Assembly (NCBI RefSeq): GCF_000017565.1
Contig: NC_009719.1
Span: forward strand, 1,302,001 to 1,366,000
Source of the DNA: Parvibaculum lavamentivorans DS-1
GTDB taxonomy: Bacteria > Pseudomonadota > Alphaproteobacteria > Parvibaculales > Parvibaculaceae
DNA: 64,000 bases
Direction of reading: 5' to 3'
A model generated the notes under the pieces. That model worked only from the letters and a program-made list of their open reading frames with translations. It ran no database searches and was not told the origin of the DNA. Below are positions 1-64,000 of this stretch, piece by piece (position 1 is the first letter of the stretch; each line of letters begins with the position of its first letter). The position numbers were made by a program, and so were the translations under genes.

Positions 1-2
1 CG

Positions 3-572
3 CTCTACCCGGACGTGATCGAAAGTGTCTCCTTCACCGGCGGCCCCTCGGTGACGATCAAGAGTCACCACAATGTCGGCGGTCTGCCCGAACGCATGAA
101 CATGAAGCTCGTGGAACCGCTGCGCGAACTCTTCAAGGATGAAGTGCGCGAACTTGGTCGCGAACTCGGCCTGCCGCCCGATTTCGTCGGCCGCCACCCG
201 TTTCCCGGGCCAGGTCTTGCCATCCGCATTCCTGGCGAGATTACGCGCGAGAAACTCGAAATTCTTCGCAAGGCCGACACCGTCTATCTCGAAGAAATCC
301 GTTCGGCCGGTCTCTACGACGAAATCTGGCAGGCCTTCGCCGTGCTGCTGCCCGTGCGCACCGTAGGGGTGATGGGCGATGGCCGGACCTATGACTACGT
401 CTGCGCACTCCGCGCCGTGACATCGACCGACGGCATGACGGCGGACTACTATCCGTTTAGTCACGAGTTTCTTGGCCAGGTTTCCACGCGCATCATCAAC
501 GAGGTCCGAGGCATCAACCGCGTAGTTTACGACGTAACGTCGAAACCGCCGGGGACGATCGAGTGGGAATGA
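3..572 (+). CDS. guaA: GMP synthase (glutamine-hydrolysing), C-terminal part
   Basis: This is the C-terminal 189 residues of GMP synthase, which aminates XMP to GMP in purine synthesis. The reading frame is already open at the left edge of the window. The SHHNVGGLP stretch, the [13 protein letters not shown] segment and the terminal [12 protein letters not shown] are hallmarks of the GuaA dimerisation domain. The reading frame is intact to its TGA at 570-572 even though a mobile element begins here, so integration restores the C-terminus. It is chromosomal and housekeeping. Confidence 0.97.
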
Positions 573-575
573 TTC
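557..575 (+). repeat. Candidate attL core at the 3' end of guaA
   Basis: GATCGAGTGGGAATGATTC spans the last guaA codons and stop. A related copy with three mismatches (GATCGAGTCGGATTGTTTC) lies at 61630-61648, just before the chromosomal genes on the right. guaA 3' ends are known attachment sites for tyrosine integrases of genomic islands. The mismatches leave open whether the right copy is the true partner. Confidence 0.5.
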
Positions 576-687
576 AGGCCCATCCGAGGGTATCCAATGC
601 TACGCCATGATTTCCGTTAAGTATATGATATAAAACGAAAAACTCTTCTACATGTTTCGGCGTCTATCGCCGGGTAAGCGTCACAGG

Positions 688-854
688 TGACGGACTTTTT
701 GGCGGTCCTCACAAACTTGCTCAATTGATCTTTTGAAAGTACCGTCAGGGGCATGAGAGCCGCTGACGGACTTTTTTTGGCCATAACACATTGGGAATTC
801 AGATAAAAATTTCCAAATGATGGGCCAAAAACGGCTGACGTACTTTTCAGTGGC
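688..854 (+). repeat. Three direct repeats, candidate integrase arm-type sites
   Basis: The 316-base gap between guaA and the integrase start (573-888) holds three direct copies of the pattern TGACG(G/T)ACTTTT...GGC, at 688-703, 764-782 and 836-854, spaced 76 and 72 bases apart. An inverted fragment (GTCAGGGGC) sits near 743. Repeats beside the integrase and within the attachment region are typical of arm-type binding sites for a tyrosine recombinase. No gene is seen in this gap. Confidence 0.5.
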
Positions 855-888
855 TTTCTCCGCTTTCGATCCTGTTTCGGAGGGAAGA

Positions 889-2145
889 ATGCTCACGGAC
901 GCTGCCATTAAGGCTTTGAGACCACGCGATAAAATGTACAAAGTGACGGACCGTGACGGGATGTACGTGTTGGTCTCACCGACCGGCGCGTTGACCTTCC
1001 GCTTCGACTACCGTTTGAACGGGCGCCGGGAAACGGTGATTATTGGCAGGTACGGCCCAACGGGCGTTTCGCTTGCGCGCGCCCGCGAGAAGCTGATCGA
1101 GGCCAAACTGATGATTCAGGACGGCGTCTCGCCTGCGTTCGAAAAGCGACGCGAGAAGCGCCGGATCAAGGAAGCCAAGAGTTTCGGCGAATTTGGCGAG
1201 CGCTGGCTGCAAGACGCGCGAATGGCCGATAGCACCCGCGCCATGCGCCGCACCATCTTCGAGCGCGATATTCTGCCGACATTCCGGAACCGGCTCCTGC
1301 ACGAGATTCTGCCTGAGGACCTGCGAGCGATGTGCGAGAAGGTGAAGGCGAGAGGCGCACCGGCGACGGCGGTCCATGTCCGGGACATCGTGAAGCTGAT
1401 CTTTGCCTTCGCGATCTTGCACGGCGAGAAGGTTTCCAACCCAGCCGACGAGGTTGGCCCATCCTCGATCGCAACCTTCGTGCCGAAGGATCGATCGCTA
1501 TCCCCCTCGGAAATACGCATCATGCTCACCCAGCTCGAGCATGTCGCGACTTTGCCGACGATACGCCTCGGAATGAAACTGTTCCTGCTATCGATGGTGC
1601 GAAAGAGCGAATTACAGGATGCCGTGTGGGACGAAGTCGATTTCGAGAACGCGGTTTGGTCGATCCCGAAGGAGCGGATGAAGCGCTCGAAGGCTCACAA
1701 CGTCTATCTCTCGCAGCAGATGCTCGACATTTTCATCGCTCTCAAAACCTGCGCGGGAAACTCGAAATACGTTCTGCCGTCACGTTACGACGCCGACGCC
1801 CCGATGTCGCGGGCGACGTTCAACCGGATCACGGTGGCCGTGGTGGAGCGCGCCAAGAAGGAAGGCTTGCCGCTGGAGGCATTTACGATCCATGATCTCC
1901 GGCGAACCGGCTCAACCTTGCTGAATGAGGTGGGCTTCAACAGCGACTGGATCGAGAAGTGTCTGGCGCATGAGGATGGACGGTCCTCGCGGGGCATCTA
2001 CAACAAGGCCGAATATGAACACCAGCGCCGGCATATGATGCAGGAATGGTCCAATCTGGTGGATGCGTGGGTCGCTGGTCAGAAATACACGCCGACCCTT
2101 TATCCGCCGAGGATGGACCTGCTTACGCCCGAGTTTGATGCCTGA
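889..2145 (+). CDS. int: P4-type tyrosine recombinase (integrase)
   Basis: A 418-residue integrase that should insert the element at guaA and, with an excision factor, remove it. The N-terminus (MLTDAAIKALRPRDK) is the usual DUF4102 arm-binding start of P4-like integrases. The catalytic set is visible: Arg238 in LSMVRKSEL, His335-x-x-Arg338 in HDLRR, His361 in LAHEDG and the nucleophile Tyr371 in GIYNKAEY. I chose the ATG at 889 because GGAGGG lies just upstream; the frame stays open further upstream to an ATG at 817. Its 3' end overlaps the convergent AlpA-like gene by 23 bases. It reads as intact and probably active. Confidence 0.93.
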   Translation: MLTDAAIKALRPRDKMYKVTDRDGMYVLVSPTGALTFRFDYRLNGRRETVIIGRYGPTGVSLARAREKLIEAKLMIQDGVSPAFEKRREKRRIKEAKSFGEFGERWLQDARMADSTRAMRRTIFERDILPTFRNRLLHEILPEDLRAMCEKVKARGAPATAVHVRDIVKLIFAFAILHGEKVSNPADEVGPSSIATFVPKDRSLSPSEIRIMLTQLEHVATLPTIRLGMKLFLLSMVRKSELQDAVWDEVDFENAVWSIPKERMKRSKAHNVYLSQQMLDIFIALKTCAGNSKYVLPSRYDADAPMSRATFNRITVAVVERAKKEGLPLEAFTIHDLRRTGSTLLNEVGFNSDWIEKCLAHEDGRSSRGIYNKAEYEHQRRHMMQEWSNLVDAWVAGQKYTPTLYPPRMDLLTPEFDA

Positions 2146-2407
2146 CAGGCCGCGTCTTGCGGAGCTGTACGTCGGGAACAGGTGCACGCTTCACGGCCTT
2201 GGCTCGTGAAGCCCGGCGCCGGTCATCGAGCCAGGCTTCGACCTCTCCAAGATCCCAAACCACGCAGCGGGAGGTGAGGTAGAAGCGCTGAGGAAATTCG
2301 CCGCGCTGTTCCATGTCATAGATCGTTGTGTCGGCGAGAGGTACGATTTCCCGAAGTTCATGCCGTCGGATCGTACGTTTCGCGATTGCTCGGGCTGGCT
2401 GCGCCAT
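2123..2407 (-). CDS. AlpA-like winged-helix/HTH regulator
   Basis: A 94-residue basic protein with an AlpA/excisionase-type helix-turn-helix: RRHELREIVPLADTTIYDME, followed by the arginine- and tryptophan-containing wing and LGEVEAWLDDRR. Proteins of this family next to P4-type integrases act as integrase activators or directionality factors. The start at 2407 has AAGGA about 9 bases upstream; an ATG at 2422 in the same frame is possible. It lies tail to tail with int. The element also has a separate RdfS-like protein at 38858-39139, so which one drives excision cannot be read from sequence. Confidence 0.75.
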   Translation of the reverse strand: MAQPARAIAKRTIRRHELREIVPLADTTIYDMEQRGEFPQRFYLTSRCVVWDLGEVEAWLDDRRRASRAKAVKRAPVPDVQLRKTRPVRHQTRA

Positions 2408-2570
2408 CTGAAAATCCTTCATCAGTTCTGCTTGGATGAATGAAGGCGATAGATGGCGCTGATAAAAGCTCGAATTGATGGGCGTAGAACTGCGGCGTGT
2501 TGTGGCGTGCAAATCGGACAAACGGAGGCGCAGCACGACCGATACATGCTGATTTTGGAACGACCTGTCC

Positions 2571-3293
2571 TCAAATCCTGTCGGGCAAGGCGACATATTG
2601 ACTGTTCGGCCCATCACTTCTGACAGCCATGTAGTCGTTGTTGGACACGAGGTAGGCCAACGGACGTGTCAGGCTGAACGGGAAAAGCACGGGTAGTGAT
2701 TGCAGACTTGGAATTGCCAACGGCCTGCCCGCATTCCGCACGGCCGCTTCGATCAGCCATACCGTAAGTTCGTCGTTCTCCACAACGGCGGGGGCAAGAC
2801 GGAGGACACGTTTGCCCTTTTCAATCCGCTCCACGGCACCCCAGCCGGCCTGACTTTGGATGACCATATTGGTCATTCGGTAGGTGCCTTCGCGCTCCCC
2901 GTAGGCTTCGCTCATGCGCCGATGGATTTCGGCTGACGCGCAATCACCCTGGAGGGCGGACAAGCGCCCGATCAGTTCGGCAACCTTGCCGAAGAAGGGA
3001 TAGGTGGCAACGGCCATGCCCCAGTGCATTGCTGTGACGGGCACATCCGGGTGCGCCTTGAAGATCGCCGCACCGCGATCCGCAAAGTCCACCAACTCAA
3101 CGCGCGGGTCCAGCCACAGGCGTTTCAACACCGTGCGTGTCTTCGTTCGCGCGGCGGCCCCCAAACCGGCGGCATCCAGCAATGACTCCAGATCTTCGAG
3201 CTTGGCTGTACCGGCGCGAACTTTCAGCGCGGTCGTTGCCCATTCGAGGGCGATGAACCGATCAAAGCCTATTCGTGGAGCCAACGTCATCAT
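2571..3293 (-). CDS. brxA: BREX protein BrxA (DUF1819-like)
   Basis: A 240-residue protein ending the BREX operon, 7 bases after pglZ. Position after pglZ is exactly where type 3 BREX systems carry brxA. The sequence fits in size and in its helical layout, including RMTNMVIQSQAGWGAVERIE, which resembles a C-terminal winged-helix segment. BrxA family proteins bind DNA and are part of the BREX restriction/modification complex. Sequence recognition on its own is weak, so the name rests partly on operon position. The 160 bases downstream before the AlpA-like gene hold nothing clear. Confidence 0.62.
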   Translation of the reverse strand: MMTLAPRIGFDRFIALEWATTALKVRAGTAKLEDLESLLDAAGLGAAARTKTRTVLKRLWLDPRVELVDFADRGAAIFKAHPDVPVTAMHWGMAVATYPFFGKVAELIGRLSALQGDCASAEIHRRMSEAYGEREGTYRMTNMVIQSQAGWGAVERIEKGKRVLRLAPAVVENDELTVWLIEAAVRNAGRPLAIPSLQSLPVLFPFSLTRPLAYLVSNNDYMAVRSDGPNSQYVALPDRI

Positions 3294-3300
3294 TCAAAAC

Positions 3301-5337
3301 TCACCCAGCTCCATTCACATCTGAGACCCTCACGAAGGGGACGACCAGTTCCTCGACCGACACGCCGCCGTGGACGACCACCTGATCACCGTTCGGAACG
3401 AAGGCAGTGCGCCCGCCAGCGAAGAGAGGTTTGAAGTTCGCTGGCAACCCGGCGATGTCCAAGGCGACCGTGCCCGGGTAGGCCATCGCGGACTCGGCGC
3501 GCAACGGATCGCTACGATAAACCCGCACCCGCTCGCCACGTGTTTCCGCGATCACTCCCTGATTGGGCCGGCCTATGCCGACAGCATCGACATTGCCGTG
3601 ATCCGCGGTGACGTAGATGCTGAAACCTTCGCTCAGCAGGAAAGAAAACAGGCGCTCGACAAAACCGGAGCCGAGCCAGCGCCCGATCCACAGCGCTACA
3701 TCTTCCTTGGAGCGCTCTTTGTGTAGCCGTTCATCCACCTCATCGATTACCAGCCCCAAGACTTTGGGCTTGCGGCTCGCAATGTCGGCTTCCAGGGCGT
3801 CCAGTTGCTCGACCTGATGCAGTGCGCGCTGGTATATCACCTCGCTGGACGCAATACCGCCTTCGTTTTGCCAAAACGCCTTCCACAAGGCTTCTTCCTT
3901 GTTGGTGTGGTCTATCGAATCGTCAAACTCGCGTGGCCGGAGGCCCGAGAACAGCGCCTGACGGGATACCGACGTCACCGTGGGCAACCACGCGAAAGCC
4001 GTGCTCTCGTCGAATGCCAAAGGCTGCTGGTTGGCGATCAGGTGTTCCCTGATCTGTACCCATTGATCGAAGGCCAACCCGTCGAACACTAGCAGCGCCA
4101 CCTTGGCTTCGCCCGCACTACGGCGCTGCCGCAGGAAACGCGGAACGTGATGCACCATCACCGGGCCTTTGATCGTCGGTTGCAGGATCAGGTCGGCGTA
4201 GTGGCCGGCGGCAATCCACGCCTGCAACCGTTCGTCGGTCAGCGCCTGGATCGCCTTGAAGCGCTCCCGGATCGCGACCATCCTTTCACCGGCATCCTTG
4301 CCGGGCAATTCATGAACCCGGCTCAGCATCTCGCCATAGCGTCTTGCGAAGTCGCCCCAGAACTTGTGCGGGGCGTCCGCTTCCGGCACCGCTGTGGCAA
4401 GCGCCTCGATGCCTTTTTCCGCCAGCGCGAATTGCGACCAAACATCCTCGACGATGCCTGCTTTGATCCAGCCAGGCACGGCGGTGGGAACGTCGGATAC
4501 CGCCAGCGGATGCAAGCTACCGTCGAGGAACAACGAGTCTACGATGGTGCGCACGTCGGTGTGATCGAAGGGAATCTCAATCGCTGTGCCGATCTCGCCT
4601 ACGCCAAAGGGCGGCGGATCGGGGTCGGACATACGCCTGCCTTCCAGTTTCAGCTTTTCCAGATAGAGATACCAGGCGTCCTGCACCACGCGCAGAAGCG
4701 CGCTCCTGGATGACAGCCACTCCGCAACCGCGTGGCCGACGAGTAAACCTCTGCCGCGCAGGATGGCCGCCACATGCTCGGCGAACGGCTCCGGCAAAGC
4801 GCGACCGGCAAAGTGCAGTCGCAGCACTTCGCGCCAGAAGTCCACGGGCGCGCGGATAGATCGCGGCGTCAACTGATAGACGTGTTCGAGAATGAAGTCC
4901 TTCGACTCGCTTTCACCGCGCGCCGACTGCAACTCGGTCTGATGGGCGTCGAACAGGATTTCCAATCGTTCCGGTTCCACCTGCCGGACCGCGCTATAGG
5001 CCAGCTTGGGGAACAATTCGGCAAGATTGAGCCGTACCGCAGGGCGGGCGTTATGCACGATGTCCCACGGCAGATCGTTCGCGTTGTCGTGCCGCAGATG
5101 TACGATTAGCGCCGGAGATGGCGGCTGCTCGTTGCCATCCCACGCTGCGCGATACCGTTCCTCGTACTCCGCGCGGAATCCGAACGGATCGTCGTATCCC
5201 ATCACCTCGAAGCCACGGGCGCGCAGTTCGGCCAGCAGCTTCTCGTCCAGCAGCACGCCGTCTGGATCGCAGGCCACCCACAGCCGGGAAAGATCGGCCG
5301 TGAAAGAGCCAAGAATGCGCTGATGCCATTGGCTCAT
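3301..5337 (-). CDS. pglZ: BREX phosphatase-like protein PglZ
   Basis: A 678-residue protein with the PglZ domain, a member of the alkaline phosphatase superfamily found in all BREX types. The metal-site motifs are visible: VALLVFDGLAFDQW with Asp419, the TVTSVSRQ segment near 453-460, and VTADHGN with Asp579, His580 and Asn582. The N-terminal 400 residues are the less conserved PglZ region. The start codon overlaps the brxHII stop in an ATGA, so the two are translationally coupled. PglZ is a core BREX component needed for protection against phage. Confidence 0.9.
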   Translation of the reverse strand: MSQWHQRILGSFTADLSRLWVACDPDGVLLDEKLLAELRARGFEVMGYDDPFGFRAEYEERYRAAWDGNEQPPSPALIVHLRHDNANDLPWDIVHNARPAVRLNLAELFPKLAYSAVRQVEPERLEILFDAHQTELQSARGESESKDFILEHVYQLTPRSIRAPVDFWREVLRLHFAGRALPEPFAEHVAAILRGRGLLVGHAVAEWLSSRSALLRVVQDAWYLYLEKLKLEGRRMSDPDPPPFGVGEIGTAIEIPFDHTDVRTIVDSLFLDGSLHPLAVSDVPTAVPGWIKAGIVEDVWSQFALAEKGIEALATAVPEADAPHKFWGDFARRYGEMLSRVHELPGKDAGERMVAIRERFKAIQALTDERLQAWIAAGHYADLILQPTIKGPVMVHHVPRFLRQRRSAGEAKVALLVFDGLAFDQWVQIREHLIANQQPLAFDESTAFAWLPTVTSVSRQALFSGLRPREFDDSIDHTNKEEALWKAFWQNEGGIASSEVIYQRALHQVEQLDALEADIASRKPKVLGLVIDEVDERLHKERSKEDVALWIGRWLGSGFVERLFSFLLSEGFSIYVTADHGNVDAVGIGRPNQGVIAETRGERVRVYRSDPLRAESAMAYPGTVALDIAGLPANFKPLFAGGRTAFVPNGDQVVVHGGVSVEELVVPFVRVSDVNGAG

Positions 5338-8159
5338 GACGCACGCTCGCTGGTTTTGCCGGCTGCGGCGTCAATCCGCACCATCGCCACGGCATTCAGC
5401 TCCGGCACGCTGGATTGCATATCGTCCAGCGCGGCCAGACGTGCCTCGTGCTCGGATTGCAGACGGCGGCGGCGGAACTGGCGCACGGCCGGTAGACCGA
5501 TGCGTCCAATGGCCTGATTGCGAACGTCGAAGGCGTAGGTGGCGCGATCTCGCTCTTCCTTGATACGGGCGCGATGTTCGTCCGCCAGCGCCGCGAACAG
5601 GGCTTCACCCTGCGCGCCGGCCACCGCGAACGATGCCTTGAACCAGCCCACCGAAGCCTCCGCGTCCGCCACCGACTGCACGGATACGGTTTCCGTCAGC
5701 AGCAAATCCCAAACCCGCTTGGCGGTAGGCACAAAGGGGCGGCCTTCGTCATTTATGAAGACTGGCAGGAAGCGCTTGCGGTTCGCACCCGGCGCCGCCA
5801 GCCCGATCTCCCACAGCGACCAGATACCGTTGACCGAGTCGGGCAGGCCCGTCACCCGGATCACCGGCAGAGGCTGGCCCGCAACGAAGCGCGGCACGTC
5901 GCCGATGATCGCCCGCGCGCGCGGATCTTCCATCGTCAGCCATTCAGCCGCCGGGTTTTCGCCTGCCGCGCGAGCGTCGAAGCAGGCCTGTGGCGTCTCG
6001 GCACCATCAGCCCAGCGCACGTGCCAGAGGCTGCCATCTTGGGTCGCCGATCCGCCGCGTACTGCCAGCCCGTTGACGACGGCGCGTTCCAGCCAGAATT
6101 GAGCCGGGTGGTCACGCCACTTGCGGGCCTGGTCCGCATCGAGATCGTGCGGCACGGCCAGCAGATCGCTGTTCCGGTTCGATTCCGCCAGCGTGGTCCG
6201 CAACTGGGAGACCACGCTGTCGCATTCGCGCTCGATGGCTTCGGGATGCTGGAGGCTCTGCACGAACAGTTCATCGAACACCGGCTCCACTTCCGCCGAG
6301 TCCATGACGTCCGCGGCCTTGTCCACGCCGAACTCCTCGGCGATGACGGCGAGCTTCTCCTCCAGTACCTGCCGGACACGGTGTTCCACCGTGTCTTCCA
6401 GCACGAAATTCAACGCCCGCACGACATGCTTCTGACCGATACGATCCACGCGGCCGATGCGCTGCTCAATGCGCATCGGGTTCCACGGCATGTCGAAATT
6501 GACGATGACGTGGCAGAATTGAAGGTTCAGACCTTCGCCGCCCGCGTCGGTGGAAATCAGCACGCGAGCGTCCCCTGCGAAAGTCTGCAAAGTCCGGGTG
6601 CGGGCTTCCATGTCCATGCCGCCGTTGAGCGTGGCGACCGTGAAGCCCCGGCTTTCCAGATAGTCCGCCAGCATGGCCTGCGTGGGCACAAACTCGGTGA
6701 ACACCAGCACCTTCAGCGCCGGGTCGCCTTCTTCCTGTTGCAGCTTGTAGATCAGCTCCAGCAGGCTTTCGGCCTTGGCGTCCGTCCCGGCGGCCTCGGT
6801 GGAGCGCGCCAGCGCCAGTAGCGTCTCAACCTCCGACTTCTCCAGCTCCAGACCATTGGCTTGCAGCGCCAGGTCTACCTGCGCTTCGCCGTCGAGATCG
6901 GCCCATTCGTCCGGGCTGAGCGTGTCGAACAGGCGCGCTTGGGTCTGCGGCGTGTCCAGCACCGCCTGGCGCTTTTCCAGCGTGGCGCGGATTGCGGCGG
7001 TGCTGGATGTCACCAGTCGCTGCATCAGGATCATCAGAAAGCCGACATGGCGCTGCTTGGCCGCCAGAGCCTGGTTGTAGCCATGGCGCACATAGTCGGT
7101 GACGGCTTCGTACAACTGCTGCTGCGCCGCGTGCCGAGCCTGCCAGGCGACCGCGTGCAAGCGCGTGAGCCGGGGTCGGAACAGCGGCTGGCCTTCGGCA
7201 TTGATCGCAGCGCGCTTTTCGGTGCGGATCACAAAGGGCTGCACGCGCTCGTGGCTGACGCTGCCTTCATCGGGGAAGGCGTCCCGGTCCAGCAACTGCA
7301 TGAGGCGCATGAACTGGTCGGTCTTGCCCTGGTGCGGCGTGGCCGACAGCAGCAACAAATAGGGCGAGGCTTCCGCCAGCGCTGCGCCCAGCTTGTAGCG
7401 CGCCACCTGTTCGGTGCTGCCGCCCATGCGGTGTGCTTCGTCGATGATGACCAGATCCCAGGCCGCCGACACGAGATCCTCGAAGCGTTCGCGGTTGTAG
7501 GTCTGGATCTGGTCCAGGCTCCAGCCACGCCGCGATTCCAGCGGCTTCACCGAATCCAGCGCGCAGATTACCTGGTCGTGCATCCGCCACGCATTGTCTT
7601 CCGCGCTGTCCCCGCGCCATTGCCGCAAGGCCGCAAGCGATGAAGGATCTACGAAGTGGAGCGGCTCGCCGAAATGCTGGCGCATTTCCGCCTGCCATTG
7701 CCGCACCAAGCCTTTGGGTGCGACCACCAGGATGCGCTTGACGCGACCGCGCAGTTTCAGTTCGCGCAGCACTAGGCCCGCCTCGATGGTCTTGCCCAGA
7801 CCCACTTCGTCGGCGAGCAGGTAGCGGATGCGGTCCTGCCCGACGGCACGGTTCAGCGCGTAGAGCTGGTGAGGCAACGGAATGACGCTGGATTGGATGG
7901 GCGCCAGCAGGAGGTTGTCTTCGAGCGCGTCCTGCAATTTTGCCGCCGCCGTGGCGTGCAGAATCTGCCCCACCGTGGGCCGCACGCTGGAAAGCACCGC
8001 CAGTTCCGTCGCCCGTGCGCGGAGCACGGCGTCTTTCGAGGGCAGCCACACACGGTAGGCCGCTTCACCCCATAGCGCCAGTCGCTCGACCACGCGGCAA
8101 GGCGTAGCCTGCCGCGTGTGCCAGCACCAATCGCCGATGTCGAAGCCGCCCCCCGTCAC
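5334..8159 (-). CDS. brxHII: BREX SNF2/DEAH-family helicase BrxHII
   Basis: A 941-residue superfamily 2 ATPase of the SNF2/RapA-like class. The N-terminal ATPase core has LADEVGLGKTIEAG (GLGKT at 120-124), the DEAH box at 240-243 in VIIDEAHRMGG and motif III LSATPHQGKT near 272. The C-terminal core has VLVFTEF, STDAGGEGLNLQ and motif VI QRIGRVDRIGQ (566-576). Its place between pglX and pglZ matches BrxHII of type 3 BREX. The start lies 3 bases after the pglX stop. All helicase motifs look intact. Confidence 0.9.
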   Translation of the reverse strand: MTGGGFDIGDWCWHTRQATPCRVVERLALWGEAAYRVWLPSKDAVLRARATELAVLSSVRPTVGQILHATAAAKLQDALEDNLLLAPIQSSVIPLPHQLYALNRAVGQDRIRYLLADEVGLGKTIEAGLVLRELKLRGRVKRILVVAPKGLVRQWQAEMRQHFGEPLHFVDPSSLAALRQWRGDSAEDNAWRMHDQVICALDSVKPLESRRGWSLDQIQTYNRERFEDLVSAAWDLVIIDEAHRMGGSTEQVARYKLGAALAEASPYLLLLSATPHQGKTDQFMRLMQLLDRDAFPDEGSVSHERVQPFVIRTEKRAAINAEGQPLFRPRLTRLHAVAWQARHAAQQQLYEAVTDYVRHGYNQALAAKQRHVGFLMILMQRLVTSSTAAIRATLEKRQAVLDTPQTQARLFDTLSPDEWADLDGEAQVDLALQANGLELEKSEVETLLALARSTEAAGTDAKAESLLELIYKLQQEEGDPALKVLVFTEFVPTQAMLADYLESRGFTVATLNGGMDMEARTRTLQTFAGDARVLISTDAGGEGLNLQFCHVIVNFDMPWNPMRIEQRIGRVDRIGQKHVVRALNFVLEDTVEHRVRQVLEEKLAVIAEEFGVDKAADVMDSAEVEPVFDELFVQSLQHPEAIERECDSVVSQLRTTLAESNRNSDLLAVPHDLDADQARKWRDHPAQFWLERAVVNGLAVRGGSATQDGSLWHVRWADGAETPQACFDARAAGENPAAEWLTMEDPRARAIIGDVPRFVAGQPLPVIRVTGLPDSVNGIWSLWEIGLAAPGANRKRFLPVFINDEGRPFVPTAKRVWDLLLTETVSVQSVADAEASVGWFKASFAVAGAQGEALFAALADEHRARIKEERDRATYAFDVRNQAIGRIGLPAVRQFRRRRLQSEHEARLAALDDMQSSVPELNAVAMVRIDAAAGKTSERAS

Positions 8160-8162
8160 GGA

Positions 8163-10925
8163 TTACGCCCCGTCTTCGGTGCGCGTCAGCGCCATGTCAT
8201 AGAGGGTGAGCAGCCGCTCATCCTCTTGCAGGGTTGCTTCCGGCAGCTTGTGGGCGATGCCGAGGATGGTGGCGTAATCCTTTACCGCCCACGCCGCGTT
8301 AAAACCTGCCCGCAGCACTTCCAGCCGCGATTCCTTGATCTTGCGGCCGGTGAACGCCTTGTAGGTCTCGAACTCCTTGAGCAGCGCCTTTTCGCGCTTC
8401 TTCTCCAGGTCCTGCGCCTTGTTCGGATCGGGCACATACCAGCGGTCCTGCGCGCGGGCGTTGAGGCGCGGATCGATTTTCTCCAGGCCGCGCAGGTCGT
8501 GGTAGTTGGTCGAGAGATAGCGGTGAATCTGGCTCGGTACCTCGCCCGCGCCGTCGAAGCGCAGGAAGTTGGCTTCCAGAAGCGCCGAGAGTTCCGGTCG
8601 AGTTTCGTGCTTTTTCCAACCGGCGCCCAGTTGCCTGATGAACTCCGGGTGGATGTCCTGATAGGTGGACGGCCGGGCTCTCAGGAAGTCCGCCACCCAG
8701 TCGATAGCGCTGCGCTCGTCGGAGACGAACAGTTCCATCTGCGGCGCCTGCGCGGTCTGTGCACGCTTCTTGTCGTACTCCGTCACTTGCTCCGGCAGGA
8801 AGACCATGCCGTCGCGTTCGGGGAAGCGGTTGCGAAGGCCGGAAAGAAACTCGTCGCTGGACAGCGGCACGGGCGCGTCATGGCGCACGAACCAGGCCAC
8901 CAGCCGGTCGTAGATGCGGCGCGGGTCGCGCTCGACGATGAACTCCAGCTCGGCGTCTTTAACCTTCGTGACGGAGAGATGCCGCAGATGGGTCTGCACA
9001 AAATCCCACGCTGAATCTACCGTCGCACCGCTCTTCACGAAACGATCTTCCAGCCCGCCATTGGGCTTGTAGGCGGAAATCACCAAGTCCTGCTTCACGA
9101 CATTTGGCGAAGTGACCTGCTGAAAACTACCCTGCACTTTGTCGAGGGCGGTCACCTCTGCAACCACAAATCCAACCTGCTGTAATGCTACTTGAATAGC
9201 GTTCCATACCGACGCGCGACTGTTTGAGAAAACAACCGTCATCCAACGGCCAGGCTTCAGTACACGGTGGTATTCGGAAAAGCACGCGCGCATGAGATGT
9301 TGATACTCAGGGATTCCCTTTTCTCTCACTCGATCAACAATCGCCTCGGGGCTCGCATCAGTAAGAACGCGATGCCAAGATTCGACAAGGATATTTAAGT
9401 CGGCGTAGTAGATATTCTCTCCAAACGGTGGGTCCGTAAAAATATAGTCAATGCTCTCGTTATTGAGAGGCAATTTCGTTGTGCTCCCGCACGAGGTCAT
9501 GCTCATATTTTCCTGTGCACGGCTCACGGAAAACGCTGAGGTCAATCTCTTTATTTTGTTTTTATATGCCGTGAATGGATCGGCCTCCGAAATTAAGGAG
9601 GGGACGTAAAAAACACCAGAGAGAGGATTGTATGGGAAGGAAACTTCTGGCCTGTATCTATTAAGTATAGACAAATTGGTGAACTGACTGTCTAGCCAAT
9701 ATTTGATTTCGTTACGCAAACGTCCGTCGGTCAAGTTATTCGCTTTTTCCCAGAGATAGGACAAAGCGTAACCGGCCCTAGGCAAATACATATGGTGAAT
9801 GCTGCCCGTATTTGTCGTCCGCATTCGCCCAACGCGCGTCATCTGACAATCGGGCAGCTCAACGGTCGGCAGATTTTGAGGGATGCTGAGCTTGTAGATC
9901 TTGTCAAGAATTGCCAGATCATTCTGATCTGGAGTTTTGGTGAACGAAGATCGTCCGATAGAATACTTGATTAAGACCGGAACACGTTCCGGCCGTTTAT
10001 CTACCCGATTATGCGGCGCATCCATAAAAGACTCGAATTTCAAATCCATGTTCTCTTTGGAGGATTCAGCCCCACAATGAGAACATGTCACTTTATCCCG
10101 GACCTTGTTTGCTACTGGATCGTAAGCTGCATTGAAGAATACGGTCTCTCCCGAGCAGGATCGGCAGATGAAGACTTCGCTCCAGACGACATATGCAATA
10201 TGAGCTTCTGTGCCGTCTGTGTGCTTTGTCTTATACATCCAGCCGATTTCGCGTTCTGCGTCATGCAGCAACGTCTCCGCTGCTTTTGCAAAGCCAATGA
10301 CATCAAATGGTTGATTGTTGTTGGTGGCGATGAAAGTAGCGGCAGGCGAAAGATCGTTCAGCACGGCGCGGCGAGCGCCCCATTTGGGGGCAGTGCGGCC
10401 TTCCTTCTTCCACGTCAGCTCCAAGTCGTGCCGGTAACTGGCCGGGGCCGTGCCGCACCATTGCGCGGCCACGCCGGTCATGCCCGAACCGGCAAAACCG
10501 TCCAGCACCACATCGCCCGGCTGGGTGTAGTGCAGGATCGACGGCACGATGGCCAGGTGCGGCACCTTGGTGTGGTAGCTGTGCGCTTTATAGATGGCAT
10601 CGGTCTTGCCAACGCTCACGTCGATCGCCAGCGGCTCGCGGCTGTATTTCACCGCCGGGTCGTAGGGCTTGCCGTAATGCGCTACGAACTCCGCCAGCCA
10701 CGGGTTCGGGCAAGCGGTGTAGTATGGCGGGTCGGACATGGCGAGGATGGCCGCGTCCGATCCCTTCGGAAACCCCTCCTGCTTGCGGAAGGTCGGGTCT
10801 TGCAGCTTCTCGGCCAGCAGCGTTAGGAAGTGCGCGCGCCGCGCATCGTCGCTGGCAAATGTCTGGCCGAGGCATTCGACCGGGCCACTTGTTCCGCTGT
10901 GATGATTTTGCAGTAGGTCGTTCAT
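8163..10925 (-). CDS. pglX: BREX DNA adenine methyltransferase PglX (type 3, PglXI)
   Basis: A 920-residue DNA methylase expected to mark host DNA for BREX. SDPPYY lies at 64-69 and the AdoMet site VVLDGFAGSGMTG at 139-151. A treble-clef-like zinc ribbon has Cys254/Cys257 and Cys281/Cys284, and a second catalytic-type motif TDPPFGENIYY starts at 497. The arrangement resembles DUF1156-type methylases. The middle of the gene (about 9030-10340) is visibly richer in A and T than both ends, which keep the GC-rich style of the other BREX genes. That suggests the central recognition part was replaced by recombination. The reading frame is intact. Confidence 0.88.
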   Translation of the reverse strand: MNDLLQNHHSGTSGPVECLGQTFASDDARRAHFLTLLAEKLQDPTFRKQEGFPKGSDAAILAMSDPPYYTACPNPWLAEFVAHYGKPYDPAVKYSREPLAIDVSVGKTDAIYKAHSYHTKVPHLAIVPSILHYTQPGDVVLDGFAGSGMTGVAAQWCGTAPASYRHDLELTWKKEGRTAPKWGARRAVLNDLSPAATFIATNNNQPFDVIGFAKAAETLLHDAEREIGWMYKTKHTDGTEAHIAYVVWSEVFICRSCSGETVFFNAAYDPVANKVRDKVTCSHCGAESSKENMDLKFESFMDAPHNRVDKRPERVPVLIKYSIGRSSFTKTPDQNDLAILDKIYKLSIPQNLPTVELPDCQMTRVGRMRTTNTGSIHHMYLPRAGYALSYLWEKANNLTDGRLRNEIKYWLDSQFTNLSILNRYRPEVSFPYNPLSGVFYVPSLISEADPFTAYKNKIKRLTSAFSVSRAQENMSMTSCGSTTKLPLNNESIDYIFTDPPFGENIYYADLNILVESWHRVLTDASPEAIVDRVREKGIPEYQHLMRACFSEYHRVLKPGRWMTVVFSNSRASVWNAIQVALQQVGFVVAEVTALDKVQGSFQQVTSPNVVKQDLVISAYKPNGGLEDRFVKSGATVDSAWDFVQTHLRHLSVTKVKDAELEFIVERDPRRIYDRLVAWFVRHDAPVPLSSDEFLSGLRNRFPERDGMVFLPEQVTEYDKKRAQTAQAPQMELFVSDERSAIDWVADFLRARPSTYQDIHPEFIRQLGAGWKKHETRPELSALLEANFLRFDGAGEVPSQIHRYLSTNYHDLRGLEKIDPRLNARAQDRWYVPDPNKAQDLEKKREKALLKEFETYKAFTGRKIKESRLEVLRAGFNAAWAVKDYATILGIAHKLPEATLQEDERLLTLYDMALTRTEDGA

Positions 10926-10942
10926 ATCAGCCCATCTTTTCT

Positions 10943-12832
10943 TTATTCGTCGCCAGACGATTTGCTGTCACCATTTTCGTCAGCGTATTTTTTCATGCCT
11001 TCCCGCAGGATTTCGAGGAAGGTGTGGTTCCTGCCTTCGGCATCAGCGATGATCGCATCGAAAGAGACCACGAAGGTCGGTGTCGGGATGACGCGGCCAT
11101 CAGGATGTGGCGTCTCGAATTCCTGATAATAAACCCTGCCCTTCGAGAAAAAGGGCGTCCACTTAAGTTGCCTTAAGCGAAAGGCCATTGTGTCGTTGAC
11201 GTTCATAATCGCGTAGTACCAAACGCGCTGAATGTTCGGACAATGCGCAACGAGCTTGCCGGCGCGGTCCAGAAGCTGATTTACAGCGTAGGAATTGTCT
11301 TTCTCGTCATCCGTCTTCTTTTTGATCTCAACTACAACGACATCGACCGGCGTCGTGTCGTTGGGGTCTGCCGAGAAGATCATCGCAATATCCGGCCGGC
11401 CTGTGTCTCCTACGATTTCGTCATCCAAGCGTATGGCATTGATGACGGCATCCATGCTCTTCTCGCTCAGAATGGTCCTGAAAACCATGAACTTGTCATC
11501 GAGCAACCAGGCATTGTTCTGGTAAACTTCCGACGGCATGGAGCTTTGCGAATACTCCTTGAAGCGGGGAACGATCAGATTGTGTATTTCGGATTCCGCG
11601 TTTCCGCCCGTCATCTCCTTCATTCGCCGAATGATTTTATCCCGATACAGGATATATTCGGTCAGCGTTCGGGAAGACATCTCCAATGATTTTTCATATG
11701 AGGCGTCGCTCAGTTTTTCGGACTGAAGTATTGCCTTCTGTTCTTTGAAAAATCGCTGTTGCGCGATCGACAGCGCATCGTCCCGGTCGATCAGGCCAAC
11801 GGTGTCGGCCTCAAAAAATCCGAGCAAATGCGGGAATTGCTCTTCAAATGTTTCTTTGGTTTTTTCATTCCGCTCGGTGATCTGCGGGATATTCTCCGCC
11901 AAAACCTTGCCCAGTTCGCGGCGCAGAACGCGAAAAAGATGAGCCTCGGGCGTTCCCTCGGGCAGAACAAGCCTTTGCCGGGAGCTGTCCGCATTCGAGT
12001 GGAAGAGTTCGGACTCGAAGAGAAAGACGCAGAGATAGCCCGGCGGAAACGACGAAGGGGGAATCAGGTTTGCCGGTATCGTTCGGCCGTCGATGCTGAA
12101 GGCGACGAGGGAACTTCCTTTCCCCGATACGGGGGCAATATGATAGTGCATGTCAATGGTCGAGATGGCATCAAGTGTATCATCCTGGATGGTAATCTTG
12201 GTCATTGCCGGCAAATCAGCCGGTGTTATTTCGGCTGCCTGAGGGAAGAACTCCTTTTGCGCGTTACTTTCGTTAGTCGTCAGATTTATAGAGATCTTGA
12301 ATGCCTTGCCTTCGCGCTTGCGCGCGTCAAGCGTTGGCAGAAATTGCTCAATCAGAAGCGGCTTAAGTGCATCCGGCTTCAGGTCGTCGTATGACTTAAC
12401 ACGCTCTTTGGCGAAGCCGCTGAAAATCAGCGAAGTTTTCGCTTCCTGTTGATCTGCAACGGCCTGCAGCGGCGCATTGCCGTCGAAGCCGTCCTTGAAG
12501 GTGAAGGTTCTCCGCCATTTTTCGCGAGCGCTATCAACATCCACACGAGCGAAATAGTTGAGGAAGACGAGGCGGCCGATGCCCTTGTGGAATTTATCTC
12601 TTGGCCGCAGCAGTTTCCGGAACCGCTCAAAATTCTCGTCGGTGAAGCCATCGCCGTTGTCCGAAACGGTAATTTTCAACGTGTCTGGCTTGTCGAAAGC
12701 TTGAACGTCGATATCGATCGACACGTCGGTCGCGCCCGCATCCAGCGCATTGGCCAGCGCTTCAAAATAGACGAGGGTCAACGACGGGTTGGGGAAAAAC
12801 AGCCTGATCGCCCCGGAGGTTTCAATATCCAT
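10943..12832 (-). CDS. GHKL-family ATPase with a C-terminal PD-(D/E)XK-like segment, BREX-embedded
   Basis: A 629-residue protein not part of the core BREX set. The N-terminus is a GHKL (Hsp90/MutL-like) ATP-binding fold: the N box FEALANALDAGA (Glu24, Asn28), the DNGDGF box at 58-63 and the glycine motif HKGIGRLVF at 82-90. The C-terminal part contains RPDIAMIF (Asp481) followed about 20 residues later by VVVVEIKKK (Glu502, Lys504), the spacing expected of a PD-(D/E)XK nuclease core, preceded by AWLLDDKFMVF. Nuclease activity is inference. The gene overlaps the preceding AlbA_2 gene by 11 bases, is followed 17 bases later by pglX, and is less GC-rich than its neighbours. Confidence 0.7.
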   Translation of the reverse strand: MDIETSGAIRLFFPNPSLTLVYFEALANALDAGATDVSIDIDVQAFDKPDTLKITVSDNGDGFTDENFERFRKLLRPRDKFHKGIGRLVFLNYFARVDVDSAREKWRRTFTFKDGFDGNAPLQAVADQQEAKTSLIFSGFAKERVKSYDDLKPDALKPLLIEQFLPTLDARKREGKAFKISINLTTNESNAQKEFFPQAAEITPADLPAMTKITIQDDTLDAISTIDMHYHIAPVSGKGSSLVAFSIDGRTIPANLIPPSSFPPGYLCVFLFESELFHSNADSSRQRLVLPEGTPEAHLFRVLRRELGKVLAENIPQITERNEKTKETFEEQFPHLLGFFEADTVGLIDRDDALSIAQQRFFKEQKAILQSEKLSDASYEKSLEMSSRTLTEYILYRDKIIRRMKEMTGGNAESEIHNLIVPRFKEYSQSSMPSEVYQNNAWLLDDKFMVFRTILSEKSMDAVINAIRLDDEIVGDTGRPDIAMIFSADPNDTTPVDVVVVEIKKKTDDEKDNSYAVNQLLDRAGKLVAHCPNIQRVWYYAIMNVNDTMAFRLRQLKWTPFFSKGRVYYQEFETPHPDGRVIPTPTFVVSFDAIIADAEGRNHTFLEILREGMKKYADENGDSKSSGDE

Positions 12833-14684
12833 TTTCTTCGTCCGGCTTGGCCGCGACCTGTTCGTGCAGCAGCTTGAGTTGGATGCCCGCTTCTGTGAGC
12901 ACGTAGCGTTGCCGCGACGAGCGCGGCTTGTCCGGGATAGTTGGGCGCAGTACGCCGCCGGCTAGGAGCGGCTCCATATGCGTGGCAACGAAGTGCGGTC
13001 GTTGGCGATAGCCGGCGTGAGCCATCAGTTCGGCCAGCGAGCGCGGGACATCGGCGTAGCCGACGATATGCCACTGCACCTCCGTCAACCGATCAAGTGA
13101 CCGATCAAGTCCGGGCTGTTCCTGTGCAACTTGTTCGGTGACTTGATCGGTAGCGCCTGCCACCACCGTTTCCGCGCCAGTCGGTTGATCCGTGGTATCT
13201 TCAGCCGTTTCGGCGGCGAAGCGGGTGCGCAAGTGAGGGACCAGCCGCCATGTGTGGGCCGCCTCGCCGAGCGGTTCCGTCAGCACTTGCACAGTCAGGC
13301 GCTGCGCCAGATCCAGCGCCTGCGCGCCAGTAAGACCAGTCAGCGCCTTGATGTCCGCTACATCGACCTGGCCGCTGCGCAGCAGGAAGGCAAACACCGC
13401 CGCCTCGTGCTCGGACAGGTGTGCGCCAAGGCTTGCCTGCGCAAGAAGCTGAGCTTCAGTAATGAGCTTTACCTTGCACAAGCGCAGGCGGAAGCTTTTT
13501 TCGGCCCTGCGGTTCTCGATCTCAGGCGGCAGGTAGCCCAGTTTGCGCCAGCCGTCGAAGATGGCGCGCACGCCGGTGCCGCCCTGATCGGACAGCCCGA
13601 TGCGGCGGAAGGCGCTGACGATGCTGGGGTTGCGAACCTCCTTATCGCCCGGATCGAGCAGTTGCTCGCGTGAGGCAAAGGCGTCGCCAGGATTGAAGAA
13701 CTCGGTCTGGTCACGGAAGAAGCGGATGACCGGCACACGGGTGGTGTCGCCGAAATCCTGATGGATCAGCAGATTGATCGCGGCTTCGCGGAAGGAGATG
13801 TAGTCGGGCGGGTCGTCGTCACGCCGCATGGTGGTCGCGTCGACGGCAAAGGGGCGCTCGCTGTGGCGGTAGTAGAACTCCACAATGGCCTGCCAAGCCT
13901 TGATAAGGTTGTCCTCCACCGAGAGGCGGTCGGCCCAGCGGACGGTGGAATCATATTCAGTGCTGGCATTGCGGTAGAGTTGTACGTCCGTGACCATGCG
14001 CGGCAGTACCTGCCGGACATATTCACCGCTGCCCAGCACCAGAATGGCGGCGCGGCTAGGGCGCAGCACGCCGCCTTGCTCGACCAGAAAGCCCCAGTTC
14101 CGCAGGAATGTGATGTCGTCAGCAGCGGTGTCTTTGCCGGGGTTGCTGGCGGCAAAGCGCGCACGATACCAACGCACAGAGGCTTCGTCGAAACACCGGC
14201 CAATATCCACATCGAGCGTTTCGGCGTCGTAGCGGATATTCGACGCATCACGAATGAAGCGCAGCAACTCATCGCCTGTGCAGGTGTCATCGCGCCCACC
14301 ACGACGAATGTGAGCTTTTTTCGGATTGCCGTCGAGATAGACCGGTTTCTGATGCCGCTCGGCTTCGGGGATATAAAAGGCCAGAACTGTGCCTTCGGCC
14401 AAGTCGTGAACCGTGCCGCCTATGGGCAAAAATACGCTGACTTTGTTTGAATCTCGAACTTGGCCCAGAAAGTCGTTTTGTATTTTATCAGCATCGGTCA
14501 CGCCGGTGACGGTAAATGTGCCGTTGGCCTGCTTGACGCCGAACACCAGGTGCCCGCCTTCCGTGTTGGCGAAGGCGCTGACAGTCGAAAGCGCGTCCTT
14601 GGGCACAGCCCAGGCTGCTTCCTTGAATTCGATGTCGTTCCATTCGATGGATTGGAGCGCGGCGACGAGGTCGTCTCTGGTCAT
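12822..14684 (-). CDS. AlbA_2 (Schlafen-like) / RecG-C-like DNA-binding protein, BREX-embedded
   Basis: A 620-residue protein starting 4 bases after brxC. Residues 1-140 form an AlbA_2 (Schlafen-type) domain: WNDIEFKEAAW, SAFANTEGGHLVFGV and AHIRRGGRD. Residues about 290-410 resemble the HATPase_c_4/RecG C-terminal domain: SFREAAINLLIHQDF, FFNPGD and SDQGGTGVRAIFDGW. Two winged-helix-like segments and an acidic linker follow. Proteins of this architecture are often DNA-binding regulators or accessory factors of defence operons. It is not in the core type 3 BREX list. Its overlap with the GHKL gene suggests the two act together. Confidence 0.75.
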   Translation of the reverse strand: MTRDDLVAALQSIEWNDIEFKEAAWAVPKDALSTVSAFANTEGGHLVFGVKQANGTFTVTGVTDADKIQNDFLGQVRDSNKVSVFLPIGGTVHDLAEGTVLAFYIPEAERHQKPVYLDGNPKKAHIRRGGRDDTCTGDELLRFIRDASNIRYDAETLDVDIGRCFDEASVRWYRARFAASNPGKDTAADDITFLRNWGFLVEQGGVLRPSRAAILVLGSGEYVRQVLPRMVTDVQLYRNASTEYDSTVRWADRLSVEDNLIKAWQAIVEFYYRHSERPFAVDATTMRRDDDPPDYISFREAAINLLIHQDFGDTTRVPVIRFFRDQTEFFNPGDAFASREQLLDPGDKEVRNPSIVSAFRRIGLSDQGGTGVRAIFDGWRKLGYLPPEIENRRAEKSFRLRLCKVKLITEAQLLAQASLGAHLSEHEAAVFAFLLRSGQVDVADIKALTGLTGAQALDLAQRLTVQVLTEPLGEAAHTWRLVPHLRTRFAAETAEDTTDQPTGAETVVAGATDQVTEQVAQEQPGLDRSLDRLTEVQWHIVGYADVPRSLAELMAHAGYRQRPHFVATHMEPLLAGGVLRPTIPDKPRSSRQRYVLTEAGIQLKLLHEQVAAKPDEENGY

Positions 14685-14688
14685 GGCG

Positions 14689-17600
14689 TCACTCGATCAC
14701 GAACCGGAGTTTGGTTGCGTCCTTGCCCTTGCCCCGCTCGCTGATGAGCGCGTCGAACCGCTTGCGCAGTTCATCCGGCGTGGCGGGCGAGCCTCCTTGC
14801 AGCAGGGCTTGACGCAGTTCGTCTGCTTTGACCGTGATCTTCTCCAGCCCGGACAGTGCTTCCTGCACGGCGTTGGCGAAATCGGTGGTGACAGGCTCCG
14901 GCAGCTTGCGCGCGGCGAGGAAGGCATCGATCAGAGCCTTCGATGCGGCCGGCAGCAGGCCCAGGCTGTCCTGCGTGAACGGGTCTTCCAGATTCTCCAG
15001 CAATGTCTGCTGCCAGTTGGCCTGCAACTGGTCCAGATCGTCGTCCAGCTTGTTCAGGCGACTGGCGGCAGGCAGCAGTTCCAGTTGTTCGGCGGATGGC
15101 CGGAACTGGCAGTGGGGGCATACCGGCGTTCTGAGCAGCGTCGGCTCGTCCAGCGCGGAGCAGCTTTTCAGGCCGTTGAGCGCGTCCTCGAAGCCGGTGA
15201 GCTGACTGGTGGGCATCAGCGAGACGCCTGCCAGCACGCGCAACGATAACAAGCGGTCGTCGCGGCGCAGTGCATTGCGTGTCTTCTCTTCGGCGACGCC
15301 GAGCCGCGCTTTGCTGTGGCTGGCGATATAGGCGGTGACGTAATCCTTCTTGAGCCCGGCGAGAGTCTGACGGCCTTCGCCGAGGATGGCGGCGGCGCGT
15401 TCCGCTGTGCGATCCTCCGCCAGCTTATCGAACAGGGCTTTGCGCGCGGCTTCGGCCTGCTTCACCCAGTCGTGGCCGGGCTGCAAGATCATCTCCGCCT
15501 GCGACAGATAGGATGCGGCGCCCCCCAATTCTCCGATCAGTTCCAACAAACGCTCGACGCCGGCGAGCACGTCCAGATTTTTCTTCTGGATGTCGATGTC
15601 TTCCTGCGTGGTGCGCAGGTTTTTGAGCTTGCCGACGGTGTTGTAGGGAGACAGGGATTCTGTAAATTTCTTGAGCGCATCCAGCCGCGCGTACCAATCC
15701 TTGGCTTCTTCCTCGCGCAGCAGGTTCTGGCCCCAGAAGGCGAGCTTGCCCTGCTGGAGATCGGAGCCCGCCCTGAGCACACGCGGCACCAGGGCGCTGA
15801 TCTTTTCCTGCAATGCGATGACCGGTTCGGTGTCGCCTTGGCTGGCCTTCTGGGCCAGGCCAGATGGCAGATCGAGCAACTCGAACAGCGCACGCAGCAC
15901 CGCGAGGTTGATTTCCTTGGGCGCCTCGATGTGCTTGAACTGCTTGAGTTCATCGAGCGAGCGTTCTGCCAGCAAGGAGAGCTTGCCGGAGTCGATCTTG
16001 TCGCCGGTGATCGCGAGCACGATGTCGCCGGAATAGGCCAGTGCGCCCAGCACAACGACCAGCAGATCGGGCTCAAGCCGGTGCTTGGCCGGGGAGAAAT
16101 ACTCCACATCGGTCGCACCGGCGACGAGTTCGTTGCGGTTGAGCACCTGCCCATGGCCCTTGGCCTTGAGACGGTTCAACACTTCCTGAGCGTAGCGGGA
16201 GCTCGCCGGGTCGATACGTTCGCCGTCGAGCATTTCCAAGGCATCGAGGACCGCGGTAGCGTCCTTGGTGCGCGTGCCGCCCGCCAGCGCGCGCAGCGTA
16301 CTGGCAATCAGGGATTTGCGGTTAGCCTCGGTGACGAGCACCGGGAACTTGGGATATTCGGGCGCGATGTCGGCGAAGTGCTGGGACAAAACCAGGCCCG
16401 AGACGATGTTCACAATGTCGCGGAAGTTGATCCTCTCCTCAGGCCCCAGGCGCGCGCGGTCGCGCAGTGAGACACCTTTGGCCCAGTCTTGCAGCGTCTT
16501 GGCCTTGCCCTGATAGGTGACTTCAAACGCGGTCAGCTGCTTTTCTTGCAGCCACTTGCTCATGGCGCGCAGGGCGTCCTGCGCCTTGGACTGATAGACC
16601 GCCTTCGCACCGCCACTGGCAGTGGAGCCCAGGTCGAGCGAGGCAGCGTATTGGGACAGATGGCGCCTGTAGCCCTCGTCAAGCGCTTTCAAGCGAAAGA
16701 ACACTTCATCCGGCTGCTGCGAGTAGGTGCGCTGTCCCTTGTCGAAGGGCTGAATGAAGTAGATGTAGAAATCACGCTCGGGCTGCGCGGTGGGACGGTC
16801 GTTTGGGCCTCCGAAGAACAAATAGCCCAGGCGTTCGACGCGGTGTTCCTGCCATTCGATCTGGTATTGCCAGATCTGGAAGCCGGGGTAGCGAAGATCG
16901 TCGCTGCACTCCATCAACGTCTTGACGGCGCTATAGTAGGCGCGGTCCAGAGCGTCGTCTGACAATGCTTCGGCGCGCTTATCGATCTGGGCGTCGTAGT
17001 CGACGTCTTTTTTGAGATCGAGGTAATACTGCTCGGTGTCGGCGGCCTTGGAGATGAACTGGCCGTTGACGGTCTTCAGCACCTCGCGCATCACGGTCTG
17101 AACCATCGACAGCAGGTTCTCGGCCGGTTCGCCGGGCATATCCCCGACACCAGGTTGGAACAGGCACAGGGAATCGCGAAGCTCTGCGGCGGTAGGACCA
17201 ATCGGGATGTGGATGTCGCCGCCGGTGGTCAGGCGATGCACAGCCAGGCCGTTGACGACGCGCAGCGCCATCGGTTTGTAGGTCGGCCGCGTGAATGCCT
17301 GCTGGATGCGAGATTCCAGCACTTCAGAGACGCGCAAGACCTCCTTGATGTTGGGATCGGCGCGCAGCACCTGGTTGCTCTTGACCGTATTCCAGAAGCT
17401 TTCGTAGGCGATGAGTTGTGGCCGATCAGTTGGTACATCCTGATCGAGAATGGCCTGCATTGCGGCTTCGATGGTCTTGAGTGCGCCACGTTTTTCGGTG
17501 AAGTGAATCTGCTCGAAGGTCTTGAGATAGTCTGGGTGGACCGGAAATAGCCGGACATACTCGTCCATACGCTCGTTCATCGATCCGTAGAACTTGGCGA

Positions 17601-18429
17601 ATGGCTTCAGATATTCGCGAATTTTATTCTGCTGGTCGGCAGACTTCTTGAGCAGACGCGCGGATACGACGAAGCTCACGTCCTGGCGGTCGATCAGGAT
17701 TTGCGTGAAGCGTTCATTGACGCGGCGTATGCTGTCGGCCACGTGCTGGAACCTTCCGCTATCGAAGATGGCTTCCTGCACACCCGCAACGAAGCGGAAT
17801 TTCAAATGCTTGGCGACTTCGCCGATCTGACGCAGGATGGCTAGGTCGAGCACCAGTTCGTGATCGCGACGCGATTGCAGATATTCGAGGAACTCGTCCA
17901 CTACGAGCAAAAGCCCCTGATCCGGGAACTTCTCGCCGAACGCAGCCATCATCTCCTCGAAGGAGTCCTTGTTGTTCAGTTCCTGATCAGCGCTTGGGAA
18001 CGTGAAATCGACGCCGAGTTTCTTGAGGAATCGTTCGATCTGCTGGGTGATGATCTGGCGCAACGGCATTTCAAGACCGCCGACCTCGATGCGCAGCACC
18101 TTGAAGCGCCCCGCGATGGACGCGACCGCATCCACCACTTTGGGGTGTCGGATCATCGGCGCATAGGCGGCGTCTTCGGCCACCAGCGATAGCACCGACA
18201 TCAGGTGCGATTTACCGGTGCCGTAGTTGCCGACGATGAGCACACCCTTGTGATCGACAGATTCGTCGAAGCCGAGCTGCGGCACCATGAGCTTGGCAAT
18301 GCGCTCGGCCATGTCATCGGAGATGACAAACGTCGAGACGAGCTTCTTGGCTTCGTTGGGACGGTCGGCGTCGAGCAGTTGAACGACCGACTCGATTTGC
18401 TCGAATTGAATAAGATCTTTGTACTTCAT
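14689..18429 (-). CDS. brxC: BREX ATPase BrxC (PglY, DUF6079-like)
   Basis: A 1246-residue AAA-type ATPase, the largest BREX subunit. Walker A is VGNYGTGKSHLM (GNYGTGKS at 67-74) and Walker B is LLLVVDEFLEYL (173-180). The rest is a long helical body with a CPHCQFRPS zinc-like element near the C-terminus. Length and position directly after brxF fit BrxC/PglY. It starts 21 bases downstream of the brxF stop. BrxC is essential for BREX defence and probably couples ATP use to the methylation/exclusion complex. Confidence 0.92.
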   Translation of the reverse strand: MKYKDLIQFEQIESVVQLLDADRPNEAKKLVSTFVISDDMAERIAKLMVPQLGFDESVDHKGVLIVGNYGTGKSHLMSVLSLVAEDAAYAPMIRHPKVVDAVASIAGRFKVLRIEVGGLEMPLRQIITQQIERFLKKLGVDFTFPSADQELNNKDSFEEMMAAFGEKFPDQGLLLVVDEFLEYLQSRRDHELVLDLAILRQIGEVAKHLKFRFVAGVQEAIFDSGRFQHVADSIRRVNERFTQILIDRQDVSFVVSARLLKKSADQQNKIREYLKPFAKFYGSMNERMDEYVRLFPVHPDYLKTFEQIHFTEKRGALKTIEAAMQAILDQDVPTDRPQLIAYESFWNTVKSNQVLRADPNIKEVLRVSEVLESRIQQAFTRPTYKPMALRVVNGLAVHRLTTGGDIHIPIGPTAAELRDSLCLFQPGVGDMPGEPAENLLSMVQTVMREVLKTVNGQFISKAADTEQYYLDLKKDVDYDAQIDKRAEALSDDALDRAYYSAVKTLMECSDDLRYPGFQIWQYQIEWQEHRVERLGYLFFGGPNDRPTAQPERDFYIYFIQPFDKGQRTYSQQPDEVFFRLKALDEGYRRHLSQYAASLDLGSTASGGAKAVYQSKAQDALRAMSKWLQEKQLTAFEVTYQGKAKTLQDWAKGVSLRDRARLGPEERINFRDIVNIVSGLVLSQHFADIAPEYPKFPVLVTEANRKSLIASTLRALAGGTRTKDATAVLDALEMLDGERIDPASSRYAQEVLNRLKAKGHGQVLNRNELVAGATDVEYFSPAKHRLEPDLLVVVLGALAYSGDIVLAITGDKIDSGKLSLLAERSLDELKQFKHIEAPKEINLAVLRALFELLDLPSGLAQKASQGDTEPVIALQEKISALVPRVLRAGSDLQQGKLAFWGQNLLREEEAKDWYARLDALKKFTESLSPYNTVGKLKNLRTTQEDIDIQKKNLDVLAGVERLLELIGELGGAASYLSQAEMILQPGHDWVKQAEAARKALFDKLAEDRTAERAAAILGEGRQTLAGLKKDYVTAYIASHSKARLGVAEEKTRNALRRDDRLLSLRVLAGVSLMPTSQLTGFEDALNGLKSCSALDEPTLLRTPVCPHCQFRPSAEQLELLPAASRLNKLDDDLDQLQANWQQTLLENLEDPFTQDSLGLLPAASKALIDAFLAARKLPEPVTTDFANAVQEALSGLEKITVKADELRQALLQGGSPATPDELRKRFDALISERGKGKDATKLRFVIE

Positions 18430-18450
18430 ATTCCTGACCTTCGAGTCCCC

Positions 18451-18948
18451 TTATTGACGTTGCGCCGTTTCAAAGACGACGACGCCGTCGCGGCTGTAGT
18501 CGCGGTGCTCGGGATGTCCCATGCCGGTGTAAATCAGCCGATCGTTGTGTATTTCACCTGGCCATACCGCGATGACCGGACGTGAGTGCGCCAGCAGTTT
18601 GATGACGTTGAGTGGATTGACCTTCAGACTAGGCTCAAAGAGCACTTCGAGGTTGTCGAGCAGCAGCGGAGCGTCACCGCTCACGCCATCAGTGATTTCG
18701 CGGAGCAGTTCGTTCGTCGAGAAACCGCGATCAGAGACGGGCGTGACCGCTAAGCGACGTCCGAGCGTCACGCCGACATTGAGAGGCTTGGCGTTCAACC
18801 GGCGCGCCAAAGCGCGCAGAAGGCGCGTTTTGCCGCTGCTGCCGACGAGCAGGATCAGCTTGCTCTGGAGATCGTTGATTTCCTCGATGAGCCGTTCAAG
18901 CGCAGGGAGCTTGGCCACCTCTGCCGATAGTGCGAACGCATGGGTCAT
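18451..18948 (-). CDS. brxF: BREX-3 P-loop protein BrxF
   Basis: A 165-residue P-loop NTPase. Walker A is LLVGSSGKTRLL (35-41) and Walker B is PLLLDNLEVLF (94-104). BrxF is the small ATPase that heads type 3 BREX operons, directly before brxC, as here. Its ATG overlaps the stop of the upstream HTH gene (ATGA), so the two are translated together. No membrane segment or extra domain is visible. Confidence 0.88.
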   Translation of the reverse strand: MTHAFALSAEVAKLPALERLIEEINDLQSKLILLVGSSGKTRLLRALARRLNAKPLNVGVTLGRRLAVTPVSDRGFSTNELLREITDGVSGDAPLLLDNLEVLFEPSLKVNPLNVIKLLAHSRPVIAVWPGEIHNDRLIYTGMGHPEHRDYSRDGVVVFETAQRQ

Positions 18949-19163
18949 TGCCTCCCCTCGTCCGGCTTGGGCTTTTCATCCTGCTCACCGATGCGTGCGG
19001 CGATCCATCGTTCCAGCTCGGCGCGGCGGAAGCGCCACACACCGCCTAGCTTGAACGCCGGAAGCTGGCCATTGGCCGCAAGGCGATAGACCGTGCGCCG
19101 ACCTGCTTTCAGGTAGGTGGCGACTTCCTCGATGGTGAGGATTTCATCGGACTGCTCGATCAT
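18945..19163 (-). CDS. Excisionase-type (HTH_17) DNA-binding protein heading the BREX operon
   Basis: A 72-residue protein made almost entirely of a MerR/excisionase-type helix-turn-helix: ILTIEEVATYLKAGRRTVYR, then LPAFKLGGVWRFRRAELERW. The start at 19163 is chosen because the domain begins there. It overlaps brxF by an ATGA junction and is the first gene of the BREX operon, so an operon regulator is the simplest reading. It is unrelated to the WYL-type BrxR regulators. Three tandem 10-base repeats lie 39 bases upstream (19202-19231). Confidence 0.72.
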   Translation of the reverse strand: MIEQSDEILTIEEVATYLKAGRRTVYRLAANGQLPAFKLGGVWRFRRAELERWIAARIGEQDEKPKPDEGRQ

Positions 19164-19201
19164 GGGATTGCCGGCTTGTTGGTAGTTATTTTGTGTTACA
19201 C

Positions 19202-19231
19202 TGGCATAAGTTGGCAAGAATCGGCAAGCTA
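19202..19231. promoter_or_regulatory. Three tandem 10-base repeats upstream of the BREX operon
   Basis: TGGCATAAGT, TGGCAAGAAT and CGGCAAGCTA lie head to tail in the 258-base gap (19164-19421) between the BREX operon and the divergent LysR gene. A one-helical-turn period is what a small HTH protein binding on one face of DNA would use. The coupled HTH product (18945-19163) is the obvious candidate binder. The rest of the gap shows no gene; it must hold promoters for both directions. Confidence 0.4.
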
Positions 19232-19421
19232 GAAAGGCGATAAGATGATGGTTTTCGTCATCGCCAATAGCGGTTGATCCGCTCAGGCGAGCGTAATGGC
19301 GCATGGAGGCGCCGGATACGCTCATCATGCCCTGGGTGACAGCCTATGGCTGATCAGGACCAGTCCGCCTTCGTGTACCCGAGGCGAAGCCGGGCTGCCC
19401 GGAAATTGTCCAGGTGGGAGT

Positions 19422-20315
19422 ATGAACTTTCGACATCTGCGTTATTTCGTTGCGGCTTCCGAGCATGGGAGCTTCCGCAAGGCGGGCGCCGCGCTGGGCG
19501 TCCAGGAGTCCACCATCAGTCGCCGGATTCGCGACCTGGAAGACGGGCTCGGCTCGGCACTGTTTCACCGTCACAGCGGCGGTGTATGTCTGACCGTTGC
19601 CGGACAGCGGCTTTTGTCGAAAGCCCAAAAGGTTCTTCGATACATCAATGAAGGCGCGGAGATCGTGGACGCGGTGGGGCGCGGCACGGAAGGTCAATTG
19701 CGCGTCGGCATCTTCTCGTCCCTGGCATCGGGGTTCCTGCAAGATCTTCTCCGGACCTTCGCGGCAGAGCACCCTGGCGTGCATGTCGAGGTTGCCGATG
19801 GCAATCCCGCAGAGCATGTCGCCGCGATCCGGCAGTTCCGGTTGGACATCGCCTTTCTGACGGGGACGTTGGAGTGGCCCCGATGCGAGACCACCTACCT
19901 CTGGTCGGAACGTGTTTTTGTGGTGCTGCCGGAAGCACACGCCCTTGCCCGCAAGGAGGAGGTGAAGTGGCATGATCTGGCGCACGAGACCTTCATCGTC
20001 AGCGATGTGCCGCCGGGCCAGGAAGTCCATGACTATCTGGTTCAGCGGGTCGCCGATCTCGGCCATCACCCGAAGATTCAGGCGCAGTTTGTTGGGCGCG
20101 ACAATCTGTTGACGCTCGTCGCGATCGGCAGCGGGCTAACGGTCACGAGCGAGGCGACGACAGCGGCCCATGTGCCGGGCATCTGCTATCGGCCGATCAT
20201 CGGTGAGGTCCTTCCCTTCAACGGCGTGTGGTCGCCAAAGAACGACAATCCGGCGCTCAGGCGCTTTGTCAGCATGGCGAAGACGATGGCGCGTCGTCAG
20301 GGCGTGGATTTATGA
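19422..20315 (+). CDS. LysR-family transcriptional regulator
   Basis: A 297-residue LysR regulator: N-terminal winged HTH (MNFRHLRYFVAASEHGSFRK, then VQESTISRRIRDLE) and a C-terminal effector-binding domain (VGIFSSLASGFLQ, LDIAFLTG). The start at 19422 gives the normal family length. It reads toward the trb operon and ends 6 bases inside the end of the DUF2274 gene. LysR genes in this position are common at the distal end of trb operons in ICEs of this type. Its ligand and targets cannot be read from sequence. Confidence 0.9.
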   Translation: MNFRHLRYFVAASEHGSFRKAGAALGVQESTISRRIRDLEDGLGSALFHRHSGGVCLTVAGQRLLSKAQKVLRYINEGAEIVDAVGRGTEGQLRVGIFSSLASGFLQDLLRTFAAEHPGVHVEVADGNPAEHVAAIRQFRLDIAFLTGTLEWPRCETTYLWSERVFVVLPEAHALARKEEVKWHDLAHETFIVSDVPPGQEVHDYLVQRVADLGHHPKIQAQFVGRDNLLTLVAIGSGLTVTSEATTAAHVPGICYRPIIGEVLPFNGVWSPKNDNPALRRFVSMAKTMARRQGVDL

Positions 20316-20549
20316 ACTGGCATCGCCCGCGGGCTTCGCGCGTCGGGCCTTGGCGAACCCGCGATCGGTGGCGATGAAGCGCTCCAGCATCGGTACGATC
20401 AGCTTCACGGGATCGCGCACAGGCTGGCCGGTCTGCCTTCCCAGCAGCTCGGCATATGCCGCGAGATCCCGGTGAAGCGATGCGGGCAGTTCCAGCGTCG
20501 CCTTCACCGGCTTTTCCTCGGTGATCGGGCCGAGCTTCAATTTCGTCAT
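20310..20549 (-). CDS. DUF2274 protein at the end of the trb operon
   Basis: A 79-residue protein (MTKLKLGPITEEKPVKATLE start) with the look of the DUF2274 family, which sits directly after trbI in many alphaproteobacterial ICEs and plasmids. The middle (ASLHRDLAAYAELLGRQTG) resembles a ribbon-helix-helix segment, so DNA binding is possible. It follows trbI by 1 base. Role in conjugation unknown. Confidence 0.75.
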   Translation of the reverse strand: MTKLKLGPITEEKPVKATLELPASLHRDLAAYAELLGRQTGQPVRDPVKLIVPMLERFIATDRGFAKARRAKPAGDASS

Positions 20550-20550
20550 G

Positions 20551-21735
20551 TCAGCCTCCGTAAGGTTCGAGGACGAGATCGCGGGTGACGATCACGCGGA
20601 CAGGGAAGCCGGGCCGGATCGTCAGTGTCGGCGCGACGTTGAGCTGGCGCCGAACGATCTGCTGACCGGCATCATTGATCGTGTCCTGGCCCCCATTGCG
20701 GATGGCGCGCAGGAGCCGGTCCTGATCATCGATGGCAAGCTCGGACCCGACTGACAGGAGCGTCGAGAGCCCCGCCGCTTTGGCGAGATCCCACCAATGG
20801 TAATCGACGCCGTCTTCCAGACCGGCATAGCCCTGGGTATCGGCTCCGGGTTGTCGTTCGAGCACAATGGACCGGCCGTTCGGGAGAATGAGCCTGTTCC
20901 AGACGAGAAGCACGCGGCTCTGCCCGTATTGGACGCTATTGTCGTACTGGCCGATGATCCGCGTGCCCTGTGGGATGACGAGGATGCGCCCCGTCGGACT
21001 ATCGTAGATGTTCTCCGTCACCTGCGCGGTGATTTGTCCAGGCAGATCGGAGCGGATGCCGGTGATGAGGGCGGCGGAGATGACCGCGCCCGCCTGGAGA
21101 ACATAGGGCGATGCTGGTGCCATGATGCGGTCGGCCGCAATGGTACGGCGGTCGACGGGAGCATTGAGGAACGCGAGTTGTCGATCTTGAGCGGTCTCGG
21201 CACCAGGTTGTGTGCCGGTTCCCACGCTGGGAAATCCCGGGACATTCGTGCCGGCGGTCGCCGACGTTGCGGCCGGACCGGCCTGGAAAAACACGCGGCT
21301 GGTGCGGGCGGCCTCCAATTCGGCTAGGCGACGTTGCTCCTCGGGATCAGGCCCCGGCGCCGCCATGGCGGGCGGCACGACAGGATGCCCCTGATTTTGC
21401 GCGCTGACGATCGGGCGGCCGAGGTCTCCAGGCAGCGCCGGGCCGAGGACCGGGCCGGTGTAATCGCGTGGCAGGCCGGCCAGGCCGTCGGCCGTGGTGC
21501 GGTTGTCGGTTGAATAGAGTTCGTCGGCGCTCTTGCCGGGATCGCGGGTCTGGAGCGCGTAGATGAGAGAGCCGCCGATGCTGACGAGTGCAACCGCAGC
21601 GACGCCGGCGAGCACTTTGCGCGACAGCCGGGTGACGCGCGGAGGTTCTGCCCGCAGGCGCATGGACGATGATGCATCGACGGCGGGCGTTGATTGGTCC
21701 AGCCGTTCGGCGTTGTCGTGGTCAATGTCGCTCAT
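20551..21735 (-). CDS. trbI: TrbI, VirB10-like T4SS inner-outer membrane linker
   Basis: A 394-residue VirB10 homologue: a short cytoplasmic N-terminus, one membrane helix near residues 40-62 (VLAGVAAVALVSIGGSLIYA), a proline-rich periplasmic stretch, and a C-terminal beta-barrel domain (VISAALITGIRSDLPGQITA, VIPQGTRIIGQYDNSVQYGQ). In the mating channel it spans both membranes and senses ATPase activity. The start overlaps the trbG stop (ATGA). Confidence 0.93.
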   Translation of the reverse strand: MSDIDHDNAERLDQSTPAVDASSSMRLRAEPPRVTRLSRKVLAGVAAVALVSIGGSLIYALQTRDPGKSADELYSTDNRTTADGLAGLPRDYTGPVLGPALPGDLGRPIVSAQNQGHPVVPPAMAAPGPDPEEQRRLAELEAARTSRVFFQAGPAATSATAGTNVPGFPSVGTGTQPGAETAQDRQLAFLNAPVDRRTIAADRIMAPASPYVLQAGAVISAALITGIRSDLPGQITAQVTENIYDSPTGRILVIPQGTRIIGQYDNSVQYGQSRVLLVWNRLILPNGRSIVLERQPGADTQGYAGLEDGVDYHWWDLAKAAGLSTLLSVGSELAIDDQDRLLRAIRNGGQDTINDAGQQIVRRQLNVAPTLTIRPGFPVRVIVTRDLVLEPYGG

Positions 21736-22712
21736 GATGCAGGTTTCCCATCGGTTCGCACGATCCTGACGGTCTGCTGCTGCTTGCCGCTGCCGAGGCG
21801 CAGTTCGGCGGCGCCGAAGATGCGGTCCACGATCAGGATGTTCTGGTGGATGCGGCTGTTGACGAGCTGCGGCTCGCCATCGGTGCCGAGGACGAAGATC
21901 GGCGGCATTTCGCCTTGAACGATGCCGCGTGGAAATTCGACATACACACGCCTGCCGTCGTCATAGACGGCGACCGGCCGCCAGGGCGGCGTGTCGCCGG
22001 TGAGGCCGTAGCGGTAGTGACGTGCGCCGGCAGCGGGAATGATAGGCGTCGCCGAGACCGTTCCACGTTGCGATGCCGGTAGCGCGGGATAAGCCCAGGC
22101 AACGGCCGGCATATAGGGTTTCGCCTCCGCCCTCAGCTCGAGCATGTAGATGCGGCGGTCGGTCGTGATGACCAGGTTCGTGGTGATGTCGGGGCGGGTC
22201 GGTTTGACGAGGATGTGGACGCGGCGCGAGAGGCTGGAACCGCTTTCGGTGTCACCGATGATCCAGCGGGCGGTGTCACCGGCGGCGATTGGACCTGCGC
22301 CGGTCAGACTTTCGCCCGGTTCGAGCGCGATGTTGGTGATCTGGCCGGGCGCGGCATAGACTTGGTAAAGCGCGCCTTCGCTCCAGGGATAGATCTGGAT
22401 GGCGTTATAATAGCCCTCGCGTCGCGGTTCGACACGCGCCGCAGCATTGGCGTTTTCCACGCGGCCGCTCGGTGTATTCGCGGTGGTTCCACCATGCGCG
22501 ACCGTCCAGGCGGGAGGCGTGTGCAGCGGACGCGGCGGCTGTTCCGTGACCGGCGTCGGCACGGCTGGGAGCGGCGGCACGTCATTGTCGTAGCTGATGG
22601 TGGGTGGTTTGAAGGTTGCGCAGCCCGCCAGCATCGTTGCCGAGAGCAGCATCATCGCCAAAGCGGATTTACGGAAAGCCGGAGAGCCGGACATGCGCAG
22701 AGATGTGCTCAT
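21732..22712 (-). CDS. trbG: TrbG, VirB9-like T4SS outer-membrane-core protein
   Basis: A 326-residue VirB9 homologue. The start at 22712 overlaps the trbF stop (ATGA) and gives a clean lipoprotein signal with a lipobox at LLSATMLAGC. The C-terminal part has the VirB9 beta-sandwich pattern (YRYGLTGDTPPWRPVAVYDD, VYVEFP). It forms the outer-membrane core complex with TrbI. The longer open frame upstream is inside trbF and was not used. Confidence 0.93.
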   Translation of the reverse strand: MSTSLRMSGSPAFRKSALAMMLLSATMLAGCATFKPPTISYDNDVPPLPAVPTPVTEQPPRPLHTPPAWTVAHGGTTANTPSGRVENANAAARVEPRREGYYNAIQIYPWSEGALYQVYAAPGQITNIALEPGESLTGAGPIAAGDTARWIIGDTESGSSLSRRVHILVKPTRPDITTNLVITTDRRIYMLELRAEAKPYMPAVAWAYPALPASQRGTVSATPIIPAAGARHYRYGLTGDTPPWRPVAVYDDGRRVYVEFPRGIVQGEMPPIFVLGTDGEPQLVNSRIHQNILIVDRIFGAAELRLGSGKQQQTVRIVRTDGKPAS

Positions 22713-23398
22713 TGGGACATCTCCCGCGACCAGTTGATAGCGTTGATGTAGATGCCGAGCGGATTGGCGCGCAGCCGGTCGGCGTCGCGCGGCGTCTGGA
22801 TGACGATGGTGAGGATCGCGGTCCATCGCTCCGTGCCCGCGAGCTGGCCATTCTCGTACCGTTTCTCGGTCCAGGCCACGCGGAAGGAATCCGCCGATGC
22901 GCGGATGACGCTCGAAACCTCGACGGCGATCTGCTGTTTGCCGACCTTGGTGAAGGGATCGTTGGTGCGGGCATAGTCGTTGAGCGCGCCGGCGCCGCGA
23001 TCCGTGGTCCAGTCATAGGCGCGCAGCCAGTTCTGGCGCACGATGATCGGATCGGCCGGGATGCTTCTGACTTGCTCGATGAAGCGGGCAAGATGCCAGG
23101 CCACCTGCGGATCGGTCGGCCGGTAGTCGGCCGACGCCGGTGCTACGGACTGCGCCTGACCGAGCCGATCGACCTGCACCACCCAGGGAACGACGGTGCC
23201 GCGCGCCGACTGCCAGACCAGCGCGGCGGCGAAGCCGGCCGACAGGAAAAGTGAGCCGAATGCCATGATGCGCCAGTTCCTGGCCTGGACGCGGGCCGAA
23301 CCCATGCGATCGTCCCAGACCTGCGCGGCGCGCTGATAGGGTGTTTCGGGTTCGGGCGATTTCCCATAGTGGGCGGCGGGTCGTTTGAAGAGGCTCAT
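22709..23398 (-). CDS. trbF: TrbF, VirB8-like T4SS protein
   Basis: A 229-residue VirB8 homologue with a cytoplasmic N-terminus, a membrane helix near residues 46-64 (MAFGSLFLSAGFAAALVW) and a periplasmic NTF2-like domain (RWTAILTIVIQTPRDADRLR). It is an assembly factor of the mating channel. Its start overlaps the trbL stop (ATGA). Confidence 0.93.
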   Translation of the reverse strand: MSLFKRPAAHYGKSPEPETPYQRAAQVWDDRMGSARVQARNWRIMAFGSLFLSAGFAAALVWQSARGTVVPWVVQVDRLGQAQSVAPASADYRPTDPQVAWHLARFIEQVRSIPADPIIVRQNWLRAYDWTTDRGAGALNDYARTNDPFTKVGKQQIAVEVSSVIRASADSFRVAWTEKRYENGQLAGTERWTAILTIVIQTPRDADRLRANPLGIYINAINWSREMSQ

Positions 23399-24756
23399 GA
23401 GCGGTTACTTTCGGAGAGATTGACGGAAGAGCCGCCGCCATGGCTGTCGCCGGATTTGACGGCGTGCGCTGCGAGGGTGGCTCCGTGGCTGAGGGACTGA
23501 TGGCGCTTCATGCGCTTGGCCCAGTCGGGCGGACCGTCGCCGGGCGCTGCGGCGGCGGCTTCGCCTGCGGAGCCTGAGCCGGGTATCGTGCTCATGGTCG
23601 AGGAACCGCCCGTTGCGCCGAAGCCTGCCTTCGCACCTTCGGAGAAGCTGGACTTGACGCCTTCGGCGACGCGCGCCGTCGCGCGTCTCAGGGGCGACAC
23701 GGCGGCTGCTCCGGCCGCGCGGGCGACACCGCCAAGACCAGAGGCGACACCGGCTGCGCCGGACTGGCCGAGCGAGCCGACACTGTAGGCCGCGGCGGCT
23801 CCGCCTGCCGCTGCCGCACCGCCCCGCACGGCAGCAGCACCGCCGGACATCGCAGCCGCTCCTCCCTTTATGGCAAGGCCTGCCGCGCCACCAGCTGCGA
23901 GCGCGGCACCGCCGACGGCAAGCCCGGTGCCAACCGCCGCACCGGCGCCGAGTTGTGGTCCGCCGCTGACCAGACCGGCAGCAATGCCGGGGCCGAAGAT
24001 GCCGAGCCCGAGCAGCGATAGCGCGGCAAGAACAATCGCCATGGCGTCGTCGATTGTGGGCGTTGCGCCGCCGAAGCCGGCCGTAAACTGGCTGAACAGC
24101 GTTGAGCCGATGCCGATGATGACGGCGAGCACCAGCACCTTGATGCCGGATGAGACGACATTGCCCAGCACGCGCTCGGCCATGAAGGCGGTCTTGCCGA
24201 ACAGGCCGAACGGGATGAGGACGAAGCCCGCCAGCGTCGTCAACTTGAATTCGATCAGGGTAACGAAGAGCTGGATCGCGAGGATGAAGAAGGCGAGCAG
24301 CACCAGCGCCCAGGCGAACAGCAGGCAGGCGATCTGGATGAAGTTCTCGAAGAACGCGATCCAGCCCATCAGGTCGGAGATGGATTCGAGCAAGGGGCGC
24401 GCGGCGTCGAGCCCGGTCTGCGCGACCTTGCCGGGTCGCATCAGATCCTGCGCGGTGAAGCTGGTGCCGGAAGCCTTGAGGCCGAGGCCCGCGAACGAGT
24501 CGAAGACGATCTTGGCGAGGTTGTTCCAGTTGCCGATGAGATAGGCGAAGACGCCGACGAAGAGCGTCTTTTTCACCAGCCGGGCGATGATGTCGTCTTC
24601 CGCGCCCCAGCTCCAGAACAGGGCGGCAAGCGTCACATCGATGACGATCAGCGTTGTGGCGATGAACGCGACCTCGCCGCCGAGCAGTCCGAACCCGCTG
24701 TTGATGTAGGAGGTGAAGACCCCGAGGAAATTGTCGATGACACCTGCGCCGCCCAT
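23395..24756 (-). CDS. trbL: TrbL, VirB6-like polytopic T4SS protein
   Basis: A 453-residue membrane protein with at least six hydrophobic segments in the first 270 residues, then a glycine/alanine-rich stretch (270-370) and a polar tail. This is the TrbL/VirB6 pattern; the protein forms the inner-membrane part of the channel. It follows the trbK-like gene by 3 bases and overlaps trbF. Confidence 0.92.
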   Translation of the reverse strand: MGGAGVIDNFLGVFTSYINSGFGLLGGEVAFIATTLIVIDVTLAALFWSWGAEDDIIARLVKKTLFVGVFAYLIGNWNNLAKIVFDSFAGLGLKASGTSFTAQDLMRPGKVAQTGLDAARPLLESISDLMGWIAFFENFIQIACLLFAWALVLLAFFILAIQLFVTLIEFKLTTLAGFVLIPFGLFGKTAFMAERVLGNVVSSGIKVLVLAVIIGIGSTLFSQFTAGFGGATPTIDDAMAIVLAALSLLGLGIFGPGIAAGLVSGGPQLGAGAAVGTGLAVGGAALAAGGAAGLAIKGGAAAMSGGAAAVRGGAAAAGGAAAAYSVGSLGQSGAAGVASGLGGVARAAGAAAVSPLRRATARVAEGVKSSFSEGAKAGFGATGGSSTMSTIPGSGSAGEAAAAAPGDGPPDWAKRMKRHQSLSHGATLAAHAVKSGDSHGGGSSVNLSESNRS

Positions 24757-24759
24757 GGT

Positions 24760-25044
24760 TCACCGTCCTTCTGTTGTCGGGACGGCAGGCGCCGGGGGGC
24801 GGCCGAGGAAGCGATCGCGGCTCTCGGCCCAGATGCGCATGCAGTCGGTATCGCTCGCCGCTGCCTGGCCAAGCTGCTGGCACCGGCGCTGCCCTTCGCG
24901 GAGCGCATCGCGCTTGGGTTCGACAGCGTGGACGCGCTCCATTTCAGGGGCCGCGTCCTTCCGGGTCATCTCGATCGCCGTCGCCGTGATGGCGAACGAT
25001 ACGAAAACGATGGCGCCCAGCCGGGCCAGCATCTTGCCGTCCAT
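24760..25044 (-). CDS. trbK: TrbK-like entry exclusion protein (TrbK-alt)
   Basis: A 94-residue protein with one N-terminal hydrophobic segment (LARLGAIVFVSFAITATAI) and a small polar part with two cysteines (RRCQQLG and TDCMRIW), the layout of the TrbK-alt family. It lies between trbJ and trbL, where trbK belongs. Such proteins are thought to stop entry of a second copy of the same element. Confidence 0.82.
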   Translation of the reverse strand: MDGKMLARLGAIVFVSFAITATAIEMTRKDAAPEMERVHAVEPKRDALREGQRRCQQLGQAAASDTDCMRIWAESRDRFLGRPPAPAVPTTEGR

Positions 25045-25054
25045 GGCCGCGACC

Positions 25055-25840
25055 TCAGTTGCCGTTGCCGAACATCTGCGCGTTGCCGGGCTGATAGCCC
25101 GCGCCCGGCGTGAGGAAGCGGCGGCGCTGCTCCCGGCCCTGATCAGCCGCCGCCGCGCGCTCCGCGTCAGTCAGCGCCGTGGCCCGGCCGTTGGCGGAGA
25201 TCAGCGCGATCAGGTCGGAGAGCTGCTGCGATTGCAGCGCGAGAAGCTGATTGCCGGCCTGTGTCGCCTGCAACGCACCCTGCGCGCCTTGACTCTGGCT
25301 GACGAGGTTCGACATCTGCGTGCGATTGCTGTCGATATTGCCGACGACACCGGCCTGAATGCGCATGGCGTCCTGCAAGCCGCCGACGGTGTTCTGCCAG
25401 CGCGAGCGAGCGTCGGTGATGAGCTTGGCGTCCGACGACGACAGTGAGACGCTGCCATATTGCTGCTGGAACATCCGATCGACGTTCTGGACGTCGAAAG
25501 AGATGTTCTCCGCCTGGCCGAGGAGCTGCTGGGTGCGTTGGACGTTCTGTTGAATCTGCTGGAGCGCCGAGTACGGCAGGTTCGCCAGATTCTTGGCTTG
25601 GTTGATGAGGCTCTGCGCCTCGTTTTGAAGCGAGCGGATCTGGTTGTTGATCTGCTCGAGGGACCGCGCCGCCGTCAGGACGTTCTGGGCGTAGTTGGTA
25701 GGGTCATAGACGATACCGCCGAAGCCGAATTGCGCGTGCGCTGGCGCGGTCAGCACCGGCGATGCGGCGAGCGGTATCGCCAGGATGAAGGCCGCGAGCG
25801 ACATCGCGCGCGGGCGTGAACGAAGCGTATTCATGGTCAT
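25055..25840 (-). CDS. trbJ: TrbJ, VirB5-like pilus-associated protein
   Basis: A 261-residue secreted protein: signal peptide with cleavage after LTAPAHA, then a long helical, glutamine-rich body (INNQIRSLQNEAQSLINQ, LQQIQQNVQRTQQLLGQ) typical of TrbJ/VirB5. It is probably a minor pilus component or adhesin. The start overlaps the trbE stop by one base (TGATG). Confidence 0.92.
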   Translation of the reverse strand: MTMNTLRSRPRAMSLAAFILAIPLAASPVLTAPAHAQFGFGGIVYDPTNYAQNVLTAARSLEQINNQIRSLQNEAQSLINQAKNLANLPYSALQQIQQNVQRTQQLLGQAENISFDVQNVDRMFQQQYGSVSLSSSDAKLITDARSRWQNTVGGLQDAMRIQAGVVGNIDSNRTQMSNLVSQSQGAQGALQATQAGNQLLALQSQQLSDLIALISANGRATALTDAERAAAADQGREQRRRFLTPGAGYQPGNAQMFGNGN

Positions 25841-28290
25841 TACTCCTTCTCGGACTGCTGGGGGGTGAGGTTCGTGAGGTCAGGGATGAGGTCTGCGGCC
25901 CACTCGGCGCCGCGCAGGCGCAGCCAGGCGGCGAGAAAGCCCTCGCGGCCATGCTCGGCGACGGTGCGCGCGATCTCGGACTGGTCGGTCTTGGAGGAGG
26001 TGGCGGCGAGCGCGAGACCGACTTCGGAGAGGCCCAGCTCGAACAGGCGATTGCCGCGCCGCGACTGGCAGTAATAGTCGCGCTTGGGCGTGGCCCGCGC
26101 GAGGATTTCGATCTGGCGGTCGTTGAGACCGAAGCGCCGATAGATCTCCGTGATCTGCGGCTCGATCGCGCGTTCGTTCGGCAGGAGCAGCCTTGTCGGG
26201 CAGCTCTCGATGATGGCCGGGGCGATGTTGCTGTTGTCGATGTCGGACAGCGACTGCGTGGCGAAGATGACGCTGGCGTTTTTCTTGCGCAGCGTCTTCA
26301 GCCATTCGCGCAATTGCCCGGAGAAGGCATCGTCATCGAGTGCGAGCCAGCCCTCGTCGATGATGAGCAGCGTCGGCGAGCCGTCGAGACGGTCGCCGAT
26401 GCGATGGAAGAGATAGGCGAGGACGGCGGGTGCCGCGCCAGTCCCGACCAGTCCCTCGATCTCGAACGCCTGCACCGATGCCGAGCCGAGATGTTCGGCC
26501 TCGGCGTCGAGTAGCCGCCCATAGGGGCCGCCCACGCAATACGGTCGCAGAGCCTGCTTCAGGTCGTTCGATTGGAGCAACACCGTGAGGCCGGTGATCG
26601 TGCGTTCCTCGACCGGCGCCGACGCCAGCGAGGTCAGCGCCGACCAGAGGTGCTCCTTCACCTCGGGGGTGATTGCGATGCCCTCGCGGATCAGGATGGC
26701 GACGATCCAGTCGGCCGCCCAGGCGCGTTCGGGCGTGTCGTGAATGCGCGCGAGCGGTTGCAGCGAGACCGAGGAGTCCACGCCCTCGGTGAGATCGCCG
26801 CCGAGATCGTGCCAATCACCGCCCATGGCGAGCGCGGCGGTGCGGATCGAACCGCCGAAGTCGAAGGCGAAGACCTGGGCACCGGCATAGCGCCGGAACT
26901 GCAAGGCCATGATGGCGAGGAGCACCGATTTGCCGGCGCCGGTCGGGCCGACGACGAGCGTGTGACCGACGTCGCCGACATGGAGAGAAAACCGGAACGG
27001 GGTCGAGCCTTCGGTCTTGCCGAACAGCAAGGGGGAGCTACCCAAATGCTCGTCCCGTTCCGGCCCCGCCCACACCGCCGAGAGCGGGATCATGTGGGCG
27101 AGATTCAGCGTCGAAATCGGGGGCTGGCGCACGTTGGCGTAAACATGCCCCGGCAATGAGCCCAGCCAGGCATCGACGGCATTGATCGTTTCAGTCATGG
27201 CCGTGAAGTCGCGGCCCTGGATGACTTTCTCGGCGAGGCGAAGCTTCTCGTCGGCAACTCGGGGATCGTTGTCCCATACCGCGATCGTCGCGGTGACATA
27301 GGATTGGCCGGCGTAGTCAGCGCCGAGTTCCTGGAGGGCGAGATCGGCGTCCGCCGCCTTGTTCGAGGCGTCGGTATCGACCAGCGCGGACGCCTCGTTG
27401 GTCAGCACCTCTTTCAGGATCGCGGCGATGCTTTTGCGCTTCGCGAACCATTGGCGGCGGATTTTGGTCAGCAGCTTGGTCGCGTCGGTCTTGTCGAGCA
27501 GGATGGCGCGCGTCGACCAGCGATAGGGAAAGGCGAGCCGATTGAGATCGTCGAGGATGCCGGGCGTGGTCGCGGTCGGGAAACCGACAATGGTGAGAAC
27601 GCGCAGATGCGCGGTTCCGAGACGCGGCTCCAGGCCGCCGGTGAGCGGTTGGTCGGCGAGCAGCGCGTCGAGATAGACCGGCGTTTCGGGCACACGGACG
27701 CGGTGCCGTTTGGTCGAGACGGTCGAATGGAGATATGTCAGCGTCTCGCTGCTATCGAGCCACTGGCATTCCGGCATGAAGCCGTCGAGCAGCGCCAGCA
27801 CGCGATCGGTGCGGTCGACAAAGGTGTTCAGGATTTCCTTCGGATCGATGCCAGCACGTTCGCGGCCCTCATAGAGCCAGGCTTCGGTGCGCGCGGCATC
27901 CTCGGCCGGCGGCAGATAGGTGATGGTGAGATAGTAGCCGGAGACGTAATGCGCGCCGGCCTCCTCGAAATCGGCTTTGCGCTCGGCATCGAGAAGCGCT
28001 GCGGCGGCGTCGGGAAACAGGTCCGCTGGATAGATCGACGCCTCGTGCCGCTGCGCCTCGACGAAGATGGCCCAACCCGATCCGAGACGACGGAATGCGT
28101 TGTTGAGCCGCCCGGCGACGGCGACCAGTTCGGCGGCGACCGCGGAGTCCAGATCAGGGCCGCGGAACCGCGCCGTGCGCTGAAAGCTGCCGTCCTTGTT
28201 GAGCACGACGCCCTCGGCGACGAGCGCGGCCCAGGGCAGATAGTCAGCGAGGCGGGTTGCGGTGCGGCGATATTCGGCAAGATTCATCAT
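25840..28290 (-). CDS. trbE: TrbE, VirB4-like T4SS ATPase
   Basis: An 816-residue VirB4-type ATPase that powers pilus assembly and DNA transfer. Walker A is VVGPTGAGKSVLL (GPTGAGKS at 448-455), Walker B is TLLIIDEGWLAL (640-647), and the ATQSLSDI motif follows. The start at 28290 (MMNLAEYRRT) gives normal family length. The open frame continues upstream across trbD in another frame and is not coding there. It begins 14 bases after trbD. Confidence 0.95.
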   Translation of the reverse strand: MMNLAEYRRTATRLADYLPWAALVAEGVVLNKDGSFQRTARFRGPDLDSAVAAELVAVAGRLNNAFRRLGSGWAIFVEAQRHEASIYPADLFPDAAAALLDAERKADFEEAGAHYVSGYYLTITYLPPAEDAARTEAWLYEGRERAGIDPKEILNTFVDRTDRVLALLDGFMPECQWLDSSETLTYLHSTVSTKRHRVRVPETPVYLDALLADQPLTGGLEPRLGTAHLRVLTIVGFPTATTPGILDDLNRLAFPYRWSTRAILLDKTDATKLLTKIRRQWFAKRKSIAAILKEVLTNEASALVDTDASNKAADADLALQELGADYAGQSYVTATIAVWDNDPRVADEKLRLAEKVIQGRDFTAMTETINAVDAWLGSLPGHVYANVRQPPISTLNLAHMIPLSAVWAGPERDEHLGSSPLLFGKTEGSTPFRFSLHVGDVGHTLVVGPTGAGKSVLLAIMALQFRRYAGAQVFAFDFGGSIRTAALAMGGDWHDLGGDLTEGVDSSVSLQPLARIHDTPERAWAADWIVAILIREGIAITPEVKEHLWSALTSLASAPVEERTITGLTVLLQSNDLKQALRPYCVGGPYGRLLDAEAEHLGSASVQAFEIEGLVGTGAAPAVLAYLFHRIGDRLDGSPTLLIIDEGWLALDDDAFSGQLREWLKTLRKKNASVIFATQSLSDIDNSNIAPAIIESCPTRLLLPNERAIEPQITEIYRRFGLNDRQIEILARATPKRDYYCQSRRGNRLFELGLSEVGLALAATSSKTDQSEIARTVAEHGREGFLAAWLRLRGAEWAADLIPDLTNLTPQQSEKE

Positions 28291-28304
28291 GGCGATGCGC
28301 TTCC

Positions 28305-28586
28305 TCAGACGGACAGATGAGCGGGGATGCGCAGGTGACGGCGACCGACCTCGACGAAGAGGGGATCGCGCTTTGCAGCCCATACGGCTGCGATATGGCC
28401 AATGGCCCAGATCAGCAGACCGACGAGCCAGAGGCGCAGGCCAAGGCCCACGGCTCCGGCCAGCGTGCCGTTCAGGATGGCGAGTGCGCGCGGTGCGCCG
28501 CCGAGCAGAATGTGCTCGGTCAGCGCCCGGTGAACCGGGACGGTGAAACCCGGCACCGCGTCGAGTTGTTCGAACGCCGCCGCCAT
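28305..28586 (-). CDS. trbD: TrbD, VirB3-like T4SS protein
   Basis: A 93-residue VirB3 homologue. FTVPVHRALTEHILLGGAPR is the usual TrbD N-terminal motif; a double hydrophobic segment (AILNGTLAGAVGLGLRLWLV and on) follows, then the RDPLFVEV motif. It is an inner-membrane channel component. The start overlaps the trbC stop by one base (TGATG). Confidence 0.92.
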   Translation of the reverse strand: MAAAFEQLDAVPGFTVPVHRALTEHILLGGAPRALAILNGTLAGAVGLGLRLWLVGLLIWAIGHIAAVWAAKRDPLFVEVGRRHLRIPAHLSV

Positions 28587-28918
28587 CAGATGAGCGCCCC
28601 GCCGCCGAATGAGAAGAACGACAGGAAGAAGCTCGACGCCGCAAACGCGATGCTGAGACCGAAGACGATCTGGATCAGCTTCCGGAAGCCGCCGGACGTG
28701 TCACCGAACGCCAGCGCCAGGCCGGTGGCGATGATGATGATGACGGCGACGATCTTGGCGACCGGCCCTTCGATGGATTCGAGAATTTTCTGGAGCGGTG
28801 CTTCCCACGGCATGGACGAGCCGGAGGCATGGGCGGCGGGAACGAGGACGAGATTGATGTAGATGAAGGCGGCGGCCGTCGCGGCATAGCGGCGAACGCG
28901 CATGGTGGTGCGGATCAT
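28586..28918 (-). CDS. trbC: TrbC, VirB2-like pilin
   Basis: A 110-residue prepilin with a signal segment ending at VPAAHASG, the conserved MPWEAPLQKILESIEGPVAK segment and two hydrophobic helices (IVAVIIIIATGLALAFG and IVFGLSIAFAASSFFLSF). In RP4 such pilins are processed and circularised by TraF, and a TraF homologue is encoded at 35721-36272. The start overlaps the trbB stop (ATGA). Confidence 0.93.
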   Translation of the reverse strand: MIRTTMRVRRYAATAAAFIYINLVLVPAAHASGSSMPWEAPLQKILESIEGPVAKIVAVIIIIATGLALAFGDTSGGFRKLIQIVFGLSIAFAASSFFLSFFSFGGGALI

Positions 28919-29898
28919 GATGGCGCTCCTGTACGGTCAAGGGTTGCGGGGGTGATGGCGTAGTCGCCGTCCGGACCGAGCCCATCGACGCGGGCGAGTT
29001 CGGCGAGCCGGCGCGCGGAGCCGCGGCCGGAGAGGACGGCAACAAGATCGATGGTCTCGGCGATCAGGGCGCGCGGGACCGTGACGACGGCCTCCTGGAT
29101 GAGTTGTTCAAGGCGGCGCAGCGCGCCGATGCCGCTCCCGGCGTGGATCGTGCCGATGCCGCCGGGGTGGCCGGTTCCCCATGCTTTCAGGAGATCGAGA
29201 GCTTCAGAGCCGCGCACCTCGCCGATGGGAATGCGATCGGGGCGCAGGCGTAGCGAAGAGCGAACCAGCTCCGAGAGCGTGGCCACTCCATCCTTGGTCC
29301 GCATGGCGACAAGATTGGGCGCGGCGCACTGAAGCTCGCGGGTATCCTCGATGATGACGACGCGATCCGCCGTCTTGGCGACCTCGGCCAGAAGCGCATT
29401 GGTCAGCGTGGTTTTGCCGGTGGAAGTGCCGCCTGCGACAAGGATATTGGCGCGCGCCATCACGGCTGCGCGTAGCGTCGCCGCCTGGTCGGCGAACATG
29501 ATTCCGGCGGCCACATAATCGTCGAGCGTGAAGATCGCTACGGCGGGCTTGCGGATGGCGAAGGCCGGTGCGGCGACAACGGGCGGCAGCAAGCCCTCGA
29601 ACCGCTCTCCCGTCTCAGGAAGCTCGGCGGAGACTCGCGGGCTGCGCGGATGCACCTCGACGCCGACATGGTGAGCGACCAGCCGCACGATGCGCTCGCC
29701 ATCGGCAGGCGACAGCGTCTCACCCGTATCGGCCAGCCCTTCGGAGAGGCGATCTACCCAGAGACGGCCGTCCGGGTTCAGCATGATTTCGACCACGGCC
29801 GGGTCTTCGAGAAAATGGGTGATGGTCGAGCCGAGCGCGGTGCGAAGCATGCGCGCACCGCGCGCGAACGCCTCCGGCTTCTGGCTGATATTGGTCAT
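28915..29898 (-). CDS. trbB: TrbB, VirB11-like T4SS ATPase
   Basis: A 327-residue VirB11-type hexameric ATPase, first gene of the trb operon. Walker A is [14 protein letters not shown] (156-164), the Asp box [11 protein letters not shown] follows, and motifs [12 protein letters not shown] and RIPIGEVRG are intact. It switches the channel between pilus building and DNA export. A 168-base gap with a 17-base palindrome lies upstream. Confidence 0.95.
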
Positions 29899-29963
29899 TC
29901 CTGCCCCGCTTCCTGACGGGGCTGGAAAAGAGGGTCCCCGGATCGGGGTGATTAAAAGAGCCG

Positions 29964-29980
29964 TGAATCAGGCTGATTCA
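29964..29980. promoter_or_regulatory. 17-base palindrome upstream of trbB, candidate operator
   Basis: TGAATCAG-G-CTGATTCA is a perfect palindrome with a one-base centre, 66 bases before the trbB start, in the gap between the ribbon-helix-helix gene and the trb operon. Its place and symmetry fit a repressor site controlling trb. The neighbouring ribbon-helix-helix protein (30067-30516) or the LysR protein could bind it; neither is shown. Confidence 0.45.
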
Positions 29981-30066
29981 ACAAGTATCGGTCGTCGTAG
30001 TAGCGTGGCGTGCAAATACAGGAGAACGGCGGTTGGGCGATGCTATTGATCCACGCGCGCCGAAGC

Positions 30067-30516
30067 CTATGGATCGCTCTCTGTCGGGCTGGACGGCGAC
30101 TCGCCGACATCTTCAACGATCTCCTGCCGAAGTTTCGGTCCCTGGGCCAAGCGCCGTCCAAGGGCCGCGATGAACGCCTCGTAGCGCTTCCCGACCATGG
30201 CGCGCGCTGCCTGGGCTGCGGGCTCGGGCAGCGCCGGCGTCGTGTTGAGCCAGAACCGGATGAATACGGCCATGGTCTCGACGGAGATCCCGATGTCGCG
30301 CTCCATGCGGTTGAGACGGCGATCGATCTGATCGAGGCGTTTGGCGACCACGGCTTCACGCCGCTCAGCGTCGTCCGGCGACAGGAAGGACGCGATGGCG
30401 GCCTCTGCGATCAGGGAGAGCGGTTGTTCGCGTCGGCCTGCATAGTCCGATAGTGTCGCCATGATGTCGGGGTCGAGATATACGGAAATCGGCACCTTCT
30501 TCTTGCGTCCGGTCAT
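30067..30516 (-). CDS. Ribbon-helix-helix (CopG-like) protein between traG and trbB
   Basis: A 149-residue protein starting MTGRKKKVPISVYLDPD, a ribbon-helix-helix strand followed by two helices (IMATLSDYAGRREQPLSLIA). The C-terminal part is helical with DQIDRRLNRMERDIGIS. I chose 30516 because the family domain begins there, and it lies 4 bases after the traG stop. CopG-like genes in this position are conserved in related ICEs and may control traG/trb expression. Confidence 0.8.
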   Translation of the reverse strand: MTGRKKKVPISVYLDPDIMATLSDYAGRREQPLSLIAEAAIASFLSPDDAERREAVVAKRLDQIDRRLNRMERDIGISVETMAVFIRFWLNTTPALPEPAAQAARAMVGKRYEAFIAALGRRLAQGPKLRQEIVEDVGESPSSPTESDP

Positions 30517-30520
30517 GGTG

Positions 30521-32512
30521 CTACAGCTCCATGCCGTCATTGGGATCGAGCGAGACCTGGCGGGCAACGCCGCGCATGACGCGGGTCAGCCGCTGGTTGC
30601 GCGCGGCGGCGTCCTCTGTGTCGTCAGGCAAATCGATCTCAAACTCATTGTCGATCGGCGCCTTCTTTTCGATGGGGTTCACCCGGTTGAGTTCGGGCTG
30701 ATGCCGACGTTCGGACTCGGTGGAATCCTCTTCGTTGTCACCGCTCGTCGTTGGCGCAGCGTTTTCGGTCATGTCCGGGCGCGCGGGGATCGGCAGCTTG
30801 CTCCAATCGTCGGGCCGACCTTCAGCAGGCCGCGCCAGCCCCGGCGGTGACATGATGCGTTCCTTGAAGCGGGCATCTTCATAGTAGCGCGCCTTCTTCG
30901 CCCGGATCGGCGGCGTCCCGGCGACCATGACGATCTCGTCGGTCGGCGGGAGCTGCATGATTTCGCCTGGTGTCAGGAGCTGACGCGCGGTCTCCGAGCG
31001 CGACACCATCAAATGGCCGAGCCAGGGCGAGAGCCGATGCCCGGCGTAATTCTTCATCGCCTTCATCTCGGTCGCGGTTCCGAGCGCGTCGCTGACCCGC
31101 TTCGCGGTCCTTTCGTCGTTCGTCGCAAAGGAAACGCGCACATGGCAGTTGTCGAGGATCGAATTGTTCGGGCCGTAAGCCTTCTCGATCTGGTTCAGCG
31201 ATTGCGCGATCAGAAAGCTCTTGAGGCCGTAGCCCGCCATGAAAGCCAGCGCGGACTCGAAGAAATCGAGGCGGCCGAGGGCGGGAAACTCGTCGAGCAT
31301 GAGCAGCAGGCGATGCCGCCCGACCTTTGCTTGCAGATCCTCGGTGAGACGGCGACCGACCTGATTGAGGATCAGGCGTATCAGCGGCTTGGTGCGGTTG
31401 ATGTCGGACGGCGGCACGACAAGGTAGAGTGTGGTCGGGAGCTTGCCGCCCACCATGTCGCTGATCCGCCAGTCGCAGCGCCGCGTCACCTCGGCGACGA
31501 CAGGATCGCGGTAGAGGCCGAGAAACGACATGGCGGTGGAGAGCACGCCCGAGCGTTCGTTGTCCGATTTGTTGAGCAGCTCGCGTGCGGCGCTGGCGAT
31601 GACGAGATGCGGCCCGGCTTCGCCGAGGTGGCTGGTCTTCATCATCGCGGCAAGCGTCGACTCGATCGGGCGCTTCGGATCGGACAGGAAGGCGGCGACG
31701 CCGGCCAATGTCTTGTCGTCTTCGGCGTAGAGGACATGCAGGATGGCGCCGACCAGCAGGGCATGACTGGTCTTCTCCCAATGGTTCCGCTTTTCGAGCG
31801 AGCCTTCGGGATCGACCAGGATGTCAGCGATGTTCTGAACGTCGCGGACTTCCCATTCGCCGCGGCGCACCTCGAGCAGCGGATTGTAGGCCGACGATTT
31901 GGGGTTGGTCGGGTCGAACAGCAGAACGCGGCCATGCCGGGCGCGGAAACCGGCGGTGAGCTGCCAGTTTTCCCCTTTGATGTCGTGGACGATGGCCGAG
32001 CCCGGCCAGGTCAACAGGGACGGCACGACCAGGCCGACGCCCTTGCCCGATCGGGTCGGGGCGAAGCAAAGCACATGCTCGGGGCCGTCATGACGGAGAT
32101 AGTCGCGATCATAGCGGCCGAGCACGACACCGTCGGGACTGAGCAGGCCCGCGGCTTTCACTTCGTCCTTTCCCGCCCAGCGGGCGGAGCCGTAGGTCGC
32201 CGCGCTTTTTGCTTCGCGGGCGCGCCAGACCGACATGCCGATGGCGACGGCTATGGCGATGAAGCCGCCCGACGCCGAGATCATCCCGCCCTTGGCGAAG
32301 ACCTCCGGCGCGTAGGCGTCGTAGAAATACCACCACCAGAAGAACGCTGGCGGATAGTAGATCGGTAGGCCGAACAGGGAAAACCAGGGCGTGCCGAGCT
32401 GCGCCTGAAAGCCGAGGCTCCATGCGACATATTGCGTCGCCGCCCAGGTGGTGAGCAGCACGATGAGGAAGACGACGGCGATCTGGCCCCACAGGATTTT
32501 GGTCGCGGACAT
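30521..32512 (-). CDS. traG: TraG, VirD4-like coupling protein
   Basis: A 663-residue T4SS coupling ATPase that links relaxase-DNA to the channel. Two N-terminal membrane segments (residues 8-33 and 80-97) precede Walker A FAPTRSGKGVGL (151-158) and Walker B LLLMLDEFPALG (402-412). It starts 26 bases after the relaxase stop. All motor motifs look intact. Confidence 0.95.
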   Translation of the reverse strand: MSATKILWGQIAVVFLIVLLTTWAATQYVAWSLGFQAQLGTPWFSLFGLPIYYPPAFFWWWYFYDAYAPEVFAKGGMISASGGFIAIAVAIGMSVWRAREAKSAATYGSARWAGKDEVKAAGLLSPDGVVLGRYDRDYLRHDGPEHVLCFAPTRSGKGVGLVVPSLLTWPGSAIVHDIKGENWQLTAGFRARHGRVLLFDPTNPKSSAYNPLLEVRRGEWEVRDVQNIADILVDPEGSLEKRNHWEKTSHALLVGAILHVLYAEDDKTLAGVAAFLSDPKRPIESTLAAMMKTSHLGEAGPHLVIASAARELLNKSDNERSGVLSTAMSFLGLYRDPVVAEVTRRCDWRISDMVGGKLPTTLYLVVPPSDINRTKPLIRLILNQVGRRLTEDLQAKVGRHRLLLMLDEFPALGRLDFFESALAFMAGYGLKSFLIAQSLNQIEKAYGPNNSILDNCHVRVSFATNDERTAKRVSDALGTATEMKAMKNYAGHRLSPWLGHLMVSRSETARQLLTPGEIMQLPPTDEIVMVAGTPPIRAKKARYYEDARFKERIMSPPGLARPAEGRPDDWSKLPIPARPDMTENAAPTTSGDNEEDSTESERRHQPELNRVNPIEKKAPIDNEFEIDLPDDTEDAAARNQRLTRVMRGVARQVSLDPNDGMEL

Positions 32513-32538
32513 TGCTGCGGTCCTTTCTTCTTAGGTGA

Positions 32539-34278
32539 TTAGAGGCCGAGCCCCCGCTTGCGGCCGAAGCTCCAGTCGACACCGCCGTCTCCGCGGGCGA
32601 CCCCGGAGACGTGTTTGCCGAGCTGGCTTTCGAGGGACGGCGACCAAGGCACGAGCTGGAAGCCGAGGCCGTTATCGATCATCGCGAAGCGGCCGGATGC
32701 GAGCGTCATGCGCTGGCGATAGGTGCCGGCGACATATTCGCCATTGCCGGCCGCTTTGAACGGCTGGCCTGTCTCCTTCGCGAGCCGGTCGGCAACGGCG
32801 TCGACCTCACGGCGCCGAAGCGTCTCGATCAGGTTGCGGCTGAAGATGACGCGGCGGCCTTGCTGCTCGGCGAGACCTTCGTGGACCAGATGCTCCGCCC
32901 GTTGTCGCATCGCCTGCCGCACCTCGGCGCCGAAGCCGCCCTCCGACATGGCGAGGGGTTCGCGGGCGATGGATTGCCGGTCGAGCCAGGTCGCGCCCGA
33001 GGCGTTCACCTGATGCTTGAGATCGAGATCGGAGCGGACGGCGAGCGCGACGCGGCGTTCGCCGCGAGCATCTTCGAAGGTGCGCAGCTCGACGATCGAG
33101 CCCGGCGCGCTGTCCCCCGCCGCATCGAGATGCGGCAAGCGGATGTGGTGGGTCCGACCATCGACGCCGTCGACCACGGCGTAGGCCGTTCCCTTCAGCT
33201 CGTCATCGAGGCCGCGCTCGACCAGACGGCCGATGACCGGCACATCGAGGCTTTCCCCTGCCAGGACGTAGTTGCCCGAGCCGCGGTCTATACCGCGTTC
33301 GGTGAGCGCGCGGTGCATGCGCTTGATGATGTCGCCGCGTTCGCCGAGCTGGCGCAGCGTCACCTCAGCCTGATCGTCGATCATCCACTGGCCAGGTCCG
33401 ACTTCACTGGCGAGGCCGAGGGCTGCGAGTTTGCGCAGGCGGCCGACCTTCTCGACGGCGTAGGCGTCGGGCTGGCGACCGACCTGCGGGGCGACATCGA
33501 TGACGCCGGTCTTTCCCGCGTCGCGGACAAGCTGCCGATCGAGTTGCGTCCAGCGCTCCGCCTCGATCTGGCGTTCGAGCGTGCGGCGAATATCGAGATC
33601 CGTGCGCGGGCCAAGCTCTTGTGTGATGAGGTCACGCGCGCGATCGCGCATGCCCTCCTTGATGTAGTCGCGCGAGATCACGAGGTCCTGGCCGTCGTCG
33701 CGGACGCCGCGCACGATTAGATGGACGTGAGGATGCTCGGTGTTCCAGTGATCGACCGCAACCCAATCGAGCCGCGTGTCCAGATCCCTTTCCATCTGGC
33801 CGACAAGATCGCGGGTGAAGGACTTGAGGTCCGACATCTCCACGGCGTCGTCCGGTGAGACGATGAAGCGGAAATGATGGCGATCATCTTCGCATCGCCC
33901 GGAGAAGGCGCGGCCATCAGCTTCCTCCGTTCCCGGCCCGAACAGTCGGGCCTTTTCTCCATCACGGGTCACGCCGTCGCGGCGGAGATAATCGAGATGC
34001 GTGCCGAGCGGCGCGGTGCGGCCGGAGCGCCGCACGACGCGGGCCTTGATGACAGCGCCGCGCGTGCGCGCTGTGATGAGGCGGTTCGCTTGGATGCTGG
34101 CGCGCTGGCCTCGGCCGAAGCGCGAGCGATTGGCGGCAACGACGCGCCCGGAGCGCGAGACGCCGCCGCCCGCCTTCTTCGCGGCGGCCAGCGCCTGCGC
34201 GATGAAGGGCCGAGCCGACTGCGCACGGGTTGACCGGATGCGCCCAGGCCGAACACGAAACTCGTGGTCATCGGCCAT
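32539..34278 (-). CDS. Relaxase, VirD2-like (DUF3363 family)
   Basis: A 579-residue conjugative relaxase that should nick oriT and pilot the strand. The three-His metal motif is visible in DHWNTEHPHVHLIVRG (His182, His184, His186). Tyr97 in THLDYLRRDGV is a candidate nucleophile. The C-terminal half matches the DUF3363 region common to relaxases of this ICE family (RlxS-like). The start at 34278 is used in preference to an ATG 15 bases earlier. The upstream gap (34279-34521) carries inverted repeats and a nic-like sequence. Confidence 0.9.
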   Translation of the reverse strand: MADDHEFRVRPGRIRSTRAQSARPFIAQALAAAKKAGGGVSRSGRVVAANRSRFGRGQRASIQANRLITARTRGAVIKARVVRRSGRTAPLGTHLDYLRRDGVTRDGEKARLFGPGTEEADGRAFSGRCEDDRHHFRFIVSPDDAVEMSDLKSFTRDLVGQMERDLDTRLDWVAVDHWNTEHPHVHLIVRGVRDDGQDLVISRDYIKEGMRDRARDLITQELGPRTDLDIRRTLERQIEAERWTQLDRQLVRDAGKTGVIDVAPQVGRQPDAYAVEKVGRLRKLAALGLASEVGPGQWMIDDQAEVTLRQLGERGDIIKRMHRALTERGIDRGSGNYVLAGESLDVPVIGRLVERGLDDELKGTAYAVVDGVDGRTHHIRLPHLDAAGDSAPGSIVELRTFEDARGERRVALAVRSDLDLKHQVNASGATWLDRQSIAREPLAMSEGGFGAEVRQAMRQRAEHLVHEGLAEQQGRRVIFSRNLIETLRRREVDAVADRLAKETGQPFKAAGNGEYVAGTYRQRMTLASGRFAMIDNGLGFQLVPWSPSLESQLGKHVSGVARGDGGVDWSFGRKRGLGL

Positions 34279-34287
34279 GACGCAAGG

Positions 34288-34433
34288 CCGCAATGTGCGA
34301 AAAATCGCGCTGATACAGGCAATTGGGCGTCAGGCGCACATTGCCGATGAGCACGGCAATGTGCGGAGCGCGCCAAAACCTCTTGCAAAAACAACCGCCC
34401 GACCGCCGCGCAATGTGCGGCCTTTTATCCTGC
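34288..34433. other. Candidate oriT with four copies of a 10-base motif and a nic-like site
   Basis: The 243-base gap upstream of the relaxase contains the core GCAATGTGCG at 34290-34299, 34356-34365 and 34410-34419, and its inverse at 34335-34344. The middle two form a perfect 12-base inverted repeat (34335-34346 and 34354-34365) with a 7-base loop. Seven bases after the last copy is TATCCTGC (34426-34433), which matches the nic consensus of the IncP (RP4) family, cut between G34432 and C34433. Location beside the relaxase supports oriT. Confidence 0.7.
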
Positions 34434-34521
34434 CATCGTGCGGTTGTTGTGCCTGCCTCTCCCCCTTGTGCCCTCCATGTCACGCCGGAATGCGACAGAG
34501 TGCGAAGGATACTTCCGCAGT

Positions 34522-35301
34522 TCATCGGGGCGTCCCCCCGTCAGAGCGAGCGACCACGATCGGGGCGTTCGAGTCTTCGGCGGTATCGGGAGTGCGCGCC
34601 GCGACGGAGGAGCGGCTGTCGTTTGACCGCGCGTTTTCCGATGGCGATGTCGCCGAACGATCGTCGGCGGAACGCACGACGAAGAGCGGCGCTTCCCGCC
34701 AATCCGGCGGCGGTGGCGGCGCAACCGGTGGCGCGCTCGACGGCGATGGTGCGCCTAGCTGCGGAGCCAGCAGCGCGATGTAGGCCCGCGTTTCGGCGGG
34801 CAGGGCGCGGCCGGTCTGGACGTATTCGTCGTAGCGGCCAGGCCCCGCATTGTAGGCGCCGAGCATTGCGGGGATCGTGCGATAGCGGTCGAACATTTCA
34901 CGCAGGTAGGCAGCGCCTGCGAGGATGTTGTCGCGCGGGTCGTAGGGGGCACGCCCGAGCCCATAGCGAACGCGAAGCGCGGCCCAGGTATCGGGCATGA
35001 CCTGCATCAACCCGAGCGCGCCGGCCGACGATATGGCGCGCACATCGCCGGCGCTTTCGGCGCGTTTGACGGCGACGATCCAGTGTTCGGGAATGCCGAA
35101 GCGCTGCGAGGCTTCGGTGACGAAGGCGGCGTGTGGATCGCCAGCGACCGTGCGCGCAGCCGACACGGACTGGGCAAGAGCGGCGTCCGTTGCGCCCGCT
35201 GCGAGGGCCAGGCCGGAAAGGAGAAGGAAGGCCATGCGCCGGACGGCGTGATGCCGCCCGCCCGCATCCCGATGGCTTATCGCTGGACGTGGACCGGACA
35301 T
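34522..35301 (-). CDS. Lytic transglycosylase (VirB1-like)
   Basis: A 259-residue secreted muramidase expected to open peptidoglycan for the mating channel. An N-terminal hydrophobic signal (MAFLLLSGLALAAG) ends near ALAQ. The SLT domain has the catalytic Glu82 in VKRAESAGDVRA, then AGALGLMQVMPDTW and AYNAGPGRYD. The C-terminal 70 residues are proline- and serine-rich. The start at 35301 has AAGGA 8 bases upstream and follows the DUF736 stop by 3 bases. Confidence 0.88.
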   Translation of the reverse strand: MSGPRPAISHRDAGGRHHAVRRMAFLLLSGLALAAGATDAALAQSVSAARTVAGDPHAAFVTEASQRFGIPEHWIVAVKRAESAGDVRAISSAGALGLMQVMPDTWAALRVRYGLGRAPYDPRDNILAGAAYLREMFDRYRTIPAMLGAYNAGPGRYDEYVQTGRALPAETRAYIALLAPQLGAPSPSSAPPVAPPPPPDWREAPLFVVRSADDRSATSPSENARSNDSRSSVAARTPDTAEDSNAPIVVARSDGGTPR

Positions 35302-35304
35302 CGG

Positions 35305-35652
35305 TCAGTCCTTCCCGGCGCGGTCGCGCGGGCGCGACCAGTGCAGCGACCAGGCGTTCCCGGCGTCATCGTCGCAGAACAGATTGGCGCGGATCGGCTG
35401 CGGCAGCGCAGGGTCGTCGATCAGTACGGCAACGTATTCGCCCGCGCGCTCGCCGGTGCGTTTCCAGCCCGCGCCGATTTCCGGACCGGCTTCGGCTTTG
35501 CCATCGTCGCTGGCGTGAACGCGGTAATCCGGCGCATTCTCGGCATCGGAGGGCTCTGCCGGCACGATGACGACATCGCGGAAGAGCGTGAACGTCTCCA
35601 GCTTGCCGGCGAAGCCCGTGTCCTGGCGCGTGAATTGACCAATCTGAGGCAT
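35305..35652 (-). CDS. DUF736 family protein (first copy)
   Basis: A 115-residue DUF736 protein (PQIGQFTRQDTGFAGKLET at the start, ending in a WSLHWSRPR motif). The start at 35652 has AAGGAAG just upstream. An alternative ATG at 35724 overlaps the traF stop in an ATGA and would add 24 residues. DUF736 genes are a hallmark of alphaproteobacterial ICEs and plasmids but have no assigned function. A second copy lies at 41099-41425. Confidence 0.88.
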   Translation of the reverse strand: MPQIGQFTRQDTGFAGKLETFTLFRDVVIVPAEPSDAENAPDYRVHASDDGKAEAGPEIGAGWKRTGERAGEYVAVLIDDPALPQPIRANLFCDDDAGNAWSLHWSRPRDRAGKD

Positions 35653-35720
35653 GATGACTTCCTTTGCGGCGGCGTTGGGAAAGCCATCGGTGGGCGCCGC
35701 CCCCGCCGATGGCGAGGTGT

Positions 35721-36272
35721 TCATCGCGTCGGTGCGCGCCATTCGAAGCGGCCCGTTCCGTCCTCGTCTGTCCACAGGGGGACGGCGCGGCCGATGATCT
35801 GGTCAGTGGAGGTCAGGCCGAAATAGCGACCGTCCAGGCTGTCGCGGACCTGCCAGTTCATGAGGAAGACTGCGCCGGTCGGGATACGGCGGCAGCCCTG
35901 CCAGACCGGGAGGTCGCGCGCGGCGCGATCACGCGGTAGCGCATCGCCCATGTCGACGCCGTCGATCGTGACGGAGAGGTTCGAGCGGCAAACGGTCTGC
36001 CCGGAAACGCCGAGAATGCGCTTCAGCAGTGGGACGCCTTTGGGAAGATAGCCGCGTTCGGCCATGAAGGTCGCGAGCGGCTCGGGCGCATCGACCGCAA
36101 CGAGATCGGTGACGTCGAACGGGCCATCGACGTCGATCGTGTAGAAGCCGATGGGGGCGCTCGCCGATGCGTTCCACAGGAGCTTGATCGGCAACGGGGT
36201 GAGCGCCGGATAGCTGATCCCCGTGGTCGCGAGAGCCATGACGAGGAAGAGACCGGCGCGCGTCACGACCAC
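35721..36272 (-). CDS. traF: TraF, S26-family conjugal transfer peptidase
   Basis: A 183-residue peptidase with an N-terminal membrane segment (GLFLVMALATTGISYPA) and the signal-peptidase Ser/Lys arrangement: Ser39 in WNASASAPIGFY and Lys in PLLKRILGVSG. The later VFLMNWQVRDSLDGRYFG matches family region E. In RP4 TraF cyclises the TrbC pilin. It overlaps DUF2840 by 10 bases. Confidence 0.9.
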   Translation of the reverse strand: MVVTRAGLFLVMALATTGISYPALTPLPIKLLWNASASAPIGFYTIDVDGPFDVTDLVAVDAPEPLATFMAERGYLPKGVPLLKRILGVSGQTVCRSNLSVTIDGVDMGDALPRDRAARDLPVWQGCRRIPTGAVFLMNWQVRDSLDGRYFGLTSTDQIIGRAVPLWTDEDGTGRFEWRAPTR

Positions 36273-36784
36273 GTCCTCCGGCGCAGGAGGACGGCGCGAT
36301 GCTGGTCGAGCGTATAGGTGCGCGGCTGATGTCCAGCCGCCATCCGGTTGTGGACGTGACGCCAGTGTTCCGGCGAAACGGCGTCCGCCTCGATGCCGAC
36401 CGCTTCAATTGCATCGACGTGGCGCAGCACGTCTTCGACCTTTGGCCATCCGTCGATCCTGAGCAGGATTTCACCGCCCGGCCGGACGAAAGGCAGCGTC
36501 TGGTAGGGCTCTCCGGGCTCGACTGCGCGTACGATGTCGATGCGCGAGATAATCGTGCCGAAGTCGTTGGCCGCCCATCGCACGAACGCGAATACGGTGT
36601 TCGGACGGAAGGAGACGACACGCCGGCGGCGGTCGAGGATCTGTTCATGCGCCTCACGGCCGAACCTGATCCAGTATTCGATCTTCTTCTCGACCCACGT
36701 CAGTTCGACGTGGGTAATGGTGTCATGGGGGAGCGCTGACGGCAGAGGGCCGCCGCGCATGCGGGGAGCCGCAGTGCCGGTCAT
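36263..36784 (-). CDS. DUF2840 family protein
   Basis: A 173-residue protein with the features of DUF2840 (THVELTWVEKKIEYWIRFGR, then NTVFAFVRWAANDFGTI). These genes lie between parA and traF in many related elements, as here. The start overlaps the ribbon-helix-helix stop (ATGA). Its function is unknown; tight coupling with transfer genes suggests a role in transfer or its control. Confidence 0.85.
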   Translation of the reverse strand: MTGTAAPRMRGGPLPSALPHDTITHVELTWVEKKIEYWIRFGREAHEQILDRRRRVVSFRPNTVFAFVRWAANDFGTIISRIDIVRAVEPGEPYQTLPFVRPGGEILLRIDGWPKVEDVLRHVDAIEAVGIEADAVSPEHWRHVHNRMAAGHQPRTYTLDQHRAVLLRRRTWS

Positions 36785-37032
36785 GTGGTGTCTCCTGGTG
36801 TCGAGGGGAATTCACGCGCGAGCAGCTCGCGCAGCATGTCGGCGACGGTGACGCCGCGCCCGAAGGCGGCGATCTTGATCCGGCCGCGCAGTTCGGGCGT
36901 CACATCGATGGTGAGCCTGGCGGTGAACGCAGCGACGTCAGCGGCGCGTGGTGCGTTGTCCGCAGCCTTGATCCATTGGTCGGGATCGGAGGGGCGTGCG
37001 GCGAAGCCGCGACGGGGGGATCGTTCGTTCAT
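36781..37032 (-). CDS. Ribbon-helix-helix partner of ParA
   Basis: An 83-residue protein with a ribbon-helix-helix core (AFTARLTIDVTPELRGRIKI, then GVTVADMLRELLARE). It follows parA with an ATGA overlap, so it is probably the DNA-binding partner of the partition ATPase, comparable to small centromere-binding proteins of type Ib systems. Its binding site was not identified. Confidence 0.72.
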   Translation of the reverse strand: MNERSPRRGFAARPSDPDQWIKAADNAPRAADVAAFTARLTIDVTPELRGRIKIAAFGRGVTVADMLRELLAREFPSTPGDTT

Positions 37033-37682
37033 TGTGCGCCCCCGTCGATCCGCAGACGCAGGAGTTCATCGGCGAAGGCCGCGATCTCGCGCGCGGCCGA
37101 TGTCGCATCGGCGAGTTCGGCGACCAGGCGGCCGGTCTGCGCGGCGGCGGCGAAGGCGATACGTTGGCCGATGGTGGTGGCGAGCAACGGTGGATCGTGA
37201 TCGGCCAGGGTCTCGGCTGTCTCGCGGGCCAGGATGGTGCGCGCACCGCAACGATTGAGCACGAAGCGGGCGACCAGTTCCGGGCGATAGACGCGGGCTT
37301 CGCGGAGCAGCGCCAGCATCTCGGCCGATGCCCAGCCGTCGAGCGGCGACGGCTGCACCGGGATCAGCACGAGGTCGGCGGCGAGCAGCGCCGAGCGCAT
37401 GAGCGCTGCGACACGCGGCGGGCCGTCGATGACGACGTGGTCGACATCGCGGGCCAGCGCCGGCGCTTCGCGGTGGAGCGTGTCGCGCGCCAGGCCGACG
37501 ACGCCGAACCGGCGCGGCAGGCCCTCATGGCTGCGCTGCTCAGACCAGTCGAGGGCCGATCCCTGTGGGTCCGCATCGATCAGGGTGACGCGCTGACCGC
37601 GCCCAGCGAGTTCGCCCGCGAGGTTGAGCGCCAGCGTCGTCTTGCCGACACCGCCTTTCTGGTTGAGGAACGCGACGATCAT
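37029..37682 (-). CDS. parA: ParA-type partition ATPase
   Basis: A 217-residue small ParA/MinD ATPase. Deviant Walker A is NQKGGVGKTTLALN (KGGVGKTT at 9-16), Walker A' is LIDADPQGSALDW, and VVIDGPPR is Walker B. It lacks an N-terminal HTH, as in type Ib partition. It overlaps repA upstream and the ribbon-helix-helix gene downstream, both by ATGA. It probably stabilises the excised circular form. Confidence 0.93.
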   Translation of the reverse strand: MIVAFLNQKGGVGKTTLALNLAGELAGRGQRVTLIDADPQGSALDWSEQRSHEGLPRRFGVVGLARDTLHREAPALARDVDHVVIDGPPRVAALMRSALLAADLVLIPVQPSPLDGWASAEMLALLREARVYRPELVARFVLNRCGARTILARETAETLADHDPPLLATTIGQRIAFAAAAQTGRLVAELADATSAAREIAAFADELLRLRIDGGAQ

Positions 37683-38839
37683 CGCGCACCTCCAGGCCGA
37701 TCGAGGAGCGGAAGCTGATCGGGGGAAGCCGGTTCGCTCTCTTTCCGGCCCGTCTGAGCGGCTGGAGCACCCTTGCGCGGTGATTTGCCGGCGGCGCGGA
37801 GGCTCGCTGCGGCGGTGCGGATGAGGTTTTCCACATCGCGCGCGCGCTCTTCAAAGTTAGATTCTTGGTTAGACTCTAAGTTAAGGGCGCGAATCCGCCC
37901 ACGATTTCCAGACGTTAAGGCCGGCTTGGGTTCCCGATGGCACGAGCCTCGGGTTCCCGATGGCACGATAGGTCGGGTTCCCGATAGCACGAGGCCGTCC
38001 ACAGGTTTTCCACAGGCGGCTAGTGGCTCGAAAGCCAGCAGCGTGCGCCCGCCGATTTCCACTTCGAGCGACAGGAGGTAGCCGGGCAGTGGTTGGCGTC
38101 GCACGATGTCGCGCAGTTCGAAGGCGAAGCGCTTGAACGGCGACAGGCTGCCGGATTTGAGGTGGAGGTGGCGTAGGTCGAAACGCCAGCCGCCGCGCTG
38201 ACGGCCTCCGTGTTTGCGCACGATGCGGTAGAGCCAGCGATCGAGGCCGCCGGTGAGATCGAAATAGGCCGGATCGATGGTGAGGATGAGCGCGTCATCG
38301 AGGACGGCCTTGTAGAACCAGTCGGGGACGATCAGCTCGATGCCATCGGGTCGTCCTTGGTGATCCGTGCGCTCCTGCCACTCGTTTATCCACGAGAAGC
38401 GGTGACGGCGGCCTTCGGCGGGCTGGCGGATCGACGTCGAGATGGTGGTCGATTGCAGCCGGTCGAGCGCGGCCTTGAGGCGCTGATAGTCGCGCATGGA
38501 TGTGCCGCGCCCGACATAGGTGAGGATCTCATAGGGTGTCGCCGCCATCAGACGCGAGGTGCGCAGGCCCGCGTCGCGGGCCTCGACGATCTGGCTGGCG
38601 GCCCAGATCAGGATGTCGGCGTCCCAGATCGTGGCCATGCCATGATCGGGAACGGCCTCTACCCGGATGGAGACACCGCCGGCCGAAAAGTCGATCGGCG
38701 CTATGCGGTGCGATTTCGAGAGGGAGAAGAAGGGATAGGCCATGAGATCCTGCGCGTCTCGTGGCGCGAAGTCGCCGGGAAGCGCGCGAAACAGGTCGAG
38801 CTGCCCACGCTCCGAAGGGTCACGACGACGCACCACCAT
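37679..38839 (-). CDS. repA: Replication initiator protein RepA (RPA family)
   Basis: A 386-residue replication initiator of the RPA (PF10134-type) family: RGQLDLFRALPGDFAPRDAQ near the start, YPFFSLSKSHR, and two winged-helix-like parts (TPYEILTYVGRGTSMRDYQR; YRIVRKHGGRQRGGW). It starts 18 bases after the rdfS-like gene. The coding region itself contains three 18-base direct repeats and DnaA-box-like sites (37928-38014), so an origin may lie inside the gene. This suggests the excised element can replicate. Confidence 0.9.
   Translation of the reverse strand: MVVRRRDPSERGQLDLFRALPGDFAPRDAQDLMAYPFFSLSKSHRIAPIDFSAGGVSIRVEAVPDHGMATIWDADILIWAASQIVEARDAGLRTSRLMAATPYEILTYVGRGTSMRDYQRLKAALDRLQSTTISTSIRQPAEGRRHRFSWINEWQERTDHQGRPDGIELIVPDWFYKAVLDDALILTIDPAYFDLTGGLDRWLYRIVRKHGGRQRGGWRFDLRHLHLKSGSLSPFKRFAFELRDIVRRQPLPGYLLSLEVEIGGRTLLAFEPLAACGKPVDGLVLSGTRPIVPSGTRGSCHREPKPALTSGNRGRIRALNLESNQESNFEERARDVENLIRTAAASLRAAGKSPRKGAPAAQTGRKESEPASPDQLPLLDRPGGAR
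37928..38014. other. Candidate replication origin: three iterons and DnaA-box-like sites inside repA
   Basis: The 18-base repeat GGGTTCCCGATGGCACGA occurs at 37928-37945, 37951-37968 and 37975-37992 (one substitution in the last), spaced 23 and 24 bases. Beside it are TTTTCCACA (38006-38014), one base from the DnaA box TTATCCACA, and a shorter TCCACAGG at 37999-38006. The repeat is kept while its translation runs through different frames, which argues that the DNA rather than the peptide is conserved. Confidence 0.55.
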
Positions 38840-38857
38840 GAAAGGGACCAGCCACGA

Positions 38858-39139
38858 TCAGCGTGCGTATCGGCCGGCGATCTGGCCGGTCGGTAGCGTC
38901 TGGCGCTTTGCGGGAAGCACGGAGCCGCGCGGATCGGACGTCGAGGTCACGGCGCCGCGCTCGGCCCAGGTCTCCAGATCGTCGACCGAATAGACGACGC
39001 GCCCGCCGAGTTTGTGATAGGCCGGACCAGTGCCGTAGGTGCGATGCTTTTCCAGGGTGCGCGCGGACAGGCTGAGAAATTCAGCGGCTTCCTTGGTCCG
39101 CAGGTAGCGTGGCGGGAGCGCGGCGGTATCGGGTCGCAT
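38858..39139 (-). CDS. RdfS-like recombination directionality factor / AlpA-type HTH protein
   Basis: A 93-residue HTH protein: PRYLRTKEAAEFLSLSARTL, then KLGGRVVYSVDDLETWAERG, and a basic tail. In ICEMlSymR7A a protein of this type (RdfS) triggers excision and heads an operon with transfer genes. Here it heads the run repA-parA-RHH-DUF2840-traF-...-relaxase. The 136-base gap upstream (39140-39275) should contain the promoter on which the FseA-like activator would act. Confidence 0.8.
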   Translation of the reverse strand: MRPDTAALPPRYLRTKEAAEFLSLSARTLEKHRTYGTGPAYHKLGGRVVYSVDDLETWAERGAVTSTSDPRGSVLPAKRQTLPTGQIAGRYAR

Positions 39140-39275
39140 TGGGCGGGCCTCCGTGGGGGTGCTGGGGGCCGCTGGCGATCAGCGGCTGTCAGCGACAACG
39201 GTGGCGGAGAACCTCCGGCGGGATGGATGGGGGACTTGGGATGGCTAAATTCCCCACCCCTCTTGTTGGAGCAGG

Positions 39276-40038
39276 CTAGGTGCGCCGACGATGCCGAAGC
39301 AGGTGTAGATAGCCGCCATCGATGAGGGCCAATCCGGCTTCGGCGAGGGCGATCACGGCATCCCGTAGCGGCGAGGTCTTCCAAGGGTCGGTATCGATGC
39401 GCGCCGCGCCATAGATTGCGATGGCGATGTCGCGATAGGTCGCGCCGTTCATGCGGCCGTCAGCAGCACGAAGTTTGAGGCGAAAGCGGCGGCGCTGCTC
39501 GGCGGTCATGCGCGTGTCGCGCAACGGCGGACGTTGGAGCCAGGCGCGCGCGAGGCGTGTCAGCGCATCAATGCGATCGAGGATGTCGTCATCGATGGGG
39601 ACGACCGCTGCAAGCTGGTCGTGTGCGGATATGCCGGGTAGGAAGAGTAGCTGGAGGTCGTGCTCCGGAAGACCAGCATAGGCTCCTTCAGGGCCATCAC
39701 GTCCCGCAGCGAACCTGTCGGCGAGGCTGTTTGAGCTGGACGGCAGAAAGTTCGGCCGCGCTGTCAGAAAGAGGACGGCGGGATCGCTCTGCGGCGACCA
39801 CACCACCTGTTGCTGTAGGGCAGAACGACCTGGTCTTGCGGGGAAATCGCAACCCCCAGCGCCGCTGCCTGTCGTCAGGCAGCGGCTGAGTCTCGGCGCC
39901 AGCATCGACCAGACTGGCGTAATCGTCCTGATAAGGGCGGTATCTGCGAAGACACTCCCAGGCGAGACCTTCGATCGGCAGGGTATCGAAGAAATCGTAG
40001 CTGCGGTCGTCTCGCCAGTTCGATGTATCGGGCCTCAT
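39276..40038 (-). CDS. FseA-like excision activator, split gene joined by +1 frameshift
   Basis: Two overlapping frames encode the halves of one protein. The upstream half starts at 40038 (MRPDTSNWRDDRSYDFFDTL), has the DUF6499-like domain and reaches WGLRFP. The downstream half in the +1 frame carries QQQVVWSPQSDPAVLFLTAR and a DUF2285 domain ending at 39276. Without a shift the first frame ends at 39697 as a 113-residue product with an unrelated tail. With a +1 shift at TTT-CCC-C (39846-39840) a 253-residue fusion results. The same split is known for msi172/msi171 of ICEMlSymR7A, where programmed +1 frameshifting makes FseA. A simple inactivating mutation is the alternative. Confidence 0.82.
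39841..39849 (-). promoter_or_regulatory. Candidate programmed +1 ribosomal frameshift site
   Basis: Reading the minus strand in the upstream frame, CGA-TTT-CCC-CGC encodes Arg64-Phe65-Pro66-Arg67. If the phenylalanyl tRNA slips from TTT to TTC, or the ribosome skips one C of CCCC, translation continues CCC-GCA-AGA-CCA in the frame of the DUF2285 half. The anticodon GAA pairs perfectly with TTC, so slippage is energetically cheap. Confidence 0.65.
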
Positions 40039-40167
40039 CGCATCAACTCTCCCGCGTGGTGCGCGTAAGTCGAGCGTGTGATTTTTCGGGGCGCGATGAG
40101 GGTGTTGGAAGCCCGGAGGAGGGCATTGCGTGATGTCGAAAGGGCATCACGCAGGTTCGCAAGCCTC

Positions 40168-40428
40168 TCAGCGGTGAGCCGGTCGCAGGAGATGCCGATA
40201 GCCGGTGTGGGTCATCCAGCGGGCGCGTTCGAGATGGCTGTCATGGATGCGTCGGCAGCGTTCGGGTTCACGGGCGGGATCGAGGTCGAACAGCACCCGC
40301 ACGGCTTCCTCCCAATGCGCGCCGTCAGCGGCCGCATCCAGCAAGCGCATGTATAGTTTGGCATGCGAAATGTCGTAATCGGTGAGATCTTGCCCCGATG
40401 GCGCGAGGTCCTGGAATGGTGCGGTCAT
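40168..40428 (-). CDS. QseM-like antiactivator (DUF2285)
   Basis: An 86-residue DUF2285 protein: LTDYDISHAKLYMRLLDAAA, then ARWMTHTGYRHLLRPA. In ICEMlSymR7A the small DUF2285 protein QseM binds and blocks the activators TraR and FseA. Size, family and place beside the FseA-like gene support the same role here. The start at 40428 begins the conserved region. A CGAATATTCG palindrome (40442-40451) lies just upstream. Confidence 0.75.
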   Translation of the reverse strand: MTAPFQDLAPSGQDLTDYDISHAKLYMRLLDAAADGAHWEEAVRVLFDLDPAREPERCRRIHDSHLERARWMTHTGYRHLLRPAHR

Positions 40429-40524
40429 GGTGCAGACTCGGCGAATATTCGGTGCCCGTCTATTGTCCAAGTTTGATCCGAAATAGAGGCAGTGCGAATG
40501 ATGAGGAGCCTGGCTGCCCACAGG

Positions 40525-40791
40525 TCAGCGTAAGCCTGTAGATCGGTTCTGCTTGTTTCCGCGATCATCGACCAGCAGCACTCCTTGCCCTCGGTCGGTC
40601 GACAGGAAGACGATTCCGGCAGCTTCCAAGGCCCTGCGTGCCTGATCGCGCGTCGTCTCGTACACATCGAGCCCGCTTTCGGATTCGAGGCGCTTGAGCG
40701 CGGTCAGCGATAGGCGGGCCTTGTCAGCGAGCGTCTCCTGTGTCCAACCCAGCAACGCGCGTGCGGCCCGTGATTGTCGGGCGGTGATCAT
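40525..40791 (-). CDS. QseC-like HTH regulator
   Basis: An 88-residue XRE-type HTH protein: MITARQSRAARALLGWTQET, then LADKARLSLTALKRLE, and a short C-terminal strand region (ARRALEAAGIVFLS). It matches QseC-type regulators, which bind operators around qseC/qseM to set whether an ICE is in the transfer state. It is 96 bases upstream of the QseM-like gene on the same strand. Confidence 0.75.
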   Translation of the reverse strand: MITARQSRAARALLGWTQETLADKARLSLTALKRLESESGLDVYETTRDQARRALEAAGIVFLSTDRGQGVLLVDDRGNKQNRSTGLR

Positions 40792-40832
40792 GCATGATCA
40801 CCTCCCATCGCAACCGGCGCGCGTTCCAGAAC

Positions 40833-40851
40833 TACGGCTATTTTAGTCGTA
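40833..40851. promoter_or_regulatory. Imperfect palindrome upstream of the QseC-like gene
   Basis: TACGGCTA-TTT-TAGTCGTA is a 19-base inverted repeat with one mismatch, 42 bases upstream of the QseC-like start. It is a candidate self-regulatory operator. The rest of 40792-41061 shows no gene. Confidence 0.45.
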
Positions 40852-41061
40852 TTGGCCCTTTTCTGCCAGCTCAAAGAGGTTGCCGAAGGGCCGTGTTGTG
40901 CTGGCGCCGATTTGCTGATTCGGGCAATCGAGGCGTTGTCGTCAGTGAAGCGAAGGGTCTGCGGGCTGGCTTTTGCAGTAAAGCTGGAAGAGCGCGCCTT
41001 CGGTGTGACCCGACTATTTGGAACACGCATCTGCGTTTCGGTGCGATTTGAGCAGGAAGGC

Positions 41062-41085
41062 GGCCCCGACCTTTCGGCCGGGGCC
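41062..41085 (-). terminator. Hairpin with GAAA tetraloop after the second DUF736 gene
   Basis: On the minus strand GGCCCCGGCC-GAAA-GGTCGGGGCC forms a 10-base stem (one G-U pair) closed by a GNRA tetraloop, 13 bases after the DUF736 stop. No strong U run follows, so it may be an imperfect intrinsic terminator or an mRNA-stabilising end. Confidence 0.6.
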
Positions 41086-41098
41086 TCGTGACGCCGCC

Positions 41099-41425
41099 TC
41101 AGTCTGCGCGGCGGCCGTTGGGGCGGGACCAGATCAGCGAGTAACCTTCGCCGTCCTCGTCATCGAAGAGGTTGGCGTAGATCGGAGCGTTGAAGCTCGG
41201 ATCGTCGAGCTTGAGGCCCAGATAGTCGCGGCCCTCGTTGGAGCGTTTGGACCAGGCGGCGCCGATCTCGGCGCGGCCGACCAGGACCCGGTGGCTGGGG
41301 GCGTTCTCGCCACTGGCGCGCAGGTCGGGGACGATGCGCACGCCTTTGGCCTGGACGCTGAGGGTGACGATTTCGCCGCCGAATTCGTTCGAGCCGGTCT
41401 TCTTGAAGGTGCCGATGGTCGCCAT
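41099..41425 (-). CDS. DUF736 family protein (second copy)
   Basis: A 108-residue DUF736 protein with the classic start (MATIGTFKKTGSNEFGGEIV) and end (YSLIWSRPNGRR). Function unknown; the family is a marker of alphaproteobacterial mobile elements. It is followed by a strong hairpin (41062-41085) and preceded by a long upstream region that shares sequence blocks with the region upstream of the DUF2493 gene. Confidence 0.9.
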   Translation of the reverse strand: MATIGTFKKTGSNEFGGEIVTLSVQAKGVRIVPDLRASGENAPSHRVLVGRAEIGAAWSKRSNEGRDYLGLKLDDPSFNAPIYANLFDDEDGEGYSLIWSRPNGRRAD

Positions 41426-41997
41426 TGTAAGTCTCCGTTTTCCGTTTCGAGCCCGCACCATTGCGGCCTCGATGGCGATCGACCGGACGGAGGCGAGCGA
41501 CGACACATCGCTTGCGACCGTAGCAAAGCGGAGGATGGCGCAGGCGCGACTTTGTTGTTTCGCGAGGAATGACGGCGCAGCCGGCAGGGGAAGAAAGTCG
41601 GGACCAGCCGTTGTGGCTTAGGCGCTCGAGGCAAAGCCGTCCTTCGGCCAGATCAGGCCATTGAAGAGGCCGTTTTGGAGCGGCGGCTGGACGGATCGAC
41701 GGCGGAGACGGCGGCGACCTTCGCATTGGCCCGGGAAGTCCGACCGGCGATCACAGGCGTAAACCTCCCTCGAACAGGCCTGCGCTGCGCATTTCGCCAT
41801 TCCGCCAGCTCTGACGGAACGCCTCGACGCTGAGGGTCTGCCGGCCCCGATGTCGTTACCGCCCCGACGCGCTCCATCGTTCCGTGACAGGTGGGCGCAG
41901 CCGATGCTTCGCGATGCCGCTTCCCCATTGGGCGACCAGATGGCGTGGGGGACAAAGGCATGTGCTTCTGGATCCCGCCGCGATGGGCGCTGCGGGT
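41426..41997. other. 572-base region without a convincing gene; shared upstream block
   Basis: Open frames exist on both strands but have neither family character nor ribosome sites. A block at 41527-41565 (AGCGGAGGATGGCG... TTTCGCGA) closely matches 44816-44853 upstream of the DUF2493 gene, and the stretch around 41460-41485 matches 44735-44760. The common blocks suggest related promoters or leaders for these two genes. Confidence 0.5.
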
Positions 41998-42438
41998 TTA
42001 GGCGTGGGACACATGCCCGGCAGATGGGCCGGAGGCCGCCATCCCGGTGATGCGCGCGAAGGCGACGATGCCGACCGCGATCGCTCCGATGACCGAGAAC
42101 ACGGTCTGCCATGTCTCCGATGGCATGGTGTGTTTCACGATGCCATGGGTGGCATGGAAACCGGCGACGACGGCCGGGGCGACGAAGGCCGCTGCGATGA
42201 GCAGCCGTGCCCAGGTCGGACGGACGGTGGCGAGCAGGAATTGGCCGAAGCCGAAGGTCAGGCCGGCGGCGACAAAGCCGACGACAATCGCGCCGAGCCA
42301 GCCCGCGCCGGTGCCATAGGCCCATGTGCCGGCAGTCACGCCCGCGAAGAACGGAAGAGCGAACACCGCAAGCGTGAAGAGGAGCCAGCAGAGGAAGCCG
42401 ATGGCGGCGATGCTGAGGAAAATGCCGATGAAGATCAT
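41998..42438 (-). CDS. Polytopic membrane protein of unknown function
   Basis: A 146-residue protein with about four hydrophobic segments (IFIGIFLSIAAIGFLCWLLF; FALPFFAGVTAGTWAYG; WLGAIVVGFVAAGLTFGFG; VFSVIGAIAVGIVAFAR). The start at 42438 begins directly with the first membrane segment; an ATG 18 bases earlier is in frame. Similar membrane proteins accompany DUF736/DUF2493 genes in related elements. No motif suggests a mechanism. Confidence 0.7.
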   Translation of the reverse strand: MIFIGIFLSIAAIGFLCWLLFTLAVFALPFFAGVTAGTWAYGTGAGWLGAIVVGFVAAGLTFGFGQFLLATVRPTWARLLIAAAFVAPAVVAGFHATHGIVKHTMPSETWQTVFSVIGAIAVGIVAFARITGMAASGPSAGHVSHA

Positions 42439-42572
42439 GGTGGTGTCTTTCGTCAAATGTCAGACGGACGCGCCTCCACCACCACCACGGCGCACATGCG
42501 AGATTAGCAGAATTCGAGCCGCGGGGGGAGCAGAAGCGTGAAGCGTCCGCCGACGGCGCGACCCGGTTCGCC

Positions 42573-42740
42573 TCATGAGGCGAAGGGGTCGATTTCGCCG
42601 ACGATGGCGTTTTCATCGCCATCATATTCCGAGGCCGGGGTGACGGAGAGCGTGCCGTCTCCGGCGCGATAGATGACGATGGCCGCCATCAGGGTGGTAG
42701 CGAGGCTGAAGGCGAAGGCGTGAGCGGTTTGGAAGGACAT
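42573..42740 (-). CDS. Small single-pass membrane protein
   Basis: A 55-residue protein with one hydrophobic segment (AFAFSLATTLMAAIVIY) and an acidic tail (EYDGDENAIVGEIDPFAS). The ATG at 42740 has AGGAGC about 12 bases upstream. No family assigned. Its size and composition are coherent, but it could be spurious. Confidence 0.5.
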   Translation of the reverse strand: MSFQTAHAFAFSLATTLMAAIVIYRAGDGTLSVTPASEYDGDENAIVGEIDPFAS

Positions 42741-43021
42741 CGACCTGGCTCCTGTTTGAGCGGAGGTCCATCCCCCGCTGACAGGCGCCCGAAGAGTTCG
42801 GCCGGTGGCCGCAATCACCGCGTAGGCGAAGCCGGAGCGGCGGCACGCTATGCGTAGTCCGACCCTTTACGGGTTGATGGCGTCAGGCCATCGGCTGAAC
42901 CCAAGGATCAGCGTCTTGAAGCGGGGGTGGTCGTCCGATCAGGAGACCGGATTGTCTGCATGCCGCGAGAACTGTTGCCGCCGGCTCGGCTGACCTCTCC
43001 TGCGCTGCCGGTGGCCGGATG

Positions 43022-43444
43022 TCAGCGCCCGGCCTTCCAGGGATCGATCACCGTGACATTCGCGGCCTCGAATGCGCTGCTGTCGCGCGTGGCGACGGCA
43101 AACCCCTTGGCGGCTGCAATCGCCGCGATGTAGCCGTCGGGAGTAGGGAAGCCTTTCCCGGCCGCTCGGGCTTTGACGGCGAGATCCGCATAGCGGCGCG
43201 CAGCATCGACATCGAACGGGAGGACGCGGTCTGCGAACAGTTCCATCACCCCATCCAGGGCTTCGGTGAGACGCTCCTTGCGCTTGCCGTCGGGGAGCGC
43301 GCCGATGCCGAACATCAGTTCGGCGATGGTGACGCTGGAGAGAAAGAGTGTTTCCGCCGCCTGCTCGTCGAGCCATGCGCGCACGGCCTCGTCGGGAGCG
43401 GGCTTCATCGCCTCCGATACGACATTGGTGTCGAGGAGGATCAT
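43022..43444 (-). CDS. PIN-domain toxin, FitB/VapC-like
   Basis: A 140-residue PIN ribonuclease toxin. The acidic metal site is visible: Asp5 in ILLDTNVVSE, Glu42 in TIAELMF, Asp103 in TPDGYIAA and Asp121 in ATRDSSAFE. It overlaps the antitoxin stop by ATGA. Such pairs stabilise mobile elements and may act in phage defence. Confidence 0.9.
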   Translation of the reverse strand: MILLDTNVVSEAMKPAPDEAVRAWLDEQAAETLFLSSVTIAELMFGIGALPDGKRKERLTEALDGVMELFADRVLPFDVDAARRYADLAVKARAAGKGFPTPDGYIAAIAAAKGFAVATRDSSAFEAANVTVIDPWKAGR

Positions 43445-43695
43445 TCGAAGCTCATCGGCTTGGCGGGCGCCTTGTCACGAGCCTGGTCGAGGGCCTCGAC
43501 ATCCTCATTGGTCAAGCCGAGGCGGCGGCTGCGTTCCGCGAGCGCCGTGCCGAGCCGGAGGCGCGTATCGGGGCGGACAGCCATTTCGAGGATGTCGCGC
43601 ATTTCCGCTTCGGCGCTGCGGCCGTGCTGCGCCGCCCGCACCTTGAGGGCGCGATGCGTCGCGTCGGACAGATTCCTGATCGTAACTGCGGGCAT
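43441..43695 (-). CDS. FitA/VapB-like ribbon-helix-helix antitoxin
   Basis: An 84-residue antitoxin: PAVTIRNLSDATHRALKVRA, then the conserved HGRSAEAEMRDILE of FitA-like proteins, and an acidic C-terminus that would wrap the toxin. The start at 43695 is the family start. It is coupled to the toxin gene by ATGA and has a perfect inverted repeat 30 bases upstream. Confidence 0.9.
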   Translation of the reverse strand: MPAVTIRNLSDATHRALKVRAAQHGRSAEAEMRDILEMAVRPDTRLRLGTALAERSRRLGLTNEDVEALDQARDKAPAKPMSFE

Positions 43696-43724
43696 GATAG
43701 CGCCTCCTGCAAGTTTGATGGCGG

Positions 43725-43752
43725 TGATAGCATAATACAAAAATTGCTATCA
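43725..43752. promoter_or_regulatory. Inverted repeat, probable operator of the toxin-antitoxin pair
   Basis: TGATAGCA (43725-43732) and TGCTATCA (43745-43752) form perfect 8-base arms around a 12-base AT-rich spacer in front of the antitoxin gene. FitA-type antitoxins repress their own operon by binding such repeats. Confidence 0.65.
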
Positions 43753-43781
43753 TTTTTCAAGGCGGCGGGTCCCGGCGGCGC

Positions 43782-44708
43782 TTACGCGCCGCCCGAGCCG
43801 AACCGATAGACCGGGATGCCCATCTTGCGGGCCTTGTCGGCCAGGTTGTCCTGAATGCCCGTGCCGGGGAAGATCACGACCCCGATCGGCACGATGCTGA
43901 GCATCTGGTCATTGCGTTTGAACGGTGCGGCCTTGGCGTGCTTCGTCCAGTCCGGCTTGAAGGCGACCTGCGGCACCTTGCGGCTGTCGGCCCAGCGGGA
44001 AGCGATCTTTTCGGCGCCTTTCGGCGAGCCGCCATGCAGCAGCACCATGTCGGGGTGCTTGGTATGGATCTGATCGAGCTTGGCCCAGATCTGCTTGTGG
44101 TCGGCGGTGTCGCCGCCCGAGAAGGCGATCTTCGGGCCGGCGGGTACGAGTACATCGGTATCCGCACGCCTCCTGGCGGCGAGGAAATCCCGGCTGTCGA
44201 TCAGCGACGCGGTGAGGTGGCGATGGTTGACCCGTGATCCGGTGCGTTGCGACCAGGGTGAGCCGGTGGCGACGAGGTAGCGGCCAGCGGCGGCTTCGCG
44301 GAAGGTTTCCATGCCGTCGCGGCGGTCGATCAGGTTCATGCCGATGTCTATGAGGCGCTCGAGCTGGAGGGACTTCACCTCGGAGCCATCCTGTTCGCGC
44401 TGAAGCTGCCTTTGCGCCTGCTCGTTGTCGTCGAGCTTCTGTTCGATGCGGTCCACGGCGCGGTGGAACATATTGACGGTGGACCAGAGGAGATCGGGGA
44501 GATCGAAGTCGAGGCTGGTGTCGGTGATCGTGGCGACCAGGGCGTCGAAGATATCGGCGACGGTGCCTTCGATGATGCGGTCTTCCGGTGGCGGGCGCTG
44601 GTCCAACTCGTCTTCGGAGGGACGGTAGCCATGGAGCTGCAAGTCCTGGATAAGATGGTCGGTCGGGGATGACTCGTGGTGTGGTTCGTAGTCGTCGTGT
44701 TCGCTCAT
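43782..44708 (-). CDS. DUF2493 (SLOG-type) protein
   Basis: A 308-residue protein. The C-terminal half has the DUF2493/SLOG-type nucleotide-binding pattern: KIAFSGGDTADHKQIWAKLD, VLLHGGSPKGAEKIASRWAD and VVIFPGTGIQDNLADKAR. The N-terminal half is acidic and helical. SLOG proteins bind nucleotide-derived ligands; the biological role of this mobile-element version is unknown. The start at 44708 avoids six upstream residues that lie in the leader. Confidence 0.85.
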   Translation of the reverse strand: MSEHDDYEPHHESSPTDHLIQDLQLHGYRPSEDELDQRPPPEDRIIEGTVADIFDALVATITDTSLDFDLPDLLWSTVNMFHRAVDRIEQKLDDNEQAQRQLQREQDGSEVKSLQLERLIDIGMNLIDRRDGMETFREAAAGRYLVATGSPWSQRTGSRVNHRHLTASLIDSRDFLAARRRADTDVLVPAGPKIAFSGGDTADHKQIWAKLDQIHTKHPDMVLLHGGSPKGAEKIASRWADSRKVPQVAFKPDWTKHAKAAPFKRNDQMLSIVPIGVVIFPGTGIQDNLADKARKMGIPVYRFGSGGA

Positions 44709-45059
44709 GGGATGCTCCGTCGGCAAGGACCGCGACCGTCGCGGCCTTCATGGCGACGAAGCCGTCGGGCGGGACGGACCTGCACCCTGAGCGTGAGCCG
44801 AAGGGCCGAAGCGTCAGCGGAGGATGGCGAAGGCCGGCGATTTTGTTTCGCGATGGAAAGGCGCCGGTTCGGGGTCCCCGCGCGGCCTGCCGCGTGGGGT
44901 GGACATGCGCCGCCGGAAAATCGTCGGCCGCAGCCATTGCCTTGTCCGGCCCGGCTGATGGCCGATCGCCCTCTCGAAGGCCGAGGCGCGGTCCTTTTGC
45001 CGTCACTGGCGCATCGTTGCGGGCATGGCGGCTGTACGCCGCTCCCCAATCCTTTCCGG
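44709..45059. other. 351-base region without a gene, shared upstream block
   Basis: No convincing coding sequence. The block 44816-44853 repeats the sequence at 41527-41565 upstream of the second DUF736 gene. The region presumably contains the DUF2493 promoter and the end of the toprim transcript. Confidence 0.45.
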
Positions 45060-46097
45060 CTAAGCGGCCAGGTTCATGAAGCGTGCGACGTCGTCTGGAG
45101 CGAGCTGCACGCGAACGCCTGCCCGAAGCGCATCGATCCCGAGCCGCCGGAGATCCTCGTTGAAGTCCCCGAATGCCGGCGACAATGGGATGGCCTCGAT
45201 TCCCTCGGCGTTCGCCCGTTCGATCAGCATGTCCCGCGCGCCGTCACCGGCCGGATCGTCGTCTCGGACGATATAGAGCCGCCGCAAAGTCGCCGGGAAC
45301 AGGATGGCGGCCAGATGTGCTGCCGAAAGCGCCGGCGCCATCGCCATATCGGGCAGGACCTGCCGGAGCGACAGCATGGTCTCGATACCTTCGCCTGCCG
45401 CCATCACGCTGCCGGGCACACCGATGCGGACGGCATTGCCGAGGAGATCGCCCATCGCCTTGCGCGGTATGTCGATGGGGGCTTTGTCGGAGCCGTCCGG
45501 CGCGAGCCAGGTGCGGTGCGCGCCGGTGATCTTGCCAGCGAGGTCGGTGACGGCGGCGATCATGGCGGGCCAGGTCTCGGTCGGGCCATCGTCGGGCTTG
45601 TAGTAGCAGCGGGGGTGGAAGCGCAGGTTTCCGGTTCCGTGCAAAAGCGCAATGCCGCGTCTGCGCAGGTAGGTCTGCACAATGGTCCCGGTGATCGGCA
45701 GCGTCATGGCGATGAGACGGCGTGCCGCCTCGGGCGACCCCGATGGCGCTGGCGCCAGTCCACGGCGTGATGCCGGCTCGGGTTCGGGATGCGGCAGGCT
45801 GAGGAAGGTACGCGCCTCTTGAGCAACGTCTGCGAAGTCGATGAGGCCGAGCGATTCCCGGATGATGTCGAGAAGGTCGCCATGTTCGCCGGTGGCGGCG
45901 TCGGTCCATTTGCCCGCTGGTCCCTTCGGGGTGTCGCGCAGGCGCACGAACATGGAGCGACCTGCGGCATTGCGAGCATCGCCAACCTGCCAGTAGTTGC
46001 CCTGCCGGTCGCCGTTGGAGAGATAGTGACGGCACACCGCCTCGGCCTGTCGGCCGAGGCGGTGTTCCAATTCCGAAGCGTCCTGCCGAGCCATCAC
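45060..46097 (-). CDS. Toprim-domain (primase-like) protein
   Basis: A 345-residue protein with an N-terminal DUF7146/CHC2-like part (GKWTDAATGEHGDLLDIIRE) and a C-terminal toprim domain: AAGEGIETMLSL with the catalytic Glu, and LYIVRDDDPAGDGARDML with the Asp pair. The family occurs on plasmids and ICEs and may prime the transferred strand. It overlaps the strawberry-notch gene by ATGA. Confidence 0.85.
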   Translation of the reverse strand: MMARQDASELEHRLGRQAEAVCRHYLSNGDRQGNYWQVGDARNAAGRSMFVRLRDTPKGPAGKWTDAATGEHGDLLDIIRESLGLIDFADVAQEARTFLSLPHPEPEPASRRGLAPAPSGSPEAARRLIAMTLPITGTIVQTYLRRRGIALLHGTGNLRFHPRCYYKPDDGPTETWPAMIAAVTDLAGKITGAHRTWLAPDGSDKAPIDIPRKAMGDLLGNAVRIGVPGSVMAAGEGIETMLSLRQVLPDMAMAPALSAAHLAAILFPATLRRLYIVRDDDPAGDGARDMLIERANAEGIEAIPLSPAFGDFNEDLRRLGIDALRAGVRVQLAPDDVARFMNLAA

Positions 46098-49000
46098 GCT
46101 GCCTCACGCTCGCTGATCCGCTCGACCGGATAGGTGGCGAGCAGCTTGCCGATGATGGCGGGACCAGAGGCATCGACCGGGACGAAGAAGCGCAGCTTCC
46201 ACGAGATGATCTCGCTGAAGAGGCCATAGGCGCGCAGGCGATCCCGCATGGTGTCGGTGAAGCCGGACAGTTCGATCCGGTTCGCGCCCATGACGCGCGC
46301 GCGGCGAAGCTGGAGTCCGCTGGCCAGGTCGAGGATGGTGCGACCATCCACCAGAGCGGCATAGGCATCATCGCTGCTGAGGTTGGCCGTTCCCGTCGAG
46401 GCGGCATTCAGGGCCCAGGCGGACGAAACCCGCCGCCCGATGATGCGTTCGCCATCGTCGGTCTGGAGCCGATAGACGCGCGTCGACTCGTTCGGCAGGC
46501 GCTTCCACACCGGCAGGAGCAAACCGCTGACCATGTGGATGGCGCCATCGGTATAGGCCGGCACTTCGGCGACTTCCCGTTGCCAGACCGCTGCAAAGCT
46601 GTCGCGAGCGGCTTCCTGCCAATAGCTGTCTTCCATCATGGCGAGGCTTGCGTGGTGCTGTTCCATCGGCCGGATCAGGCGGACGCGACGTTCGATCTCG
46701 CCGTCGTCGAGCATGATGGACGGCGCCGGCACCTGGACAGCAGCGCGTCCCGACCGCGCGTTGATGAGCAGCCGGGCATGCGGATCGTCGAGCCAGTCGA
46801 GCGCCGTATCGAGCGTGGTTGGCTGGTTTCGGCGGCGCTCGGTGATCGTGAGCAGCCGCGTCTGTGCGCCCGTTGCCGGATGGGTGTAGATGGTCGTGCG
46901 CTCAGCGACGACGAAACTCTCCGCCGTCAGCGTTTCCAGCCCGACATCATAAACGCCGCTGGCGATGGCTCCGGCCACCTTGGCGTCGAGCAATTGCTCG
47001 AAGGCGGTGAAGAGGATGCCCTGAAGCTCGATGGTCAGCGCCAGCAGGCGGTTGAGGAACGTGGTGATCGGCGGCAACTCGTCCTTGATGCCGTTGTCAT
47101 CGGTCAATTTCAGGCCGGTCGCGGACTCGAAGCGACCCAGCGAGCAACCCTCGACCTTGCCGCGCACGATCAGGAGATAGAGCTGCCGCAGCGCATCGCG
47201 GGCGTAGCTCGATTCCAGATTGTCCTCGGGCCGGAACAGGCCTTGGCCGCCGGTCTGGCGCTGACCGCGCGTGATCGCGCCCAGCGTATCGAGCCGGCGC
47301 GCGATCGTGGACAGGAAGCGTTTCTCGGCTTTGACGTTCGTGGCGATCGGGCGGAACAGCGGCGGCTGCGCCTGGTTGGTGCGATTGGTGCGGCCCAGAC
47401 CCTGGATGGCGGCGTCGGCCTTCCATCCGGGTTCGAGCAGATAATGCACGCGCAGACGCCGGTTCTTCGCCGACAGTTCTGCGTGATAGCTGCGGCCGGT
47501 GCCGCCGGCGTCGCTGAACACGAGAACGCGCTTCAGATCGTCCATGAACGCGGCCGTCTCGGCAAGGTTGGCGGATGGCGCGCGGTTTTCGACGGCGAAG
47601 CGTTCCCCCTTGCGGACGATGCGCCGGGAGCGGCCCGTCACCTCGGAGACCATATCTGTGCCGAAGCGCTGTACGATCTGGTCGAGCGCCCCCGGAACGG
47701 GTGGTAAAGACGCAAGACGTTCGATCAGCTCGTCCCGGCGCGCGACAGCTTCGCGGCTCTCGACGGGGTGGCCATCGCGATAGACCGGGCGCGAGGACAG
47801 ATTGCCCTCGCCATCCGTGAACGGCTCGTAGAGTTGGACCGGAAAGGAATGGGCCAGATAGTCCAGAACATATTCGCGGGGTGTGATGTCGACACGAATA
47901 TCGTTCCATTCCTTGGTCGGGACTTCCGCCAGCCGGCGCTCCATCAGCGCTTCGCCGGTCGAGACGATCTGGACGACAGCGGCGTGGCCATCATCCAGGT
48001 CGCGTTCGATGGACCGGATCAGCGTGGGCGTTTTCATCGACGTGAGCAGATGGCCGAAGAAACGCTGCTTGGCGGACTCGAAGGCCGAGCGGGCGGCGGA
48101 CTTGGCCTGGCGGTTCAGTGTGGCTCCCCCGCTATCTGGGTTGCCGGTGATGTTGGCCGCCTGCATCGCGGCGTCGAGATGATTGTGGATGACGGCGAAG
48201 GCGCTGGCGTAGGCATCGTAGATACGCCGCTGCTCGTCGGTCAGGTCGTGCTCGATCAGCTCGTATTCGACGCCATCGTAGGAGAGCGATCGGGCGGTAT
48301 AGAGGCCCAGTGCACGCAGATCGCGGGCGAGCACTTCCATGGCCGCGACACCGCCGTCCTCGATCGCCTCGACAAATTCGGCGCGGGTGGCGAAGGGGAA
48401 ATCCTCACCGCCCCACAGGCCGAGCCGCTGGGCATAGGCGAGATTGTGGACGGTGGTCGCGCCGGTAGCCGACACATAGACGACGCGCGCGTTGGCCAGG
48501 GCGTGCTGAAGCCGAAGGCCCGCGCGTCCCTGCTGTGAGGCGGAAACGTCGCCGCGTTCTCCCTTGCCGCCTGCGGCATTGGCCATGGCGTGGCTCTCGT
48601 CGAAAATGATCACTCCATCGAAATCGGAGCCCAACCATTCGACGATCTGCCGGACGCGGGAAACCTTCTCACCACGGTCGTCGGACCGTAGCGTGGCATA
48701 GGTTGCAAACAGGACGCCTTCCGACAGCGTGATCGGCCGCCCTTGCGCGAAGCGCGACAGCGGCGTGACCAGCAGGCGCTCCATGCCGAGCGCTGACCAA
48801 TCGCGCTGCGCGTCCTCGATCAGCTTGTCGGATTTGGAGATCCAGACCGCCTTGCGGCGACCGCGCAGCCAGTTGTCGAGGATGATGCCGGCAGATTGAC
48901 GGCCTTTGCCGGCTCCGGTGCCGTCGCCGAGCATAAAGCCGCGCCGGAAGCGCACGGCGTTTTCGGCATCGGGCTTGGCCGCCTGCACGAGATCGCAGGT

Positions 49001-50413
49001 CGCATCGACGGTCCAGGAGCCGGTGAGGAAGTCCGAATGGGCTTCGCCGGCATAGATGACGGTTTCGAGCTGGGCGTCCGACAGGAGATCGGTGATGTTC
49101 GCGGGCAGCATCGGCCGATAGGCGGGCTTGGGCGGTGCAACGCTCGCCATGGCCGCCGACTGCACGAGCTTGGTGGGGTGCGCCTGAGAACTGGCAATAC
49201 GGATCGACTGCAATCCGTATTCTTCATAGATCGCATCCGTGAGGTGGGCGCCTTCCGGCGGCGTCCAGTCCATCGTGTCGTAGGCGAGTTCAACGCCCTG
49301 CGGATCCATGGTGGAGCGTGCGGCCGGACGCTCTGTGGCGGTGCGCGCGAGATAACCCCGCACGGTGCGGGGTGCCGAACCCGACACGGGCGGCGCGATG
49401 TCGGGCAGTGCGACCGGCAGGCGCGGTGGAATCCGCGCTTCGATCCATGCGAGCAGCGTGGCGACGTCGGGCGCAACGCCAGCGGACGCAGGGAACGTGG
49501 CCGGGTCTTCGGCCGGCAGCTTGTCGATGACGGTCAGCCGCGTTTCGATGCTCGTGCCATGCTTGGCATAGACCGAGCCGTGGATCGCCGCGGTGAAGAC
49601 GACGCGGCCACGCACCTGAAGCCGGGCGAAGGTGTCGCGCCAGGCCGGTTGCTCGGGGCCGAAGTTTGCGCCGGTGATCGTCACCAGACGCCCACCATCG
49701 GCAAGCCGCGCCAGGGCCGAAGCAACATGACGCGCAGCGGCGTCGGCGACCCGGCCGGAGACGTGCTCCATCACCGAGAAGGGCGGGTTCATCACGATGA
49801 CGGAAGGGACGGCGCACGCCGGAAGGTGGTCGTCGATCTGGGCGGCGTCGCATCGCGTGACGGCAAGGGCGGGAAAGAGCTGGCCAAGTAGATCGGCGCG
49901 GGTTTCCGCCAGTTCGTTGAGAAGCAGCGAGCCGCCGCTGATCTCGGCGAGGATGGCGAGAAGACCCGTGCCTGCCGACGGCTCCAGCACAATGTCGTGC
50001 GTTGTGATCGCGGCGGCCGCGATAGCGGCGAGGCCGAGCGGGACCGGCGTCGAGAATTGCTGAAGCGCCTGGGCTTCCTCGGAGCGACGGGTGTGCGTCG
50101 GCAGAAGGCCGGTGATTTTCGACAAAGCGGAAAGCCGTGCAGCCGGAGTGCCGGCTTTACGGAAAAGCGCACGTCCGTATTTGCGCAGGAACAGGACGGT
50201 CGCGCCTTCACAGGCTTCGTAGGCCGTCTTCCAGTCCCAAGCGCCGCTCGTGTCGGAAGCCTCGAAGGCCGTTTCCATGGCGATGCGGAGATCGGCGTTG
50301 TCCATCCGCTGGCCGCGTTCGAGCAGGGTGAGAAGCTGATGGGCGGCGGCGATGATGGCGGACGCGCGGGCAACGGGCGCAGCCGGACCGGCTACGGGGG
50401 ACATGATGTTCAT
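46094..50413 (-). CDS. Strawberry-notch-like helicase fused to an N-terminal methyltransferase
   Basis: A 1439-residue protein. Residues 120-290 form an AdoMet-dependent methyltransferase-like domain: VLEPSAGTGLLAI (motif I, 143-150) and VIVMNPPFSVM (NPPF, 209-212). Residues about 450-1150 are a superfamily 2 helicase of the strawberry-notch type: MLGDGTGAGKGRQS (496-504) and IIFDESHAMA (DESH, 605-608), with the C-terminal helicase lobe near GLGRTNRTNQAQPP. Such proteins occur throughout large plasmids and ICEs, often next to toprim genes. A role in processing or protecting incoming element DNA is likely but unproved. Its leader matches two others. Confidence 0.88.
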   Translation of the reverse strand: MNIMSPVAGPAAPVARASAIIAAAHQLLTLLERGQRMDNADLRIAMETAFEASDTSGAWDWKTAYEACEGATVLFLRKYGRALFRKAGTPAARLSALSKITGLLPTHTRRSEEAQALQQFSTPVPLGLAAIAAAAITTHDIVLEPSAGTGLLAILAEISGGSLLLNELAETRADLLGQLFPALAVTRCDAAQIDDHLPACAVPSVIVMNPPFSVMEHVSGRVADAAARHVASALARLADGGRLVTITGANFGPEQPAWRDTFARLQVRGRVVFTAAIHGSVYAKHGTSIETRLTVIDKLPAEDPATFPASAGVAPDVATLLAWIEARIPPRLPVALPDIAPPVSGSAPRTVRGYLARTATERPAARSTMDPQGVELAYDTMDWTPPEGAHLTDAIYEEYGLQSIRIASSQAHPTKLVQSAAMASVAPPKPAYRPMLPANITDLLSDAQLETVIYAGEAHSDFLTGSWTVDATCDLVQAAKPDAENAVRFRRGFMLGDGTGAGKGRQSAGIILDNWLRGRRKAVWISKSDKLIEDAQRDWSALGMERLLVTPLSRFAQGRPITLSEGVLFATYATLRSDDRGEKVSRVRQIVEWLGSDFDGVIIFDESHAMANAAGGKGERGDVSASQQGRAGLRLQHALANARVVYVSATGATTVHNLAYAQRLGLWGGEDFPFATRAEFVEAIEDGGVAAMEVLARDLRALGLYTARSLSYDGVEYELIEHDLTDEQRRIYDAYASAFAVIHNHLDAAMQAANITGNPDSGGATLNRQAKSAARSAFESAKQRFFGHLLTSMKTPTLIRSIERDLDDGHAAVVQIVSTGEALMERRLAEVPTKEWNDIRVDITPREYVLDYLAHSFPVQLYEPFTDGEGNLSSRPVYRDGHPVESREAVARRDELIERLASLPPVPGALDQIVQRFGTDMVSEVTGRSRRIVRKGERFAVENRAPSANLAETAAFMDDLKRVLVFSDAGGTGRSYHAELSAKNRRLRVHYLLEPGWKADAAIQGLGRTNRTNQAQPPLFRPIATNVKAEKRFLSTIARRLDTLGAITRGQRQTGGQGLFRPEDNLESSYARDALRQLYLLIVRGKVEGCSLGRFESATGLKLTDDNGIKDELPPITTFLNRLLALTIELQGILFTAFEQLLDAKVAGAIASGVYDVGLETLTAESFVVAERTTIYTHPATGAQTRLLTITERRRNQPTTLDTALDWLDDPHARLLINARSGRAAVQVPAPSIMLDDGEIERRVRLIRPMEQHHASLAMMEDSYWQEAARDSFAAVWQREVAEVPAYTDGAIHMVSGLLLPVWKRLPNESTRVYRLQTDDGERIIGRRVSSAWALNAASTGTANLSSDDAYAALVDGRTILDLASGLQLRRARVMGANRIELSGFTDTMRDRLRAYGLFSEIISWKLRFFVPVDASGPAIIGKLLATYPVERISEREAA

Positions 50414-50509
50414 GGATCAGAACCTCGGGAGAGCGGGAACGGGAAGCCCGGACGGCGCTCTCTCTCGACCGCACGGACTCAAACCCGTCCCGGCGGCCCT
50501 CTCACTCTC
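50414..50509 (-). promoter_or_regulatory. Conserved leader, copy 1 (before the strawberry-notch gene)
   Basis: Directly upstream of the start codon. In the mRNA sense it begins AGAGTGAGAGGGCCG (complement of CCTCTCACTCT at 50498-50508), then GACGGGTT, then TCGAGAGAGAG. The same ordered blocks occur before the ParB-like and ArdC genes. Confidence 0.6.
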
Positions 50510-50530
50510 CAACACGTCGCTGCCGACATG

Positions 50531-50565
50531 AAAAAAGCGCCTCGGCCGAGCGGCAGAGGCGCTTT
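50531..50565 (-). terminator. Rho-independent terminator between the small-gene cluster and the strawberry-notch gene
   Basis: On the minus strand AAAGCGCCTC (50565-50556), a 12-base loop and GAGGCGCTTT (50543-50534) form a perfect 10-base stem, followed by three more Ts. It closes the transcript of the 50572-51544 gene cluster, so the strawberry-notch gene must have its own promoter. Confidence 0.88.
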
Positions 50566-50571
50566 GAGAGG

Positions 50572-50868
50572 TCAGGCCCAGTGTCCGTCGGTGATCTCGC
50601 GGGCGACGAGCCTGCGCGCCTTGCGGACTAGGTCATCGCCGCTGGTGTCGATGTGCCCGAAGAACCGAGCGCGCGCGCCGTTCGCAGTCCAATCGGCATA
50701 GGCGCAATATTCGCGAGCTTCGGCCCGGAAGGCCCGCATGTCGCTGGCCCAATGGGGCTTGGGCTCCACGATGACGGTGATCCCGTCTCTGGTTTCCAGC
50801 CAGGGGAGAGACCGCTCGGCTGGCGGCCGCTCGTGATCGGCGGCGAAGATGGCGTCGATGTCCATCAT
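50572..50868 (-). CDS. Hypothetical protein in a three-gene chain
   Basis: A 98-residue acidic/aromatic protein (LPWLETRDGITVIVEPKPHW, then FFGHIDTSGDDLVRKARRLV). No family recognised. It is coupled by an ATGA overlap to the gene upstream and followed by a strong terminator, so it is the last gene of a small operon. Context suggests a backbone protein of the element. Confidence 0.7.
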   Translation of the reverse strand: MMDIDAIFAADHERPPAERSLPWLETRDGITVIVEPKPHWASDMRAFRAEAREYCAYADWTANGARARFFGHIDTSGDDLVRKARRLVAREITDGHWA

Positions 50869-51131
50869 GACGCCTCTCCGGGCGTGCCCCGATGAATGAA
50901 GCCGCCAGGATCGCCGGGGTCGGGCGGTAGGTAGGCGTCATAGGGATTGCCGTCGGCGAGGTGGCCGAAGGGCGTGAAGACGAAATCACCATCGTTTCGT
51001 CCCACCGCGCAGATGACGTAACGCGGATCGCCGGTCACGGCATCGAGGCATTCCATGAGCGCAAGGTTGCCGTCACCGGCAGCGCGCAGCAGCGTCTGAA
51101 AATTGCTCTGGGCATGGGATGGAATGCTCAT
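50865..51131 (-). CDS. Small DUF6117-like hypothetical protein
   Basis: An 88-residue protein (MSIPSHAQSNFQTLLRAAGD, then LALMECLDAVTGDPRYVICA). It resembles the DUF6117 family of short proteins found on alphaproteobacterial mobile elements; that name is from memory of the pattern. It is linked to both neighbours by ATGA overlaps. Function unknown. Confidence 0.72.
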   Translation of the reverse strand: MSIPSHAQSNFQTLLRAAGDGNLALMECLDAVTGDPRYVICAVGRNDGDFVFTPFGHLADGNPYDAYLPPDPGDPGGFIHRGTPGEAS

Positions 51132-51544
51132 AGCGGGCCTCCCTCGTCGGAGAGGGTCTGGTCGAGCCAGCCATCGGTATAGATCCAGTCCACGGTCTCC
51201 CCGGTGGCGAGATCGAGGACATGCGCGCCGCCGCCGAAGCCGTCGAGCCGGGGCTTCGAGCAGGTGTTGGCATATTGGAACCCCCATCGGCCGCTCAGGC
51301 CGAACTCTGTGGCGCAGCGCTTCACGAACTGGATCAGGCGCTCGGGATCGCCAGTGACGTCGTCGTGCATCCAGAGCTGCGTGCCACCATGCTCGGGCTG
51401 GATCGACAGGAGGAAGCCCTCGGAAGGTGGTTCTTCCGATGCGCCGGCCTCGGAGAGGCGGTTGTAGAGGTCGAGCGCGCGGGCGGCGTTCTCGGGCGTG
51501 CCGACATCGAGCAGGCACGAGAAATGGGTGAAATAGTCGGCCAT
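51128..51544 (-). CDS. Conserved hypothetical protein
   Basis: A 138-residue acidic protein (MADYFTHFSCLLDVGTPENA, then GTQLWMHDDVTGDPERLIQF and a WGFQYANTCSKPRLDGF segment). No family recognised. It is first in the chain 51544-50572. Its start is preceded by AGGAGCCTGTC (ribosome site) and a nested hairpin (51564-51618). Confidence 0.7.
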   Translation of the reverse strand: MADYFTHFSCLLDVGTPENAARALDLYNRLSEAGASEEPPSEGFLLSIQPEHGGTQLWMHDDVTGDPERLIQFVKRCATEFGLSGRWGFQYANTCSKPRLDGFGGGAHVLDLATGETVDWIYTDGWLDQTLSDEGGPL

Positions 51545-51563
51545 GACAGGCTCCTGAAACGAG

Positions 51564-51618
51564 ACTGCCCGGCCCGCGCGTACAGCCGCGCAGGCTGTCG
51601 AGCGTGGGACCGGGCAGT
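51564..51618 (-). other. Nested inverted repeats upstream of the hypothetical-gene chain
   Basis: Outer arms ACTGCCCGG (51564-51572) and CCGGGCAGT (51610-51618) are perfect over 9 bases. An inner pair ACAGCC (51582-51587) and GGCTGT (51593-51598) is perfect over 6. It lies between the ParB-like stop and the next start and could end the first transcript or fold the leader of the second. Confidence 0.55.
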
Positions 51619-51674
51619 GTGGAAGATCGGGGTGAGATGCGCGGGACGAACGGCGCCGACCCGCGCGATCCGCG

Positions 51675-53795
51675 CTATTCGGCGGCGACGGCGTGCTGGA
51701 CTTCATCCTCGTCGGTGTCTTCGTCCTCGCCGTCCTCGGTGAGGAAGTCCGGCAAGGCGGTGTCTTCGCCGTTATCGGCCTGATCGTCGGGACCAGACTG
51801 ATCGCCATCGATGGACGCGAGGCGCAGCGGCTCGGGCAGCCAGCCGCTGTCGGCCAGAAGGCGCTCGGCTTCCTTGGCCATGTCGCCCTTCTTCATGTGG
51901 TCGATGAGCTGCGCGGCCCGCTCTCCGGCACCTTCACGCACGGCTTCGAGAATGCGGGGCTTGGTCACGCGGCCGAGATAATTGCCGACAGTGGGCTTCC
52001 AGCCTGCGGCCACCATGTCCATGCCCGTAGCCCGTGCGAGCCGGTCGGCCTGCGCCAGACGCATATCGAGGCCATGCTGGCTGACGCCCGAGCCGGAATA
52101 GGGGTTCGGACGCTCGAATAGCGCATTGACGCCGTAGCTGACGCAAAGCGCCAGAAGTTCCAGGCGCGTGCCGTCATCGAGATCGGTCAGCCAGTCCCAG
52201 AGCGCCTCATTGTCAGCGGGGATGTGATCCCCCCAGCGTTCGTGGCGATCGTTGACCGCCTGCGCCGATGGGCTGTCCTTCAATTCCTCGGACTGGGCCG
52301 AGAAGAAGATGTGGCGGACATTGGCCTCGAGGCAACCGGACGGGTTGGTGTGGATGAAGGTGTCGCTCAGAAGCTTGTGCAGCAACATGGTCATGGCGAC
52401 GTGCGGATGTTCCGCCAGCGCGTTGCGCAGCGCCAGGGTGCGATGGGCGGTCAACTCGATCACGAGACGCTCGGGCAACGGCTTGATGCCGTCTTCCTCA
52501 TCGTCCTCGGGCTCGGCGGGCTGGCCACCGATGGTGATGACCGCGCGTTGGACGGCCGGCGTATCGGGCTGGTCGCCCCCGGACGCCTCGCCATCGGGCT
52601 CGGCCTGGGGCTCATCCTTGGCGCGGACATAACCGCGGTCGATCGACAGCGAACCGTCGGCGTCGAGGCTGACGAAGGCGCCGGCGATTGCGATGTCGGC
52701 CTGATCGTAGCTGACGGGGCGGTTCTCGAAGGCCTCCAGGGCCTGCTCGATCTCGCCGAGACGTTGATCGATCGCGTCGGGCAGCTCGTCGGCCTCGGAA
52801 TATTCCGCTTCGATCCGGTCATATTCCTCGCGCAGCGCTTCGCGGGTCGCACGCTCCTCGTCGGTCAGATCGACCGCAACGCCGGCGAGTTCACGCAGGC
52901 CGTGGTCGTGGCCATAGGGGAAGCTCACCGCGACCTCGATCCACTTCCAGCCTTCCTCGGCGATCTGATCGGCGGTGGCTTTCAGCTTCTCCGCCACCAT
53001 ACGGTCGAGCAGGACGGGGTCTTGCAGCCAACCGCCGTCGTCGGACTGGAAGAGATCGCGCAGTACGATGCCGCCTGCGGCCTCGTAGGCATCGACACCG
53101 ACGAAATTGGCCCGCTTGTCCGAGGCGCGAACCGCGGTCTCGGTCAGCATCCGCCGGATCTGGTAGGGCTCCTTCTGCCAGCTATCCTTGATCGCGTCCC
53201 AGACCTGCTCCTGACGGGCATGGTCGGGGCTGACGGTGAAGGCCATGAGCTGTTCGAGCGTCATGCCGTCATCGGCATAGGTTTCGAGCAGGGTCGGCGA
53301 AACGGAGGTGAGACGCAGGCGCTGCTTCACCACGGTGACGTTGACGAAGAAGGCGGCGGCGATGGCCTCCTCGGTCATGCCCTTGTCGCGCATGGCCTGA
53401 AAGGCGCGGAACTGGTCGAGTGGATGGAGTGGTGCGCGTTCCATGTTCTCGACTAGCGACACTTCGTCGACGAGGATGTCGCTGTTGGCGTCGCCGATGA
53501 CGCAGGGCACCGTCGCCGTCTTGGCCAAACGCTTCTGCTTCACGAGCAGTTCGAGTGCGCGATAGCGGCGGCCGCCGGCCGGCACCTCGAACATGCCGGT
53601 CTCCGCGCCATCACCATCAAGGACCGGGCGGACATGGAGGCTCTGGATGAGGCCGCGCCGGCCGATGGACTCGGCCATTTCCTCGATCGAGACCCCGGCC
53701 TTGACGCGTCGGACGTTGGACTGGCTCAGCGCCAGCTTGTTGAAGGGGATGTCGCGCGCCGACGACAGGGTGATCTTCTGGATGGCAGTCGCCAT
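51675..53795 (-). CDS. ParB-like nuclease/partition-domain protein
   Basis: A 706-residue protein with an N-terminal ParB/Srx domain: LSQSNVRRVKAGVSIEEMAE, FEVPAGGRRYRALELL and the arginine-containing box LVENMERAPLHPLDQFRAF. An HTH-like stretch (IAAAFFVNVTVVKQRLRL) and a long acidic C-terminal part follow. It is far longer than chromosomal ParB and not next to parA, so a role other than partition is likely. The start at 53795 follows a conserved leader. Confidence 0.85.
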   Translation of the reverse strand: MATAIQKITLSSARDIPFNKLALSQSNVRRVKAGVSIEEMAESIGRRGLIQSLHVRPVLDGDGAETGMFEVPAGGRRYRALELLVKQKRLAKTATVPCVIGDANSDILVDEVSLVENMERAPLHPLDQFRAFQAMRDKGMTEEAIAAAFFVNVTVVKQRLRLTSVSPTLLETYADDGMTLEQLMAFTVSPDHARQEQVWDAIKDSWQKEPYQIRRMLTETAVRASDKRANFVGVDAYEAAGGIVLRDLFQSDDGGWLQDPVLLDRMVAEKLKATADQIAEEGWKWIEVAVSFPYGHDHGLRELAGVAVDLTDEERATREALREEYDRIEAEYSEADELPDAIDQRLGEIEQALEAFENRPVSYDQADIAIAGAFVSLDADGSLSIDRGYVRAKDEPQAEPDGEASGGDQPDTPAVQRAVITIGGQPAEPEDDEEDGIKPLPERLVIELTAHRTLALRNALAEHPHVAMTMLLHKLLSDTFIHTNPSGCLEANVRHIFFSAQSEELKDSPSAQAVNDRHERWGDHIPADNEALWDWLTDLDDGTRLELLALCVSYGVNALFERPNPYSGSGVSQHGLDMRLAQADRLARATGMDMVAAGWKPTVGNYLGRVTKPRILEAVREGAGERAAQLIDHMKKGDMAKEAERLLADSGWLPEPLRLASIDGDQSGPDDQADNGEDTALPDFLTEDGEDEDTDEDEVQHAVAAE

Positions 53796-53879
53796 GTTCG
53801 TTACTCCGCGACGGGCGGCCAGGAGACTCTCTCTCGACCTCCAACCCGTCACGAAGCGAAGCGCCGCCCTCTCACTCTA
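53796..53879 (-). promoter_or_regulatory. Conserved leader, copy 2 (before the ParB-like gene)
   Basis: In the mRNA sense: TAGAGTGAGAGGGCGG, GTGACGGGTT, TCGAGAGAGAGTCTCC, then GCCCGTCGCGGAG about 10 bases before the ATG. It shares its first block with copy 1 and its last block with copy 3. Confidence 0.65.
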
Positions 53880-53901
53880 AGAAGGGCCGCGCCGCAGAAG
53901 C

Positions 53902-53941
53902 GGAAAGGCGTGAAGCCGGAGACCTGCTTTCCCGCCTTTCC
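53902..53941. other. Hairpin after the ArdC gene
   Basis: GGAAAGGCG (53902-53910) and CGCCTTTCC (53933-53941) form a perfect 9-base stem 16 bases downstream of the ardC stop. No U run follows on the minus strand, so termination is uncertain. Confidence 0.45.
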
Positions 53942-53956
53942 GGTATTCATATTCGA

Positions 53957-54919
53957 TCACGCCGCCTGCCGTTCGTCGCCGGCCATGGTGTCGTCCGGGC
54001 CGAGATCGGCGTCGGGCAGGAAGCCGAGCAGCCAATCGGCCGCCTTGCTCGCCTGGGAGGCGGCGCGGACGATGGCGCGATTGTCCTCGCGCAGCACCTC
54101 CAGCCAGGCGCCGATATAGTCGGCATGGCGGACGGTCGGCGCGATGCCGAGAGACGCGCAGCAGAAGGCGGCGTTGATTTCGGCCACCAACTCCTCGAAG
54201 GCGTATTTCTTCGTGCCGAAACCGCCGGTCAGATCGCGGCCGAGCCGGGAGGCATGGCCGCTGGCGTGCCCGAGTTCGTGCAGGGCCGTGCGGTGCCAGT
54301 TGATCGGCTCGAAATAGGCTTGCGGCGGCGGCACCTGCACATAGTCGTGCGCCGACACATAGAAGGCGCGATCGCCGCCGATGCGGAAATCGATGCCCGT
54401 CGCTTCGATCAGAGCCTCGACGCGCGGCTCGATGAGGCCAGGCGGCGGCGGTGGAGCGATGGCGGCGATGTTGTCCGGCAGGCCGTCGCATTGCGCGGCG
54501 TTGAAGACGGTGAAGCGCTTGAGGAACGGAATCGCGGCGGCGTCTTCGCCGGTCTCGCGGGCGCGACGCTTCTCGTCCTCCGGCGTGAAGCGGTCGGCAT
54601 AGACGACGGTCGTGCCATGCTCACCCTTGCGGACATTGCTGCCCAGCGACAGCGCCTGGCGGAAGGTGAGCCAACTCTGGCCAGGGAAGCCGTGCTGGAT
54701 CACCGCCCCCCAGAGGATGAGCACATTGATGCCGGAATAGTGCCGTCCGGTCGCAGCGTTGCGGGGCATGGCGAGCGGCGCCTTGGCCGCGGCCGATCCC
54801 CATGGCTGGACCCAGGGAGCACGGCCCGCCTCAAGCTCGGCGATGATCTTGTCGGTGATGTCGTCATAGAGGCTCGCCCGGCCTGAGCCGGCGCGGGCGC
54901 TGTGGTTTTTTCTGAACAT
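53957..54919 (-). CDS. ArdC-like antirestriction protein (ssDNA-binding plus zincin)
   Basis: A 320-residue protein: N-terminal ssDNA-binding ArdC domain (DDITDKIIAELEAGRAPWVQ, then RHYSGINVLILWGA) and a C-terminal zincin-like metallopeptidase with HELGH at 214-218. ArdC-type proteins protect incoming single-stranded plasmid DNA from restriction in the recipient. The start at 54919 follows a conserved leader. All key residues present. Confidence 0.9.
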   Translation of the reverse strand: MFRKNHSARAGSGRASLYDDITDKIIAELEAGRAPWVQPWGSAAAKAPLAMPRNAATGRHYSGINVLILWGAVIQHGFPGQSWLTFRQALSLGSNVRKGEHGTTVVYADRFTPEDEKRRARETGEDAAAIPFLKRFTVFNAAQCDGLPDNIAAIAPPPPPGLIEPRVEALIEATGIDFRIGGDRAFYVSAHDYVQVPPPQAYFEPINWHRTALHELGHASGHASRLGRDLTGGFGTKKYAFEELVAEINAAFCCASLGIAPTVRHADYIGAWLEVLREDNRAIVRAASQASKAADWLLGFLPDADLGPDDTMAGDERQAA

Positions 54920-55001
54920 CGCGGTTCTCCGCGACGGGCGCCGGAGACCTCTTCTCCAGCCCTCGACCCGTCACGGGAAACCCGTCCGCACTCTCACTCT
55001 A
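54920..55001 (-). promoter_or_regulatory. Conserved leader, copy 3 (before the ArdC gene)
   Basis: In the mRNA sense: CTAGAGTGAGAGTGCGG, GTGACGGGTCGAGG, GAGGTCTCC, then GCCCGTCGCGGAG about 8 bases before the ATG. It closely matches copy 2, and its 5' block also matches copy 1. Confidence 0.65.
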
Positions 55002-55119
55002 GGGGGGCGTTGCGGGGATCTCCCCGCAGAAGGGGTCGGGCGAGACCCTTTGGCTCGACCGCAGGGGAAGGCTTTCCCCCTTGTCCCAGCTTTCCGTCCC
55101 GGATGTGTTTCCTTGAAAA

Positions 55120-55149
55120 CTGTCAGAAAACTGCGTATGTTCCTGACAG
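55120..55149. promoter_or_regulatory. Inverted repeat upstream of the AbiE pair
   Basis: CTGTCAG (55120-55126) and CTGACAG (55143-55149) form 7-base arms separated by 16 bases, ending 10 bases before the AbiEi-like start. AbiEi antitoxins repress their operon through inverted repeats, so this is a candidate operator. Confidence 0.55.
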
Positions 55150-55159
55150 GAGAAAGACG

Positions 55160-55753
55160 ATGACACGGCTGACCGAACAGATTCTGTCGCATATGACGGG
55201 TTTGCCCGAGGGCGCTTCTGTGTCCGCTAAGGGGCTGCTCCATCTCGGCAATCGCGCCGCAGTGGACCAGGCCTTGTCGCGTCTGGCCGAGCGCGAACAA
55301 CTCATCCGGGCTGGGCGCGGTGTCTATCTCCGCCCCGTCGCCAGTCGATTCGGGACGCGCGCGCCGTCGGTGGAACAGGCTGTGGAAGCCCTTGCCAGCC
55401 AGCGTGGCGAGACCATCGTCTCGAACGGTGCGGCGGCCGCAAACGCCCTTGGCCTGACGACGCAGGTGCCGGTTCGCTCGGTCTATCTGACCTCCGGGCG
55501 CAGCCGGAAGATGAATCTCGGCAAGCAGGTCGTGGAATTGCGCCATGCCCCGCGCTGGCAACTGGCTCTGGCCAACCGGCCGGCGGGAGAGGCCGTCCGG
55601 GCCTTGGCTTGGCTCGGCCCGGAGAAAGCCGAAACTGCGCTCAGGACATTGAAGCGAAAGCTGCCGCCCGGCGCCTTTGGCGAATTGGTGGCGGCCGCGC
55701 CGCAGCTTCCGACATGGTTGGCGCAGAGTGTCGGGAAGGCGGCCTATGGCTGA
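55160..55753 (+). CDS. AbiEi-like antitoxin (DUF6088)
   Basis: A 197-residue protein: an N-terminal winged helix (VSAKGLLHLGNRAAVDQALS, then QLIRAGRGVYLRP) and a C-terminal region typical of AbiEi/DUF6088 (TIVSNGAAAANALGLTTQVP, then VYLTSGRSRKMNLG). The ATG at 55160 has AGGAGA 8-13 bases upstream. It is the antitoxin and autoregulator of a type IV toxin-antitoxin pair and overlaps the toxin gene by 8 bases. Confidence 0.88.
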   Translation: MTRLTEQILSHMTGLPEGASVSAKGLLHLGNRAAVDQALSRLAEREQLIRAGRGVYLRPVASRFGTRAPSVEQAVEALASQRGETIVSNGAAAANALGLTTQVPVRSVYLTSGRSRKMNLGKQVVELRHAPRWQLALANRPAGEAVRALAWLGPEKAETALRTLKRKLPPGAFGELVAAAPQLPTWLAQSVGKAAYG

Positions 55754-56762
55754 AACCTTCCTGCTCCTCTCGGCTCAGGATCGCCGCGACGCCCTTGGCG
55801 TCGCGGCGGATCGTTCGGGGCGGCCCGCGCATCTGCTCGAAAAGGACGTCTGGGTGGTGTGGGCGTTGAGCACGCTCTACACGGCGCCGCTTGGTGAGCA
55901 TCTGGTGTTCAAGGGCGGCACATCGCTGTCGAAAGCCTATCAGGTCATCCATCGGTTTTCGGAGGATGTGGATATGACCTACGACATTCGGGCCATCGCG
56001 CCCGACCTGGTCGGGGACAATGGCGAGGGCCTGCCGAAAACGCGAAGCGAGGAAAAGCGCTGGTCCAGCGAGGTTCGTCGCCGGCTACCGGAATGGGTTG
56101 GCGCTGTCGTGCAGCCGGTGATCTCCGACGCCCTGGCAACGGAAGGTTTGGCTGCGGCGATCCGCGTCGAAGGTGATCGGCTCTTTATCGACTACGAACC
56201 GACCGCAACCGGATCGGGCTATGTCGCCCCAAGTGTCATGCTGGAGTTCGGTGCGCGGTCGACGGGCGAGCCGGCCAGCTTGCGCGATGTTGCCTGCGAT
56301 GCGTCCGGCCTGATCGATGGCCTGATATTTCCGACAGCACGTCCGCGCGTCATGCACGCCGAGCGGACGTTCTGGGAGAAGGCGACCGCCATCCATGTCT
56401 TCTGCCACCAGGACCGGCTGCGTGGGGACCGCTTCGCCCGGCACTGGCATGATGTCGCCCGGCTCGATGAAGCCGGTCTTGCGGACGCTGCCTTCGCGGA
56501 TCGCGAACTGGCGAACGCGGTCGTTCGTCATAAGTCGATGTTCTTTGCGGAGAAAGCCGCTGATCGCTCGCCGATCGACTATGCAATGGCCGTCAACGGC
56601 GGCTTGCAGCTTGTGCCGGTCGGCGATGGCGCGAAAGCGCTGAAGGACGACTATATCCGCATGGTCGAGGATGGGCTGCTCTTCGATGACGCAGAACCGT
56701 TCGAGGCGCTCATGGCGCGATGCGCCGAGATGGCCGCGCGAGCCAACAACGCGGCCAGTTAA
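55746..56762 (+). CDS. AbiEii-like nucleotidyltransferase toxin
   Basis: A 338-residue nucleotidyltransferase of the AbiEii/AbiGii family. The active-site motifs are intact: VFKGGTSLSKAYQVI (55-63) and RFSEDVDMTY (Asp74 and Asp76), with PRVMHAERTFWEKATAIHVF following. AbiE toxins arrest growth by modifying tRNA and give abortive infection. It is coupled to the antitoxin. Confidence 0.9.
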   Translation: MAETFLLLSAQDRRDALGVAADRSGRPAHLLEKDVWVVWALSTLYTAPLGEHLVFKGGTSLSKAYQVIHRFSEDVDMTYDIRAIAPDLVGDNGEGLPKTRSEEKRWSSEVRRRLPEWVGAVVQPVISDALATEGLAAAIRVEGDRLFIDYEPTATGSGYVAPSVMLEFGARSTGEPASLRDVACDASGLIDGLIFPTARPRVMHAERTFWEKATAIHVFCHQDRLRGDRFARHWHDVARLDEAGLADAAFADRELANAVVRHKSMFFAEKAADRSPIDYAMAVNGGLQLVPVGDGAKALKDDYIRMVEDGLLFDDAEPFEALMARCAEMAARANNAAS

Positions 56763-56845
56763 GAAACGACGATGAGGGGGCGTGTAGTGACGGTAATGGG
56801 TATGTCTGACATTCCGGCGAGCGTTGTAGTTCGGAGTGCAGCGAA

Positions 56846-59620
56846 ATGATCGGAGATCACTCCGACAGCTTCAATTTCCTTCAGCGGTTCTGGCCAGATC
56901 TCCATGATCTCGGGAGAAAGGCGGAACAGGCTGGACCGCATGAGCCGGACCTCGTGGCCATCCGGCTGCGTGGGCTTACCGAGACGATGGTCGTCAAACT
57001 GTTTGGGCAACTGGGACTTCAGTACGACCCGGCGCATTCGCATTTCGACAGGTTGGTCCTGTTGGAGAATGCAGACCTGCTCGACGCCCGTCTCCTTTCC
57101 AAATTTCACGCTATCCGGAAGGTCGGCAACAATGCCGCACACAACGGGAAGGTTACGCCGGCACAAGCTGAAGCTCTTTTGGAAGATGCTTGGTCTCTTT
57201 CGTGCTGGTTCTGCCGCTTCATGCGTCCCGACATCGAATGGCTGACTCCAGCGAGGCAGAACGCCAATCCCCTCTCGGTTCCATCCATGGTGGAAACGCA
57301 GGACGTTTCTGCCGAGCGGCAGCCGACGGTCCCGGGTAAGTCATCGAACATACTCAAGTTTCCCGAGGAGCGCGTCCGGCGCATACGGGAGCAGGTCTCC
57401 CGCGCGATGGCGGAAGTCGATCCGAGGGTGCGCCAACTTCGGACCAGCATCACACTTCACGAGGCCTTTACGGAAAGTCTGTCGAGCGACCAAGCCGCCT
57501 GCCTCGACGCGCTTTCCACATTCCTCTCCAGTCCGACGCAGCATGTATTCCTGCTCAAGGGCTATGCGGGCACCGGCAAGACCTTCCTCGCCAAGGGCAT
57601 CACCGAATATCTTTCGGCACAGGGTCGCGCTTTCCGCCTCGCAGCACCGACCGGGCGGGCGGCGAAGATTATCTCGGAGAAGACCGGGCGCGACGCGCGG
57701 ACGGTGCATAGCCAAATCTACAACTTCAGCGACCTGAAGGAATATACGAAGGGGGATCAGGAGGTTGGGTCGGAGACGTTCAAGTTCTATGCGGAGATCG
57801 CGGCCAACCAAGATCAGGCCAATACGGTCTATATCGTGGACGAGGCGTCGCTTCTTTCGGACGTCTATTCGGAGAGCGAGTTCTTCCGATCGGGAACCGG
57901 ATACCTGTTGCACGACCTGATTAGCTATGTCGGATTCAAGCATGGCGAGACCGACCGGAAGATTATCCTCGTAGGCGATCCCGCTCAGCTTCCCCCGGTG
58001 GGGATGTCCGTCTCCCCAGCGCTTGATACGGAGTACCTCCACAAGCACCTCGGGTTGGATGCGGCCGAATACGAGTTGAAGGAAGTACTGCGGCAGAAGG
58101 CGGATAGCGGGATTATCCGTAACGTCATGCCGCTTCGCGATAGCCTTTCAAAGGGCACATTTGGTAGCCTCAGCTTCGAATTCGACGAAGATGTCCTGCG
58201 TCTCCGCGCCGACGAGGTTCTCCCGTTATATATGGCGGCACGCTCTACCGGCGAAGCGAACATTCCGATTGTCATTACGCGGTCTAACAGCGAAGCGGCC
58301 AGTTACAACCGGGCGATCCGGGATGCACTTTTCCCCGGACGTGACTTCGTGGCGGCCGGTGATCGGCTGATCGTCACCGCCAACGCCGTTGTGAACGGCA
58401 GCTTCCTGGCTAACGGTGAGTTTGTCGATGTCGTCGATGCGGAAACCATGGTGGAGCGGCGGTCCGTCAATCTCCGATACCGTAACGAGGAGACCGGGGC
58501 AGTCGACGTCATCGAGGTGTCGTTAGTGTTCCGCGACATCCAGATAACCGTTTCGTCGCCAGATGGCGCCGAGACCGTTCTGACCGCGAAAATCCTCGAC
58601 GATCATCTTCACGATAGCGGGGCCGGGCTCGACGCTGCGCAGCAGCGCGCGCTCTATGTGGACTTCCTCAAGCGTCACCCTGATTTGAAGCGCGGCCACG
58701 ACCGAGAACGCCTCAGCCAGATCATACGCCAGGACCCGTACTTTAACGCGCTCCGCGTAAAGTTCGGCTACGCGGTGACTTGCCACAAGGCGCAGGGTGG
58801 CGAATGGGGGCATGTGTTCGTGAATTGCCCGTCTGGCCAGAATCCGAGATCGGCCGAGTATTTCCGTTGGCTCTATACGGCCATGACCCGCTCAAGCGGG
58901 AAGCTGTATATGATCGACCCGCCCGAAGTCAGGTTGAAGGTCGCCGGACCTGACTGGTGGTCGCCTTCGGAGGTATCGACGACATCGACGGATGGGCAGC
59001 TCTCGGCAGCTGCGCAGGCGGGAGGCACCGCCTCAATCATATCGCCCCAGGAGGCATTCCGCCTCGGTGTTCTGGCGCGCGTGCGGGACCTTCTCGGGGA
59101 GACGGGCATCGAGATCGACGATGTCGCGCATCACCAGTACCAGGAAGCCTTCTACCTGCGTCGTGACCTCGACACCGCCCGCGCTAACATCAGTTACAAT
59201 GGCAAGTTCAAGGTTACAGCGGTGGCTGTTCCTCCCGCAGGCGCTTTCAGCGAGCAGCTAGGCGAGCTTCTTCGGCCGTTGGTCGGTCAGTCCATTGGCT
59301 CGGCACTGCCAGTCGCCGGCACGGGTGGCTCGTCGGGCCTGCAATCGCCAAGCCGCCCTTTCCTTGCACAGTTCCACGACCGCCTGTTGCCTCTTCTCAG
59401 GGAACGCCAAATCCACATTGTGGGATTGAAGGAACAGGCGTGGAGCCAGCGCTACACCTTCTCGCGTGGCGGTGATGCTGCCGTCGTCGATGTCTTCTAC
59501 GACGGACGAGATCGGTTCACGAAATGCATGCCGATCAACGTCGGGGGAAGGCAGGGCGTCCCAGCGGGTACGTTGTTGCCCGAGGTGCTTGAGATACTCA
59601 CCGCGCAGGTCATCCCGTGA
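56846..59620 (+). CDS. DUF4145-fused RecD-like superfamily 1 helicase
   Basis: A 924-residue protein. Residues 1-130 form a DUF4145-like domain (LLSKFHAIRKVGNNAAH). Residues 210-660 are a superfamily 1B (RecD/UvrD-like) helicase: LLKGYAGTGKTFLA (239-246), YIVDEASLLSD (331-338), ILVGDPAQLPPVG (377-385) and the C-terminal motif VTCHKAQGGEWGHV (645-656). The last 260 residues are unassigned. It is 84 bases after the AbiE toxin and is coupled to the next gene by a GTGA overlap. DUF4145 fusions are frequent in defence proteins, so a role in anti-phage or anti-plasmid defence is inferred. Confidence 0.8.
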   Translation: MIGDHSDSFNFLQRFWPDLHDLGRKAEQAGPHEPDLVAIRLRGLTETMVVKLFGQLGLQYDPAHSHFDRLVLLENADLLDARLLSKFHAIRKVGNNAAHNGKVTPAQAEALLEDAWSLSCWFCRFMRPDIEWLTPARQNANPLSVPSMVETQDVSAERQPTVPGKSSNILKFPEERVRRIREQVSRAMAEVDPRVRQLRTSITLHEAFTESLSSDQAACLDALSTFLSSPTQHVFLLKGYAGTGKTFLAKGITEYLSAQGRAFRLAAPTGRAAKIISEKTGRDARTVHSQIYNFSDLKEYTKGDQEVGSETFKFYAEIAANQDQANTVYIVDEASLLSDVYSESEFFRSGTGYLLHDLISYVGFKHGETDRKIILVGDPAQLPPVGMSVSPALDTEYLHKHLGLDAAEYELKEVLRQKADSGIIRNVMPLRDSLSKGTFGSLSFEFDEDVLRLRADEVLPLYMAARSTGEANIPIVITRSNSEAASYNRAIRDALFPGRDFVAAGDRLIVTANAVVNGSFLANGEFVDVVDAETMVERRSVNLRYRNEETGAVDVIEVSLVFRDIQITVSSPDGAETVLTAKILDDHLHDSGAGLDAAQQRALYVDFLKRHPDLKRGHDRERLSQIIRQDPYFNALRVKFGYAVTCHKAQGGEWGHVFVNCPSGQNPRSAEYFRWLYTAMTRSSGKLYMIDPPEVRLKVAGPDWWSPSEVSTTSTDGQLSAAAQAGGTASIISPQEAFRLGVLARVRDLLGETGIEIDDVAHHQYQEAFYLRRDLDTARANISYNGKFKVTAVAVPPAGAFSEQLGELLRPLVGQSIGSALPVAGTGGSSGLQSPSRPFLAQFHDRLLPLLRERQIHIVGLKEQAWSQRYTFSRGGDAAVVDVFYDGRDRFTKCMPINVGGRQGVPAGTLLPEVLEILTAQVIP

Positions 59621-61533
59621 AGCCGGGGCAGCAGGTCACGGCCTTGCGCAAGGGCGGCCAACTCGATGAAGCGTTCAAACTCGCCACGGAACTGGTTGCG
59701 GCGCCGGAGGCGAACGAATGGGAGGTCGGCGCCTACGGCTGGTGTCTGATCGATCTCGTGAAGCGGCATGCCGCCGACCGGGATCAGGCATCGCTGCATG
59801 GCTATCTGCGCCTGCTGACGAAGTTTGAGGTCCCTAGTGGAAATGAGCTTCTCGCCGAACACCGAGAGCGGGCGCTGGCATTGGTCGACGATGATCGTCG
59901 TGCCGTCATGGCAGCCCGAAAGCTCGGCAAGGATGGCCAGCACGACATGGCCGTTGGCGCGTTTGCGGCACTCATGGCGAAAGGCGGTCTGACCAAGGAC
60001 GACAAGACTGCTTTCGGCTGGGAGCTCTACCGGGCCACCCAGGCGATCTTCCGAGCGGCTGGGGGGCAGGATTTGGCGCCGAGCGCCATCGATACCGTCA
60101 AGCGGCACCTCAACACCTATCTCAAGCTCGGCATCTCGGAGTCCGGTCTATTACATAGCTGCATGATGCAGCAGGCGGTCCGGTTGTCCCATGGCGACCA
60201 TCTCCGCCTCGCCGCATTCGCACGCTTGTGGGGTCTGGATTCGTTCCGGCGCGAGGACTTCGAGGAGTCCCGACTCGACGACGGCAAGACCTTCCCCCCG
60301 CTTGCGGAAACGGTGCTGCAACGCGCATCCAAGGAAGCTGTGAAGGGCGGATCTCCAGCGGAGATGAACTATATCCTGCCCTACCTTGAGCGCGGGCTGG
60401 AGCTGTTCCCTGAGAACGTCTGGCTGAAGTTGAACATGGTAAAGTTGCTGCGCGGCCTCGAACGGCTAGATGAGGCTCGACTGCTCGCGACTGAGTTCGC
60501 CCGCAGCAAGGCAGGCGAATATTGGACCTGGGAGTTGATCGGCGACCTCGAGGTGGAGCCGGTTATGCGCCTTTCGTGCTATGCGAAGGCGCTGACTTGC
60601 TCGGAGGACGATACGTTCGTCAGCAAGCTGCGTCTCAAGTTCGCGGCCCTGGTCGCCGCCGATCATCCCGGTGAGGCGAGAGCCGAAGTGGAACGGGTGA
60701 TCGAACATAGACGTCGCGAGGGCACCCGCATTCCCATCGACGCCCAGCGGATGGCGGAAAGCGCCTGGTTCCTTGCCGCGGCACCATCTACCCCGGGCCG
60801 TTCGTTCTACGATCGCTTCAAGTCGCGCGCCGAGGAGTTGCTCTTCGCCCATCTCCCTTGGACCGATGCATTAGTCGGCGACGAATTCGTGATCGAGGGG
60901 CAGGAAGGGCAGAAGGATCGGACACGCCGGCGGATATTCGTTAAGGCCAGCCCGCTGCCTTTAGAAATCAGCGTCTCTGCGGGGCACCCGGACGTGCGGG
61001 GCTGCCGGTCGGGCGCTCCGATCAGGGTGCAGATGGAGGTGTCGACCGCCGAACCATGGAAGGCGATGGTGCATCGGATTCAGCCACGGAACGGCGCCAG
61101 CGATGACGTTGTGCCGGAACTATGCGGCGTGATCGATCACATCAACCGGGCCAAGTCGCTCCTCCATTTTGTGGTGGCTAAGGGAATCGACGGCACGTTT
61201 CCATTGGCCGACTTTACCGGTTCAGCAACGATAGGACAGGCTGTCGCGGTTCGGGCGACCCGCTATCATAGCCGGAAAGGTGCGCGCACTCGGACGCTGT
61301 CGGTTTCCTCTACCACCCGATCGCCTGGAACGGATGTGCTGAAGCCTTTCAACGACGATGTCGAAGTCCGTAATGGCCTCGGCTTCACTTCCGCTGGCAT
61401 CTTTATTCCGCCGGATATCGTTGCAGAATCCAGGGTCGTCGATGGCGATCGGGTGGAAGGCCTAGCCGTTATCAATTTCGACAAGAAGCGAAGCACATGG
61501 GGCTGGAAAGCTATCAGCGCGAAAAACGACTGA
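59617..61533 (+). CDS. TPR-like protein with C-terminal OB/cold-shock-like domain
   Basis: A 638-residue protein starting with GTG inside the helicase stop (GTGA), so the two are translated together. The first 440 residues are helical repeats of TPR type (VTALRKGGQLDEAFKLATEL; LERLDEARLLATEFARSKAG). The end contains small beta-rich units, the last resembling a cold-shock/OB fold (GFTSAGIFIPPDIVAES, then RVVDGDRVEGLAVINFDKKR). An RNA- or ssDNA-binding partner of the helicase is the likely role. No named family recognised. Confidence 0.72.
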   Translation: MKPGQQVTALRKGGQLDEAFKLATELVAAPEANEWEVGAYGWCLIDLVKRHAADRDQASLHGYLRLLTKFEVPSGNELLAEHRERALALVDDDRRAVMAARKLGKDGQHDMAVGAFAALMAKGGLTKDDKTAFGWELYRATQAIFRAAGGQDLAPSAIDTVKRHLNTYLKLGISESGLLHSCMMQQAVRLSHGDHLRLAAFARLWGLDSFRREDFEESRLDDGKTFPPLAETVLQRASKEAVKGGSPAEMNYILPYLERGLELFPENVWLKLNMVKLLRGLERLDEARLLATEFARSKAGEYWTWELIGDLEVEPVMRLSCYAKALTCSEDDTFVSKLRLKFAALVAADHPGEARAEVERVIEHRRREGTRIPIDAQRMAESAWFLAAAPSTPGRSFYDRFKSRAEELLFAHLPWTDALVGDEFVIEGQEGQKDRTRRRIFVKASPLPLEISVSAGHPDVRGCRSGAPIRVQMEVSTAEPWKAMVHRIQPRNGASDDVVPELCGVIDHINRAKSLLHFVVAKGIDGTFPLADFTGSATIGQAVAVRATRYHSRKGARTRTLSVSSTTRSPGTDVLKPFNDDVEVRNGLGFTSAGIFIPPDIVAESRVVDGDRVEGLAVINFDKKRSTWGWKAISAKND

Positions 61534-61629
61534 CTTGGTGACGATGCGCGAGCCATTTGCGCTCCGGCCTCGCGTGACAATTAGCCGCTTTGATGATAGA
61601 GCTACATCGTGAAATCGGCGGAATGCATG

Positions 61630-61648
61630 GATCGAGTCGGATTGTTTC
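61630..61648 (+). repeat. Candidate attR
   Basis: GATCGAGTCGGATTGTTTC shares 16 of 19 positions with 557-575 at the 3' end of guaA. It lies 97 bases after the last element gene and before adenosine kinase. The three mismatches could reflect decay of a copy no longer under coding selection, or chance. The surrounding 61534-61800 contains no gene. Confidence 0.45.
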
Positions 61649-61673
61649 CTGCGTTCCTCGCTTGACGATAGAT

Positions 61674-61695
61674 CCCGAAAGTACGGTTTTTCGGG
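61674..61695 (+). terminator. Hairpin near the right junction, possible displaced guaA terminator
   Basis: CCCGAAA (61674-61680) and TTTCGGG (61689-61695) form a 7-base stem with an 8-base loop. If the element inserted at the end of guaA, the native guaA terminator should now lie just right of attR, which is where this is. There is no clear U run after it. Confidence 0.4.
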
Positions 61696-61800
61696 GCATC
61701 CCGGAAAAATCCAATAATTTCAAAAGCCAGCCATTTTGCCGGGATAGCTGACGGTATATCGCCGTAAGAAATATTTTTAATGACGATATTTCAAGGCGTT

Positions 61801-62793
61801 ATGCTGCCAATCAATAATCGAGTGGGCATCGGCAACGCACTGGTCGATGTGATCGCGAATGCGGACGATAAATTCCTGATTGCAAACGGCATCGAAAAAG
61901 GCGGAATGACGCTGATCGACGCGGCACGCGCCGATGAGCTCTATGCCAGGATGGCGAGCTCGATCGAGATGTCGGGCGGTTCCTGCGCCAATACCATCGC
62001 AGGGCTTGCCTCGCTCGGCGGTAAAGGTGCATTTTTCGGCAAGGTGAAGAACGATCAGCTTGGCGAAGTCTTCGTCCACGACATCAAGTCGCTCGGCGTC
62101 GTCTTCCCCGCCTCGCAGGCGACGAGCGGCGTTCCGACCGGGCGCTGCCTCATCATCGTAACGCCGGACGCGCAGCGAAGCATGAGCACGTTTCTCGGCG
62201 CGGCGCAGAAGCTGCAGCCGGATGACATCGATGCGGACACGATCCGCGCCGCAGCCGTCACCTATATGGAAGGCTATCTCTGGGATGAGCCCGGCGCGAA
62301 GGACGCTTTCCTGAAGGCCGCGAAGATTGCCCATGACGCGGGACGCCTGGTCTCGCTGACGCTCTCCGACAGTTTCTGCGTCGGCCGCTACCGGGACGAA
62401 TTCCGGCGGCTGGCGAAGGATGAAGTGGATATTCTTTTCGCCAATGAAGCCGAAATCCTTTCGCTCTACGAAACCGATGTCTTCGACGAAGCGCTTCAGA
62501 AAGTGCGCGCCGATTGCAAGTTCGCCGCGCTGACACGTTCGGAAGCGGGCGCCGTCATCGTCGCCGATGGCGAAGTGCATGTCGTGGACGCGGAGAAAGT
62601 TTCAAAAGTCGTCGATACGACGGGCGCGGGCGATCTCTTCGCCGCCGGTTTCCTCTATGGCCTCACGCGCGGGAAAAGCCCTGTCGAATGCGGCCGTCTC
62701 GGCGCCATGGCGGCGGCGGAAATCATTTCGCATTACGGCCCGCGTCCGCAGGTCTCGCTCGCGAAGCTTGCGAAGGAAAAGGGCCTCGCCTGA
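61801..62793 (+). CDS. Adenosine kinase (PfkB family)
   Basis: A 330-residue PfkB-family kinase. Signature motifs: VGIGNALVDVIA, the SGGSCANTIAGLASLGG substrate loop and VVDTTGAGDLFAAGF (Asp278 as catalytic base). Alphaproteobacterial proteins of this type are annotated as adenosine kinase; related sugar kinases are the alternative. The ATG at 61801 is preferred because AAGG lies 7 bases upstream; an ATG at 61780 is also in frame. It is chromosomal and ends back to back with coaA. Confidence 0.88.
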   Translation: MLPINNRVGIGNALVDVIANADDKFLIANGIEKGGMTLIDAARADELYARMASSIEMSGGSCANTIAGLASLGGKGAFFGKVKNDQLGEVFVHDIKSLGVVFPASQATSGVPTGRCLIIVTPDAQRSMSTFLGAAQKLQPDDIDADTIRAAAVTYMEGYLWDEPGAKDAFLKAAKIAHDAGRLVSLTLSDSFCVGRYRDEFRRLAKDEVDILFANEAEILSLYETDVFDEALQKVRADCKFAALTRSEAGAVIVADGEVHVVDAEKVSKVVDTTGAGDLFAAGFLYGLTRGKSPVECGRLGAMAAAEIISHYGPRPQVSLAKLAKEKGLA

Positions 62794-63774
62794 TCAGAGC
62801 TTTCTGAGCAGCACGTCCCGGATGCGGTGATCGTCGCCCTTGCGGAGGATCAGGTCGGCGCGCTGGCGCGTCGGCAGGATGTTCTTGCGAAGGTTTGCAA
62901 GATTGATCGATGTCCAGATCGCGTCTGCCGTTTCCACCGCTTCTTCTTCGGTCAGTTTGGAGTAGCGGTGGAAATAGGCGGCGGGGTCCTTGAAGGATGT
63001 GCGGCGCAGGCTGAGGAAGCGCTCGATATACCAGCGCCGGATCGAGGCTTCGTCCGCGTCGAGATAAATCGAGAAATCGAAGAAATCCGATACGAAGGGC
63101 TGCGGTTCGTCGCCATCCGCCGGCTTCCAGGGCTGCAGCACGTTGAGCCCTTCCACGACAAGAATATCCGGATAGTCGACCGGTATCGTCTCGCCGGGCA
63201 GGATGTCGTAGGTGAAGTGGGAATAGACCGGCGCCTCGACGTGACGCGACCCTGCTTTCACGTCCGACAGGAAACGCAGCAGGCGCTTGATGTCGAAACT
63301 TTCGGGAAAGCCCTTGCGCTGCATCAGCCCGCGCTCTTCGAGCACCTTGTTCGGATAGAGAAAGCCGTCGGTGGTGATGAGATCGACCTTCGGATGGTTC
63401 GGCCAGCGCGCGAGCAGCGTGCGCAGGATACGCGCCGTGGTCGATTTGCCGACGGCAACGGAGCCGGCGACACCGATAATGTAGGGAACCTTGTCCTGCT
63501 CGCGGCCGAGAAAGTCGGAGGTGACGCGGTAAAGTTCCTGTGTCTCGCCCACATAGAGGTTGAGAAGGCGGGAGAGCGGAAGATAAATTTCCGAAACCTC
63601 GTCCAGAGAGATCCGCTCGCCGAAACCTTTCAGTTCTTCCAGTTCGCCTTGCGAAAGGGGCAGGGGCGTGTCCTGGCGGAGACGGCCCCACTCGGCGGCC
63701 GTAAAATAGCGGAATGGCGAGAGAGACTGCGTTTCGTCCCTGCCGCTATCGGCGGTCAGCGCATCGTCACCCAT
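62794..63774 (-). CDS. coaA: Type I pantothenate kinase
   Basis: A 326-residue bacterial type I pantothenate kinase, the first step of coenzyme A synthesis. The P loop is [17 protein letters not shown] (GSVAVGKS at 104-111); then [28 protein letters not shown] and the C-terminal [16 protein letters not shown] are characteristic. Its start overlaps the hisE stop by one base, an arrangement familiar in Rhizobiales-like genomes. Confidence 0.96.
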
Positions 63775-64000
63775 TACCGTTCACCACGCGCTGCTTTTTC
63801 CGTGAGGCCGGAGCGGCCCTCGCGGCGTTCAAGCTCGGCGTAAACATCTGCCGGGTCGGTATTCGACGCCGCCATGAGCACCAGCCAGTGATAAAGAAGA
63901 TCGGCGCTTTCGGAGACCACGCCGCCGCCATCGCCGGAAACCGCCGCAATCACCGTTTCGACCGCTTCTTCACCCAGTTTCTGGGCGCAGGCCGGCACGC
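63774..64000 (-). CDS. hisE: Phosphoribosyl-ATP diphosphatase, C-terminal part
   Basis: The C-terminal 74 residues of HisE, the second step of histidine synthesis; the start lies beyond the right edge. [15 protein letters not shown] and [14 protein letters not shown] are the metal- and substrate-binding helices of the family. The remaining tail is a short basic extension. It is translationally coupled to coaA. Confidence 0.92.

Follow-up and report, generated by a model that had tools for sequence, protein, structure and literature searches.

What system is encoded by two large, overlapping genes lying just inside the right end of an integrative conjugative element of Parvibaculum lavamentivorans DS-1, and is that system new? 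The genes lie in a 64,000-nucleotide stretch (NC_009719.1, positions 1,302,001 to 1,366,000), here called the window, whose numbering we use throughout. The first-pass annotation presented them as an undescribed defence module. This does not hold: PADLOC-DB (release v2.0.0, 2023) lists the pair as candidate PDC-M16, its two models being matched by two adjacent genes, the helicase by PDC-M16A (PDLC04472, 1215 bits over residues 6-922) and the partner by PDC-M16B (PDLC04488, 866 bits over residues 1-637), and Pfam names their domains after TOTE. The helicase/partner pair is already catalogued as a defence candidate and is hence not newly discovered. The annotation had named a match to a described system as grounds for giving up its claim; such a match exists to a catalogued candidate but not to a tested mechanism, and the main texts of the literature searched contained no published test of PDC-M16, whether of mechanism or with phage or plasmid. 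TOTE denotes conflict systems composed of TPR, OB, TBP and Effector (Aravind, Iyer et al. 2022, as cited in excerpts of PMC12458937). The pair has a TPR protein, an OB (S1/CSD) domain and a TBP-like domain, and the effector position holds intact SF1B motifs and a modelled HEPN fold, a candidate effector. TOTE-named Pfam domains occur in both proteins and likewise in all five diverse pairs scanned. The pair is probably a TOTE-class conflict system with a role in defence, the PADLOC candidate PDC-M16.

Both genes, and every feature within them, lie on the forward strand. The helicase gene (PDC-M16A; 56846..59620, ATG start) encodes 924 residues, arranged as HEPN (DUF4145), SF1B RecD/Dda-like helicase and two TBP-TOTE domains; the partner gene (PDC-M16B; 59617..61533, GTG start) encodes 638 residues, with a TPR superhelix/DUF7017 region and two S1/CSD (OB) domains. 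They are joined by a GTGA stop/start overlap at 59617..59620, a junction reported earlier whose exact coordinates and frames we reproduced from the open reading frames. The partner gene adjoins the helicase gene at 24 of the 24 loci examined and the in-frame NTGA overlap recurs in 21 of these pairs, in a set that was chosen from matches of both genes rather than at random and that counts near-identical loci separately (L012-L014, L053-L054 and L058-L060). Both genes and their architecture are retained in relatives whose identity is 34-51% for the helicase and 18-50% for the partner, so the pairing is far beyond chance. The identities of the two proteins co-vary across 13 loci (r 0.94, Mantel p 0.0001), and dN/dS against relatives that are 96-98% identical is 0.14-0.15 for the helicase and 0.29-0.30 for the partner. 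The two proteins very probably form a physical complex.

The helicase protein begins with the HEPN-fold domain (56882..57235, residues 13-130), in which Pfam bears out the DUF4145 front domain first proposed (residues 26-113, 28.8 bits, cut-off 23.1). The SF1B core (57452..58915, about residues 203-690) matches AAA_30 and UvrD_C_2 in Pfam and contains the superfamily 1 motifs claimed for it: GYAGTGKT at residue 239, APTGRAAKI at 267, VDEAS at 331, GDPAQLPPVG at 377, TCHKAQGGEW at 645 and YTAMTR at 677, with Lys245 correctly placed in the Walker A motif (57560-57583). The 260-residue end, described as unassigned, is covered by two stretches of PF22721, TBP-TOTE (E 6.7e-38). Structure prediction of this end, a check that the first-pass annotation had called for, gives two helix-4 strands-helix units: domain 1 (59045..59281, about residues 734-812, PF22721 at 737-812) with pLDDT mostly 68-84, and domain 2 (59357..59611, about residues 838-922) with block pLDDT of 43-84. 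No TBP structure was seen by name among the 50 listed fold matches, which is not a test of absence. When the C-terminal domains and the HEPN domain were compared by sequence with solved structures, no convincing match emerged: the best were PrgE at E 0.17 and a capsid protein at E 0.031, and a 'DUF4145 domain-containing protein' reached E 0.6. In the partner, the helical repeats and OB-like units noticed earlier correspond to the Pfam families DUF7017 (60418..60831, residues 268-405, E 1.2e-39), S1CSD-TOTE-1 (61105..61293, residues 497-559, E 1.7e-22) and S1CSD-TOTE-2 (61342..61518, residues 576-634, E 6.1e-20). Residues 1-410 are helical in the model and match TPR proteins (Z 15.1, 6.7 Å over 260), the TPR_19 match lies below the Pfam cut-off (E 3.3e-4), and S1CSD-TOTE-1 is not resolved, most of its residues having pLDDT < 50. 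The Pfam scan of both proteins found no known nuclease domain.

The pair ends 283 bp ahead of the right-end repeat of a 61.3 kb integrative conjugative element (558..61826), which is bounded by ATCGAGTGGG at 558-567 and 61817-61826; a search of both strands of the window finds this 10-mer at 558 and 61817 and nowhere else. That the right end is real, as the annotation held, is shown by a second, inverted copy of the element in the genome: window positions 565-61829 align to it with a single mismatch, which falls at 61827 and so outside the right repeat. Of ATCGAGTGGG, that copy retains just GGG at its left end, and no common 10-mer was found between its two ends. The same element carries BREX at the end opposite the pair. 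The genes directly ahead of the pair are, as claimed, AbiEi and AbiEii by both Pfam and PADLOC-DB: the antitoxin at 54902..55753 (+), where the family match starts at about residue 89 of the open reading frame, and the toxin at 55677..56762 (+). They are a separate system. A reading of AbiE and the pair as a single unit was rejected: 3 of 13 sister stretches have AbiE but lack the pair, and at eight plasmid loci, whose gene tables are incomplete, no AbiE is annotated beside the pair.

The sister stretches also show how this position is used. None of the 13 that carry the ArdC gene of the same backbone has the pair in the same slot (one of them, L188, is cut off after 7 kb by the end of its contig). 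In sister element L181, identity to window positions 53999-56767 is 85% and extends through AbiEii, after which SIR2 and HerA take the place of the pair; L187 has a ThsA-like gene and a TIR gene near ArdC. Of the four slots searched against solved structures (L181, L187, L184 and L182), two hold defence genes (SIR2-HerA or Thoeris-like), L184 holds an AddA/UvrD-type helicase and L182 gave a weak match to an SMC/Rad50-like ATPase. The slot exchanges the pair for other defence systems, and the pair is exchangeable cargo of the integrative conjugative element. The view of this site as a usual slot for defence cargo is upheld: the two-gene module is coherent, and known defence systems use the slot too.

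Searching for the pair across genomes and scoring its neighbourhoods, as had been proposed, showed that in several unrelated genomes it has known defence genes close by. At 1e-10, the 124 open reading frames around 16 pair loci matched 187 PADLOC models and 124 control frames matched 8, counts that refer to models, many of them redundant for one gene, and not to genes, and that compare a case set including the window's own AbiE pair, which prompted the original finding, and drawing 8 of its 16 loci from plasmid or viral-contig records, with chromosomal control stretches reduced from 125 to 124 frames by removing by hand a 1860-residue frame in L078. Gene by gene, a known defence system was identified at only 4 of the 16 loci (the window, L056, L058 and L071). 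An Acinetobacter pair locus has MkoA and MkoB (Mokosh), with DUF262 genes annotated beyond the pair; the locus in genome G377 has Druantia DruE and PDC-M72A; and in Shewanella the pair is flanked by annotated S and R genes of type I restriction. Within 12 kb of the pair, HsdR, DUF262 or McrC is annotated in three of the four E. coli chromosomes viewed, and the fourth has no defence gene annotated near it. Insertion sequences stand close to the pair at the E. coli and Klebsiella loci viewed, which also keep stbA. A defence or anti-mobile-element role is in our judgement highly probable. Relatives lacking HEPN in one alphaproteobacterial genus (L073-L075) lie outside a defence context; L073 lies close to an acetyl-CoA synthetase gene, and three such genes occur among the 124 neighbour frames.

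Occurrence is patchy. The pair is present in 6 of 385 genomes of the class and 5 of 398 of the phylum, its own genome included, and 42 of 5426 E. coli genomes carry at least 80% of the Escherichia pair; of the 53 with a match, 11 have under 80% of the pair at a single location. DUF7017 by itself is an unspecific query (64 of the 398 genomes at E 1e-3, 18 over the cut-off), with E < 1e-38 in only four of the 398, own genome included. The partner was found in 16 plasmid records, an undercount because the Escherichia-type partner has only 18% identity. A single-sequence search for partner relatives in viral contigs found none, and one phage record gave a weak match over 40% of the partner. Full-length relatives occur on viral contigs L084-L087, which have 73-90% DNA identity to plasmid loci of Leisingera and Frigidibacter, aligning almost only across the pair itself.

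This mobility admits a different account, in which the pair serves the element itself by aiding conjugative transfer, excision or stable inheritance. The Leisingera and Frigidibacter plasmids are conjugative and the pair stands amid their transfer genes, stbA is its neighbour at the viewed loci of Escherichia and Klebsiella, and in the window the carrier is an integrative conjugative element. Yet the sister stretches all do without the pair, at least some holding other defence cargo in its place, and elsewhere it occurs between type I restriction genes and in chromosomal islands. We regard service to the element as improbable.

The HEPN domain raises a second alternative, a toxin-antitoxin pair resembling RnlA-RnlB, with the HEPN part as toxin and the partner neutralising it. 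The DUF4145 part models as a HEPN fold: it matches the solved structure 2hsb (Z 13.3, 2.6 Å over 115), and 4 of the first 7 matches carry HEPN in their titles, in a helicase model built from a shallow alignment of 9 sequences with pLDDT of about 64-84 in this domain. DUF4145 is placed among the HEPN families in excerpts of PMC3710099. Besides this fold and the tight two-gene overlap, the toxin-antitoxin account draws on RnlA as best match of helicase residues 738-924 (Z 7.5), on a further match of the HEPN end to RnlA (6y2p, Z 7.3), both below Z 8, the tool's caution line, and on the R...N.A.H signature (RKVGNNAAH at residues 91-99), which is found in 20 of 20 HEPN-bearing copies. Against it, copies that lack HEPN by Pfam (L073, L088) or by alignment start (L074, L075) keep the partner, which is therefore not simply a HEPN antidote, and the partner has nucleic-acid-binding domains. 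The toxin-antitoxin account is quite unlikely. As for catalysis, the HEPN ribonuclease motif is defined as Rx4-6H (PMC3710099), and the helicase has Rx7H instead (R91, H99), its invariant Arg sitting 8 residues ahead of the His; that the domain works as a ribonuclease is somewhat doubtful. A repair or replication-restart helicase of RecD2/Dda type with no role in conflict is very improbable: Dda, RecD2 and a deep-sea helicase are the solved structures nearest the poorly modelled core (mean pLDDT 49), but occurrence is patchy, contexts are mobile, and 103 bits against a cut-off of 500 for the RecD2 equivalog TIGR01448 (NCBIfam) led us to reject RecD2 membership.

Taken as a TOTE-class system, the pair most likely acts as an ATP-driven sensor that recognises invading nucleic acid and to which HEPN is an optional arm. 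The two proteins would be made in step via the stop/start overlap and form a complex in which the TPR superhelix of the partner may serve as a scaffold for the helicase. Unusual invader nucleic acid, possibly a single strand, a processed end or an RNA:DNA hybrid, would be gripped by the tandem TBP-like domains and the S1/CSD domains. Translocating on it with ATP, the SF1B motor would then either strip or remodel it directly or deliver the HEPN domain to RNA. Motor, TBP pair and partner all persist in lineages that have no HEPN; the sensing and motor complex therefore appears to be the core, with HEPN added as an effector or RNA-binding arm. A bolder and unlikely version makes the helicase an RnlA-like toxin taken apart, with HEPN and the TBP pair at opposite ends of an SF1B motor, and with motor and TPR-OB partner licensing HEPN only while moving on an invader's replication or transcription intermediate, either a single strand or an RNA:DNA hybrid. 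If true, it would be a motor-gated abortive ribonuclease, its catalytic Arg displaced by about one helical turn from known HEPN enzymes. The unusual motif and the natural HEPN-less relatives make the roles of motor, sensor and HEPN separable, the slot behind the same AbiE genes supplies a natural replacement control in the sister element with SIR2-HerA, and the E. coli genomes with the greater part of a related pair take the question beyond alphaproteobacteria.

How does the pair compare with known systems? Both proteins match the catalogued candidate PDC-M16 over nearly their full length, and no difference in architecture was found. With TOTE systems the pair has TPR, OB (S1/CSD) and TBP in common, the last two by TOTE-named Pfam models, and its effector position holds an SF1B helicase with HEPN. 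RecD2 and Dda share motor core and motifs with the helicase, which differs in scoring under the RecD2 family cut-off and in its added HEPN and TBP domains. RnlA is not known to have a helicase. RnlA / RNase LS resembles the pair in having a HEPN domain, plus a TBP-like domain in some members, and is partnered by RnlB, according to excerpts of PMC3710099; the helicase protein matches it weakly in fold at either end and is partnered by DUF7017/TPR with S1/CSD and not by RnlB, and we rejected RnlA membership. TPR-CSD and TBP proteins also occur in TALON, whose helicase, in excerpts of PMC12458937, is of the YprA family and whose nuclease is NERD, whereas the pair's helicase is RecD/Dda-like and Pfam shows no known nuclease domain in either protein. 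Finally, the N-terminal region of the helicase resembles DUF4145 proteins of type I restriction enzymes (PRK11448, residues 6-211; PADLOC REase_I, 9-135), in which DUF4145 is fused to SF2 helicase and nuclease modules, and a 2013 listing, in excerpts of PMC3710099, already has DUF4145 fused to a 'UvrD Helicase (endoV alpha subunit)'.

The helicase gene (56846-59620, 924 aa) and its partner gene (59617-61533, 638 aa) lie on the same strand and are joined by a GTGA overlap, just as the first-pass annotation had placed them. The pair is real and well bounded, and it is very probably a defence module. The helicase carries the SF1 motifs, with a Walker A motif at residues 239-246 that bears out the earlier choice of Lys245 as its lysine, and the DUF4145 domain proposed at its front is a Pfam match above cut-off. 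The C-terminal end had been regarded as unassigned but consists of two copies of PF22721, the 'TATA-binding-like protein domain of the TOTE conflict systems' (E 6.7e-38). In the partner, the OB-like units seen earlier correspond to PF22708 and PF22707, 'S1/CSD-like domain 1/2 of the TOTE conflict systems', and Pfam assigns the middle of the protein to DUF7017.

Pfam scans of five diverse pairs (Leisingera, Pseudomonas veronii, Acinetobacter, Sulfurospirillum and Escherichia) revealed the same order in all five: DUF4145, helicase and two TBP-TOTE domains in the first protein, DUF7017 and S1CSD-2 in the second. S1CSD-1 is also present in four of them; the Escherichia partner (474 aa) gave no Pfam match to it. 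A smaller form without DUF4145 occurs at loci L073 and L088 (by Pfam) and L074 and L075 (by alignment start); although they lack this domain, L073 and L088 keep the two TBP-TOTE domains, DUF7017 and S1CSD-2 by Pfam. The motor, the TBP pair and the TPR-OB partner thus make up the core, to which HEPN and S1CSD-1 seem to have been added. The two genes adjoin in all 24 loci examined, and in 21 they share an NTGA overlap whose ATG, GTG or TTG is in frame, the exceptions being L068, L072 and L088. At L072 (9134-11796, genome G744), a frame change breaks the helicase gene while the partner stays open. Helicase and partner identities correlate (r 0.94, Mantel p 0.0001, 13 loci). Compared with the relative in Asaia, dN/dS is 0.15 (helicase) and 0.29 (partner); with the one in Nitrospirillum it is 0.14 and 0.30.

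At a cut-off of E 1e-60, helicase relatives turn up in six of 385 genomes of the class and five of 398 of the phylum, each count including the own genome, and one of 145 other relatives gave a weak partner match. Among plasmid records, 242 contain a match to the helicase at 1e-5, in 52 of them spanning at least 80% of the protein, and 16 match the partner. DNA matches to the Escherichia pair were obtained in 53 of 5426 E. coli genomes, in 42 of them covering at least 80% of it; some copies are interrupted by insertion sequences. Records of Brevundimonas, Asaia and Nitrospirillum contain almost the same pair, with partners 96-99% identical, and have element DNA in common up to 61826.

The search for the pair across genomes and the scoring of its neighbourhood, both proposed with the first-pass annotation, favoured the defence reading. 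At 16 loci the flanking genes were collected, at most four ORFs to either side of the pair; these 124 ORFs matched 187 PADLOC models at E 1e-10, versus 8 for 124 control ORFs from eight other stretches of pair-carrying genomes; as these models are redundant, single neighbours weigh more than the totals. In Acinetobacter, the pair separates MkoA and MkoB of Mokosh from annotated DUF262 genes. At the G377 locus, Druantia DruE is upstream and PDC-M72A downstream; in Shewanella, annotated type I restriction S and R genes flank the pair, with HrgA between; in the window, AbiE lies beside it. At the remaining 12 of the 16 loci, no known system could be named gene by gene. Of the four chromosomal loci inspected in E. 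coli, three have HsdR, DUF262 or McrC annotated within 12 kb and the fourth has none of these. Against a defence context, Escherichia and Klebsiella pairs sit beside stbA among insertion sequences, and the HEPN-less loci L073-L075 have acetyl-CoA synthetase genes nearby (identified by name at L073; three such counted).

A search at E 1e-90 with ArdC, the backbone gene before AbiE, gave matches in 13 of the 385 class genomes, the own genome among them. From each we took one ArdC-anchored stretch of 7-12 kb, the own-genome stretch being a third ArdC copy outside both element copies. The pair is in none of these 13 stretches, and AbiE is in three. L181 aligns with window 53999-56767 at 85% DNA identity as far as the end of AbiEii, where the two diverge; the next two genes of L181, which overlap (L181:3839-7269), match solved-structure chains of SIR2 (E 3.5e-37) and HerA/DUF87 (E 4.1e-47), both including entry 8yhx. 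In L187, the region beyond ArdC (3241-5939) holds one gene resembling ThsA (E 7e-89) and another of TIR type (E 1e-28). The pair is thus exchangeable cargo in a slot that known defence systems use. In L182 (3766-7317), the slot holds a weakly SMC/Rad50-like ATPase (818 aa) beside a 352-aa gene, trypsin-like by eye.

The integrative conjugative element (558 to 61826) encodes a tyrosine integrase, Trb-type T4SS, TraG, RepA, ParB, a strawberry-notch-type helicase and ArdC, and carries at its left end a minus-strand BREX set (BrxF, BrxC, PglXI, BrxHI, PglZ, BrxA; 2571-18948). It is thus a defence-laden element, which fits the defence reading of the pair and, for the same reason, makes closeness to defence genes weaker evidence inside it. 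Inside the BREX set, between pglX and brxC, two overlapping genes (10943-14684) encode 629 aa with HATPase_c and 620 aa with SLFN_AlbA_2, HATPase_c_4 and a Fic-like C-terminal domain; neither matches PADLOC models at 1e-10, and a second system embedded in BREX is possible. The whole 61.3-kb element occurs twice, in the window and at G000:C1:3753739-3815003 of the same genome, identical, in opposite orientation and with flanks exchanged. The window copy is flanked on its left by a guaA-like 3' end and on its right by an adenosine-kinase-like gene truncated close to the start; the second copy has the 5' start of the adenosine-kinase-like gene on its left and a guaA-type tail on its right (names by eye; the kinase is PfkB by Pfam). 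Either recombination between the copies inverted the intervening chromosome or the assembly switched. The PfkB-family reading frame (61780-62793) starts inside the element, which therefore supplies the kinase's present start region.

Structure prediction, suggested earlier for both C-termini, succeeded in part: the helicase end was modelled usably, and the partner model (mean pLDDT 72.9) has a TPR superhelix to about residue 410, but its first S1/CSD domain was not resolved. Only nine sequences went into the AlphaFold2 model of the helicase, which is usable at both ends but poor in the motor, where pLDDT averages 49. Its residues 13-130 match HEPN proteins (2hsb, Z 13.3, 2.6 Å over 115 residues). 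HEPN appears in the titles of four of the first seven fold matches, in agreement with PMC3710099, where DUF4145 is placed in the HEPN superfamily and its fusion to 'UvrD Helicase (endoV alpha subunit)' is listed. That paper also defines the HEPN active site as Rx4-6H. This motif was sought in the pair's HEPN domain, where the invariant residues R91, N95, A97 and H99 give Rx7H instead; the pattern R...N.A.H is in all 20 HEPN-bearing copies among 24 loci. Relative to Rx4H, the conserved arginine is shifted by three residues towards the N-terminus, roughly one turn of the helix, and could occupy the same helix face. The SF1B motor would most likely sense nucleic acid on a TPR-OB scaffold, with HEPN most likely an optional arm.

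The best fold match of the helicase C-terminal region is RnlA (6y2q, Z 7.5, 10.0 Å over 149; also 4i8o, Z 7.4, 3.1 Å over 77), a lead, since Z is below the tool's caution line of 8; PMC3710099 mentions a TBP-like domain in some RNase LS proteins. Nearly full-length matches tie the helicase to PDC-M16A (1215 bits) and the partner to PDC-M16B (866 bits) in PADLOC-DB. PDC stands for 'phage defence candidate', and the names reportedly come from a 2024 preprint by Payne et al. on defences embedded in immune systems. The published main texts searched contained neither the name PDC-M16 nor a test of its mechanism. The pair, once proposed as undescribed, is thus already catalogued as the PADLOC candidate PDC-M16 and belongs to the named class TOTE (TPR, OB, TBP, Effector), credited in PMC12458937 to Aravind, Iyer et al. 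2022.
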